In this document: in pieces, positions 1-64,000 of the stretch
Layout: the number at the start of each line of letters is the position of its first letter
Numbering within the stretch: the first letter of the stretch is position 1
DNA from: Chrysoperla carnea
Lineage: Eukaryota; Arthropoda; Insecta; Neuroptera; Chrysopidae
Reading direction: 5' to 3'
NCBI RefSeq assembly: GCF_905475395.1
Contig: NC_058337.1
Span: 93,118,368 to 93,182,367 of the forward strand
DNA: 64,000 nucleotides
Made by a program: the position numbers and the translations under genes
The notes under the pieces: model-generated
The model's input: the letters and a program-made list of their open reading frames with translations, nothing else
Databases searched by the model: none
What the model was told of the DNA's origin: nothing

Positions 1-472
1 GCCCCAAATATGTACCGCTTAAAAATATTGATGCTACGAGCCAAATTTTGGTATAGGTGTTCATAAAATCCATTTCCGGTTGTCCGTTTGAATGTCTATC
101 CGTCCGTCTGTCTGTCTGACAACACGATAACTTAAAAACGAAAAAATGTATCAACCTGAAAATTTTACAGTGTGTTCAGGACGTAAAAAGTGACATCGAG
201 TGCGTAAATGAGCAACATAGGTCAATTGGGTATTTGGTCCGCAAACATTTCTTGTTTCATTCGAGATAGAACGAAATTTTAGGTGTAAAAATGTTCCTAT
301 GTATCCTATGGGAATATCAGGCATGTATGTGTGACATGTATGTATGTCTGGATATCTAAGAGTGGCTACTTTTCTTTACTTACATGACGTGTGAAACAAA
401 CGATTCCGTAATCAATACTGTCTATACATGTTATTTCAACAATTAACTCACTCAATTGTTTCTTTTCACTTA
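1..472 (+). repeat. Dispersed CCGTCCG-type repeat (family A), copy 1, cut by window edge
   Basis: This is a left-truncated copy of a repeat seen eight times in the window. Landmarks in order are CTTAAAAATATTGATGCTACG, a CCGTCCGTCTGTCTG tract, a block reading AGGACGTAAAAAGTGA, GAGATAGAACGAAA, and a terminal block AACAATTAACTCACTCAATT. No coding frame is apparent. It looks like a non-autonomous element, but its class is not known to me. The coordinates of the right end are approximate. Confidence 0.8.
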
Positions 473-3185
473 TATTTTTTAAATAAAATGTTACTTTTTA
501 ATGATAGTCTGTGGGACAGCACCCTTTTTGTTGAATGATTAATGCATACTTCGTGAGTAGCTTTCTTTTGGCGAATCTACCAAACATTCTATGAATTTTT
601 TTGAAAGTATAGCATTCTCAAATGAGCATTATATATAAGCTTCATATTTAAGCCATCGGTCTGAATTAACGCAACAGGGAATTTATCGGACACTATGACC
701 ACTTGATAACATAATATTATACTAATCTTGCTGTCATATGAATCACTAGTAAATATTTTAAAGAACATATGTACCTGTATTTAAAAATAGCTTCATTATT
801 TAGTAAAAACCCTATAGGTGGTATTTTGTCATTTTATTTTGTAAATTTTTTAAATTTATTACGAGTGTACCTATACCAAGTGTCCACAAGTAAGTGTCCA
901 TGGCTTTAGAAATAAGCCTTCAAAAGAAAGCCTTGCAAGTTCATATGTTCATGTCAATTTTTTACATAATATATTCTATGATGATGAACACCTCATTGAG
1001 AAGTTATCGTTGACATGAGCTAAGAAGAAACGATTGGAAGGGTGTAGTCAACGGAATTGAATGATCAATACATAGTATCAAACAATGCCGCTTCCCGCTT
1101 TCTATCCCTATGTCTTTATGTATACTTAGATCTTTAAAACTACGCGACGGATTTTGATGTGGTTTTTTCAAATAGATAGAGTGATTCAAGAGGAAGGTCT
1201 GAATGTATAATACATGCATAATATAGTAGAGAAGCAATGATAGTTTGAGATGTTAAACAAAATTGTGAACAAAAGGAGAGTAAGTGGCGGCATATGAATA
1301 GAAGTTTATAACACTATAATCTTTGTATTTAAAATTAAAGTTTTATTTTTTTACATTAATGGATGATGAGGGCATAAACGGAAAAGAGAAAGCGACAAGG
1401 GGAATTAATGAGACTTGTCTAAGTAGGCGACTGATACCTATTTGAAGTGTTTTATTGTTTTTAACGAGTCTGGACTCTATTACTTAACGTGAATTCGACT
1501 ACTTTACGCTAAAAACTCTTTTGTTTCAAAGAGTGCAGTCATTTTAACTATAGATAGTTTTCACTCATTTACTTTGCAAAGAGTGCAGTCATTTTAACTA
1601 TAGATAGTTTTCACTCATTTACTTTGTTTCTTGTATAACACTAAAAATTTTAAACAACATTGTGCGTAAAATAGAAAATTAAAAACGATTTCTTTTTATA
1701 ACTTAAAAAAATGTTAATTACAAAAGCTATTAAATTATAATTGATCAAATATGCCTACATAAAACAATTAATCTGTTTATTTTATTATACAATTCATTTT
1801 AATAATTTATTTATTTTTTAATTAATAGTATATTCTAATAACTTTTTTGGGATTCCTTATAAAACCATACAATAATACATAGGTATTTATGACTTTAACC
1901 TTCACCTACAATTCAATGGTATCGTTATGGATTAATTATTGTTTTATCCAAAATTTCACACTTATTTTTTATATTAATTAGTATAAAAGCAGAAATTTAA
2001 CAAAAAAAAAAAAATGGATTTAGCTGAAAAAATCCATAGTTAAAATTCACGTGCGAGTTTGACTTGCACACGAAGGATTCCTTATTATATCGTTCAAAAT
2101 ATATCACAATTTACTTTGTACAAGCAAATACGAACAATTATACAAAGTACGAAAAATTAATAAAATTGTACTTTTTTTTTGCGTTATTCTGTGGCGGAAA
2201 TGAGTCCTTATCAATACTCCTTCTTAGCTAAATAATAAAGTTATTAAAAATAAAATTTACGTATTCTCTTTCGAAATATAGGATTTACTTGTATATATAA
2301 TCCGTTGGGTATTAAGAGTTAAAAGTTTTTTTTTTAATAGAAAAAAAAAATTATAAAATAAACTTTCGATTAAAGTAGTAGAGAGATAGGCGACAAGTAA
2401 GTCTTAAGTCAAGCTGGATTAATAATTGGCTATCTAAGTTTTTACTTTGTGGTACTTCTCAAATATCAAATAAGACAGAATTAGAAAATTTGCAGAATGC
2501 TTCCCACCTGTAAGAATGAAAGCATGATACAGTATGATATCATCGTAAGTATACTCGAAATCTAGTAAAAGTATGCTCTAAAAGAAAACATATACCTAAT
2601 TGACTTTAGAAAAACTAATACTTATTCCACACTTACAGTCGACCAAGAAACACCGCTCTATGCTCTGACCTCTAACTATTTTTTAGTTCAACCCTGTGCA
2701 ATTGTTCCAATTATCTTCGTAATACTATGCACCCCATAGTTTTAAGAATTATTTGAATAACATTTTATTTCAACTTTTTTGTACCAAAAATATTACCTAT
2801 AAAATTTATGCAGTACGATAATAAAATAAATCAATTTTTTATGCACCCATTGATTTTTTAAGTTCTATGACCTTAAAACAATACTTACATCATAAACAAA
2901 ACTCTTTCAATATAAATATCACCTACATAAACGACTCATCCTTAAAAAAAACCCAATAATATTGAATTGAAACACTAAAAAAGACAAATTTGATACATCA
3001 TAAAAATTAAATAATTTTATTAATTATAAAATTCTCTTTTGGAAAGCATTTACAATACAATAAATTTGTTGAACATGATTTTGTTTAGGAAGTTCAGAAC
3101 AAATTTCTTGTAGTTTACCTCCATATAAGAATAAAATATCGAATTGTGTTGTAGTAGATATTATAGAGTATTGTTGCAAGGCTAA
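473..3185. other. Gene-free AT-rich stretch
   Basis: No convincing coding exon or RNA gene was seen on either strand. Reading frames are short and lack splice signals or recognisable motifs. The only clear structure is the 50-bp tandem duplication at 1527-1626, listed separately. Confidence 0.6.
1527..1626. repeat. Perfect 2 x 50-bp tandem duplication
   Basis: A unit beginning CAAAGAGTGCAGTCATTTTA and ending CATTTACTTTG occurs at 1527-1576 and again at 1577-1626 with no mismatch. Perfect identity implies a very recent duplication or a collapse/expansion artefact. There is no spacer, so it is not CRISPR-like. Confidence 0.95.
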
Positions 3186-3696
3186 GGGGGCGTCCATAAA
3201 TTACGTGAGATGATTAAGGGGGGGAGGGGGTCGAGTCAAATATCATCTAATCTCACGTTGGGGAGAGGGGGGGTCTCGATAAATATCACGCAATTTTTTT
3301 TTCTGATTGAAACAAAAAAATATTATACTATTTTGTTGAATTTAATCCAAATTGTATGTACATGTTTAAAATTTAATCTTAAGCGTTAACGTAATATGAT
3401 TACGATTATTCACTAATTCGTTCGGAAAAAAATTATTTCATTCATACTTCGACGTTATATATTTACTGAATGTCGAACCACCATATTTATTTTATAAAAG
3501 CACAAACCAAATTGTTGTTTTCTTTTTACAATAAACAATCTAACGCGTTTACGTAATAAACCCACATTCTGAAAAATCTCACGTGAGATTGGGGGACGGG
3601 GGAGGGGGTTGACTAAAACCTCACGACATCTCACCAAGGGGAGAGGGAGGGACAGAAAATTTAAAAAAACACCTCACGTAATTTATGGACGCCCCC
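3186..3696. mobile_element. Harbinger-like MITE with 24-bp inverted ends and TAA duplication
   Basis: The left end GGGGGCGTCCATAAATTACG continues to GTGAG at 3209. The right end, 3673-3696, is its exact reverse complement. A TAA triplet sits immediately outside both ends (3183-3185 and 3697-3699), the 3-bp duplication typical of PIF/Harbinger elements. Subterminal G-rich blocks (3220-3275 and about 3590-3650) are also roughly inverted. No transposase is present, so it is non-autonomous. Family assignment rests on the TIR and target duplication only. Confidence 0.85.
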
Positions 3697-4035
3697 TAAG
3701 ATTAGTCCAAAAATAGTAGTACTCTAAACATTGCAATTTAGACCATTCAATTTCTCAATATGATCTCTAAGATTCTTCGCTTTTCATTTTTGTTTTATTT
3801 TGAAGGACTTGACGTTAAAAATTTCTCTCGAGCTTATCTAATTACAAGGAAATGTCCCCTGTTAAGGTCGAAGTTTCCCAAAAACATTTCAAATATAGCG
3901 TTAAAAAGGATTTGGTTGTTTTTATAGTGAAACAATTTTTGTTCTTTCGTTGTCTTTATCACATATACTCTATAAATGCACCCCTTTCGCGCTATAGTTG
4001 CTAGAAATATGACAATCTCAATTTATCTTAATAAT

Positions 4036-4187
4036 TTTTATACCATGTATGAAATATATCAAGGTATACTAAGTTTAGTCTCAAGTTTGTAATGCTAAAA
4101 AATATTGATGCTACGAACAAAATTTTGGTACAGGTGTTCATAAAATCATCTAAATAGTTCATTCCCGGCTGTCTGTCTGTCTCTCAG
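4036..4187 (+). repeat. Family A repeat, copy 2 (5' fragment)
   Basis: It begins TTTTATACCATGTATGAAAT, continues through the ATTGATGCTACGAACAAAAT landmark and stops just after a CTGTCTGTCTGTCTC tract. The rest of the element is missing. Confidence 0.75.
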
Positions 4188-4430
4188 AACCCAAATTTTC
4201 AAATAATTAGCCTCCAACTTTGTAAAGTAAGAACCAAAACAAATAAGTACTAAATTTTATGAATATCGAATGCAGGGCCGGATTAACCCTCAACGGGGCC
4301 CTAGGCAACCATCAATTTGGGGGCCCTTTTTTCACGTCTTCTTTTTTCGATTAAAAAATACAAACTTATATCTTTCATAAAAATTTTATTGTCACAATGT
4401 AATAATATCAATAAAATTACTATCTACATT

Positions 4431-4690
4431 TTAAACATGTCGTTTTCTACATTTGTTTTCGGCAAATTCATCAATTATATCATCAGTATCGATTTTGTTC
4501 AATAAATCTGACTCAATGCAAAGTATACCTAACATCTCGAGTCGCGTTGTAGTTCTTGCAGCAGCTTTGATTCTTTTTAATTGTGAGAAGGATCGTTCGG
4601 CAAAACAATTTGTGATCATCCGCTTGAAGGCTTCTACACCCTCTGTTCCAAAAATAACCGAAATTTTTCAAAATAAAAACAATCAGTGTA
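4431..4690 (-). pseudogene. hAT transposase C-terminal remnant (ZMYM1-like dimerisation region)
   Basis: The minus-strand frame reads ...CFAERSFSQLKRIK... and then ...LLNKIDTDDIIDEFAENK... before a stop. The ERSFS-x-LK-x-IK motif and the following IDxDDxIDxFA tail are characteristic of the C-terminal dimerisation region of hAT transposases of the zinc-finger MYM type. The N-terminal zinc finger and catalytic core are absent. Translation upstream of the visible Met continues in frame to about 4690, where the mariner fragment begins. It is a remnant and cannot encode an active enzyme. Confidence 0.8.
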
Positions 4691-4839
4691 CATTTTGAAA
4701 TAATTCTTTTTTATTATTCAATATACTCTCCTTTCACTTCGAGACACTTCTTTGCACGCTCATACAATTTGTCAAATGAGTCGGAAATGTCCTTTTTAGG
4801 AACCTTGTCTAGTTCGTCGGTCGTCGTCTTTTGAATGCG
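4684..4839 (-). pseudogene. Mariner-like transposase C-terminal tail nested in the hAT element
   Basis: From 4839 down to the stop at 4714-4716 the minus strand encodes a tail containing SFDKLYERAKKCLE and ending GEYIE, which matches the extreme C-terminus of Tc1/mariner transposases (pattern F-x-xW/L-x-x-R-x-x-x-C-x-x-x-x-G-x-Y-x-E). It is followed by a sequence ending CAGTGTACATTTTG on the plus strand, which may be a degenerate mariner end. Only the tail is present; the DDD catalytic region is missing. Confidence 0.65.
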
Positions 4840-5011
4840 GTCAATTGAGTTTATTTATTAGAGTAAATTTTATTTTCAGTTCTGATTATATTTTTCTTTC
4901 ACTCTCTAGAATTTTATGTTTGTAAGAAAATTTTAGAAGTCTTTTTCATTTTTCGGGGGCCCCAGGCAACTGCCTATTCTGCCTACTTGTTAATCCGGCC
5001 CTGATCGAATG

Positions 5012-5925
5012 GTAAATCCTTATAAGATGCAAGATTTAGGGTAAGTGTTTACTTAAATCACTTTTGATAAAAGCGGCCCAAAAAATAGGTGTACGCCATC
5101 CAGCAGACACTTGCTAATTCGACCGCAATAAAGGCATGGCCAACCCGTGGATCACAGGGTGAATCCTATCACAGGGTGAACTTAAGGGATAAAAAACCCG
5201 AAATTTGTAGGAAAAGTGAGAAAAGTAAAAATTTACCAGATTTATGTACTATATTTTTTATACAGAATATAAGTTTTAAATATTTTAAACTGGAAATAAC
5301 TGTATGCGAAAAAAAAATATTTTATTACATATTCATTATGTAAATTTTCTGTATACAAGTATGTCTTACAATCCTAATAATTTTATTTTATAAAAATGTA
5401 TAATCTATCTATAACAATAACCATATTTCAGTATTATCTAATTTTTAATAAAATTCTCTTTACAACTCTATGATTGTTTTTATTATACCTGTATACAGAG
5501 ATTGTGTGAGTGTTGAATATCAATTTTTAATTCATGTAGCGCCTACAAAATTTGTTGACAAATAATGTGAGGATGCCTTCCGTTATGTACGTTATTAAGA
5601 TGATGACGATAGATGATGACTTCTTATAAAATATTATTAATTGGTGTGTTTTTCATTGTAGTAAAAATAATTATTTATGTTTTACAATTTTATATTAATA
5701 TTTTGTAATTTTTTTATGTTAAATAATTCATTAAAAGCAGGTGTTTTATGTTTATAATATTACAATGTAGGTGCATGGTCTCATATACTTCATATTGTCA
5801 TTGCCTTTTTTTTTCTTTTTTTTTTTTTTAAATTTATTACGCTTTTAAATTATAATTTGATTTATTTTTTATTTTATGTTTTATTATTGTTAATGTAGTT
5901 AAATATTTTATTTTATATATTAAGG
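5012..5925. other. Gene-free AT-rich stretch
   Basis: I see poly-T and AT-rich simple sequence and no supported exon. A short duplicated phrase, TCACAGGGTGAA, occurs twice at about 5152-5182. Confidence 0.55.
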
Positions 5926-6505
5926 TTTTTATACCATGTATATATGAAATATACATAGTATATTAAGTTTAGTCCAAAGTTTGAAACGCTTAAAAATATT
6001 CATGCTACGAAAAAAATTTTGATATAGGTGTTCATAGAATCACCTAATTAGTCCATTTCCGGTTGTCCGTCCGTCTGTGGACACTCTAAAACGAAAAGAG
6101 ATATCAAGATGAAATTTTTATAGCGTACTCAGGACCTAAAAACTGAGGTCGAGTTTGTAAATGAGCAATATGGGTCAATTGGGTCTTGCGTCCGTAGGAC
6201 CCATCTTGTAAACCGTTAGAGATAGAACAAAAGTTTAAATGTAAAAAATGTTCTTTATAAAAAAATAAACAACTTTTGTTTGAGACATTTTTTTTAAACA
6301 TCACTGTTTACCCACGAGGGCGCTTATTAGGTGCAAATTTTATAGTATGCATTAATATGGGAATATCAGTGTGTGTGTAGCTATTTAAAAGTGGATATCT
6401 TTTTTTATTAACGTGACGTCAAAAAACAAACGATTGCTTCATCAACACTGTCTATACATGGTATTTCAACAATTAACTCAGTCAATTGTTTGTTTTCACT
6501 TGTTT
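5926..6505 (+). repeat. Family A repeat, copy 3 (near full length)
   Basis: It runs from TTTTTATACCATGTATATAT to the terminal block AACAATTAACTCAGTCAATT and TTTTCACTTGTTT, about 580 bp. The terminal block is itself a hairpin, with AACAATT and AATTGTT as arms. The central palindromic GGGTC...GGACCC block is present. No coding capacity is seen. Confidence 0.85.
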
Positions 6506-7282
6506 ATATTGCGTTTCTAAGCGATACTATCTATATGGTTGATCAGTAGAGATAACAGCCCACGCGTATGAAATACAGAGTTACTTAGCGATCGTTTTAT
6601 TCAATTTTCAATGTTAGTGAAGAAGTAGATATGCGACCAAAATCTATCGAACTTTGCATGAAATGCTTTATATAAGTGATATGAATGAGATTAACGAAAT
6701 TTAGTATCGTAATAAAGAATGATATTTCGACAGGCCAAACCTTTAAACCTGAACTGAGCATAAAAATAGAAGGACGTTATATAGGTTTAAACATTGAATT
6801 CATCTGTTTACAATATTTGGTTATCTGGCTATTATGCCATACCTTACATAAATCGAGGAGATTGTTTGATATTGTATCATTCGATTCAATGAGATTGTGT
6901 AGGTAATCGATAAAATTGTGAAATCGATTCAATGAGATTGTATCAAAGTCTGGTGTTTGATGTAAATCCTTACAGCCACTTGAAAATTATCTCCTTTAGT
7001 TTTTTCGTTCATAAAAAAATGTATTTATTAAATTAGAAAAAAGATTTATAACAAACTTTCCGAGGTATAAATTTACAAGGCACTTTGGTTTTACGGCCCT
7101 GGAATTGAATTTTGTAATATAAACTATTATCAAAATTAAAGATATGGTTGAACTTTTAGCTCTAACCAGTGGGAGATATAGGTAGCAAAGAACCTATCAA
7201 CCACTTTGCGTCAAACTTCACGCATCGATCTACAATCAGAGGGAAGATGTACGCCCTAACAAAAATCATTTGTCCGAAAATC
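6506..7282. other. Gene-free stretch
   Basis: Nothing with coding character was found. A short direct repeat TCGATTCAATGAGATTGT occurs twice between 6880 and 6942. Confidence 0.5.
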
Positions 7283-7561
7283 ATGAATTTCATGAACGTA
7301 GGTGGGTGAAATTTGACACAAAGAGGACCACTACTTAGCTATCTATATTTGGCTTTGCAGCCACGTCTTAAAAGCCTCATCGGAAATATTTTCATTATAG
7401 AAATTAAAATCTCTCCCTAATTGAGTTACGATACTGAGCCTTGCAAAACGGGAGATATTTGCGTGTTATTAAGATCTCGAAGCAGCAATAGAGCCGAGTA
7501 ATATTTATTTAATTAGTTAATTTATTTGTAAATTTGAAACACCTACCTATTATTTTATTTG

Positions 7562-8127
7562 AACAAGTGAAAACAATTGACTGAGTTAATTGTTGAAATG
7601 CCATGCATAGTCAGTGTTGATTTCTTTATCACATTACACATACAAACATGTGACACATACATAACTGATAATCAAGTATAGTACATATTATAAAATTTCC
7701 GCCTAATTGGCACCCTCACGGGTAAACAGTGATGTTTACGAAAAAAATGTTTCAAACAAAAGTTGTTTAATTTTTGATAAGAAACATTTTTTACATTTAA
7801 ACTTTTGTTCTATCTCTAACGGTTTACAAGATGGGTCCTATGGACCCCAGACCCAATTGACCTACGATGCTCATTTACCAACTCGACCTCACTTTTTACG
7901 TCCTGAGTACGCTGTAAAAATTTCAGCTCGATATCTTTGTTCGTTTTTGAGTTATCGTGTCCACAGACGGACGGACGGACGGGCGGACAACCGGAAATGG
8001 ACTAATTAGGTGATTCTATGAACACCTATAGCAAAATTTTGTTCATAGCATCAATATTTTTAAGCGTTACAAACTTGGGACTAAACTTAGTATACCTTGC
8101 ATATTACATATATGCATGGTATAAAAA
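7562..8127 (-). repeat. Family A repeat, copy 4 (near full length, inverted)
   Basis: This is the reverse complement of copy 3, from AACAAGTGAAAACAATTGAC to CATGGTATAAAAA. It lies immediately upstream of the first clear exon of the 8-12 kb cuticle gene and would fall in that gene's first intron if the candidate start exon at 7283 is correct. Confidence 0.85.
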
Positions 8128-8268
8128 TTGGAAGATTTCCAAAATTATTCATAAGGCTTTTTTTACAATATGACTAGAAGTGTCTAAAGTGCTTTGTTTC
8201 GAACTGATTGTTTTCAAATTTCTTCCTGTTTATAATTTCATAATTCAAACACATTTTAATTGTTTTAG

Positions 8269-11200
8269 GTACGAATCATTATTCTATTATCTGGAATACA
8301 ATTTGTTTGCAGTTTACCACAAAATAATTATCCAAATTATCAAGAACCATCAAAATTATTATTACCACCATTAGCACCTCCTACTATATCAACCAGAATA
8401 TTACCACCATTACATTCAAATATATATACAAATGGATTACCTGAAAGTAATGGTAATTTATTCAATTCATTGAATACACCAGAAGCAGAAAATTATTATG
8501 CAAACGACAGATCTTCAGCAGGATCTTACTATCATAATGTAAGTTTTTTATACCCTTTTTTCAAGTGGTTACAAATACCTAGATATCATTATTTACTTCA
8601 TGACCATGACGATGAACCAAAATCAACATGCAGTAATTTTGATTATATATTAGCTTTTAAAAATTTCTGCTTATCCTCTCTAAAAACTCTGTGCACACCA
8701 CTGTATTTTTCCAATTCTTCGTGTAATATTCTCTCGACTTATGCTCGATTTTCTTCAAAAACATAAATCGGGGAAAGTGATTAAAGAAAGTTAGATAAAG
8801 TTGGTATTATTTAACAGTATATGTCCGTGATTAAGCTAGGCAATACATATATTTCTTATATACCAAATCTTACACTATACAAACTTACGTTTTTTATGTA
8901 ATTAGGTTTGCCATTTTTACGCACAAGCACACGATTTACACACATACTATTATTCTGTTATGTCAAATTAAAAGCCGGATTAAATCGTGACCATTCCATA
9001 TGGCTATTTAATTACGTGCAAAGCTAGGACAATAATATTTTTTTCTATATTAACGTTTCCGTCTTATATTTTTCAGCCATTCTTAAATAACTTCCATGCA
9101 AATGAAAATCCAACAAAAATTTTGGATCCACCACCAGTTAAAGTACCAGTTAGTACTCAAAGACCGGTAACATCTACTACTACAAAAGAACCAATAATTT
9201 TGCAACGCCCAAATGCACCCTTAAGTTTAGCCGAGTGGGAAAATTATAATATACGTGAACCATATGGTCCTGGTACATATGCATGGGGCTATGATATTGA
9301 AGATCCACAAACGGGTAATGTACAATTTCGTAGTGAAGAACGTCATGCAAATGGTACAGTTACTGGTAGTTATGGATATTTAGAACCTAATGGCAATGTT
9401 CGAGTTACTCATTATATTGCTGATGGTCGAGGCTACAGGTAATATTTTATGTTTTAAAAATAAAAGTATACCATTTAAATTCGTTATACATTTTTCGAGA
9501 CTCAATGATGTCGCAGGAAACGATATTGATAGCTGCATCGTTTCTTTTGTGCTAATTTATTCCTGCCAAGTTTTCTCTTGTCCTGTATTAACAACGATGG
9601 CAGAGAATGGGAGGCTTGAAAAAATACAATTAAAAATAAATAATTGTTTGTATTAAAGTAAAAATAACTATTAATCTGAATGTTCAAATGCAAATTCAAA
9701 GCAAAAAATAGAAAAGCTTATAAGACCCTTTCAAAATTCACTGCTCTGTAGTTTTTGTTTCGAAGTTTCCCTTATTAGCTGCATGAACGCATGAAGTTAA
9801 CACATACCAAATATATTTTTAAAGCTGAGGTATCAGATATTTACGAGAAATGGAAAGCACATATCTTTTTGATATGTGTGCTTACAAATGTGAATTTACA
9901 AATAAGTATAAAGCATTTAACATTACTTATTTTGCATAACTTTCTTTAAAAATTTGTGTACTATACATTTTATTAATAAAAGTAATCATAGCATTATTTA
10001 AATCAATCAATTAAAAAATTGTTCATAACAAAATTTAAATAGAATAGTAATTAATCATACCTGCCTATCAACAAGTAAATTTTAATTAAATTAAATACTT
10101 GAAGAACAGATTGGACAAACAAGTAAAGAACTACACGCAATATTCACAAATTGAAGTGGACCAATTAAATTTTTTTTAATTTTCCCTAATTTCCAACAGC
10201 TATTGGTCCGCTTAAAATGATTGGATCTCGATTACTCTCAGCTTATTTGCAAACTTTTACTTTTGAATCAAAAAAGGAAGTTTTCTATTTTTTCTACAAT
10301 TCGTATGTTCTCTTTCTATGCTTTTACCGAGAACTGAAAGAGTGAGGCATATTATTTCTTTATTTATTACCATCTTCGAAAGTGTATATGAATTGGATGT
10401 AAAATCTTGTTTAGAAGAAATCCCACGAAGATAAAGAAGGTGTCTAGAATTATTACTTACTGTGTATTGTGTTCAGTTTAACTCATTATCGTCTCATCTT
10501 GTTTATTTCATTTCTTGCGGCATCATTAATTGGATCTGATTCGCAATTTGACGCTGTTTGATAGCCATTTCTAGTGGAAATATAAATAATCAATGGTATC
10601 TAATAACCCATAAACACAATGTAAAATAATAGCTGGAATTTAATTATCAAGAAAGCAACTCGTTAAATAAAATCACACACTACATCTTCCTCAAAACTAT
10701 ACATTCTACGAATATGCTATGGCCAAGTCAACAGTAGTAGCCATGTAATTGTGAAAGAAAATTTTACAAAAATTACTCGAAAAGAGAAAAGTATTTACTT
10801 GAATTAATACTTCATTTCATTTAAATAAATTGAATGATTAATTCATTTAAAGCTAGTAAATAATGCTAAGATTTTTAAGATTGTACTCAAGCACGTTAGT
10901 TTCCTTGCCACAGGCACCTCAGCTGCCCCCAGATTTGATCCAAAAAACTCAAATGTGAGCGAGAAATTTTACTTCCACAAATAATTCTAGAATTCAAATA
11001 TTATTATTCCACTACAACACATAAATAAATTCCTTAAGGAGTAATTTTTAGTTTTATTCGAAAGGAAAATTAATAACCTAAGAGCCAGTGAGCTTTTGGA
11101 TAGTAAAAATTAAAATGGGCGCAACAAATAGCTCTCACCTGACCACAATTTAGATCAGTATTAATTCTTTTTTAAATTTTGGGATCCTAGGTTTTCGCTA

Positions 11201-11935
11201 TGTTAAATTTACCTCTTGTTATAAACAAAAGGCGCAGCATGCATCCCCTTCTCGGAAATAGAAAGTATTGTACTAAAAGTGCTATAAAGTTGAAAAATCG
11301 ATGTTACTTAGACGAATAGCGATTTCAAATCAAAACTTTTCATTTACTAAGCGATTTTTTATTTACAGTACTTGCTTTTCAAAAATTTTTTTCCCAAAAA
11401 TCCGGCTATTATAAAGTTGTTGCCGGCGATTAATTGTTGCGATTTTCATAAATTTTTCTACTCAAATTGATTGGCTTTTAGTATAGAACCATATTGCAAG
11501 TCAGTATCTGAATATATTATTCACTGTTGTGCAAAATAAATACCTCCGCAATAAAAATTATTGGTTAGTTTACTTAATTAATACATTCAAGTATGTAAAA
11601 AAAAAATTATGTAGTAAATAAAATAGTTATATTAAATGCGTATTTTCTGCGTGATAACTTTAATTAAAACAATAAAAATTTCCTTTTTTTTCAGAACTCG
11701 TGTTGAAAATAGTCAATACAAATCATTACTTCCATCTTTCCGGCGTGCACCAACTACTCAACAATCACCTTCACCACAACTATTAGCAGCGATACAAAGT
11801 CAAAAAATTCAACAACAAAATCCAAATTATTCCATACGTGATCAATATCAACGACCAATCGATCAACAATATCAAGCGACCAATGATAATGCGAAATTTA
11901 ACTATTTTTTCATTCCGACCGATAAACAATTTTAA
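8269..11935 (+). CDS. RR-domain cuticular protein with Pro/Gln-rich arms (first exon not placed)
   Basis: Three exons are clear: 8269-8538 (after TTGTTTTAG, before GTAAGT), 9077-9438 (after TTTTTCAG, before GTAATA, phase 2) and 11695-11935 with the stop. Together they encode about 290 residues. Exon one opens with a hydrophobic signal-like run (RIIILLSGIQFVCS), then a Pro/Asn-rich arm. Exon two has the extended RR domain, starting YAWGYDIEDPQTGN and ending YIADGRGYR. Exon three is Gln/Pro-rich. Family knowledge says such secreted proteins bind chitin in cuticle. The arms and the VTHYIADGRGYR ending look more like RR-1 or an atypical class than RR-2. The start codon must lie upstream; ATG at 7283-7297 followed by GTAGGT fits in phase (MNFMN) but is unproven. 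An AATAAA lies at 12213-12218. Confidence 0.88.
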
Positions 11936-12600
11936 TAATTATTAACCATAAAATATAAGACTGATTTATTATTTCTAATTATTCTTTTAACATTTTTCTA
12001 TTCCAAATATTAAGTAAGATAAAAGAAACTTCGATTTCTCATCGAAGTTTTTCACTATGGTATATTTTTACAGTATTTTAATTTTTATCTGCCATTATTT
12101 GGATCTCATATTAACATTAAATAATCAGTGAAGTATTATTGAAACTGAATGAATCTTCAAGTTTCAATTTAATTTATTTAATTATGTAATTTATTTAATA
12201 TTTGCATGTCGAAATAAAAAAAATTTTATTTATGATTTCCTGACTGTCTTATATCCTGACAAACCTTTGAATTCTTACAAAAGTAAATACGTATTTATTT
12301 TATTGAAACTTTGTGGGTGCTTCACTTTCTTCTTATTACGAAAAAGTTGGTAAAGTATTTCAGCCTACTTATTGTATTAGATAATACCATTTTTACGCTA
12401 ACATAAAGAGTTTGAAAAATCCGATTTAAGTTAACCCGACTTTACTGAAAGCAAGTAAAAATATATAGACAGTGTTTAATATCAGAGATTTTATTATTTT
12501 ATAAATGAGAAGTTTAAAAACAAAAAGATTCATAAAGGATAAAATGTCATTTATACCCAAATATTTTAAAAAAATTGCTAGGACTTTTTTTTGGTTTTTT
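11936..12600. other. 3' untranslated region and intergenic DNA
   Basis: The stretch after the RR-gene stop contains AATAAA at 12213-12218, a plausible polyadenylation signal about 280 bases downstream, and a short hairpin around 12028-12052 (AAACTTCGAT / ATCGAAGTTT). Nothing coding was seen beyond it. Confidence 0.5.
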
Positions 12601-13075
12601 GGAATATATGGAAAACATTTTTAATATAAGGTTTTCGAAAAAAAGCTATTCTTTATAAAAATCTCTGTTTTTGAAAATATTAACGTTCAGCTATTCACTT
12701 TTGACATCGAAAGTACAGAGTGTCCTCAAATTGAAAAAGTTCGATAGGGATGTTAATGGTCGTTTAGAAAGTTAGACCATTTAGAACACATAATAAGGGA
12801 AATGGTTCACGAAATCACTCTCAAGATATGTAGGAGTGTATTTAAATAATTTTGTATAAGAACAATTACATGTATGGAACGCGAAGGCGGATACATTTCA
12901 AAATGATCATTAACAGTCCTATCGAACTTTTCAAATTTCATCCTGTCTATTTATGTCTGAAGTGCTGAATGTTAATATTTTTGAAAGCAGAAATTTTTAT
13001 AAAGAGTAACTTTTTTTCGAAAACTTTATGATAAAAAAGTTTTACATATGGAACCAAGTTAAGCCAGCTGTAGGC
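12600..13075. repeat. Fold-back repeat with about 160-bp arms
   Basis: The segment 12602-12770 (landmarks GGTTTTCGAAAAAAAG, AAAATATTAACGTTCAG, AAAAAGTTCGATAGG) reappears in inverted form at about 12900-13055 (CCTATCGAACTTTTC, TGAATGTTAATATTTTTG, CTTTTTTTCGAAAAC). The arms are diverged but collinear and flank a spacer of about 130 bases. It resembles a non-autonomous inverted-repeat element; a partial second copy lies at 14480-14752. Confidence 0.75.
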
Positions 13076-13693
13076 ATACTGTGCAACGAATTTTTAACTC
13101 AAAAATTTTTTCTCCGAAAATTAACCGATTTGACCTGTTTATCCTGACTATATGATTCTAATTTCATATTAAAGCTCTCTATAAATTTTTAGCTCTCTAT
13201 CTTTTGTAATTTTGAGAAATGGAATTTTATGTTTTGTTTTTATTTGGGCTTTCATGGAAAAACAAAAGATATTAACGGAAAAATGTTTCAAATAATGATT
13301 GTTTATGACTATAAGGAACATTTTTAGCATTTAAATTTTTGTTTTTTTTGTTATGGCTTATAGATGGATCCATGACCGAATTGACCTGAGTAGTATGTAG
13401 TAGTAGTATTATGAGGTTTTCCTCTCTAACAGCTCCCAAAATATTTGGTCTTACTTCAATATTACTGCTAGAGATGGGACAAATGGTTTAGGCAGAAAGT
13501 GGATGAAATACTGATTACAGCATTCCAGGACATACATATATCCAAGAGAAGCTTTTAAATATACAAAATTCCCTTTGAAAATTCAATAAATATATTTATA
13601 AACAAAATAAAAGGTATACAAAATCATATGGAAAAAGTTCTTTAAAAGAATAATAGATAAAAAAAAATTATAATTTAATATTTTTCATATAAA

Positions 13694-16600
13694 TTAAATT
13701 TCTTCACTGTTTTTATCATAATGAATGACTACACTGATAATAAACTCTTCATCCTGATTCATAATATTCGATAATATAACTGATGGTATTACTAAACAAT
13801 TACCACGAACGAATATCGCTGAAGGCTCTTGACTATCACGAATTGAATTTAAGCCCCCATGAAAACGATATAATAGTTTATGGTCAAAGTCACTGATTTC
13901 AATTGTACATCGAATTAATTTGGTTGAGTCTGTATCCAATGTTGATGCCCATAAAATTATAAAGTTATTTACCTTTGTTGTTTCAAATTCTATAAAGAAA
14001 AAAAATTTAACAACGTAGTTAAGTTATGACTTGATATATACTAGAAAATTAATTTTTTTTGAAAAAATCGTAGGCCAAAAGTTATAGGGAAGCTTAGTTC
14101 CTACTCTTTTCGAATTCCGATAAATTAAAGTGGTTCTTTTATTTACATTTACCTTCACAATTATCTTTACATGATCCCGATGATATGTTTAGATTTTGTT
14201 GTAATGAGGTAGAAAAGTTATTATTATCACCAGAGTCTTCAATTTCACCATTGATTGGAAATTTTAACATCGCACAAAGAAGGGCAACTGGTAAATATTT
14301 CGCTGTTCGTAAATGTTGAACTTTTTTATTTATCGGCAATGATGAACGATTTCGTCTTGTTTCACTAGAAATACACAAAAAAGAAATTTACTATGTGTGT
14401 CCAGAATTTTGAGAACAGTTGTTATGGGGCATTGGCACACTAATGCTTAAAAATTTGGGAATCTTGGGAATCATTTCTTGAACCGTTTCCCTAATTATTT
14501 GTTCATAATGGTCTGAATTTCTAAACGATCATTAACATTAATATCGAACTTTTCAATTTGTGGACACCCTGTACAGTCGATGTCAAGAGTGAATAGGTGA
14601 ATGTTAATATTTTCAAAAGCAGAGGTAAATAATTACTATAGAGATATTTTATAAAGAAATATCTTTATAAAATATCTCTATAGTTATTTCGTAAATCTTA
14701 TAATAAAAAAGTTTTTCATATGCAGCCAACTTAAGTAGGTACACCCTGTTTTTAGAAAAAAAGGAAGTATACCTATTTGAACAATTAAAATCATAATTAT
14801 TAGCAAGTTGTTAATAAATTATGTGTAGGATTTAAAGATTATGTTGTTTCAACCCACATAAATTAATTTATTATCTAAAAAAACCTATCTCTTTTGTCAA
14901 TATTTTATTAATTACAACTATTTTTAATAATCATGCATTATCGTTTCTTTTTTTTGTGAGTCAAATTGATTCAATCGATAAACGCTGTTTGCATGCCGAA
15001 AACTTGATACCTTGCAGGAGATATAGGTTTCAACTTTAAGAGGTCGTTTTTCTTAGTGAAAAATGTGAGAAACATTTATTTCTTACTCTTTAAATAACGG
15101 TATTTTCAAAATAAAAGTCGAATACAATTTTTTATAGATAGATAGATGCTGTACGAACTATAAACTATGTATCTCGAAAACAGATATTTTTGGTCATTTT
15201 TCTTTCCCTTTTTCAGTTCGATTCTATTGACTATTCAACGTTGTAGCTAGCAAACAGTGAATTTGGAACAACAAACTAACGAATTGGTATAGGAAAGAAA
15301 AACAAACAAAAAACATCCTTATTGAATCATGGATTTATATTTTTATACATGCCATGCAATGCTACGAATGATAATGAAATATAGCTACAGAAAAGTGATT
15401 TATCATTTTCGCAAATTCAGTAGTTTAGTAATTTGTAATTTAATTTAGTAATTTAAGATAGTTTGGTTATCTATTTTTATCAAAGTAGCAATCTCAAAGG
15501 TCGAATTTAATGTCTCATTCTCAATTTTCTACGCATTAATTTAGAGAAACATTAAACAAGTATTCTATCTATCCATTATTCAATTTAGGGCTGTTCTGAA
15601 TTGTGAACAACATTAAAGAAATCAAGATTTATTTAAACCCGATTTGAATTTTCCTTCTCTCCCAAAGCTTTCTGATTTCCGATTTGCTCGAAAAAACTTA
15701 ACTTAAAAGCTACTTACTGATCGTCGCCAACCAAAAGCAAACAATTAAATAGTAATATGTCTGATTGAATATATCACTAGATACAACAAAATCTTCTCGA
15801 ACGTCGGGTACTAGTTCTAATTTTAAAGCACGTGGATGTTCAAATTCAAAATGTGAAACCAATGAAGCCACTGCAACCATATGACGGCAAGTATACTCTG
15901 GACAACAAATTGGTCTACAGGAAACGAATACAGAGTACATTATAACATTTTTTACCGAAATATCACATAATAATAAAATATTCAAAATTAATGTCAAGAT
16001 TATTAAAATTGTTCTAAGCGTGGAGCCTAAACAAAATTTAAAGATTTAAAGGCCATAAAAAAATAAGATTTATTCTTTGGCTTTACTGCCAATAACATTA
16101 AATATAGACCTTTATCTTTTTCCGGTACGTATAACATCTATTTTTAGACCCTGCGTAAGGCGAAACATTTTTGAAAACACTATTTCGAGCATTCCAAAGA
16201 GCGGTCTGTAATCAGGCATTCCACTTTCTTTGTTAATATCGCCTGGTCTAATCTCTGGAATTTTCTAGATAACAAAAAATTAAATTTTTTTTAATATGAC
16301 CGAAATTTCCTGCTCTAAAGTCATATTTTTGCCTCATTTTGTCCTCATACACTAATAATTTTAACTAAACAATAGACAATACCAATTCAAGAGAGACTGC
16401 ACTATTTCGGGAGTCTCACGATCAAATCTGTAGAAGTGGCAAGCCTATCTCAGAATAGTTGTTTTCATTTTTCGAACGAACAACTCTACATGTACAAATA
16501 TTTTTCGAATGTATTTTTTTTTAATTCCGCTATCTATTCCGCCAGGGCTGGTTGTTTCAGAATAAACTAATAACTTTAATTAAACCTTCCAATAATAAAT

Positions 16601-17685
16601 AAAAGTGAAACTTTCGACACTCTTAGAAAATTGTAGTAAAATTACATGTAATTAAACCAGCATGAAAAAATTACCAAAAATACTTTAATAATCGTGAAAG
16701 TTTGTGTGCAGTGAAATGTCATACAATTATAATTTAATATACACTCACCTTCGTGATTTAACATTCAACATGGACGAATTATCAGATGTATTTGGCAACT
16801 CTAATCCATTATATGAACGTGGCTTACTTCCACGATTTGATAAATATGTTGACTCCGATGATGAATCAGATGATGAAATGGTTTTTAATTTTGGTAACAA
16901 AGCTTCTTGTGATTTTAAATTTGATGCATTTTCAACAAGAAGTTCAGCAATTAAATTTCGCGTGTTTGTTATTTCCGCATTACATAATTTACAATGAATT
17001 AAATGAATTTTTTTCGCGTCTATAGAAATAAAAATAATTTTATTATAAGTATTATTATTGATATATTGCCAAACCTAGCTTAAAGCGCCTGGAGGAAGGC
17101 GAGCTCGACTCTCGCCATCACAAGGAAAATTTTAATTAATAGTTGTGTTGAGCTGGTGATAAGCTGCAATATTCAACAGAGAAGGTGATTAAACAATGGG
17201 ACTCTGGTCTCCGCTTGACAGTGAGTGTTGGCACTACCGAGTCTACCCTTCAACATACCTATTTATTTTTCTAGAATTAGACTAGTTTATTTAAACACAA
17301 TTAAAAGATACAGAAACAGATACTTCTGAAACGTTTATTCCAGAACTTTTCTTTGATATTCTGTGAAAGAACGAATTTTTATCTCCGGAAAATATAAAAC
17401 GTAATTTTTTTAAAATCCCGAGGCCCATTTTACTAAGTTCGAAATAAGTGTCAAAGGTTCATCCATAGACAGAAATCTGGTTTTTTATCTTAGTGATCTA
17501 TCCCTAAATCTACGAATTGTTTTTAATTAAAAAGATCTAAATTTATTTTTACCAATTTGATGTAATAAAACTCCATAACACGATGAACAAACGAGATGTC
17601 CTGCTTTGCAGCTAAAAATTGGCGGATTTTGTGGTTGATTATTACAAAAAACGCAATCTAAGGGCCGCCAAGTATCGCCCAACAT
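13694..17685 (-). CDS. SIAH/Sina-like RING zinc-finger gene, exon set incomplete
   Basis: Four minus-strand exons are clear: 17685-17553 (ATG start, donor GTAAAA), 15914-15718, 14364-14153 and 13989-13694 with stop. The first encodes half a RING finger, CVFC then PPIFSCKAGHLVCSSC, nearly identical in pattern to SIAH (PPI-x2-C-x2-GHLVCS-x-C). The second gives PICCPEYTC and a HFEFEHP zinc-finger end, then a SIAH-type beta region. The last has NCLVIPSVILSNIMNQDEE, matching the SIAH C-terminal fold. SIAH proteins are cytosolic E3 ubiquitin ligases. Junctions do not all agree in phase: exon 17553 ends phase 1 but 15914 starts phase 2, and 15718 ends phase 1 but 14364 starts phase 2, so exons are missing. 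The candidate second exon (16126-16265) seems frame-damaged, so the locus may be a pseudogene. Exon 14153 to 13989 joins cleanly. Confidence 0.72.
14480..14752. repeat. Partial copy of the 12.6-13.1 kb fold-back repeat
   Basis: Shared phrases with the right arm of the 12.6 kb element include ATCGAACTTTTCAA, GTGAATGTTAATATTTTC and AAAAAAGTTTTTCATATG followed by CCAACTTAAGTAGGTA. It lies in an intron of the SIAH-like gene and contains the 21-bp hairpin listed next. Confidence 0.7.
14636..14683. repeat. Perfect 21-bp hairpin with 6-base loop
   Basis: CTATAGAGATATTTTATAAAG at 14636-14656 is followed by AAATAT and then by its exact reverse complement at 14663-14683. It is all AT-rich and lies inside an intron of the minus-strand gene. 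Confidence 0.95.
16126..16265 (-). pseudogene. Candidate SIAH-like zinc-finger exon with apparent frame breaks
   Basis: On the minus strand, after the acceptor-like TTATCTAG, one frame gives KIPEIR, a second gives LDQAILTKKVEC, the first again gives EIVFSKMFRLTQG and a third gives SKNRCYT before a possible donor GTACCG. In this order the pieces match the part of a SIAH protein between RING and second zinc finger (LDQAI, KVEC, C...P-I-x-CP), and the last piece joins in phase to the next clear exon at 15914. Two or three small frame shifts are needed. This is either a decaying exon, sequence error, or over-reading on my part. Confidence 0.35.
16716..16997 (+). CDS. Hypothetical acidic 93-residue protein, nested in an intron on the opposite strand
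   Basis: An open frame runs from ATG 16716 (second in-frame ATG at 16770, better context AACATGG) to a TGA at 16995-16997. It contains FGNSNPLYERGLLPRF and an acidic serine stretch DSDDESDDE that resembles casein-kinase-2 target segments. I do not recognise a family. Upstream, TGTGTGCAGTGAAATG resembles an insect start region, and AATAAA follows at about 17029, so a short single-exon transcript is conceivable. The frame sits wholly between two exons of the minus-strand SIAH-like gene. It could also be the first exon of something longer, or chance. Confidence 0.35.
   Translation: MSYNYNLIYTHLRDLTFNMDELSDVFGNSNPLYERGLLPRFDKYVDSDDESDDEMVFNFGNKASCDFKFDAFSTRSSAIKFRVFVISALHNLQ
17068..17262. repeat. 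GC-rich island, possible SINE or tRNA-derived element
   Basis: This block stands out from AT-rich surroundings. It contains a perfect hairpin at 17098-17116: GGCGAG, loop CTCGACT, CTCGCC. A 6-bp stem with a 7-base loop of that sequence looks like a tRNA T-arm (usual loop TTCGANT), and TAGCTTAAAG upstream resembles a pol III A box, but the A-to-B distance is too short for a full tRNA. No coding frame is evident. Confidence 0.4.
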
Positions 17686-20150
17686 GTCTTCACTTAATAA
17701 TTACACTTCATGACATAATAAATTTACCCGAATTTAGTAATTGCGTAAAATTTTTTTTCGATTAATTTCTAAATTGGCAATAATACAATAATATTTTGAC
17801 AATTTTCTCGTAATGGTATATTGATAAACATTAGTTGAGATGGTTTTCATTAATATTCATTTGTTTGTTATCTTTTTGATTGGCGCACTTATTCAATTCA
17901 ATGATTTTAAAAATAGTTACTTTCGACGGGAACGTTTTCATGATCAAACAGGGGAACTTTTAAATAAAACTACTTTTTTTGTGGCAGGTTCTTGTTTTTA
18001 CTGCGAAAAATTTGCTTTTGTTTGGAAAATGTTTTTCAAAGACCTCAAATTTTGGCACCCGATTACAAGTATTTTCAAATAAAAAAATTTCCCCAAAATA
18101 ATTTTTGACCAAAAAATTCTCAAACTAACAATTTTATTGGTTCAAATTTTTTTCTCAATTCTGGTCTTTTGAAAAGTTCACAGGGCCTAGTAGATGGTTT
18201 TAAGTTTAGAATATGAGTTCAAATAAAAACAATAAATGCATTTATTGGCAGAATTTAATAAGCGACTTTCCTTCATCTTATCAAAAATCGCTTAAAAATA
18301 TTCACAAGAGTTCTTCAAGACTGAAATATGGTCTCCACATTGAGTTTGGTTTTGGTCTTCGATAAACGTCGTCTATGCTCATAAATAAGTCTGAAAGAAA
18401 ATTAATTTTGTTTTTAAATTGGAAAGATATAACTTTAAAATCTATCAGCAAATTATTAAGTATATCCAGGCTTAAAAGCGTTACTTTTCATTTTTTTATC
18501 ATTATCTGAGCAAAACACCACAATACCTGGATAATAAATATACGCATTACACGCATACATTTTCAATAAAAAAACCATTCTTTTCTACATCAGCGATTGA
18601 GAAAATGAGCACTTTTATGCTGCAGCTGCAGTAAAACTATTTTGAAAACATATTATCATTCAATTATTACAGTTAACGACTTGTACATAAATTATCAATA
18701 TGATTATAATTCTATGATTAATTTAAACAAATCATAAATTAATCAAAGATGAATATAAATTTTTACGTAAAAGTTTTCAATTATTACTTGTTAAATTATT
18801 CCGGTATAGTAGGTACCTACCATTTAATAAATGGATTTTTAATTAATTTTATTGCATTGTCTGATGAATATCAATTTATATTCATTATAAAACATAATAA
18901 TACAGACAGAATTCAGTCGTAAAAGAAAAAATATATCAGAGTAACAATATTTTTGTATATGCGAAATACTACTATTCACTGACTCATTACGAGATCTGTA
19001 AAACTATACACTCGATGAGCACGAATTTTTTCATCGTTACTCATTTCGGGATGTAGACGCTCGCTAAGAAAGATTTTTTGAAAATTTAACTACTAAAGTG
19101 GTGAAAAAGGAGATGCAAGTTTGTATGAAAATTCGCCATTTTTGAATCCACAGCTTAATTGATTTTAAAATTCTTTCAAATTCAAGGAAATTAATTATAC
19201 CCTGCGTACGAAAAAAAGTTTTTGGAGTATTTTGTCTGAAGCTAAAAAATATTGAACTTAGAGAATTGGTACGTAGCTTTGAGTTGCGTCTTAAGTGTAT
19301 AATACCAACCAGGCAAAATAAACCAAAACCTACCTGCAAATCAGAGCCAAGCACTGGTAACCTGAGGATACTTAAATGCGTAATTTAGTTTCTAGAGATT
19401 TTATCCGAATCTATGAAGGATAAAATTTTACCCATTGGCATGAAGGACCAATTTGTTGAAATCTTAAAAAAAGAAATTTTTTTTAATATTAATTTTAAGA
19501 TAAACTACACCAGAGATTTATTTACGAGATTAGAAAAGAGAGGTAAAAATGAAAAATTTACTTTACTCTTTAATGCATTTTTTTGTTTTTTCCCAAAAAA
19601 TAAATGTCAAAAATTAAATTTTATAAAAAATGTAATCGAAATTTCAAGACTGGAATTGCGAAAAAATTTAAAATGTATATTATTTTTATATATAAATTGC
19701 CAACACCCACTTCCGATATTCAAAAGCTTTTCATGGTTACTTTTCAAATGATAAAGATGCATAATTAATTCAACACCAGTATTGCTTATAACTTTATAAA
19801 CGGACATCCTGTACGTATAAAATATTGAAAGGAACTGATTATGAATTTAAAGTGCTCTAATTAAATTCAGGCATGCAATAAACAGAATATATAATAATTA
19901 ACACTTTTCAAATGATAATTTCAAATAATTTAATTGAATAGGTATATAAGAAAACAATGTATAAATTATGATTCGTTCTTCCTTGTTTAATAATTTTATT
20001 CTATTTTAAATAAATTTTGCACAAATTTAAATATTTTGATTAACAAGTAGAAGAGAAATTTTTTATTTTGATTATATTTATAGGGAACAGTACCAAATAA
20101 CACACAATGATATGATGATATGATATATATGATATACAAATGATATAAAA
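17686..20150. other. Gene-free stretch upstream of the SIAH-like gene
   Basis: I saw no supported exon. The open frame at 17840-18082 starts with a hydrophobic run but has no recognisable motif and is treated as chance. AT-rich simple sequence and scattered poly-A/T occur throughout. Confidence 0.5.
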
Positions 20151-20151
20151 A

Positions 20152-20457
20152 ACTTTTAACAAAAAGAAAACCGACTTCAAAAGAAAAACTTTTCCAAAAC
20201 AAATTAATATGCACTAAAAAGTAAAAAATAACGATAGTATAATGTAGTTAAAATTATTGTTATGTTTGGAGTCGGTGTCAGACAACGAAGCAACTCTAAC
20301 AGAACAATTTGCTACATTAGCTTGGCTGACACCGACTCCAAAAATACCAATGTTTTTAACTACATTATATCATCGTTATTTTTTTACTTTTTAGTGCATC
20401 TTAATTTGTTTTGGAAAAGTTTTTCTTTTGAAACCGGTTTTCTTTTTGTTAAAAGTT
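20152..20457. repeat. Long fold-back repeat, about 130-bp arms and 44-base loop
   Basis: The left arm, about 20152-20281, runs from AACTTTTAACAAAAAGAAAA through AAAAACTTTTCCAAAACAAA to TTTGGAGTCGGTGTCAG. It returns inverted at 20326-20457 (CTGACACCGACTCCAAA ... GTTTTGGAAAAGTTTTTCTT ... GTTAAAAGTTT). The loop is 20282-20325. Arms match with few mismatches. The inverted repeat could fold as a long hairpin RNA if transcribed. Confidence 0.9.
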
Positions 20458-20499
20458 TTTTTAATTTTGTGATTTTTAGTGAATCTGAAGTACATTAAC

Positions 20500-20765
20500 T
20501 GATTTGTCACTAAAAAAAGAATCATCGAAATCGGTTGGGCTGATATTAAGTTATTCGTCCTCTTGTCGTGCATACTTAATGCATATTTAAGAACTAACTA
20601 AGAACTGGGCCAAAATGAAATGAGACCACACGAGAAGCACCAGCTTTCAAACAGATAAAGAACCATCAAAATCGGTTCACCCGGTCAAAAGTTGAGGTAT
20701 CACACTTAAAAAAATACAGTCGAATTAATAACCTCCTCCTTTTTTGTTTGAAATCGGTTAAAAAT
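20500..20765. repeat. Interspersed repeat tail adjoining the fold-back
   Basis: The phrases ATCGAAATCGGTTGGGC, ACCATCAAAATCGGTTCACC, ACCTCCTCCTTTTTTG and GAAATCGGTTA have the style of dispersed insect repeats, and the AACCGA(C/T)TTC-type phrase is shared with the fold-back just before it. No frame is coding. Confidence 0.45.
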
Positions 20766-20890
20766 ACACAGGGTGATTTATTGAATACGCTAAAACATGT
20801 ATTGGATCATTTTTAGGAGAAATGAAAATACAGTATTCATAATATTTTTTATACGAGAACGTCTTCATGGTGAAACATAGTTCATCTTTG

Positions 20891-21511
20891 TTTTTATACC
20901 ATGTATATATGAAATATACATAGTATATTAAGTTTCGTCCCAAGTTTGTAACGCTTAAAAATATTGATGCTACGAAAAAAAATTTGGTATAGGTGTTCAT
21001 AGAATCACCTAATTAATCCATTTCCAGCTGTCCGTCCGTCCGTCCGTCTGTGGACACGATAACTCAAAAACGAAAAAAGATATCGAGCTGAAATTTTTAC
21101 AGCGTACTCAGGACGTAAAAAGTGAGGTCAAGTTCGTAAATGAGCATCATAGGTCAATTGGGTCTTGGGTCCGTAGGACCCATCTTGTAAACCGTTAGAG
21201 ATAGAACAAAAGTTTAAATGAAAAAATGTTCCTTATCAATTATTAAACAACTTTTGTTTGAAACATTTTTTTGTAAACATCACTGTTTTCCCACGAGGGC
21301 GTTAAATAGGTGCAAATTTTATAGTATGTATTAATATAGGAATATCAGTTGTGTGTGTTGTGTATTTAAAAGTGAATATCTTTTGTTATTTACGTGACGT
21401 CAAAAAAACAAACGATTGCGCATCAACACTGTCTATAAGATTGCGCATCAACACTGTCTATACATGGTATTTCAACAATTAACTCAGTCAATTGTTTGTT
21501 TTCACTTGTTT
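20891..21511 (+). repeat. Family A repeat, copy 5 (full length)
   Basis: It runs from TTTTTATACCATGTATATAT to TTTTCACTTGTTT, about 620 bp. It has an internal tandem 25-base duplication (GATTGCGCATCAACACTGTC at 21414 and 21439), which accounts for its extra length over the other copies. Confidence 0.9.
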
Positions 21512-22984
21512 GTATATGACACCGGAATATGAGTAAAATTTTGTGTGGATTGAAACGTATACCTTTAAAATTTTTATTATTTTACAGTTTAAAATTAGAG
21601 GATAATACATCGTAGCATTAGAACATGAAACGGGCAACCTATTTTTTTGATTGTTATGTTTCAATGATTTTATTTTCTGCTGCGTAAATTAAATGAAATA
21701 ATTGACTACATAATTCGCATTAAAATGAGAAATGGAGCGCATATTTGAGAGAATCAAATAATTATAAACCTTTTCTACCTATAATAACTTCAAATAATTC
21801 CTGCAGAAGTACAAAGAGGTACAGAATATTCCCGATTCGATTAACACCTAATTTCTGCTACTATCTGCCACTGCCAGTCTAATAGTAACTTCTGTATGAT
21901 AATTGTTTGGCTGGAATCTTGAACTATGATAATACCACATCCTAAAATTGACTTTGGGAGTTAGGGATCTGATGAATATATGCAAGTAATGCTATTTCTG
22001 AATCATAAACTGACAGGTAAATTCGTTAACCCTCCACTAAAACTTTTAAATCGTATCTTTGTACGGACTGATCGATGGGCACAACTTCTATGTTCGTAGT
22101 TTCATCGCTCAATGCTAAAGTGAAAGATTACAATAAAAATTGTTTCTTACTATCTAAACTGCTGCTTATCTAATAATTATTGGGGAAAGGCCTTGCTACG
22201 ATACAGAATATTATTACCAGCAAAATAGAACCGATGTACAGTATCATATCACATAAACCACATTTTATTTTTTGAAAAATATGTTTAATTACGAATAGTT
22301 CTAGGAATTCAATCAGATTTATCTGATTGAAGCACCTATGTTACCATATCTTTCATTGTAATAACCACTTTACTGTCTACAGTACAATGTATAAACAGTA
22401 TTTATTCAAATTTATGAAGATTCAAGATGATTTTTTAACAGTTATAGTTGAAATATTTTGTAATTAGTATATCCACATCAATTTGTAACAAAAATTTACA
22501 CCACAGTGTATTTAGAAAATATTTTTTTTTTTGTTAAAGTTAATTATTATTATTTAATTACAAATAATTATTTTAGAAAATTATGAATATCTAGTATGTC
22601 TGTCGCGTAAAATAATAAGTTAGATGAATTTTAAAATTAAATAATATTTCCTAATTTATTGAGCACTATAGGCGTATCCTTTTTATTATCATAAGATAAA
22701 TACATAATTGTGCGTAGCAAATTATTAATATTTCCTTTACGTTTGCGGTCCACATGATCAACTTCCGAGTTATTAAAACTATAACATTATGTTAAAACCG
22801 TGAAAATCTATAAATATTAATTAGAAATACGAATGCCTTGAGTACTTTTACCACTATAGTGTGCAATAGATAATCCGTACGAAGAATACACGCTATTTTT
22901 CTTTACCAATATTAGATTAATTCTCTCTTTCTGCACGCTTTTATGTGCAATGATAAACAGCTTATTACCCCTGTGTGCGCCATA
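21512..22984. other. Gene-free AT-rich stretch
   Basis: Nothing is supported as coding or structured RNA. Open frames here are short and motif-free. Confidence 0.5.
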
Positions 22985-23385
22985 GGACCTCGCAATATTA
23001 GATAGGAAAATGGCTTTCTGCAAAACTTTTTCTAACCCTCCCTAAAATGTTATTTGTATCATTCTGAACAAAAGCTCTCACGACCACAAAAATTTTTAAC
23101 GTGTAGTTAAGTTTGAGCTACGGGCTGTCAATGCTACGATTATATTATTTTTGTATATGACTAGGAAATTGGCTTTCTGTGAAATTTTCAATCCACCCCC
23201 AAAATATTCTTCCGTTCGTTCTGATGAAAAACTCTCACAGCCACAAAATTTTTTAACGGGTAGTTTTTGAGCTACGGTCGTTAGAGCTTTGGATCAGAAT
23301 TATCCAAAGAACATTTAAGGGTTGGCTAGAAAGGGTTTCACAGAAAGCCAATCTCCTATCTAATATTGCAGGGACCTTTACTTGG
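22985..23385. repeat. Composite repeat: two direct units and an inverted end
   Basis: A unit starting TAGGAAAATGGCTTTCTG (about 22990) and including TCTCACGACCACAAAAATTT recurs in direct orientation from about 23160 (TAGGAAATTGGCTTTCTG ... CTCACAGCCACAAAATTT). The end of the block, 23335-23380, is inverted relative to the beginning (CACAGAAAGCCAATCTCCTA, then TCTAATATTGC and GGACCT). It looks like an inverted-repeat transposable element with internal duplication. Confidence 0.7.
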
Positions 23386-25849
23386 TAAGCACAGTGGGTA
23401 GTTAACTATTTGTTGAATGAAAAACAGTACAGAATGGGAATAGTTTTCCTGCATGAGAGAAGGAAAATCTTTATATGATCTAAGCACCATTCCTCATTTG
23501 CGTTGTGCTGTCATAATGCCATGACCCCTCTGCATCCTTACTTTACGCCACTGATTGTTGTTTTTTTATGTCTCTTCTAGTGATGAAAAATTCTCTTTGT
23601 AGAATCTCAAAGTTATAATTGATATTAATAACACTTATTAGTTTTTAACAGTTATTACCTTGTTTGTTTCATATATTGCTGCCAAGATCGGCCATTTATT
23701 CGTAATTTTTGTTTGAAAAAGAATCTGGTAAATCCTAACAGACAAACGTATGGGTAAATTAATTATTTTTCTAGGTATATTATTACAAATTGATTGGGTA
23801 AAATGTGAAAAATTAACAAAATTTAACAAATAAATTAAAGCCAAGGCTTAACCCGTCCAAAAAATACCTATATCTGGAAAATTAAAAAGTCAAACCTATG
23901 TAATTTTTTATTTTATTATTAAGAACTTTAATTCGAAAGCATAAAAGAGATTTTCTTTACATTAACTAACATTTCAATAAAACTTCGCCGAAAAGGCAAA
24001 AATTAAGGCAATGTCGTTAATCTCACCGTTCTTTATAGTCACGGATCAAATGATATGTACGAAATTTATGATGGATATGAATATGTTCTTCACCTTCAAT
24101 GAAAAATATTTTATGTATATAATAAACTGGCATTTAAGTTGAATATATGAATGTATATATACCTAATATGCTAATTAGGTATATTAAATTGATTTATGTA
24201 TGCAACATAAAATATAATGTCTACAAATGCTTGGTCCAAACTATATTATTAATACTAATATTATTGAAAGAGTAAATAGTGTTATAATTCCGGAAATTGA
24301 ATTAATAACTTAACTTTGTTAAAAAGTGCATAACTTGTAATCACTGTAATAATAATAATATTATTATTATATAAACAAGTTTAATGCTAGTTTATTAACA
24401 TGTAGTAATAAATAGATCATTTTAATTTTATGATATTGTACAGCATGAACAAACGCAATACCATGAAGCAATCAAAGACAAAAATTAAGGTACACTGAAA
24501 AAAAATTATTGATTCAACCTCCTCCTCGCGAGATCAAAAATGTGATACAACCACCATACAGGGTTGAGTGTTGAAGTTGACACAAACGCATGAATTGATT
24601 GTGTGAAAGTAATATACTGTCTAACAAATTTTGAAATATTGTTGTTTCTACCACTTATAAATATTTTTGATTGGTTCTACCACTTATAAATATTGTCACA
24701 AAAAACTTAAGTAATTGTCACAACCACATGAGCAGGTTTATTAGGTTTATTTAAAAAAAGAGATTTCTTTGAGTCGGATTTGAACCAGCGACATATGGAT
24801 TACTATTTATTTTAGTGTCTTAAGTCTACCGTTCAACTAACTACCGATGTTTATTATATATTCACCAAAAAATGATCAAACTTTCTCTAAGTTAGTAACA
24901 ACTTACCTCTTCATGTAGTTGACACAATCACATATAGACTAGACATGATAGATATGTGTTCATAATAACCAAATTCTCTTTTTAAAGCAAACGCAAAAAA
25001 GTTTTCTTTTAATTCAAATATTCGCTTTATTTATACGATTATATATTCCAACTAAGTACAATCTTATTTTCCATCAATAAAATGCATGATTTTAAACTAA
25101 AATCAATCTCTTTCATAGAAGTAATGATTTTGTTGATTTAACTTCAGTGATTTTGTATCAATGAATTCATATTTTAAATTCAATCCCATTCTATTGTAAA
25201 TATAAAATATTTAGCTGTACTTGTTCCAATCATTAGGAAATTGTTTGAAAGTATTTCTACTTTGTTTCAATATGAAACGGCCAACTTCGGGATCAGGTTG
25301 TCATTATTTTTGTTAAAAACAGAAAAATAGGTAGGTGGCTTACTATGCCGAATACTGTTTCATAACTAGTTCAAGCAAATGAGAACACATAGAAACTCTG
25401 CAACACTTGTATATTTTGATAAATGAGGATAAAAAATTCTTTTGAAGGGTTTCTAGAAATTGACGTGAGTCGCGCCCAGAGCACATTTTCTATATGGCAT
25501 GTATTTTGTTAAATATTGAATCATACTGTGTTACTGAACTTCATTGTTTTTGAAAGTAAATATGTTTTAAGTAATTTCGTAAAATTACGGTAGTACATGT
25601 TATAAATGTATTTGCTCTCTTATTACAATAATATTTATTTGATATCATTATTATTATTAAAATAAATGGTTATGAATGATATTCATAATGATAATATTAA
25701 ATTATATGCAAATGACGTCATTCGTAGAACAGGTTTGTTTTCGTACCAAATGGGAAAAAATTCAGTTACTCTTCAAAAACAATCTCGGCAAAATTTACAT
25801 TACATTGAAATGCATTTGATGGGGCATATAACTGAGTAACTTATTATTA
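23386..25849. other. Gene-free stretch
   Basis: No exon is supported. It contains a tRNA-like fragment (24770-24851), a perfect AT palindrome of AAT/ATT triplets near 24347-24370 and a duplicated TTCTACCACTTATAAATATT near 24646-24695. Confidence 0.5.
24770..24851 (-). repeat. tRNA-like fragment (degenerate tRNA or SINE head)
   Basis: On the minus strand GGTTCAAATCC (24776-24786) is a perfect pol III B box and TAGTTAGTTGAACGGTAGAC resembles an A box about 50 bases upstream. Between them ACTTAAGAC resembles a Leu anticodon loop with a long variable arm. The acceptor halves do not pair and the T-stem has a mismatch, so it is not a functional tRNA gene. Confidence 0.5.
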
Positions 25850-26400
25850 TTATAGCCCATATCATCCCACCTTTTGTGCAAAGGCCTCCTCCATTGACTT
25901 CCAGGTCTGTTTGTCTGCAGAAAGTTGCATCCAATTACCTCCTGCAAAGTTTATTACGCCTCTTCTTTGTTTTCCGTCATAGGATGTTTACGTAGTGCAT
26001 AATTTTTGCACGCAATGCATATTTTTGTTCAGCGTTTGTGATTCTGGCGACATGACTGGACCATTTTAGTGTTTTCACGGCCAAAATAACGTTATTGATT
26101 TTGGTACATGCTCTTGTATTTGTTGAACCAATACGTTCCGTACGCTTTGTATTTAGAATACTACGTTCTAAACCACGTTGGAAAGCCCTAAGTCGTATAA
26201 GTTCTCGCTTGGTTTGAATTAAAGTTTGAGCCCTATACAGTAGGATTGGAAGTATGCAGAAGTTACTTTTCTTTTTGATCTAAGAGGTATATTTTCTTTG
26301 AGTACGCGTGCCAATGACCAAAATTTTCTCAAAGTGATTGCGATTCTCGATTGAGTTTCTATAATGTTATTTTTAAGTCTTATTATTTTTCCCAAGCAAA
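25850..26400 (-). pseudogene. RTE-like LINE reverse transcriptase C-terminal remnant
   Basis: The minus strand encodes, in order and with stops or shifts, FWSLARVLKENIPL, then RAFQRGLERSILNTKRTERI, then TLKWSSHVARI. These follow the order of the C-terminal thumb region of RTE-type retroelement polyproteins (typical W-x-x-F-x-x-L ... IP-x-x-x-K ... LKW-x-GH-x-AR). The catalytic palm with YADD is not present and the frame is broken, so this is a dead fragment. Confidence 0.6.
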
Positions 26401-27380
26401 AGCCCTGTTTGAAGTAATGTGGTAAATGGTTCCAAAAAAGTGGCTGGAAGGCAAAAAAAGATATTATTGCTGGTAGTCTGCCCAAGTGGTAGGAACCAAA
26501 CGTAAACGTACTAATCAAAAATTTTTAAAAACTAAATGAAAAAAAGCTAAGATAAACATTTAATGAGATTGGCAACGAACTTCAATGGTCATGTTTCCTT
26601 GAAGTTCTCCTCTCTTCAAGTCACACTTCGGTATCGTTAGTAATCCTCATGAGTCCCTCTGTTTCCATGACATATTTTAGGGATAGCTTTTAGGGTCTGT
26701 TCAGAACAACTTAGATCTGTTAGACGTAAGTTAAAATTCAGAATGCTCTACTTGAGAAGATCATTTGAATCGATTCGATTGAGCAAACATTTACATATAG
26801 CTTAAAAAAATTCCTTAAATTTATAATTTTTCTGTAAAGAATTTATCTACTAATTATTTTTAACTTTTCATTGAAGAAAATCTATTTGAAAGTCGGATAG
26901 TCCTACTCGTAAGATCAAACACACGATTGTATTGTAATCCAAACTCCAGGTACGGAGCCCTCAGCAAAAAAATAATAATGACAGATGTTTTGCGTGTAAA
27001 TTATAATTAAAATGAACTTTGTATAAATAAGTTTAAGTTCGATAATTTTTATATTACCATCTAAATATAAGTAATTTTTATGTAAAATTATTCATAAAAC
27101 CATACCGATGTTGTTAATTCATGAATGATATCATCTATTTGTCTTTATTTAACATATAAAACATACATTTAATACATATGACAAAGATGTTCGTTCCACC
27201 ATACATCATCATATACATATGTCCAATACGCGCGCCAACCATCTTTCTAAATGAAGAAAGTTTAGAGTGCAATTTTTTACTCTCTAATAAATTACATTCA
27301 AAAAAAAAGTTTTTATTTTCTCTGTTTAACTCATTAATTTTTTATGTATATTGTACTCTCTTTAAATTTATATGGAATTC
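26401..27380. other. Gene-free stretch before the 27.5 kb gene
   Basis: I saw no supported gene. The stretch ends in the promoter of the RR-2 gene at 27478. Confidence 0.5.
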
Positions 27381-27381
27381 A

Positions 27382-27420
27382 TATATAAAGCACTTTTATA
27401 ATTTCTCCAAATCATATCGT
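27382..27420 (+). promoter_or_regulatory. TATA box and start region of the 27.5 kb cuticle gene
   Basis: TATATAAA at 27382-27389 lies about 30 bases before ATCATATCG (27411-27419), a weak initiator-like sequence. This would give a 5' leader of roughly 60 bases before the ATG at 27478. Confidence 0.6.
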
Positions 27421-27477
27421 CTAAGGATTCATTAATTATAACAACAAAATATTTTGTATTGCTTGTAAGTTCTTATT

Positions 27478-29609
27478 ATGGAAAGCAAAATGGTTTTTAA
27501 AGTAAGTAAAACTGTGTACATTTAAATTAGTGCAAAATTTGTGTTATCTAGTGATAATTTAGTGCGTGATCCAATTAAAGACAGAATACTTGGATTATTA
27601 TTACAAAATAGGCTCATTTAAAGAAAATTTAATAACACAGTACAAATATATTTAAGGAAGCCCATACACTGCTTGACTTCAGATAATCTTTATTAAATCA
27701 TACTGATCAATTGCCGACTTGTGAACTCTTGTTTATCCCTTTTTTGTACTAAAATTGTCTTCATAAGAAAACAAAATATTTCTTGATGTTGAAAAATTCT
27801 TATTAAAGGAAATCTTTTTGAAATATTACAGTTCATTGTATTAGTATGCGCGTTAGCTGCGGGTGTAACTGCGTATCCAGGTTATTATGGCAATGCACAA
27901 GAAGAATATAGTGGTCATGGATTACAAAATGTTCAGTACGGTGGTTATGCAGCTGGTGGCGAACATTTGGCACATGTCGAACAGCATGAAAGCAAAGAGG
28001 AAGAACATGAAGATTTATATGTAAGATAAATTAATAATTTAGTTATTTATAAAAAGGTATTTACATTCAATTTTTATTAGGCCTACCCCAAATATAATTT
28101 CAAATATGGAGTAAATGATTATCATACCGGAGATGTCAAATCTGCTCATGAAGAACGGGATGGTGATGTTGTTAAGGGGCAATATTCGTTGGTGAGTTGT
28201 GAAAAATGCTACTAGTAATTTTCGCGTGTAGGAAAACCATATTTAAGGTTATTTATTGTTAGATGCATCCATGTAAACCCATAAATATTAATGTTTCCTC
28301 AAAAATATATTAAATTTCTTGTACATCACTGGCGTATTGTGGTTGGAACTTAGTTCATGGCAAAACTACATTTTTTTTACTAAATAAATGTGTTTTACCG
28401 ACTTCTATCGATAAGCTAAAAGTAGAGAACGGATTTGAAAAGGTAAAAGAAAAAGATCGAGATTGGTATAATATTTTGGTAAGACTCGTAAATTACACCA
28501 TAGCAAAATACTAGACGCGAGATAGGAGTAGGGAAATATAATAGCAAAACCATACAAATAAACTTTATTTCTGGATTTTATTGCATTATAGAAAATTATA
28601 AATGTTTTTTTACATTAAAAACTTCCCCACGCCAATCAGTTATACTCCTTATTCTCTTATTATTCCCCGTACAAATTCATACCGACTATCTTTGGAGGAT
28701 ATCTTTACTTATTGAACCGAACATTCAAAAGAAATCGATAAAATGATTTCAATTATTTACTTCAAATATAATTTATTAATTAAATACAATACCATTTATT
28801 TATTTGTTTATGTAAATGTAGTAAAAGTATCTGTTAGTGAGATATCGTGATATTCAGTGACTTGTATCGACTTACATATCATAAACATTTGAAGAAAAAA
28901 ACTCACTTAAGCGGATAAATAGTTTACTTATAAAATCATAAACATTCAGTTTTATTATGCTACTATCGAAAGCAGCTGCAAAAGCAATGTTGTACTTATA
29001 CAATGCGTAAAAGTAATCTTCATATTTTGAAAATTGAATTTTTCGAAAACTTAACGGAATTGAACATGTACCTATTGTGGAGATAAATCTCTATATCCCT
29101 ATATGAACATACTTTTTTTAAACATTCTGTAGAAATTTCTAGAAAGCGTGACACTGTTTTTCGGTGAATCCAGCAGACGTATTTATATTTAGAAATCATC
29201 TTACCATTTTCAAACATAAACTTAGAAACTCTAAACCAAGACTTCGTTTTTATACTTAGTATTGTATAGTCATTATCATTTTTATCACGTTATTTTAATT
29301 TTATCAAGAGGTAATCTCAGATGTATCATACTTTTTTTATATCAGCGACTTTTGAATCATTCTATACTTCAGATGGCACTCTAAAACAGGTTATTAAACT
29401 GTAAAAGATATATAAACCGATAATTTAATCAATAAAATTGTTACTCACAGGTGGAAGCCGATGGTTCTATCCGTACTGTTGATTACACCGCTGATAAACA
29501 TAATGGTTTCAATGCGGTAGTAACAAAAACAGCCGCAGCACATCCACATCATAGTGGATATCAATCAGAACACTCACAACAACAAGAATCACACGAAGGA
29601 CATTATTAG
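27478..29609 (+). CDS. RR-2 cuticular protein, four coding exons
   Basis: Exons are 27478-27501, 27832-28020, 28081-28191 and 29451-29609 (stop TAG); all introns are phase 0 with GTAAGT, GTAAGA, GTGAGT donors and AG acceptors. The 161-residue product has a signal peptide ([18 protein letters not shown] if translation starts at the second in-frame ATG, 27490), a Gly/His/Glu-rich linker, the RR-2 domain starting [20 protein letters not shown] and ending HNGFNAVV, and a His/Gln-rich tail. RR-2 proteins are secreted and bind chitin, mainly in hard cuticle. Unlike the five genes at 39-61 kb, an intron splits the RR-2 domain after GQYSL. AATAAA at 29914-29919 may end the transcript. Confidence 0.94.
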
Positions 29610-29949
29610 AAGTAAATTGAAAACCACCACGATATTAATTATTAAGTTGTATCAACTGAATTGAAGAAGAAAAAAAGCTTAATTTGTATCCTATTTTATT
29701 TTAAGTATTAAATTTTTCCTTGTTATTCTATGTTGTTACTGTTGCATTATGTTTGTTAGACCAAGATTTGTAAAAGTCTTTATGTGGAAAATCATTCATA
29801 AAGAACTCAACGTTGTATAATTTGTGTTAATTTGTTAATTAGCTATAATTATTATTTAATTTATAAGCAAACCAAAAAACAGTATTCCTATATTATATTT
29901 GTTTTTTAATAATAATAAAATAAAAAAATAAAATCAATGTTTAAAGAGT

Positions 29950-32900
29950 TTAATTTTTTAATTTCCCGCTTAATAAAAGGTTTATTATAATTTAAATCAT
30001 ACAATTAGTCACGATAAACCTTCAGGTAATTCAATTTAACAGTTGTTTTTTACTTATTTTGTTATGCATTTTTGTTTAAAAATAAGTTGAGTTGTGCTAT
30101 AAGATTTATTATGTTTGAATGTTATTAAATCACGATTAAACTTAACCTTACTTATGGACTTACTTAACCTAACCTTTAAAAAAAAAAAAAAAAAAAAACA
30201 TGTCATTTTTTCTAAGTAAAATTAGTCGCTAAACAAAAATGTAATGGTCACGTATCTAAACAGTTATTTTTTTGTTGATTTCACTTGTCAAGGATAAATG
30301 TGATGGTGCATTTTTGTAAAATATTTTATTCATTTTTTCTAGAAAAATTATTTACAAAAACACAGATTTAAATAGTAATTTATTACTGTTATTACACATA
30401 AACTTCACTTTCTTTTTAGAAATCTCTCCTCACATGATTTAAAAATGGAAATTATGTTTAAAAAAAATGTTTTCTTCATAAATGCGTGATGTCTACCTAT
30501 GTGATTATGTGTTCGAGTTATTACATACATTTTATTTCGTTTAAAACATAGTTAAACGCCATATGTTTGGTTGACATCTTACGTATGTAATTTATTTTAT
30601 TTATAAATATAATTTCTAATTAATAGTCATGTAATAAATTGAATTAATAAAAACATAAATTACTTAAATACTTGATTTAGAGAAGTTTAATGATAACATG
30701 TTATAAAATAGTGATAGTTTTTACATTCATACGAAAACGAAAACTTATACGACGTACATTTAGTGAAGTCTTTAATGATTCCATCTTAGTGTATTCGCTC
30801 AAAAATTAGGGACCTCAAAGGGCAACTATTGTGGGGAATAAATTACGAAGAAGAAACGATACAAAATATGCTGTATTGATTTCTGGCCTTGGAAAATCAG
30901 CGTTAAAAAATCTTAGGGCAAGGTTTCCTAAATGGACTGAAAGATGAATGCCAACAATTCAAAACCCGTTGCTAAAAGCTGGAAAATCTTTTAATAGGCT
31001 TCAGGCTTTTTTTAAAAAAAAATGATAGTGAGTAATGCAACCTAATCCGTAAGATCGGTGCACGTTGGCAGAAATTTTGCCAAAATAACCATAAATACAC
31101 CACAAGCTGCACTGACACTCAAAGATACTCTCCGAAATGAAAAACGTGATAAAAGACGGGTTAGAAGATATCGACTTGAAAGGAGAAATTATTACAAAAA
31201 TCCTGGTTTTTGTATACAGACCGTTGGTCGGATCAAAAGCTAAAAATTTTCTCGAGGAAATAACCCAGTTATTAAAGAAAAACAGACATCTGTATTCACT
31301 AATGCTTTTGTAACACTTGCAGGATAGGATAGACATCTAGTAGGAGGTAAGGGACTTTGTTAATCAGAAAAAATGGCGATGGTCATGGGAGCACCCAGAG
31401 ATGTTTTAATTTAATAAGACAGTGAGGCTGCACTTAAATTCATGAAGATGTTTAGTAACATTCTTCTCAATATTCACAATAGTCAAGTATTATTACGCTC
31501 CCAGATGGGTTCCCAGTCATAGAAATGTCATACGGTACGTGTATTCGATGAGAATACACGTATCATATAGATATATATCACACTGAAAAGTCATATAGAC
31601 CAAGAATTGACAGCAGTTGAAACAAGTAATAATGAAATCATGAGAAGCTTGAGAAGAAGAAGAATAGATTAGTCATTTTCTATGTCGTTGTTCTGCTTTG
31701 GAGAAGAAAATTTCCAGTAACATTACGAATAGAATACGTAGTGGAAATACTTATTTTTTTCAAAGCATGATTCCTAAAGATTTGGTATGCTTCATTGCAA
31801 AGATTCCAAGATGTTAATGGATTTTAATTATTACGCAGCGCATGACCTATACGAACTTCTAAGTGGAGGTCAGAATAATTATTAACTCAGCCATACATAA
31901 AAGCATATTCTAACCTAGTAAATCATAACTACAAGCAAAAAGATCTTCAACCTTTCGCGTGAATTTAAATATCAATTAAGAAGTATTATTTATTTGTATT
32001 GTTACAAAATATTAATTTAAAAAATCCAAAATACATTTACGTTTAGGTGCCATACCAAAATATGATTCGAATATTATGTTTTGCTAAAATTAAAAATAAT
32101 AATAATTTTTAATTACCTTTTATTTTTTGTAAATAATTTAATAAATATATTTATTAAGAGATTCAAATTAATTAATTTTTAGGCTAACTTTATATGGTTT
32201 GATATCCATTTATTTCAATAATTGTTTTATGAAATAAAGGCGTAAATTTTAATTAGTATCGATCGACATACACATAAAATAAATATATTAATAAATGAAT
32301 ATCTTGAAGGTGTATGTTTTTGTTTTTGATTCGACACACCACAGCATGGCTTCATAATAGTACAATCCATTATAAATATTTTTCTACATAGGGTTGGGAA
32401 AAATTTTGAAAAAAGAACTAAACGTAATGACGCGTTACCTCAAAAATTGCAATAATAATTAAATTAATAATACATTTAAAATATTTTAAAAATGATTGGT
32501 AAAATATTATTAGCCCTAAACAATGAAAAAATATTATTAATCGTTTTCAGCTCGAAAACAGGTCGAGACTCTGATTTGATACGCCACTAAATAGAATCTC
32601 TCCAAAAAACTATTTACAGCCGATTTCCATAGTATATATAAAATTCTTAGCCCCTTTTCGAAATTGTTTTAAATTTAAGTTAAATTACTAGCCCGTATAC
32701 AATTTCTCAAGCACTTTTAGTTTTGTTGTGGCATAAATGGCGCTCAAATTTAACACAAAAAATTTTAAACGGCCAAGATTGTATAATATTGGAAAATATA
32801 CTTATATACTTAGGTACTTAGTTTGAAATAAAAAAAAAAATAGTGTGTCCCTGATATTTTACTTAAATTCCGTAAATTAATAATTAAAATGCATATTTCC

Positions 32901-33170
32901 TTTTAAAGTAATATCAAGGTGAAATCACTTTTTATATCTTTATTTTTTATGGGTAAGAAAATTTCGAAGTAAGACCTTTTGACCAATTACAACTCGAGAT
33001 GATTAAAACATGTAAGGCATTATGTCCCCTAAACTATTTTCTAATCAAGCTTGAATTTTTGTGTTCAAAGAGCTTTGAACAATTGATTATTATATGATTA
33101 AATGGCTAAACACCTCACAACTGAGATTTAATATTTCACAAGTGAATTATAAAAAATATAAAAAACACTC
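29950..33170. other. Gene-poor stretch with unrecognised, broken frames
   Basis: Between about 30770 and 31670 the sequence is less AT-rich and plus-strand frames include LTLKDTLRNEKRDKRR, but stops and shifts are frequent and I recognise no domain. It may be an old transposon. A 20-base poly-A run lies near 30180-30199. The remainder shows nothing. Confidence 0.4.
31536..31562. repeat. Perfect 11-bp inverted repeat, 5-base loop
   Basis: TACGTGTATTC, loop GATGA, GAATACACGTA. It is a short isolated hairpin; role unknown. Confidence 0.9.
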
Positions 33171-33179
33171 GATACATTT

Positions 33180-33420
33180 TTCGGGGACGGAACCTTAAAC
33201 TAGCATTTGAAACATATCTAAGAACACTCTTCATTTAATTACCTATTTCCTAAGAGCTTTCTCCAAACAGAACCGATTTTAAGGATCATGGCCTATTTTT
33301 TAGTTGTACCAGGCACTTGAAACATAGCTAAGAACATTTAAGCGATACGATGCCACAGACAGACACAAACACATAGCGGTCAAACTCATAACACCCCCTT
33401 CTTTGATCGGGGGTTAAAAA
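33180..33420 (+). repeat. LINE-like 3' tail fragment
   Basis: The block carries a duplicated phrase (TTGAAACATA-C/G-CTAAGAACA near 33210 and 33318) and ends AACTCATAACACCCCCTTC then GATCGGGGGTTAAAAA, with ACAGACAGACACAAACACAT before it. This closing style is familiar from dispersed retroelement tails in insects; no reverse transcriptase is present. Confidence 0.45.
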
Positions 33421-33548
33421 TGCTCATAATTACGTTTTTCCCTTTTTAGTTGTGTACTAAAACTTATTTCATTCATGTGCAAATTTTAAAGTGAAAACAT
33501 ATTAAATGCCTATCTATATACATACCTACAGTAGTCACTTTGCTAGCG

Positions 33549-33670
33549 TATACTCAATGTCACAAAAAATGCTCGTTTTAAAACATTCTAAGGGTTACTA
33601 TTATAACATAACATATGATGAGTACGCTTAGAATGTTTTAACTGTGGCACTTTTTTTGACAGTGAGTGTA
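33549..33670. mobile_element. Mariner-like MITE, about 122 bp
   Basis: The left end TATACTCAATGTCACAAAAA pairs with the right end, which read inverted is TACACTCACTGTCAAAAAAA; similarity continues to TTAAAACATTCTAAG in both arms, about 50 bases each. TA at both outer edges fits the Tc1/mariner target. It has no coding capacity. Confidence 0.75.
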
Positions 33671-34246
33671 CATCCTAGTTGACGCTGCTCTATTTTACAC
33701 TACCAACTATTTAAATGACAATAAAAGGTTTTGATTAAATTATCATATTTTTAAATAAATCATATTAATTTTTAGTTTTTGAATCCAATGTTCGGATGCT
33801 ACATATGTTTTGTCCAGCCCTGTAGACATATCGTTTATAATATAGGGCATATAAGTACCTAAAAAAAATGTAATTATATTAAAAATGCTTTTATAAAAAA
33901 TTAATTTAACTAAAATAGTATGAAATTATTAATTTAAAAAATAAGGTTACATAATTTTTCATTTATGCTATTCACGCCTTATGATTTTGTTAATTACGCA
34001 TATTTACTATTATAATATACAAACAATGATATTGTACATATATTTAATAAGTACTAAGATTATTTATTATACTTGGGAAATAAATTTAGTTTTTTCGTAA
34101 TTGATATAAGCTAGTGATATACAATACATTTACTAAGAGACGAGTTAATGAAAATATAGCTATAGCCATTTTCCGTTTCGATGGCATGTGGTGGCCAGCT
34201 TAATGGTAATTTAAGTTTGAAATTTATATTAAAGAAGCAAAAAACA

Positions 34247-34783
34247 GCAATTGACTGAGTTAATTGTTGAAATGATATATAGAAAGTATTGAATACCAGT
34301 GCGAAAAGTTTAAAAACCACCATAATTATGGCGGCCTTTCGGTTGTTAAATCGAACCGTGATGCCTTCCTTTGCATAGAAAAATATAACATACGTTGTTT
34401 AGTCGTTTCTTATCTTCGTATGACAGTGTTGATCACGAAAAAATGTTTCAAACAAATGTTATTTATAAGGAACATTTTTTATATTTAAAACTTTTGTTTT
34501 ATCTCTAAGGGTTTACAAGATCCAATTGACCTATGTTGCACATTTACGAACCCAAACTCACTTTCTACGTCTTGAGCTCGCTATAAAAATTTCGGCTTGA
34601 TACATCTTTTCGTTTTTGCGTTAGCATGATGACAGGCGGGCCGATGAACAGACAAACGAAAATGGACTACCGGAATGCCTATACCAAAATTTTGTTCGTA
34701 GCATCAATATTTTTAATCGTTACAAACTTGGAACTAAAGTTCGTATACCTTGATATATTTTTCATGGATATAGGGTATAAATA
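34247..34783 (-). repeat. Family A repeat, copy 6 (inverted)
   Basis: It runs from CAATTGACTGAGTTAATTG to GGGTATAAATATTG. The CCGTCCG tract has diverged to CAGGCGGGCCGATGAACAG, and the palindromic GGACCC block is missing, so this copy appears older. Confidence 0.75.
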
Positions 34784-36868
34784 TTGAGTATTTAAATACC
34801 TTTCTAAATATATGTCGCTACGCTGCTGTTCTTAAACTAAAACAAATTTAAGTTAATTTAAAAAATTTTTTTGTTAACCGTTAAGTTAATCGCAGTGTTA
34901 TAATGGATGCATTTTATTCTGGGCGCGAAGATGTTATAATGGGTGCATTTTATCCTGAAAATTTCATTTTTTAATAAATATTTACGATTCATTTTTTACA
35001 TATTCCGGCTATTTCGGAAACAGCAGGAAAAATAATACATGAACGTGTTTTATACATAATCATTCAAAAACGACGTGAATGCTCCACAAACGGAATTTAA
35101 CTGTTGCGGTAGTAAAAGTTTTTTTGGTTTATCATAGCTAGAATTTTTCCCTTGCACCTATATCAATAACTAACATTTAATTCTAGTTGTATAAATTTAG
35201 GTATTGCCGTTGTCATTTATCCGCCCCTTTCACACTTTGACATTCCTAATGAAAAACTGTATTTTTGAAAATTAGTACGGCTGGTTCCCAAACTGTGAAC
35301 ATATTCATAATAATATTAATTATTACAGTTAAAAAATATTTATACAAAATTGTACTTAGGCAAAAACTTTCTTTTCTTTCTTGGTCTATAAATTTATAAA
35401 TCTTTATTTGTTTTTAAAAGTTTATACAACTGAAAGTAAATATAGGAATAAATAAATTATAAATAAATAATTTATGTAAATAAATATTTTTGTAATAAAT
35501 AAGAAAAACCACAAAATCAGTGCATACATGCATACCAACCAATTTTATATTGCAAGCATTCCCGTTATAATAAGGTCACGACTTAGGGTTGTATTTCTTA
35601 TCGAAATACAATCTAAATTATTTCAAGAAAGTGCACAGTTTTATTAAACCTATCTAGAGGATTTTTCAGAATGTAACAATTTCATTTCAGACTAGCAGAT
35701 ACCCGCCCGTTTTGCTGGGCAATTTCTCCTTCAAAAACAAAGACTATCACGTTATAGCCCTCACTTATCCTCCCTTTTGTTCATAATTTTAGAGATTTAA
35801 ATTTTTTGGTGTGGAACTGTAACTTTTTTGAAAATGAAGTTTTGCCAATGATACTCGCTGACATTGTAACTTTTTATAGGTCCAATCATTAATTTAGTCT
35901 GATTTTTATACTTTTTTGGATCAAAATTACCCCATCAACCGAGTTTCTTCAAATTCAAAAATAAATGTTTTTTTTTTTGCGTTTCTCTCGATTTTTAAAA
36001 AAGGTTACCTCTTAAAAAAATTGAAAAAAATCGATAAAACTCAGTTTATAAGGTAATTTTGGCCCATAAAATACAAAAATTGTGTGCATTTGATGACTGG
36101 TCGAATAGTTTTTGAGATAAGTGCTAAAATCGATCCAGATATGGTGATATCTCAGAAACTCTGCATCCAATCATTAAATTAACCTGATTTTTATACTTTT
36201 TGAATCAAAATTACTCCATCCACTGAGTTTCATCAAATTCCAAAACAAAAATTTTTTGCGTTTTCTCGATTTTTACAAAGGAGTACCCCTTACAAAAATT
36301 GAAAAAAATCGAGAATTTTTTAATCTCCAATTTCGATAAAACTCAGTTTATAAGGTAAAACTCAGTTATATCTCCATTATATACTCCATCATTATACTCG
36401 GTATATCTCCAGCGTGTTATACAATGAAAAAAGTCTATAATTTAAATAGTGTTTAGAATTTTTTCTGGTGCTCATATATTTATTCGTAATTAATCGTAAA
36501 AAATTAATAAAATAATTGTGTTAATTGATTTATACTAAGTACTATAAGTTTCCCCATACAAATTAAATTATTTCCGTAATAATACTGCCCATATTTAAAA
36601 AAAAAAGAGAATTATTTTTTATAGTTTGAAGTTCTTAAATTATCTACTTCTGATGCTAGCTTTGTTTTACACCCGAAAAATAGGGAGGTTTTTAATAATA
36701 TTATTCATAACTTGTCCTATTTTTAAATCCATTTCTTTGATTGTACTTACATAAACAAATAAACAAAACTTTCACTTTTCTTTGTTCCTAATCAGTTCAA
36801 ACTGTCATGAAAAATTATGTTAATAATAAATTATAATAGTTTTTGATATAGGGATAATAAAATAAAAA
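34784..36868. other. Gene-free stretch with an imperfect direct repeat
   Basis: A phrase AGCAGATACCCGCCCG ... TTGCTGGGCAATTTC at 35696-35731 has the style of an insect transposon edge. A unit of about 190 bases at 35880-36065 recurs at 36168-36360 (shared TGATTTTTATACTTTTT, GGATCAAAATTAC / GAATCAAAATTAC, ATAAAACTCAGTTTATAAGG). No exon was seen. Confidence 0.5.
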
Positions 36869-36871
36869 AAC

Positions 36872-37059
36872 TAAAAACCCGACTGCACTAAATAAAATCT
36901 GAAAAGAAAGAAACAAGTCAAGTAGTTTAAATAGCGACATTATTGGGAAGATTCGAATCGGTTTAGATTTTAATGGACCCCAACTGTTTAAATCGCTATA
37001 TAAACTACTGGACTTGTTTCTTTTTTTTCTGATTTTATTTAGCTTAGCCGGGTTTTTAA
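36872..37059. repeat. Fold-back element with 67-bp arms
   Basis: TAAAAACCCGACTGCACTAA ... AGTAGTTTAAATAGCGA (36872-36937) is matched in inverted form at 36993-37059 (TCGCTATATAAACTACT ... CTTAGCCGGGTTTTTA). The spacer is 55 bases. It is likely a small non-autonomous transposon. Confidence 0.85.
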
Positions 37060-39440
37060 TTTTTGTAATTATTAGAAATAATCCCTTTTAATTTCCTTTA
37101 TTTTGATACCCTACTCGATAAGTTTTTTAAATTTCTTTTTTATTTACGTATTACTATTTTGATTTGTTATTTCAAAAACGTATATAAAAACACTTGGGTT
37201 TTTGAGACAAATATAATGAGGCCTTAAATGTTGAAATCCATTGAGCCGTTTGGAATTTTTCGAGGTAATAAAGAAATTTACAAACAAATATACATACATA
37301 ATTACAAGATACCTACGTGCGAAAAACATAACCACCCCTTGACAGTCGGGTAAAAGTTGCATTAGTAAATGTAGGTTAAGAGTATGTTTTGATTTTTGAT
37401 ATTATACATATTCAATAAAAGTTAAACGTACCTACATTATTTACTTTTTTTTTGGTCATGCTTTAATAAACACGACAATGAATAAATAAAAATATTAACA
37501 TCACATGTAATTTTAAAATTAATCAAAATATTTACTTTAATAATTTTGTGAGTGATTTGTAATGAAATAATAAAGGTCAGAAAAACTTAGATAAGGAAAA
37601 ACAACGAACGAAAAATGTTTTTTTTCAAGAAATTTTCTTGCATAGGTATTCATATACATAAATACTATAAGAAGAGGTGAACTGTTTCGAATTCGACATC
37701 AAATGTTTAGTTGAGTTTAGTCAAATGTTTAGTAGAAATGTTAATTTAATCTGTTGCTTTTTTACATGAATTACTGAAGTCCTGAATAATTTTTCGACCG
37801 ACCGGGCGCTCATTATTCTTGTAGGACGTCTTTATGACGAGCTTGAAACATTTTGTATTTGTGGAAATTATCAAAACTGCCAAGTTTTCATTCATGATGG
37901 CTAGCATATTCATTTAATGAAATGCACTTTTAAGTTAATAAAAAATACTACCACGACCCGTGCAGAATTCTGGAATGCGATACCCGTGGCTAAAAACAGG
38001 CTAAAGGTAAATGGTATAAAAAAGCAATACTAATTTACTATCTTTTTATTTATAGGCAATTTTATTACATATGTGATATATAAATTACATAATGAACAAA
38101 ATCTCTTTATATTAATTCTCTAACCTGATTTTTCTTAAGCGGTACATTTTTAGACCGTGAGTCTATTTTAGGCATTAGCCGATACGATATGTTTTAAAAT
38201 GTTAAATCATGGAATGTGATAATGGAATAAGACCAAGAGTCGAACCCAGGTCTTTTGGATTTATGCCAACTGCCTTTATCATCTAAGCCATATATACTTT
38301 AGGCATAGTGTGTAATTTTTTCAAATCAACGAATTTTTATTTTCGTTTATTAGTCATAATCAACGTATTTATTTATTATTTTTGTTTGTTTATACTAAAT
38401 TTTGTATACGTTTAGTAAAGTACTTTCTATACATTTATCTCAACTTTACAAATACAAAACTTACGTAGCCGTCGAAATTTATATACCTTAAACAACCATA
38501 ATACACTAACGTTTACACCTCGAACAAGTACAGAAATAAACAAAGCAGTGATAATCATCATTATTAGAATAAATTATTATAAAAAAGAGACTACTATAGA
38601 TAATAAGTAAAGTACTCGTGTACTTCATAAAACATAAGACAAAGCCTTCACCCACTGAAATAGGTAATCATTGTACCTAAGTATTATGTTTTCATTAAAT
38701 AACAAAAGGGCGTGTTTCTTTAAATACAAATTATTAGTTGTCAAAATACAATGATTTAAAAACAAAAGTATTCAATTCTAATACATATTAGAAACAACAA
38801 GCTCAAAATCATTATAATATTGACCTTAACCAATCAATATAATCTTATTTTGTTATAAAGGTAGTATAGCATTGGGAAGGTTCATATAGTTAACCACTTT
38901 TCTTTATAATTTAACCAAAAGACCATAGTTAGTAAAGAGAAAATAAAATTAGAGTTTTTTAATGACATCCTTAAAGAGATATAAAGTTATGCAAAAAGTC
39001 ACTATTAGGCTTGTCTTTGTTACATTTTACAGGAAATGGTTTATTTATGAAAAATTGGCAAGAGCTTAGGTTTTTGTCGATTTATTAAGATGTCAAGAGA
39101 ATGTGATTTTAACTATTTTATGAACAATATATTTAAACTAAGTTCCCCAATAATTTTTAGATTTAAAGAATATCTGAAATAATTAACCATAATTTATCGT
39201 AGTTAAATTTTTGTGTTGAAACTGTTTCCAATGATTAAAATAACAATTTTAAAATAAACGATGACAGGCAAGTGATCTTCTATATTGAGCAAAAGGGTTG
39301 AAAATTTATCTTTTCATATTTCGTTTCAAGAAAACCGAAAAATAAATTTCATACAAATATCTAATTGATGTGGTAATTATATTACATCGACAAGAGTTTG
39401 TAGGATACAAAAACTATTAAGTAAAGTGACAGTTAGAATT
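37060..39440. other. Gene-free stretch
   Basis: It holds a LINE-like tail near 37260-37360 (CATAACCACCCCTTGACAGTCGGG) and a tRNA-like fragment at 38231-38295. No exon was identified. Confidence 0.5.
38231..38295 (-). repeat. tRNA-like fragment
   Basis: On the minus strand TGGCTTAGATGATAAAGGC resembles an A box and GGGTTCGACTC (38237-38247) matches the B box. TTGG...CCAA could form an anticodon stem, but the loop lacks the conserved T and the acceptor strands do not pair. It is probably a tRNA pseudogene or SINE head. Confidence 0.5.
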
Positions 39441-39442
39441 TT

Positions 39443-39448
39443 TTTATT
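39443..39448 (-). terminator. Polyadenylation signal AATAAA for the 40 kb gene
   Basis: On the minus strand AATAAA lies about 135 bases after the stop codon. It is the first such hexamer downstream and so the likely 3' processing signal. Confidence 0.5.
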
Positions 39449-39583
39449 AGATATTTACAGAAGTATAAAAATTTCATCAAACTCAGCAGTATTTACAAGT
39501 ACCTATATAACAAAATTATCACAAATAGTGTACAATAATTTAAAATTAGCTTGGAAGATTTAAACAGATCAGTCATTGGCATC

Positions 39584-40477
39584 TTAATGTGCTCCATAGG
39601 CACCATAAGCTCCATATCCATAGCCTAAGCCGGCACCTAAGCCATAGCCATGGGCTAATGGGGCTGGTGCATGGTGTACTGTTGGTCCAACTTTCTTGAC
39701 TACTGCGTTGAAACCATTGTGGTCATCGGCTGTGTAGTCTACTACACGTACTGAACCGTCTGGTTCAACCAAAGAATATTGTCCTTTGACTACATCACCA
39801 TCACGTACTTCTGATTGAGATTTTACATCACCAGTATGGGCGTCCTTAACTCCATAATTGTAGGAGTATTTTGGATATGCCTGAATTGAATACAAACTAT
39901 TAATATAAATTGTGCAAGATGTTTATTAAAGATTAAAAGGATAGTTAGCTTCAAAGAATTATCATAGTAAGAAAATTTTTCGTCTTTGAAATTCGATAGA
40001 ATTAAAAAAATCCATAATATTAAGTGCAGTTATCCAACAAAATTTTATAAGTGTATTAATTTTGAAATATTATGGTATTCAGTTGATTAAGATGCCATTA
40101 TATCAGTCAACTTAATCAAATAAGCATGTTTCATTTATAAGTTAACAAGAGTTAACAATGCCAATAATTGGGCTACTTACATAATAATCTAAACCATGAC
40201 CAGCCGCTCCTGCATATCCTAAACCACCATATCCAGCGCCGGCATAACCCAAGCCCGCTGCACCATATCCTAAACCAGCAGCTCCATATCCTAAACCAAT
40301 AGCTCCATAACCTAATCCATATCCAGGTGCAATACCAGCTGATGCCATTGCACTAAGTGCTAAGGTGCAAAGAGCTGCCTGTAAATCACACAAAACAAAA
40401 ATCCGTTAACAAATCACTGATTTTAAATCCTGCCGTTTAATTATTTTTAGTTTATGTCTTACAATAAAGAATGCCAT
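39584..40477 (-). CDS. RR-2 cuticular protein, cluster copy 1 (169 aa)
   Basis: Exons are 40477-40463 (MAFFI), 40378-40181 and 39880-39584 (stop TAA); both introns are phase 0, donors GTAAGAC and GTAAGT. Residues 1-20 form the signal peptide ([20 protein letters not shown]). Residues 22-65 are heptad-like GYGAAGLGY repeats, with one Ile variant (GYGAIGLG) and GYGGLGY. The RR-2 domain begins [20 protein letters not shown] and ends [12 protein letters not shown]; the tail is Gly/Tyr-rich and uniquely ends GAYGAH. The product should be secreted and bind chitin through the RR-2 domain. Introns are nearly identical to those of the 49 kb gene, but the 3' untranslated region is unrelated to it. Codon use matches its paralogues. 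Confidence 0.95.
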
Positions 40478-40530
40478 TGTTAGGTTGTAGGGTTGTTTTG
40501 TCTGTTTGAACTAATCAACTAATTTAATTT

Positions 40531-40568
40531 AACTAATGATTGTAAATAATAAGTCAATGATATTTATA
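40531..40568 (-). promoter_or_regulatory. Core promoter of cluster copy 1, altered initiator
   Basis: On the minus strand TATAAATA (40568-40561) lies 34 bases before TTAGTT (40536-40531). The other four cluster genes have TCAGTT at this place, so this copy carries a C-to-T change in the initiator. A CT-rich box TTCTCCCCCA is further upstream at 40600-40591. Confidence 0.75.
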
Positions 40569-41259
40569 CTAAAACTTGAAAAAGGTGTTTTGGGGGAGAA
40601 ATATTTGTAAATATTAAAAAAATAATCAAGTCATGCATATTTATAAAAATTTTATGAAATATATTTTGTATTAATATATATTTTTACATATACAGCTAAG
40701 CAATCGGAAATCGTTTTATTAGGACAATTCTCTGTTTTTAGTAACAAAAGCAACGTAGACTGCATAAGAATCAAAAAGATCGATATTGTGCACGGGAAAA
40801 GGTCTTTCAGTTATACATTATTATGCGACTTGACAAAATAATATTTCTTTTAAGACCTGACAATAGATAAGGCAATTGTTATTACAAAAATGGGGCACGT
40901 GGAATACCTGATTTTTTTTGACGTCAACAAAATTTATAATCATAACACCATCGAAATGAGACCGACGACATTACGAAAGTTCTGACTTATATATTTATTG
41001 TTTACGGGTATACACGACATTTTCAAATAAAATTGCATTAATAAGATGATCTATAAGGAAGGATTTTTGAAAATTTGACTATTGTGAACAAGGAGATGAA
41101 TGAATACATGATAATCAATCAACTGATAAAATACTTAAACGATTTTAAAAATTATTTCACCTATAGAAAATAAAGTTATCAGCGAGTAATATGTTTTGTA
41201 TTTTATTTTCAAAGACGTACGTATATACGTTCATGTTCATTTTTTTCTGATCGATATCG

Positions 41260-41450
41260 CGAGAAGTCAAATGCCATCGACTACGTTGAGATGTCGATCG
41301 TCGATCGAAACGTATTAACGGCAATATGATCTGAAAAAATTCATAACATTCGGTCGAGTCCTTTCGATTCGGTCGAGTATTTATTTAATTTAATTTTTTA
41401 TAACTATTTATTATGCTGAGAAGTTATACGTGTGGATCTCACGGGTCAAT
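41260..41450. repeat. Family B repeat fragment, copy 1
   Basis: Shared phrases with 50510-50680 are GATCGAA-A/G-CGT-A/G-TTAAC, TTTCGGTCGAGT-like blocks, TTTTTTATAACTATTTATTA and TGCTG-A/G-GAAGTT. The AAGTTATACGTGTGGATCTC end also matches 55085-55105 (AAGTTAGTCGTGTGGACCTT). Confidence 0.65.
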
Positions 41451-41576
41451 TTGATTCTATTTGTAAGTTAATTTTTTCCAATTTTCTACATTTAAGGATA
41501 TAAGTTTGTTGTAACTCTCAAAATACTTATTTTAGAACCTATTTTAAGTAACATTTATCCAAATCAACTCCCGAAG

Positions 41577-41651
41577 TATCTTGTGGACAAAAAAATGCGA
41601 CAAATATATCTGTTGTACAACAAAGTGTTGCATTTTTTCGTTCACAAGATA
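41577..41651. repeat. Short fold-back with palindromic centre
   Basis: TATCTTGTGGACAAAAAAATG... (41577-41602) is inverted at 41626-41651 (...CATTTTTTCGTTCACAAGATA) with a few mismatches. The loop itself holds the perfect palindrome GTTGTACAAC (41612-41621). Confidence 0.85.
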
Positions 41652-44185
41652 CATTACGTGGATTTACGGACACTTACTCTAATCAAAATAAAATTTCTAA
41701 ATATAAAAAGATAAGATAAAAATAATTCGAGTTTGATTGTGCTGTAGAAATCTAGGCTGTGCCATTGATAGAAATAATATATAGATATGAATTAGTATAT
41801 TAAAAATTCTAGAAAGTGATTGGATTCCAATTATCTATAATTATTATATTATTGTTATATAAAAAGCATTTATTTACCTTTGTGTAATAGTCATAAATAA
41901 TTGAAGGTTTCCTTAAAATATTTCCTATAGGTGGTGTATATTAAACATTACCTAGTTGTGGTAATTCTTTTATAAATTAGATTGTCTTAATTTCGTGTAA
42001 TATCAGAAATAATAAGTGGTAAGTATTAATTTTATGTTAAATGATGCACAAAATAGGTTAATGTTATTAATAGGTCTAACTGAATTCTAGGGCAGCCTAT
42101 ATATTTCTAGGTTAACTTTTTAATTAGGTTTAAGGAAAAGCATCAAAATATTAAAGAAATCAGCGCTTCATACGATTGGTTGACAATTTCTAATTTTAGA
42201 GTGTCATGAAAATACTCGATTTAAGTAACGCAGTTGTTGTCGAGTAAGCAAGCATTGATAATACTAATTTTAGATGTGTCTGCGGAAATGCCTTAGACCA
42301 TTAAGTTACATAGACTGGGCGTCAAACGATTTTAGGCGTGCCAACATCTGAGGTGATGGCTTAGGCCAAATAAATCATGGCGGCGATGTAGAAATGTCAA
42401 AACAAAGTTTGTTGTCATACTTGTTATTGTAGATTCGTAAGAAAAAATGTAAAGTGAGACATGATAAGTATTTTTTTAAGTCAAATGACAATTTGACATT
42501 CTATGTATGTTATTGATAACTGTCCCTATTTTTTTTTGATAAGTGTTTTTTTGTGATAAATGTCCCTCGCTGACCCAAGCAATTAACTCAGGGAAATGTG
42601 GAACCTCTTATCACTGTAATCTGTAATGAAAAAATAAAAAATAAAATAAACACATATCTAATTAAAAAATAAAATCAACATATAGCTTATTATACCACAA
42701 AGATTTTTGTTAAAAAAATTTGTCTATATTTTAGTTACCCTATAACATTTTTTTTAATTTGTCTATATTTTAGTTACCCTATAACACGTTCTTTGAAATG
42801 CCAAACCCAATATTTTAATGGATTGTAATAATTTTCATTTCTTGATTGGAAAACAATAGCTTTTTAATATCTTTTTGAATAAAAAAGACATGCCCAGTTA
42901 TTCAGTTAACAAAATTCTTGCATATCGTTAACTATTACTGAACTGTTATACCTTAATATAAGCTCCACTTTGATATTGTGGTTGCTCCCTGAATAACTTT
43001 TGAGTTAACCATTCGATGCTTGATTAAATCTAATATTCAAGAATTTTATCTGTCAGCTCCAAAAACAGTGCAAAAGAGGTTGTTTATTTTAAGTTATCAT
43101 GGGTACTGACCTTGAATTTATAATTTTACGAAAAATATTTACAGCTAATTTTTCAATTTCAAAAAGGAAAAAGAAGTAATTAAATCAATTTTAAGAAAAA
43201 CAATCCATATTTTTATAATATTTGTAAATTGATAAAAAAATTACGCACTTACATAGAATTATTTTAAAATACTTGTTAATCAATAATTAATCATTATTAG
43301 TTAAAAATTTATTATTTAATTGATTTTTGTGTTTTAACTACGTCCTGACATTGACTTACATTTTTTTTTTATACAATAATATCTTTTGTTTCTTAATAAT
43401 TTTCACTAAAAATATTTAATCTAATTAATAAATAATCATGAATAAAACACATAATTATATATTTAATGGTTATATTAATTTTTTTATTTTTGCAAGGCGA
43501 ATTTTTTGTGTATTTTAGAATAAATGTTGTTATAAATTCATATCAGAATATAATAATTATTTTAAATATTTAATGATTACTTAAATTCTAGTCATAATAT
43601 ATTATTATAAATAGTCAAAATCCGTCATTGAGCATGCTTAATTTTTGCATGGAAAAATTTTGCAGGAGATCGTTTAAAATATGCTCCTGAACGTATAATT
43701 GCAGGTTGCCGGTGGGTCACTTGGTAGAATAATGTTTAAACAAATTTTTTTTTAAAATAAGTAATATTGATCGAATCGCTTCGGAAATTTTTTATGATAT
43801 AATTGGGGTCCATATTAACAAAAAATGTTCTTGACATTTTTCTCTAAATTTTCAAGTTTTAGAGTAAAAATTCGTAAAATTTGAAAACAATTTTGTTTAC
43901 TATTTTTATCCCTTAAAAACTCTATGAAAATGTCAGATTTTTAATATGTATAAAATTTTTATTTGTAGTGTAATGCTTACACAAAAATATGCCGCAAATT
44001 TTTGGCCTAGTTGCATTTTAAATGCTTGATTGTTAAATGTTAATAACGATTTTCTGTGCTAGAAAAATGGAATTTTCACCGATCGACTCGGAACAAAGAA
44101 AAATTAACAGAAAAGTTCGAAAATTATATTTTTCCACAACACAGCCCCCTAGAAAATTAGAAAAACGGTTTTTGCAAATCCAAAA

Positions 44186-44685
44186 ATAAATGTAGAATCA
44201 AAAATTGTGATATCTTTAGCCATTTTCCCGGAAAACGGCCATATATAATATTAATAAATATTTTTGATTCTACTTTTTTATACCATGAATAAATGTTATA
44301 TGTAAGGTATACTTAGTTTAGTCCCAAGTAACGCTTAAAAATATTGATGCTAAGAACAAAATTTTGGTATAGGTGTTCATAGAATCATCTAATTAGTCCA
44401 TTTTCGTTTGTCCGTCCGCCCGTCCGTCTGTGGACACGATAACTCAAAAACGATTAAATATATTAAACTGAAATTTTTACAGCGTACTCTGGACGTAAAA
44501 TGTGAGTCCTTAGAACCCATCTTGTAAACCGTTAGAGATAGAACAAAAGTTTAAATGTAAAAAAATGTTCTTTATTAAAAAATAAACAACTTTTGTTTGA
44601 AACATTTTTACGTAAACATCACTGTTTTACCCGATTTTCGGGAAAATGGCTTAAGATATCACAATTTTTGATTCTACATTTTTCT
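44186..44685. repeat. Fold-back repeat interrupted by family A copy
   Basis: The left arm (44186-44238: AATAAATGTAGAATCAAAAA ... CCATTTTCCCGG) is matched inverted at 44632-44685 (CGGGAAAATGGC ... TTTTTGATTCTACATTTTT). Nearly all of the intervening DNA (44275-44632) is a truncated family A element, which therefore inserted into, or was captured by, the loop. Confidence 0.85.
44275..44632 (+). repeat. Family A repeat, copy 7 (3'-truncated)
   Basis: It starts TTTTTTATACCATGAATAAA, includes GTCCGTCCGCCCGTCCGTCT, and stops at CATCACTGTTTTACCC; the terminal AACAATTAACTC block is absent. Confidence 0.85.
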
Positions 44686-45747
44686 CAGTAAAACAAAATT
44701 CCGAATTGTTTTCATAAAGTTAATGGTTTCCGAGATATTGGTGAAAAATCTTTTTTTTTAAGTAAATATACAGCGTCACTTATCGCAGTCCCAGCACTTC
44801 CGAGACTGCACATAAGTAAGATCTTAAACAAGCTGAACCTTCCTTTTTTGTTAGTTTTTTTTTTCCTTTAAGTAAGTCCACCCAAAAAGGTTATTTTGAT
44901 ACCAAAATTTAATTATAAGACTACTTCTGACAGAAAATGTGTGTATGAGCTAATAATGAATCACTTATAGTTAGTTTACTTATAATAAATACAATTTATT
45001 TAACTGTAATTTTACAATAATATTGTACTTACAGATATAATAAGTAGCAACAAGTAATAATATGATTATGTAATTTACTTATAGGTACATATGATATATA
45101 TAATTATGCAATTGAATATGTGGGAAAGAATGTAATATGTTTATTATTATTAATATTATTAATAACAATAGTAATTTTAAATTACTTTTTTTTTATTTAT
45201 TTATTTAATAATTACTTGTTATATTTTTATTTATTGAACAATTTGTAATCGTAATATGAATAATAAATCAATAGATAATGTTTAATAAAGTATAAATATC
45301 ATCATATGTTAACCTGGGCAGAAATTCAACCTTTTTTTTACAATTCATAAGCATTTTTCTATATCACAATGGCTAATTATCAGATTTTCGATTTGCAAAG
45401 AAATACTCCCAAAAAAAAGCTTCTGGGAAGCTAAATTATAATTATATTTTATAAATATAATAAACCATATGAATTTAACCAGAAAATCATTTACATGTGG
45501 TTTCCATATAGATACAAAATGAATAGTGACTATGTAGGGACATTGCCATTCAAATACATACTGCAGTAGAGCCTGAATAATTTGAACACTCGATAATCCA
45601 AAACGAAGTCCCACACCGCTGTCTACGCCTGTGCGAGAATAAACACTAAATATAAAAAATCCTAAATTGCTACACGAATCGAACATATCACAAATATAAT
45701 AATGGGGTTTAACCTCCGTTTTGCTGACATACGTTTTATCACAGAGA

Positions 45748-45826
45748 ACACCCACATCATTATTTGTTAATCTTTATTTATTAAATTACATTCATATTTA
45801 CAATATTACATTTATGATGTGGGTGG
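45748..45826. repeat. Short inverted repeat, ACCCACATCAT arms
   Basis: CACCCACATCAT at about 45749 is mirrored by ATGATGTGGGTG near 45813-45824, with an AT-rich loop of about 50 bases. It may be a tiny MITE. Confidence 0.6.
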
Positions 45827-46042
45827 AATCGGTTACTTCGTTCTTATCAAAGCCACGACAATGTGATCAATTCCACAGCTTCCATTAATTAATTACAATT
45901 ATTCACATTGCCGCTGCCTGGAGTATCACAAATATACTTTACACTAATAAAAAGCAAACGTATTCATTTAAATATTATTAGTAAACATTTATGAATATGC
46001 ATGACAAAAAAACGCAATTTTTTTCCTTTTTAACAGAATATA

Positions 46043-46110
46043 TTCCTCCCTCAATACACTTTCAACTTTTAGTATAAATATCATTGATTTATTATTTACA
46101 ATCATCAGTT
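46043..46110 (+). promoter_or_regulatory. Core promoter of cluster copy 2
   Basis: TATAAATA at 46073-46080 precedes the initiator TCAGTT at 46105-46110 by about 34 bases. A TTCCTCCCTCAA box (from 46043) lies about 30 bases upstream of TATA and is conserved in the paralogues. Confidence 0.85.
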
Positions 46111-46163
46111 AAGTTAAATTGGTTGATTGATTCAAACAAACAAAACAACCCTACAACCTAACA

Positions 46164-46815
46164 ATGGCATTCTTTATTGTAAGACATACACTAAAAAAAA
46201 TTTTTAAATCAATGATTTGATAACGGATTTTTGTTTTATGTGATTTATAGGCAGCTCTTTGCACCTTAGCACTTAGTGCAATGGCATCATCTGGTATCGC
46301 ACCTGGATATGGATTAGGTTATGGAGCTGCTGGTTTAGGATACGGAGCTGCTGGTTTAGGATATGGTGCAGCAGGCTTGGGCTATGCTGGCGCTGGATAT
46401 GCTGGCTTAGGATATGCAGGAGCGGCTGGTCATGGATTAGATTATTATGTAAGTAGCACACGTTAATACATATTTAAAATTATGTTAGACAACTGTACTT
46501 AATATGTGTTTAATTCAGGCATATCCAAAATACTCCTACAATTATGGAGTTAAAGACGCCCATACTGGTGATGTAAAATCTCAATCAGAAGTACGTGATG
46601 GTGATGTAGTCAAAGGACAATACTCCTTGGTTGAACCAGACGGTTCAGTACGCGTGGTAGACTACACAGCTGATGATCACAACGGTTTCAATGCAGTAGT
46701 AAAGAAAGTTGGACCAACAGTTCACCATGCACCAGTCCCATTGGCCCATGGCTATGGTTTAGGTGCCGGAATAGGCCATGGTTATGGCGCTTATGGTGCT
46801 TATGGAGCTTATTAA
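46164..46815 (+). CDS. RR-2 cuticular protein, cluster copy 2 (169 aa)
   Basis: Exons are 46164-46178 (MAFFI), 46251-46448 and 46519-46815. Introns are short (72 and 70 bases), phase 0. The signal peptide is followed by GYGLGYG and three perfect GAAGLGY heptads, [14 protein letters not shown], then GHGLDYY at the exon end. Exon three holds the RR-2 domain ([10 protein letters not shown] to HNGFNAVV) and the tail [15 protein letters not shown]. The product is predicted to be a secreted chitin-binding structural protein. The signal region reads MASSG where paralogues have MASAG or IASAG. Intron two is an internally deleted relative of the 300-base intron in copies 1 and 3. This copy and copy 3 face each other in the palindrome and share 3' sequence. 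Confidence 0.95.
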
Positions 46816-47075
46816 ATTGCTAAAGATGTCTATGTCAACAGATTACCTTCGATCTCAATATTTCAGTCATAAATTATGAACGACTACAAAAACGATGTAA
46901 AAATTATGTACCAATTACGCTTTACCTTTATGTTTTTTATCGGAGTTTGACTTTATAATTTCTTTTATTTATTTGTATAATACTTTTTGTAAAAAGCTTT
47001 GCTGTTTGAAAAATGTTTATAAATCTATATATTTTTATTATGTGTATATTTTGTTAATTAATGTGTCAATATTTT

Positions 47076-47081
47076 AATAAA
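47076..47081 (+). terminator. Polyadenylation signal AATAAA of cluster copy 2
   Basis: It lies about 260 bases after the stop. The same hexamer, in the same context (TTTTAATAAA), is at 49050-49045 in the inverted copy 3. Confidence 0.7.
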
Positions 47082-47280
47082 GATATTTATTTCTCTTAAA
47101 GTTACTTTTGTGTACGAAGCGTTCCTATTCAAGCAAATTTTGTCCGTTAGCTTTCGATTTATCTCAGGTTTTGACTTTGTAAAGAATTAACAATGCTAAA
47201 TCAAAATAGGCTACTAAAGATTTCTTTCATTCTGATGTACCGATAAACAGCTTGGATGTAATTGTTCTCATTTCTAGAGA

Positions 47281-48770
47281 AAATCATTTGAAAATTTTAA
47301 AAATGAAAAATTTTAAGCAGTAATAGTTTGGAATCAGGTGCTGTCGCATGCAGAGTTGATTGTACAACAGTTTGAAATCAAATAAAATTAAATGAAATTT
47401 TCTTCTTTCTTTACTTGAAATGAAGATTTTTAGCACTGAAAAACCAGCATACTTTGGGTTTTGAATTTTTAAGAGGGACTCTCCAAAGGCAATTGGCGGA
47501 AGATAACAAACTTTATAGGATTATATCCGTTACTCAATATAATGGGTAAGATGGAAGAAAAATTGAAACAACGACTTTACAAGTCATGTAACAGGTCCGT
47601 ACTTGCTCACGTAATCTGCCTCAATCTTATTTAACGTTGCTTTGTTTGGCGAATATTAAGACTTCAATTTCAAAATAGTTGTCTTTTAACGTCTTCGAAA
47701 GTTCCTTTGCCATAGTCACCCGTAGTTCTCCTCCAAGGAACTGTAGACTGTAGAAATTGTTTGTGGATATCACTGTGTCAGTATGGGCTAAAACGTCATA
47801 CTAATTTGACCATAGAGGGAATAGTATGGGTTTTAGGCCCATGCTAATAGGTTAATTAGATCAAATAGTATCTGTCTCTTTACCATTCCAACATTGTAGC
47901 AAACGCCAAAAATTTCATACCGTGTAGGGTGCCCGGTTTTTGCATTCCAAATTTTATTCCATCCATATATCTTGCCTGGATATCAACGAACTGGGTTAAT
48001 TTGATCCGCGTTGCCCTACAGGAAAAGATACCGCATGCCACATTATATCAATTACAACTGATTCGGTGTAACTAAATAGTGTGTTTATTTTTTAAGAATT
48101 AATTTTAAGGATTGACTAACCCGTCTAACTTAAGTTTTTATATCAATTGGTTTGTTCTATATGTTTTTTCTATTTTATATAACTTTCTAAAACGTATTTA
48201 TTTACCTCGAGGTATTTAATTATTATGATGTATTATGGATAAAGACTGGGCTAGGAACTATAGTTTAAACATATATTGTATTCATTCATTATTATATGTT
48301 GACGATAAAATAAACTTATTTTATATTCTTCTTTACTCTGATTTTTTTTTGGAATAATTATATCACGTTTTACTAGCGATTTCCTTGAAGAGGAACCACT
48401 CAAATGAGCAACCAATAAAAAGTCATATATAAGAGTCATTTGATCAGATTTGTATAAAATTTTCCAAACAGCAAAGCTTTTTATAAGAATTATTATAGAA
48501 ATAAATAAAAGAAAAATACAACAAATTCTCATTCTATTTATTCCACTTATATCTATTACAATTGTGGTCTGTGAGCTGAAGAGGCAAACTTACTGTTTGA
48601 TGGTTCGATTTGATTTCAAGCTGTTGGAAAATTTACTGTCTGTGGGTCTCTGCATTCAACCGCACTTGATTCCGAACTATCACCACTTAAAATTTCATTT
48701 CATTTTTGGGGTTCGTTTCCAAGTGAAAGCGGGCCTAATTTTAGGGCATTTTGAGGGATTATGATTTCCA
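47281..48770. other. Palindrome spacer, no gene seen
   Basis: Unique sequence between the arms. A plus-strand open frame (48450-48764) has no recognisable motif. Its base composition is slightly richer in GC around 47560-48030 than the surroundings. Confidence 0.5.
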
Positions 48771-49044
48771 AATGTTTTTCTGAACGAATAATGATATCTA
48801 ATTGGTTTATCGATACACCAGAATGAAAGAAAACTATAATAACCTATTTTGATTTATTTCCGTTCTGAAATATTAAACTAGATTTTTAAATATTTTAAAA
48901 ATAATTTTTTTTCTCTACATTAAAGATAATTGAAGACATGGGCAGTATATCGGGAGTGATTTATCAAAGTCAACTCTGAAGTAAATCGAAAGCTACTATA
49001 AAAAATTTGCTTGCACAAAAGTAATTTTAAGAGAAATAAATTTG

Positions 49045-49050
49045 TTTATT
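49045..49050 (-). terminator. Polyadenylation signal AATAAA of cluster copy 3
   Basis: Minus-strand AATAAA about 265 bases after the stop codon, in sequence homologous to the signal of copy 2. Confidence 0.7.
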
Positions 49051-49314
49051 AAAATATTGACATATTAATTAACAAAATAAACAAATAAAAAAATATATAT
49101 ACATTTTTATAAGCATTTTTCACACAGCAATGCTCTTAGTAAGAACTTTTATATAAATAAATAGAAAAAATTATAAAGTCAAACTCTGATTAAATAATTC
49201 AAGGTAAAGCGTAATTGGTACATAATTTTTACATCGTTTTTTGTAGTCGTTGATAATTTATGACTGAAATATTGAGATCGATGGTAATCTGTTGACATAG
49301 ACATCTTTAGCAAT

Positions 49315-50182
49315 TTAATAAGCCCCATAAGCACCATAAGCGCCATAACCATGGCCTATTCCGGCACCTAAACCATAGCCATGGGCCAATGGGACTGGTG
49401 CATGGTGAACTGTTGGTCCAACTTTCTTTACTACTGCATTGAAACCATTGTGATCATCAGCTGTGTAGTCTACAACACGTACTGAGCCGTCTGGTTCAAC
49501 CAAAGAGTATTGTCCTTTGACTACATCACCATCACGTACTTCTGATTGAGATTTTACATCACCAGTATGGGCGTCTTTAACTCCATAGTTGTAGGAGTAT
49601 TTTGGATATGCCTGAATTGAATACAAACTATTAATATAAATTGTGCGAGATGTTTATTAAAGATTAAAAGGATAGTTAGCTTCAAAGAATTATCATAGTT
49701 AGAAAATTTTTCGTCTTTGAAATTCGATAGAATTTAAAAAATCCATAATATTAAGTGCAGTTATCCAACAAAATTTTATAAGTGTATTAATTTTGAAATA
49801 TTATGGTATTCAGTTGATTAAGACATGCCATTATATCAGTCAACTTAATCAAATAAGCATGTTTCATTTATAAGTTAACAAGAGTTAACAATGCCAATAA
49901 TTGGGCTACTTACATAATAATCTAAACCATGACCAGCCGCTCCTGCATATCCCAAACCAGCATAACCAGCGCCAGCATGGCCCAATCCCGCTGCACCATA
50001 TCCTAAACCAGCCGCTCCATAACCTAATCCATATCCAGGTGCGATACCAGCTGATGCCATTGCACTAAGTGCTAAGGTGCAAAGAGCTGCCTATAAATCT
50101 CATAAAACAAAAATCAAATCACTGTTTTTAAATCCAGGCGTTTAATTATTGTTAGTTTATGTCTTACAATAAAGAATGCCAT
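49315..50182 (-). CDS. RR-2 cuticular protein, cluster copy 3 (162 aa), mosaic gene
   Basis: Exons are 50182-50168 (MAFFI), 50090-49914 and 49611-49315, phase-0 introns of 77 and 302 bases. The product has a signal peptide, only two GAAGLGY units (so seven residues shorter than copies 1 and 2), an unusual GLGHAGAGY variant, the RR-2 domain and the tail [15 protein letters not shown]. It is predicted to be secreted and bind chitin. The 300-base second intron is almost identical to that of copy 1, whereas the last half of exon three, the 3' untranslated region and the upstream promoter resemble copy 2. Such a patchwork fits gene conversion from copy 1 into a copy-2-like gene; deletion and uneven divergence are alternatives. 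Confidence 0.95.
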
Positions 50183-50227
50183 TGTTGTGTTGTAGGGTTG
50201 TTTTGTTTGTTTGAACTTATTCAATTA

Positions 50228-50290
50228 AACTGATGATTGTAAATAATAATTCAATGATATTTATATTAAAAGTTGGAAAGTTGAGGGAGA
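50228..50290 (-). promoter_or_regulatory. Core promoter of cluster copy 3
   Basis: On the minus strand TATAAATA (50265-50258) precedes TCAGTT (50233-50228). The conserved box TCTCCCTCAA lies at 50290-50281. Confidence 0.85.
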
Positions 50291-50397
50291 GATATAACCT
50301 GTTGAAAAGGAAAAAATTGCATTTTTTTGTCATGCATATTTATAAAAAATATATATTAATAATAATTTGTCCTGAATTTACATTTGCTCAGTTTCTT

Positions 50398-50680
50398 TAA
50401 CCTCCCAGTATAGGAAGTTATTGTAATGGGTCCGATTGTTCAACATATCCTTAAGTTGCATGCCCAGTATAAGGCACTAACACCAAAAACTGATATCGAA
50501 TTGTTTGAGGAATCGATCGAAGCGTGTTAACAGCAAAATGATTCGAAAAGAATTTCATAACTTTCGGTCGAGTTATTTCGAGTCGGTCTAGTTTTTATTT
50601 TATTTTAAAACAATTTTTTATAACTATTTATTATGCTGGAAAGTTCGTGTAGGTTAAGGATCACACAAGACCCTACCCAT
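50398..50680. repeat. Family B repeat, copy 2
   Basis: It opens TTAACCTCCCAGTATAGGAA and GTTATTGTAATGGGTCCGAT, as the 54.66 kb copy does, and its later part matches the 41.3 kb fragment. It lies upstream of cluster copy 3 as the 41.3 kb fragment lies upstream of copy 1. Confidence 0.7.
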
Positions 50681-53600
50681 GACTTGCTTTTAAGTTAATA
50701 TGTAGTTTATATTGTAATTTTGGTAATTATAACTTGTAGTTGTCGCTGAAGCTGTCTCAATAAAGAGGCGAAATGTACAAATAGATCGGATGCAATGTTC
50801 TGTACTTCAATTTGTTTATACACAATATACTAATGTTCGTCAGGTTGTTTTGTCTGGGTCGTCTAGTAATTGTGACATTATATTTGGAGGAGTGTTACTA
50901 AAAAGTAACACAGCCTGAGGAGAATAAAGAAGAATTCAAAAAGATTTCGTAATGTGTTTCGTATCTTGTATTTCAAATTGTCACAATATAACTAAATCTA
51001 AGAACCGCCTTAAAACCTACACGGAAGATAAGGAGAGTAGAAAAAACGTCACTTATTAGTGAAAAGTATATGGAAAACTAGATTATACAATATGGAAAAG
51101 TCGATCTTTGTTTTTGGAAAAGTCGAACCGTTATTATTATTAGTAGCAATTGTTAAATGGACATCAGTTTCATAACAACTGTAAATTTGGGTATCGTTGC
51201 GGCGTTGCACAAGTACATAAATTTGTAAAATAATTGAGCTTGCAACAACCAAAAGCATATCAATATTAAAATACTTTTCAAAATATTTCTGTGGTTTGAT
51301 AAGTGGAAGTATGTGTGTTATTAAATAAGTAACATATTATTTACAAATTAATTTCTCTAATAATAAATCATTTTTATTAATTACAAATATTGTATTTCCA
51401 CTACAGTTTATGTTAGTTCAATCCCGTGGATTGCCAAAATACCTAAAAATTGCCAAAATATTAAAGCAACTGTTAAGCAATTTAAGGTTTCTCGGTCATT
51501 TGTTTTTAAAAAATATACTTAAATTATCATATTTAACGTCTGTCTGCAGGTCTTAAGCAGCGGGAATGCAAATTATGGCTTATACAATTAGAACCACACA
51601 AATCAAATAGAGAAGTGATAGGGAAGATGTAGGTTTTCAACGAATTTTTATAAGTTTTCACATTGCAATAGATATATGCTCGAAATTTCTAAAACAAACC
51701 CTTGTGTCCACGTTATGATTTTGTTTTTGTTTTTTTTTTTTTTCATAAAAAAACTTAACGTTTTCAATAGTAAACATGCTTACCTAAAAATTTCATGAAA
51801 ACATCCTTATTTTGCATATCTCTATTGGCCTAAAAATTTATATGATCATATAAAATCTCATAAACTTTCACGTTGACCGTTTGAAACTGTTAACACGAAG
51901 TTTTTATTTTGACAAACTTTTAATTATTTTGATCTACATTTTTTTCTTGTACATTAAGGTTATTCCGCGCGAGGAAAAAAATTTTAGTGGTTGTTATTTG
52001 CAATAAAAAAATTGGTTATAGGAAATTCAGAAATACGATTATATAAAGGGTATTTGGTAACTCGATTGCCTTCTGGAAGGAGATTATACTCGAGCTTCTA
52101 CTCGTGCCTTATAATGCATGACTCTCCAGGTAGAGCTCTCTTAGTGTATTTCACATTTTGTAGATCAAAACAGCTAGCACTACAAAAACTATAACATTAA
52201 AGCGTAACCAAGGTGGTTTTTTCAGTTTCTCAATAATTGAGGGGCTGATAAATGTAATTATCAGAAGAAAAGTTGGTAAAACACATATATGGTATCACTA
52301 TGGTCTAAGTGCCTCTCGTGGAATCTCAATATAATCTAACCAAACCTGGGGCATATAACTGGATCTGGATCACGCTTCAAATAACCACTTGATGAGAACT
52401 GTAGAGCTACAAGTCACAAAAATTTTTTAACAAGTTGACTCCTTCAAAAAAGGTTACTCAAAAAAAATGATTATACAGTTGGCTGGCGCATAGTGTATAA
52501 AAGATATGCTACTCTTTTGCTCTTTGGTACTACCTCTTGCAGACCTATAGCGAAATGATGAAAGTGACAGGTTTAAATGGGACAAGAAAAATTGTGCTAA
52601 TCTATATTGAGTTTTCGGATAAATATTTCAAACAAAACATAATTGGTTTATTTCAAGAAACAACTTTTTATTTTGAAGTATACCTCTGTGTCAATTATCA
52701 GTTTTAAGACTAAAGTAACTTTTAAATGACACGAAAGGACAAGGTCAAATTTATAATTTGCATGATAACAAACAATAGGTGATAGAAGTACATTAAAATG
52801 AGCGCCTTGCTTTTCATTTATTCAAGAGAATAATTGCAGTATTCTTAAGTTATTCAAATTACATTTCAATCATTTAATTTAGTTATTATATTATGCAATA
52901 CCATATTATCCATTTGTACACGAACAATTTTAACTTTTATTTTTATTTTTCATAAATAGTTAAAAAAAAATTGGTCCCCAAATTCATTTAAACTACACTT
53001 CTCGAAAATTACTAATCGTAGAATACAAAAAAGATACGTGCTTCCAAAGCTGTGATAGAGCTTTCACTTACTAGAGCTTCCACCCTCAAAAAATTCAAAA
53101 CGGAAACTTGGACACCCGAAAGATAAGAAAACAATAAAAACTTTTATAAAATACAAATTATGTTTAAGCAAGACAAAATAACCATATTTCAGGTGCATTT
53201 TGATACCAAACCCGGTTTTCAAGCGTAGTTTTCGATATATATATATACACTTTTCTAGAATATATTCCCAATATTCTCCGAATCATGCTTAAATCTTCAT
53301 CTATCCTTAAGGGTATGCTTTGGTACCTTTTTTTATTCTCCAAAAATTGTTTTCGAGATATCGAAAGTTATCTAAAATTAGCTTAAAAGGTAAAAACTTA
53401 AGCTAACTAACTACACGTTTCTTGGAAACTACGTCAGCAAAAAACTTTGGGAGCTAAAATATGAAATAATTAGCAAAAAATTTACCAATTAATCTCAACA
53501 CAAAAAAAAATTCTTATAAACAAAAATACATAGTCGGGATAAAAGATTGTGCTTCATTTACAGTGTTTTTATTATAGATGAGGACTATCTTTCAAATTTT

Positions 53601-54665
53601 ACAAGCTTTGAAAAATTGAGACCAAGTTAAAATTGAAGTAATAAAATGTTCCCGGCTTCTAACTATCTAATTTTTTACATTCAATTTCCCTGTGTACTTC
53701 ATAGTACATAGTATTGCTTATATATTTTGTGTTAACCTGTTAGGAAAAATTTCATACTCAAAACTAGTATACTTTAATGTTATAAGCCAGATCTTTCAAA
53801 TTCGTGCCCTGGATTCTTTCATAAGTACGTTGTTAGCAATAATCAGACAGTATTTGATATTTTTATTATGAAACCCAATTTTTACACTTGTTTCAAATTT
53901 TTTAGTAACTTATTTACATAATTTAAGTCAAAGTCCTTATTACATACTTTTAATAGCTTATTCCATCTCAACACATTATACCACTTAACATTTGAGGACG
54001 ACATTAGACACTTCAATGGATTAACGCACATTACGTATTTTCATTGGAAAATAGAAAAGGGGACAAAATTTCACAGAAGCCGTGCACTTAAGATATTTGG
54101 TCTATGACGTTACCAACTTCGTCCCCTCTGTTTTATGCAAGTGAAATTATATGCTACTTCTTCGTTTCAAAAAGTGAATTTTTATCAAAATTTGACAAAT
54201 CTGGCAACTGGTTTATTTGTCAATTTGTCAAATATATTAAGAAATAATTCTCCCTGTACATATTGTTCATATAATTAAATTGTTTAAATATTATCCATGT
54301 TATTGAAATATTATAAACCAATAATTTTAATATGTAACTATTACGAATACAATACCCAATAATAATATTTATAATACAATTCAGGAACTATTATTAAATA
54401 TTTACATGTTTATAAAATAATTACGACACGATTTACAGATTAAAAATTTGTAAAAATTATCTGGATAAATTATAGCAGTATATATTCTACCTCCTATACG
54501 AGTTTATTGAAAATTATATACTCAATCAATTACTGATTGCATTATTAATAATAAATTATTTAAAGTAATAGTAATCTATCAATAATTACCGACGATTTTG
54601 AAATGTGTTATTGTTTAAAATCAACTAACTAAAATATAAACCGCCATAGTTGCCCAAAATCTTAT
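50681..54665. other. Gene-free interval between cluster copies 3 and 4
   Basis: No exon is supported on either strand. Open frames at 51049-51258 and 51991-52194 lack motifs and splice context. The DNA is AT-rich with poly-T near 51725-51745. Confidence 0.5.
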
Positions 54666-55130
54666 TAACTTCCCAGTGAGATAGTTATTGTAATGGGTCC
54701 GATTTTGCAAATTGAAAATTTAGTCATATCGCTACGTTTCAAGGACTTGAGAGTCGAATAGTATGGTTTTTAAAAGGATGTCCGTGTGTGCACATGTATG
54801 TATGTTCCGATTCAATTTCAGTCTCGCATATCTCGAGAACAAATGATGATATTGACATGGGACCAGTTTCATTTAACGTATAATTATGTAACTTAGAGCT
54901 GATTAGGTTTTGAGCAAAATCGGTCTTGCCGTTTTTTGTACCGAATGAAAAATTGTTTAATTGTCACTAATATCACTTATCATTTATATAGTTTTAACGT
55001 CCTGGGGGGGTGCAGGAGCGAATAAAATGAAAAAAAAATTATAAATATTAAACCATATGATATTTTTTTATCCTTTTCACTGGGAAGTTAGTCGTGTGGA
55101 CCTTTCGGGCCGCACTTGGACCGCTTTTTT
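54666..55130. repeat. Family B repeat, copy 3 (longest)
   Basis: It has TAACTTCCCAGTGA at 54666-54679 and its exact reverse complement at 55077-55090. Homology to other copies continues past the right inverted repeat (GTCGTGTGGACCTTTCGGGC), so these 14-bp repeats are not the true ends, and no flanking duplication was found. Confidence 0.7.
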
Positions 55131-55478
55131 AATTTTCAAATGCCTCCTATCTTATTTAATTTTCAGATTTTTACCAATGATCTTTTATTTAAGATCTTCA
55201 TTGTTTTAATTAGCCTTGATAAAAAACGTCTCCTAAAAAGGACAATTTGATGATGTTACACACTTAGCCTTATGGCTTGCCTATTTAATATTGGCCTTAA
55301 GCATTCTACAATTTTAAGAAGAGTTCACTGCTACAGCTAAAAGAGCCTATGACATTTAACACGTTAAGTAAGAAGAAATAATGAACATATTCATCAAATT
55401 TCCAATTTTCGTATTCCAATATAGAAATTTAGACATGCATATTCTAAGTATTATTTAATTGAATATGTGTAGCAATGT

Positions 55479-55568
55479 AAGGTCATTTTTTATGAAATAT
55501 AAAAGTTCTCCCTCAATAAATGGATATTTTTAGTATAAATATGGTTGAATTAATAATAATAATCAGTT
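55479..55568 (+). promoter_or_regulatory. Promoter of cluster copy 4 with a nuclear-receptor half-site
   Basis: TATAAATA at 55534-55541 is 31 bases before the A of TCAGTT (55563-55568). TTCTCCCTCAAT is at 55506-55517. AAGGTCA at 55479-55485 is a consensus nuclear-receptor half-site; FTZ-F1 and HR3, which time cuticle gene expression during moulting, bind such sites. The same arrangement recurs in copy 5. Binding itself is inference. Confidence 0.75.
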
Positions 55569-55622
55569 CAATTAAATATTAGTTATTTGACTACAATACA
55601 AGAATCAACCCTAAACATAACA

Positions 55623-56281
55623 ATGGCATTCTTTATTGTAAGACAACAAGTGAAAATAGTTTTTAAATCTGTGTTTGTTTAATAAATATTTTGTGTTTTG
55701 TAGGCTGCTCTCTGTACCTTAGCACTAAGTGCAATCGCTTCAGCTGGTATTGCACCTGGATATGGATTAGGTTATGGAGCTGCTGGATTGGGATATGGTG
55801 CAGCAGGTTTGGGCTATGCTGGTGCTGGATATGCTGGTTTAGGATACGCAGGAGCTGCTGGTCATGGTTTAGATTATTACGTGAGTAGTTAGATTAAAAA
55901 TTGAAGTTATTGGGGATCAAATCGAAGTTTTATATCAATTAACTATTTACTCTTTCATAGGCATATCCAAAATATTCTTACAATTATGGAGTTAAAGACG
56001 CCCATACTGGTGATGTAAAATCTCAATCAGAAGTACGTGATGGTGATGTAGTCAAAGGACAATACTCTTTGGTTGAACCAGACGGTTCAGTACGTGTTGT
56101 AGACTACACAGCTGATGACCACAATGGTTTCAACGCAGTAGTAAAGAAAGTTGGACCAACAGTACACCATGCACCAGCCCCATTGGCTCATGGTTATGGC
56201 TTAGTTGCTGGTTTAGGCCATGGATATGGAGCTTATGGCCATGGTTTACGTCATGGATATGGAGCTTATGGTGCTTACTAG
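55623..56281 (+). CDS. RR-2 cuticular protein, cluster copy 4 (170 aa)
   Basis: Exons are 55623-55637 (MAFFI), 55704-55880 and 55961-56281 (stop TAG), with phase-0 introns of 66 and 80 bases. The signal peptide reads IASAG at its end, shared only with copy 5. Two GAAGLGY units are followed by [14 protein letters not shown] and GHGLDYY. The RR-2 domain is the cluster consensus. The tail is longer than in its paralogues because of an extra segment, [14 protein letters not shown], and reads GLVAGLGHG. It should be a secreted chitin-binding cuticle component. With copy 5 it forms a direct tandem pair sharing intron one almost base for base. Confidence 0.95.
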
Positions 56282-56532
56282 GTCAACAAACTTATTAGTA
56301 ACGATGGATCTCAATATTTCAACGGAAATGCAGTCATGTAGTTGTTTAAATTATCACAAATTTACGATTACATTGGCGGTTTTAATCGGAATATGGCTAT
56401 GATTTTGTTATTTATTTTCTATAAAAAATTTTATTTTGTATTCCCTTTAAAAAATTTAAGTTGTTGCTTTCTTTTAAAAATGCTGTAGTTTTAGAAGAAG
56501 TTTTACAATGGTTTATCCAATTTTTATGTGTA

Positions 56533-56538
56533 AATAAA
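56533..56538 (+). terminator. Polyadenylation signal AATAAA of cluster copy 4
   Basis: It lies about 250 bases downstream of the stop, within GTAAATAAATATTTATG. Confidence 0.6.
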
Positions 56539-56770
56539 TATTTATGAGTGTGAATTTATTTAATTCTTTTTATCCTTATTTTCTATTCTCAATAGAACTA
56601 TAAATAGATCTAGTGACTAGGTTTACTTAAACGGTAATTTACCCACTGTTGGTCATCTTAATAAATGGTCATCTAAGTATATAATGATTATGTTAGATAA
56701 ATGTAAATTTTAAATCTAACACATTTTGTCTGTATAGCTGTTCACAATGGCTGTTAAATAAATCAAAATT

Positions 56771-57213
56771 TTAAATCTAGTACGTTTTGTCTTTTTAGTC
56801 TATTCACACTATTACAATTGTCCAAGAGTTTGATCACTTCAGAGTTTGATGAATATCGTTATTACACACATTGGTACCATGGAGATTCACTAATTGTTTC
56901 CAACACTTTTGATTGAAATATTTACAGAAATTTTATATTACCATTGCTAGCAGTTCCTCATAGCTGAATGCCATAGGTCCACACAGGTTAAAGTATTGTT
57001 TTATACACTAATACTTTATTGTTGAATGATAACTTAGAATTTGGACCCAAAAGCCAGTATAAATTGGAAAATTTCAAGTTTCACTGTTTTCTTTCCAACC
57101 AAATGTGTTAGTAAGTAAGTAAGTCCTCTATGAAGGTGTATACCCAGATATTTGACTTCATTTGACTGTGGAAAACTGACCCCGTTCATTATAACAGCTG
57201 GACACGTTTGAGT
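56771..57213 (-). pseudogene. Jockey-like LINE reverse transcriptase C-terminal remnant
   Basis: The minus strand encodes, in one main frame with several stops, PAVIMNGVSFPQ, NEVKYLGIHLHRGLT, then after a frame change LYWLLGPNSKLSFNNK, YKTIL-stop-PVWTYGIQL, GTASN, IFQSKVLETI, SPWY and finally RLKRQNVLDL. These are the ordered landmarks of the region after the catalytic YADD motif in jockey-clade non-LTR retrotransposons (V-x-YLG, K-x-IL-P-W-x-YG, QL-WG-A, W-Y). Stops and the shift show it is dead. It lies between the tandem cuticle genes. Confidence 0.82.
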
Positions 57214-59137
57214 GTAAATATATATTTTTTCTTTTTCTAAATAAAATGCTTTTTTTATTACAAAATAATTTTTCTTGTAAAGTCACAAAATGTTTTGAAA
57301 TAAAAAAACTCGTGAATAAGAGAGGTCAATCACTAAAGTCATATTTCCCCTTCATTTAATTTTACCTTTGTAAATGAAAATTTTCAAACAAATCAGCTTA
57401 ATAACAAGATTTTGTAGAATAAAAAGAAGGTTTAGGGGCAGAGAAGTTGCTATAACTAAAAGGCATATCCTTCTCATTAGCTCTTAATTTACAAACCAAT
57501 TCTCAAACCTCTAGCTCATTTTGAAGATGCTATACAAATGTGTACAGGCATAAAAATGTCGAAAAAATGGCTTTTCTCCTGAAAATTTCTCTAGTCTGAA
57601 CTATTGAAATGAAACTCCGAACAATATCGATTTGCTTAGTAAGCCACACTAAGTATCAGCTCGTTTGAAGTTTTATTTTTAAAAATATGTTACACTTGCT
57701 CGTAGAGTTCTACTTTAACCTTCAATAATAAATTCCATTCAATTGCTTAAAATAGTTTTTAAAATTTCGCTTCATCCGACAATTCTTTTAACATATTGTA
57801 TGCCTCACCTTTCACAAGTTCAATAACCCAGTAGCTATAACCTCATTTCAAAATATTTGAGTATTAAGTTCGTGTTATGATATAAGAAGCTTCCGTGATT
57901 GTAGAACTTCCTTAGAGTGTAACGGATATTTCTAATGAAAGTTGCGGATCGACTTGAGCTCTAGGATGTTTTTTAAGTAGCTTTATTAATAAACACTCAA
58001 ATTTTTCCAAAAATTTCTCTTTCTCGACATCTAAGAGGAAGTCAATTTTTTAACACATTAAGAAGCAACCTGTCAAAAACTGTTAAAACTCTCAATTCAT
58101 TATTGCAAAAGTAAGTATGCAATTATAAAAACAGACATGATCGGGTTTTTTTATTAAATGTGTTTTGTCTAAACTTGAAATCCTCCGCTTTTCCTGAAGT
58201 ACTCTATTTTTTCTTTTATTAGGTTGATCTATTATTGCTTGATGTTGGCTAATGAAACAATGATGCCTTTTTATAAGTCTTGAAATTTGTGGAAGATAAT
58301 GTATGGAATTTTGTGTATTTTATATCAAATTTAAATTCAATAATATTAATGATTTTTCAGGATGAGGCATTATTTTAAGGACGTACCTATATTTATTTGC
58401 CACTGAAAGAGTTTTTTTTTTTTTTTTTTGATACATTAGCATAGTTTGCCAAAGCTTTGAACATTCAATAAAAACCAATCTATAAATATCGTTAAAAAGT
58501 GGTTCCAAATATTTCTAAACTTATTTTGCAACCCCTTAAAACTTGCTTTGTTTTTACAACGATTTAATATTTTATAAAGGTGGTCAACTAAGCGGCGTTC
58601 GATAAAACAAATCAGTTTTAACCTTTTAATGAATATATTATTATTAACATTTATGTATAATTGTGTGTAACAGGGATAAGAAATCCCGACACAGCCTCAT
58701 ACTCATGTAACAAATAAATCCTAAAGGAAAAGAAAAAAAAGTCCCCTATTTTTTTATATTTCTATTTTTAAATAATTCAAACAGTAATTATTTTTACAAT
58801 TTTACAATTTATGAAATTTAGGAAATTTTATTTTATTTTATTTATTTATTTACATTTTTTGTTTCTTTTGTTAATTACTAGCCATAATACAAAATGATAA
58901 TGTTACAGTTGTCAAATATTAGATTTTGAGTTAATAAATGGAGTAAAATTATTTTAGATGTTGAATAACTAATAGTTGGCAAAGGGTATCGCACGTGTTG
59001 CAATGATCTTTCATCTTAGGTGTAGGAAAGGAATTGAAACACTGAAAATACATTCGGTGTAGCTAAATAACGAATCTATGAAAATCTTCAAATTGTATAC
59101 GAACGTGTTAATACCTACCCGTATCATTGAAAAATTC
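57214..59137. other. Gene-free interval between cluster copies 4 and 5
   Basis: Nothing coding was seen beyond the LINE remnant. There is a T-run at about 58411-58430 and AT-rich simple sequence. Confidence 0.5.
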
Positions 59138-59620
59138 ACAAGTGATAACAAACAAATGACTGAGTTAGTTGTTGAAATACCATGTATAGATAGTGTTGAT
59201 TACTCTGTCACATTACACATACATACATGTCACACACATTCATATAACTGATATTCCCATATAATACATACTATACAATTTCCGAATAATTTGCGATCTC
59301 ACGGGTAAACATTGATGTTTACGAAAAAATGTTTCAAACATAAGTTGTTTATTTTTTTATGAGAAAAATTTTTTACATTTAATCTTTTGTTCTATCTCCA
59401 ACGGTTTACAAAATGGGTCCGTAGGTCAAGACCCAATTGACCTATGTTGCTCATTTACGAAATTGACCTCATTTTTTACGTCCTAAGCAGGATATAAAAA
59501 TTTCAGCTTGATATCTTTTTTCGTTTTTGAGTTAACGAAAATGAACTAATTAGTTGAATTTATGAACACCTATAGCAAAATTTTGTTCATAGTATCAATA
59601 TTTTCAAGCGTTACAAACTA
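59138..59620 (-). repeat. Family A repeat, copy 8 (inverted, 5'-truncated)
   Basis: It runs from CACAAGTGATAACAAACAAA to AAGCGTTACAAACT; the TTTTTATACCATG end is missing and the CCGTCCG tract has been deleted. Confidence 0.8.
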
Positions 59621-59857
59621 CCGGCTTTACAGATATCTCTTTTACAAATTTTTAAGAGAGCTGAATACATTTATTCGATGTTAAAAACTCATTAATGCAA
59701 TGTTAATGTTTCGAATCAACAATTCTCAATTGATTACCACCGAAATATTCCTTAATATCCATGTCTTATGTTATTAATTAAATATTTACATTCATAAACT
59801 TATTATCAAAAATTATTTAATTAAATATGTTTTATGAATATTTATGGCAAAGTATGT

Positions 59858-59950
59858 AAGGTCATTTTTTTAAATAAAATATAAAAGTTCTCCCTCAATT
59901 AATGAATATTTTTAGTATAAATATGGTTGAATTAATAATAATAATCAGTT
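59858..59950 (+). promoter_or_regulatory. Promoter of cluster copy 5
   Basis: AAGGTCA at 59858-59864, TTCTCCCTCAAT at 59888-59899, TATAAATA at 59916-59923 and TCAGTT at 59945-59950 repeat the arrangement of copy 4 with nearly the same spacing. Confidence 0.75.
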
Positions 59951-60004
59951 CAATTAAATATTAGTTATTTGACTACAATACAAGAATCAACCCTAAACAT
60001 AACA

Positions 60005-60642
60005 ATGGCATTCTTTATTGTAAGATATCAAGTGAAAATAGTTTTTAAATCTGTGTTTGTTTAATAAATATTTTGTGTTTTGTAGGCTGCTCTCTGCACC
60101 TTAGCACTTAGTGCAATCGCTTCAGCTGGAATTGCACCTGGTTATGGATTAGGTTATGGAGCTGCTGGATTAGGATATGGGGCTGCTGGTTTAGGATACG
60201 GTGCAGCAGGTTTGGGCTATGCAGGCGCTGGATTAGGATATGCCGGAGCTGCTGGTCATGGTTTAGATTATTACGTGAGTATTAAGATTAAAAAGTAAAG
60301 TTATTGGGGGTCAAACCGAAATTTTATATCAATTAAATTTTTAATGTTTAGGCATATCCAAAATATTCTTACAATTATGGGGTTAAAGACGCCCATACTG
60401 GTGATGTAAAATCTCAATCAGAAGTACGTGATGGTGATGTAGTCAAAGGACAATACTCCTTGGTTGAACCAGACGGTTCAGTACGCGTAGTAGATTACAC
60501 AGCTGATGATCACCATGGTTTCAACGCAGTAGTAAAGAAAGTTGGACCAACAGTACACCATGCACCAGCCCCATTGGCTCATGGTTTAGGTGTCGGTTTA
60601 GGCCATGGATATGGAGCTTATGGTGCCTATGGTGCCTACTAA
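60005..60642 (+). CDS. RR-2 cuticular protein, cluster copy 5 (164 aa)
   Basis: Exons are 60005-60019 (MAFFI), 60086-60274 and 60352-60642, introns phase 0 (66 and 77 bases). After the signal peptide come three GAAGLGY heptads and [11 protein letters not shown], lacking the GYAGLGY unit of copies 2-4. The RR-2 domain reads [10 protein letters not shown] where the other cluster genes have [10 protein letters not shown]. The tail is the shortest ([20 protein letters not shown]). It is a predicted secreted chitin-binding protein. Promoter, leader and intron one are near-identical to copy 4, so the pair duplicated recently. AATAAA at 60831-60836 ends the probable 3' untranslated region. Confidence 0.95.
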
Positions 60643-60830
60643 GTCAACAATTATGTATTTTTAGAAATCGATCTCATTAATCTCGTTGCAAATGTATTCG
60701 TCTATTTTGTTTAAATTGCCATTAATTCTTCAGAAAATCTTTTTATTTATTTTCAATATGGAAATTTTCTTGTAAATTTACTTTTACAGACTAGTTTTTG
60801 CATTTGTATATATTTCTGTTAATTTGTGCT

Positions 60831-60836
60831 AATAAA
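60831..60836 (+). terminator. Polyadenylation signal AATAAA of cluster copy 5
   Basis: About 190 bases after the stop codon and followed by a T-rich stretch. Confidence 0.6.
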
Positions 60837-62012
60837 ATTTTTTACTTACTTCTACATACAAATTCTTTGTTTACTAGCTTAAAATAACTGTGTGGTATTA
60901 AAAACCTTTTAAAAATCAACGACTTTACGTTTGTCCATCCGTCCAAATAAAGTTATGACAAAAAATAAAATTTACCCAGCATTTCTAAGTTAAAAAAATA
61001 TTTTTTTGATAATACAGGCAATTTATATCCGATCTAAATAGAATTTTTTTTGAAACCCACTAATTATCGGTCATTCTTTTCACCTATGATGCTAGTTTTG
61101 CTTTAGTTATCACTTATGTGCTGAATTTCGGAACCAGGATACCACATTCTGGAAACCTATTAGAGCTAGGTTAATTTTGATCACAAATTTGAAAAGTATG
61201 CCCCAAATTTAGTAGAATTACATACTTAGTTGATCAAAATTGGATAAAATTTGGATGTGATAGAGTAAAATTTTTTGTTTGTATTACTCTGTATTATTTA
61301 CTTTATTTATTATCAACAAAATTTCGATTTTGGAGGTTAATCAGTACCTTGTGTAAAATATCCCAGTATCATTTAGGAGAGTAATGATTTCCTTGTTTTG
61401 CTGGGAAACGTAGAGAGAAATCAATACTTTAAGTAGATACCCTATCATTTGAAGAAATTTAAAAAGTTTGTCAATTGGCAACTCTCCCCCATTTTGCCTT
61501 TACTCTCATGTTAAATACTATCAGTATACGAATTTTCATCAAAATTGTTAGAGCCGATCCCGATATATATAAGGCGCAACCTAAATACTTGCTACCGGCT
61601 CTATGTACCCTCGTTACAGCCCTGATAATAATATCTTTATATTACTCATCGTTAAAATTATTCACTTCTTGGCTCAAATATGGCTTAAATATCTATACAA
61701 ATTTGGCTGCGATAAATAATTTCTAGGTAGATATTCATGGTCCAAGAGTAAATATGAGTTATTTAAATAATTCTTTACTGTATATAAAATCATTCCAGAG
61801 AGTTAATTTCGTAATTTAAAATCAATTTAAAGGCTGGAAATTTTTTCTCTAAAATTTTTATTCCAAACTAGATCAAAGCAATCAATGTACAAAAATGCAT
61901 AAAAAATTGAAAACATTCACTGAAAAATTCTACATTTTATGATTTCACACAACCTTCAATGAGTACTAAAGATATACTATAATATGTAATAATTGTTTTA
62001 ATTATAATTAAT
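60837..62012. other. Gene-free stretch
   Basis: No coding exon was identified. An open frame at 61475-61726 is hydrophobic but has no ATG at its start and no splice context. Confidence 0.5.
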
Positions 62013-62112
62013 TTATATTGTCAGTTGATTAGCAGGTGGAGCAGCACGAAATATAAATGATTCATATAATCCAAAAAAATTAATCCTTGAACGTATTGTC
62101 GATCCATACGTC
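62013..62112 (-). CDS. Candidate last exon of an unidentified minus-strand gene
   Basis: On the minus strand an acceptor (AACATAAATCAG) is followed by 100 bases that, read from the second base, encode 32 residues ending FRAAPPANQLTI and a stop. The piece contains TYGSTIRSRINFFGLYES. Balanced composition and the clean acceptor suggest a real 3' exon entered in phase 1, but I do not recognise the protein and could not place the preceding exon, which may lie beyond the window. Other frames through the same bases are also partly open, so this stays tentative. Confidence 0.3.
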
Positions 62113-64000
62113 CTGATTTATGTTTTCTTTAACAATTATAAAAAATTATATTAATGTCCTATATAAAATAAATAGAACAACCTACACTAAAAATTATTTG
62201 CGTGTCTTATTATAATAATTATAAATTAAGAAATAAATAGAAATTCCATTTTTTATTACATAAAGTAGTCGCCTTTAGGAATCCATGATAAAATATTATT
62301 TTATGTTTTACCCACAAGCAAAGTAAATAAAATCCGTATCCTGGTTAATTGAAGGATTTTTTACAAATCAATTACAGAAATTTTTGTAAGAAATCAGAAA
62401 TTTGGATCCTAGGTACAAGAATTAGATGAGTTATCCACGAATTAAAAAGATAATTTTTAGTCTTTATTACTTGAATCCTTTATCGATGAAACTGTTTTGA
62501 ATATATTGGGTAATATAAATGTATTATTTATTTTCCAATAGAGTAATATAAATGTATTATTTATTTGCAAGATTATATCGAAACTTAAAATATTCGCTTT
62601 ATCAAATATTATTGATATATCCATGCAATATGCAGCATTTTCACTTATTAAAAATTAAATTTGTGATGTACTATAAGGCCAATTATTACATTGAATCTTT
62701 GTTGAATTCAGGCTCTTTTTGAAATAATTGAGTGTACCTTGACCTTTCAAGTATTGTCCATACATTGATTGATATATATCTAAAATACATATAGGTGGGA
62801 AAATTTTAGAAACCGCTATATTTCGCTGATATTTTGGTCTTAAGTAAGGTATATGGACACCTTTTCAGTTATCAGGACGGGTATGGCAACCTCACTTTCT
62901 TGACAAACAAGAATTTGTATGAATGACTTCTCGTAAAATTAAAAATTGCTGGTGTTCTCTTGGTAATATCGCATAAGGTCTCTTTCTGTAAGGTCTAAAA
63001 GTTGTCGTGGTAGCAGCATCTCTTTAAATGAAAATATCGATAAACTTAATATTCCCACCAAGTGTCGCCCTGTCATCATGAAGTGCAAAATTGATATACT
63101 TTTTTCGATAACAAAATGGTACACATTAAAAAACTATCAAATACGCTAAATTTTATTTTAGATCGATTAAACATCAGCTTTAAGTTTTGCACTTTAAACT
63201 TTAAGTTATACCCGAGAAATAGTTAAAATTCATGGCACCGCTTTTAAAATAAAGCAATGAATACGTGCAACACTCGAATTAAGCGCAAGCAATGCGAAAT
63301 AATCCAGTGCAAGGTCGGTGGAATTCATCACTCGGACTAACATGAGAGCGCTGGATTTAAAATTTGCTTCTTAAATCAAGTTGCTTAAGAAATAGATCAT
63401 TAAAAGCGCATATCCATTCGAAAGTGTCCAAAATTTTGCAAGAACATTGACTGGATGAAAACTAATTAATTTTCTTTTTCCCGAGGTAACTTCGATTTGA
63501 ATTGTCAAACACAAAAAAATTGGTGATTATGGCTCTAAAATTATACCATATATCCAGGGGAAGTTCTATAAACAATGACGGTATGAATGGTAGATATGAT
63601 TCAGTCAATATAGACGAAAAAAAGGCCGGACCTGGAAAAAATTACAATAGTGACTCTGAGGTTATAGATCATTAGGGGGGCATGTAAATAACTTTAAAAA
63701 AAATTAAGAGAATTTTTCGTTCCGCTGTTTTTGAGAAAATCCAAAAAAATGGGAAAAAAAAATTTGGAATGCGTTTTTCTCGGAATCTATTGCTTTAAGG
63801 GAAAAGTTTTTCAAATAAAAAATGTAGAAGACATTGTCAGCTACATTTTATGTCAATGGAGCAACGTCATACGAGTTAAATTACAAAAAGTAGGTGGCGT
63901 TAAAGTATCAAAAAAAGTGTTTTTCACGATTTTCATTAAGAAAAAATGATGTTTTTGTAAAAGTGTAAACGAGAAAGTTGTTTGACTCAAAATTAGCTTC
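62113..64000. other. Gene-poor right edge
   Basis: A direct duplication GTAATATAAATGTATTATTT lies at about 62511 and 62543. Mixed-composition DNA around 63220-63420 may be an old transposon. No supported exon was found. Confidence 0.45.

Follow-up and report, generated by a model that had tools for sequence, protein, structure and literature searches.

The window, a 64,000-nucleotide stretch of Chrysoperla carnea contig NC_058337.1, contained the cuticle gene g49, one of seven close copies, of which five lay within the window and two (g65 and g71) just past its end. These seven genes were taken from 12 matching stretches in 94 kb for their domain identity of at least 96.9%, and the stretches at 75765-75962 (77%), 88099-88362, 28081-28194, 29442-29534, and 9278-9424 were excluded. 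All seven displayed a common layout: exon 1 had 15 bases, intron 1 had 66-84 bases, exon 2 was rich in glycine, and exon 3 encoded the chitin-binding domain. A 66-residue stretch of this domain was the same in g40, g46, g49, and g55. Genes g40 and g49 were located on the minus strand and g46, g55, g60, g65, and g71 on the plus strand. The g49 product, which was the one searched, matched PF00379 (Chitin_bind_4) with an E value of 1.2e-16 (61.2 bits, cut-off 25). By resemblance, the seven genes were presumed to belong to the RR-2 subclass. They differed in the length of intron 2: 300 bases in g40, 302 in g49, 70 in g46, 80 in g55, 77 in g60, 98 in g65, and 1020 in g71. The gene models within the window were as follows:

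49315 to 50182, minus strand: cuticle gene g49, a spliced open frame (sequence-based model) encoding 162 aa
g49 parts, minus strand: exon 1, 50168-50182; intron 1, 50091-50167; exon 2, 49914-50090; intron 2, 49612-49913 (302 bases); exon 3, 49315-49611
39584 to 40477, minus strand: cuticle gene g40, sharing tract T1 (see below) with g49; intron 2 at 39881-40180 (300 bases)
46164 to 46815, plus strand: cuticle gene g46, sharing tract T2 (see below) with g49; short intron 2 at 46449-46518 (70 bases)
55623 to 56281, plus strand: g55, close paralogue used as outgroup
60005 to 60642, plus strand: g60, close paralogue used as outgroup

At 28081-29534 there was a more remote cuticle-like coding match, whose domain was split between two stretches separated by about 1.2 kb, which are probably separate exons. 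Exon 2 of g65 (L009:1102-1503) was 402 bases long, compared to 177-198 bases in its six sisters, and contained extra glycine-tyrosine repeat units.

Genes g46 and g49 were located in the two arms of an older inverted duplication, which gave colinear inverted matches in four pieces at 72-89% identity:

45970 to 47383, plus strand: left arm, holding g46
48608 to 50367, minus strand: right arm, holding g49

The matching arms were in inverted orientation, separated by about 2-4 kb, and g40 and g49 were in direct orientation 9.7 kb apart. The distal promoter, the 3' flank (80% identity), and the colinear inverted matches toward the repeat centre all reflected the older sisterhood of g46 and g49. 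The spacer of the inverted repeat harbored, at 48446-48533, a stray third copy of part of the 3'UTR common to g46 (46959-47026) and g49 (49103-49191).

The sequence comparison was applied to g40, g46, and g49 box by box, with numbering by g49, and with the 1020-base intron 2 of g71 masked as N in the alignments. Differences per aligned column are given in the order g40-g49, g46-g49, and g40-g46:

Distal promoter, 50347-50257: 22/77, 9/78, 18/74
Proximal promoter, 50256-50183: 8/74, 8/74, 7/82
Intron 1: 7/77 (9.1%), 7/65 (10.8%), 7/72 (9.7%)
Exon 2 up to 49953: 11/138, 8/138, 10/159
T1: 3/362, 13/132, 13/132
Exon 3, 49588-49461: 5/128 in all three pairs
Exon 3, 49460-49315: 17/146, 2/146, 17/146
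UTR, 49314-49201: 27/59, 2/113, 28/59 (the values with g40 compare unrelated sequence)
Further 3' to 48995: 102/180, 40/203, 102/179 (the values with g40 compare unrelated sequence)

Two low-divergence tracts were thus seen, and between them the three genes were about equidistant:

49589 to 49952, minus strand: T1, common to g40 and g49, composed of the last 39 bases of exon 2, the whole intron 2, and the first 23 bases of exon 3
39858 to 40219, minus strand: counterpart of T1 in g40, located by base counting
49201 to 49460, minus strand: T2, probable tract common to g46 and g49, composed of the second half of exon 3 and the first approximately 114 bases of the 3'UTR

The initial annotation had read g49 as a mosaic of g40 and g46, and this proved to be real, with corrected limits. 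Intron 2 of g49 was, as it had stated, nearly identical to that of g40: 297 of the 300 aligned bases were the same (99%), with three substitutions and one 2-base indel, and exon 2 identity of the same pair was lower at 93.8%. Genes g40 and g49 differed at 3/362 columns (0.8%) in T1 versus 70/655 (10.7%) outside it (Fisher 6e-11, for edges chosen from the data), and in non-coding sequence at 3/300 columns of intron 2 versus 37/228 of upstream sequence plus intron 1 (Fisher 1e-11). Across the 70 intron 2 columns alignable with g46, g40 and g49 showed no difference (0/70), while g46 differed at 12/70. When intron 2 was searched against the genome, two places matched, g40 and g49, although the lack of a match in such a search does not prove rarity; with these two matches, T1 was regarded as neither a mobile element nor a dispersed repeat, and a transposon in intron 2 was unsupported.

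A fragment test with no preset edges, run from -165 to the stop codon, gave a g40-g49 fragment matched by 0/2000 shuffles at both penalties: (i) 49952-49508 (443 columns, five differences) under the stricter penalty and (ii) 50186-49361 (824 columns, 34 differences) under the laxer one. The control pair g40-g46 was matched by 23 and 21 of 2000 shuffles. When the 3' flank was included, this control also reached 0/2000 and the test was not specific, so that only the runs from -165 to the stop codon count. Fourteen consecutive g40-like informative sites (49956-49619) were reached in none of 20,000 shuffles. Such shuffles presume a uniform rate along the gene, an objection that the non-coding-only comparison answers in part. 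The best BIC segmentation of g40-g49 had four parts, with the high-identity part at 49952-49487 (464 columns, six differences).

The initial annotation had proposed an interior tract copied from g40 into g49 and beginning in intron 1. The exchange between g40 and g49 was supported; its start was moved to the end of exon 2 (49952), and its 3' edge was placed no finer than 49589-49487, because the first part of exon 3 was conserved in all pairs. The direction had to be dropped, as no site distinguishing the donor from the recipient was found in the alignment. Nor was the early part of intron 1 nearly identical between g40 and g49 as had been claimed, since the whole intron had 7/77 differences plus a 7-base gap in g49, no closer than the other pairs; the early part did look g40-like, with a 12-base piece present in g40 and g49 and missing from g46, g55, and g60. 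At four intron 1 sites g40 and g49 agreed against g46, but at least two outgroup genes carried the g40/g49 state, and g46 may therefore be the changed gene there.

A scan of 21 gene pairs with intron 2 and the 3' flank excluded (205 gap-free polymorphic columns) gave no pair that survived correction. The best pairs were g46-g55 (p 0.004), g65-g71 (0.005), g55-g60 (0.007), and g40-g49 and g46-g60 (0.028 each), the g40-g49 signal being a weak block spanning exon 1 through exon 2; g46-g49 was absent among the nine pairs listed. T1 therefore rests on intron 2. Taken together, these comparisons give good support to an interior tract of putative conversion involving g40 and g49.

The second half of exon 3 and the early 3'UTR followed g46, as the initial annotation had it, and the 3' region of g40 bore no recognisable kinship to that of g46 and g49. 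Genes g46 and g49 differed at 4/259 columns in T2 versus 37/483 in the remaining gene sequence excluding T1 (Fisher 3e-4) and versus 40/203 (20%) in the adjoining approximately 200 bases of 3' flank (Fisher 1e-11); for the exon part of T2, the contrast between g46-g49 (2/146) and g40-g46 (17/146) had a Fisher value of 5e-4. The outer edge at 49201 was set by segmentation, at a clear drop from 95.5% to 79.9% identity, and the inner edge at 49460 was picked by eye from the site list. BIC segmentation did not separate T2 from the rest of the gene, giving one g46-g49 segment at 50115-49201 with 95.5% identity, and the fragment test, again limited to the stretch between -165 and the stop codon, gave 5/2000 at one penalty and 171/2000 at the other (21 and 23/2000 in the g40-g46 control). 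T1 and T2 had no detectable difference in divergence (3/362 versus 4/259, Fisher 0.46). The g46-like 3' end of g49 had been ascribed to the palindrome; the inverted duplication of g46 and g49 was confirmed, while the 3' end is probably a second young tract and not simply inherited from that palindrome.

On the two sides of T1, the distal promoter grouped with g46, as did the end of exon 3 and the 3' flank, and the proximal promoter, intron 1, exon 2, and exon 3 at 49588-49461 were equivocal. The promoter had been said to track g46, which held for its distal part and not for its proximal part, where g49 was equidistant from both genes. Derived sites were polarised by outgroup. Those in the promoter united g46+g49 six times, g40+g46 once, and g40+g49 never; intron 1 had one derived site (g46+g49) and exon 2 one (g40+g49). 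All five derived sites of intron 2 united g40+g49, although this count is weak because outgroup introns align poorly. In exon 3, 4/4 derived sites united g46+g49, and so did 22/26 in the 3' flank, where the count is weak because g40 is unrelated.

Three fixed topologies were compared for each segment. A uniform topology, which the initial annotation had set against a mosaic, was absent in the point estimates across segments: (i) for promoter plus intron 1, (46,49) was best, with (40,46) at AU 0.179 and (40,49) at AU 0.022 (KH and SH 0.078); (ii) for exon 2, (40,49) and (46,49) tied, and (40,46) was 0.72 log units behind (AU 0.027); (iii) for T1, (40,49) was best; (iv) for exon 3 at 49588-49461, (40,46) was best by 0.63 log units, with both others at AU 0.0493, although AU values deserve little weight where likelihoods lie so close together; and (v) for the second half of exon 3 plus the 3' flank, (46,49) was best and the others were rejected (AU below 0.005). 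The tree of everything except T1 gave (46,49), weighted by the 3' flank, in which g40 has unrelated sequence. The T1 tree alone was not decisive, the other two topologies having AU 0.128 and 0.13; it failed to reject them because only 70 intron columns were alignable with g46, outgroup intron 2 aligned poorly (intron 2 of g55, g60, and g65 had 45-54% identity with those of g40, g46, and g49), and g71 intron 2 was omitted.

The likeness of g40 and g49 could be explained with no conversion at all, if the ancestral intron 2 had been retained in g40 and g49 but partly deleted in a rapidly changing g46. The short intron 2 of g46 aligned, across two gaps, to three pieces of the long intron (its start, its end, and a piece in the middle), and g46 was the odd one out at several intron 1 sites; g46 has probably lost two stretches of intron 2, to judge from this alignment, and the deletion that the initial annotation had offered as an alternative is in that respect probably true. 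Such loss accounts for the length but not for the identity of the long introns, since g40 and g49 differed by 1% in intron 2 compared to 9% in intron 1, 8% in the portion of exon 2 preceding T1, and 11-29% in the promoter, and we hold this explanation to be quite improbable. Still less probable is that selection kept intron 2 constant, for example as an enhancer or a structured RNA: its 99% identity exceeded that of exon 2, but structured or catalogued RNA found no backing, with no excess RNA structure in intron 2 (z -0.20) and no Rfam match at the gathering score within 39000-51500, and g46 manages without most of the intron.

A hybrid made by a single unequal crossover, with a g40-like 5' part and a g46-like 3' part, would agree with the one clear switch within exon 3. 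Against it stand the six derived distal promoter sites uniting g46 and g49, which require at least two switches, and the promoter plus intron 1 tree, which disfavored (40,49) by AU, though less so by KH and SH; we give it hardly any credence. An upstream duplication common to g40 and g49 was considered for the match of 41301-41425 with 50513-50645 (82.7%) and was rejected because this match sits in a dispersed repeat, so that it lends the crossover no support. For the repeat upstream of g49, 40 of 1705 first-look candidates were scored, giving at least 69 matches, and the g40 copy was not among the matches listed. Fragments of a dispersed repeat occurred upstream of both genes, and similar stretches were seen on contigs C1 to C5. 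That an assembly or polishing artefact made the two introns alike deserves equally little credence, given that three substitutions and a 2-base indel persist between them and that the flanks are distinct on both sides.

The preferred explanation is that T1 and T2 were made by ectopic (interlocus) gene conversion in the cuticle-gene cluster, after the older g46/g49 inverted duplication; we consider this joint history likely, with confidence lowered because the support for T2 was weaker. Genes g46 and g49 would have arisen by the older inverted duplication; later, approximately 310-460 bases around intron 2 would have been copied between g40 and g49; and, probably about as recently, approximately 260 bases comprising the end of exon 3 and the start of the 3'UTR would have been copied between g46 and g49. 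The observed basis is low local divergence, in T1 relative to its flanks and in T2 relative to its 3' flank, from which we infer repair-type copying and two separate events. Under the model of ectopic conversion, a break in one copy is repaired on the other copy as template, as described in PMC3924832. Tandem 21-base coding repeats were present in exon 2 of g40 (40243-40319), g46 (46310-46366), g55, and g60. Repeats of 9 bases closed exon 3 in g46, g49 (49318-49348), and g60; the repeat finder listed no 21-base array in g49 exon 2. By counting, the g40 21-base repeat started 24 bases from the edge of T1 and the g49 9-base repeat lay inside T2, an arrangement that is suggestive of, and by analogy would fit, repeat-linked onset of conversion.

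Conversion among the CPR cuticle genes of Drosophila was the subject of a 2009 paper, whose author we take to be Cornman. As reported there, interlocus gene conversion occurs between specific pairs in tandem arrays, and conversion of cuticle genes, non-neighbours included, was already established (PMC2793513). In D. pseudoobscura, conversion between Ccp84Ab and Ccp84Ad skips an intervening gene (PMC2793513), just as that between g40 and g49 skips g46. The same source describes converting genes of the 84A array as accompanied by coding-region repeats, with tracts starting near them, an inversion with breakpoints at such repeats, and a 67F array that converts without associated repeats (PMC2793513). 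The coding region was homogenised in Drosophila, in 84A chiefly near the R&R consensus and in 67F throughout (PMC2793513), whereas the clearest tract here was intron-centred and known from one genome. The g40-g71 cluster resembled the RR-2 arrays of Anopheles gambiae, compact arrays of clustered, nearly identical cuticle genes for which concerted evolution was proposed (PMC2259329). Three Anopheles CPR genes are given there as at least 98% identical in coding sequence with differing introns and UTRs (PMC2259329), the reverse of T1. A review of ectopic conversion in Drosophila treats linked duplicates with tracts and has larval cuticle genes among its case studies (PMC3924832), although it is a general review concerned with other loci. 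Intron-centred conversion in cuticle genes was named in none of the titles and abstract openings of the literature found. The intron-centred tract is a mild oddity, and one tract is not a pattern.

T1 would record conversion more cleanly than homogenised coding exons do, because most intron sequence is unseen by protein selection, and it could help to distinguish conversion in cuticle genes from selection that keeps their proteins alike. Gene trees of the cuticle family depend on the piece chosen. It is conceivable, though we regard it as unlikely, that conversion in this array starts near intron 2 or near the 21-base coding repeats that immediately precede it, with introns rather than the chitin-binding exon being most homogenised; if true, a conversion hotspot would be visible where protein selection does not interfere.

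Genes g55 and g60 may share another homogenised stretch, although its signal lost significance on correction. Positions 55486-55785 of g55 and 59868-60167 of g60, 300 bases that begin in the promoter and reach exon 2, were 96% alike, with 0/80 differences in the proximal promoter, and the early 3'UTRs of the two genes differed by approximately 40%.
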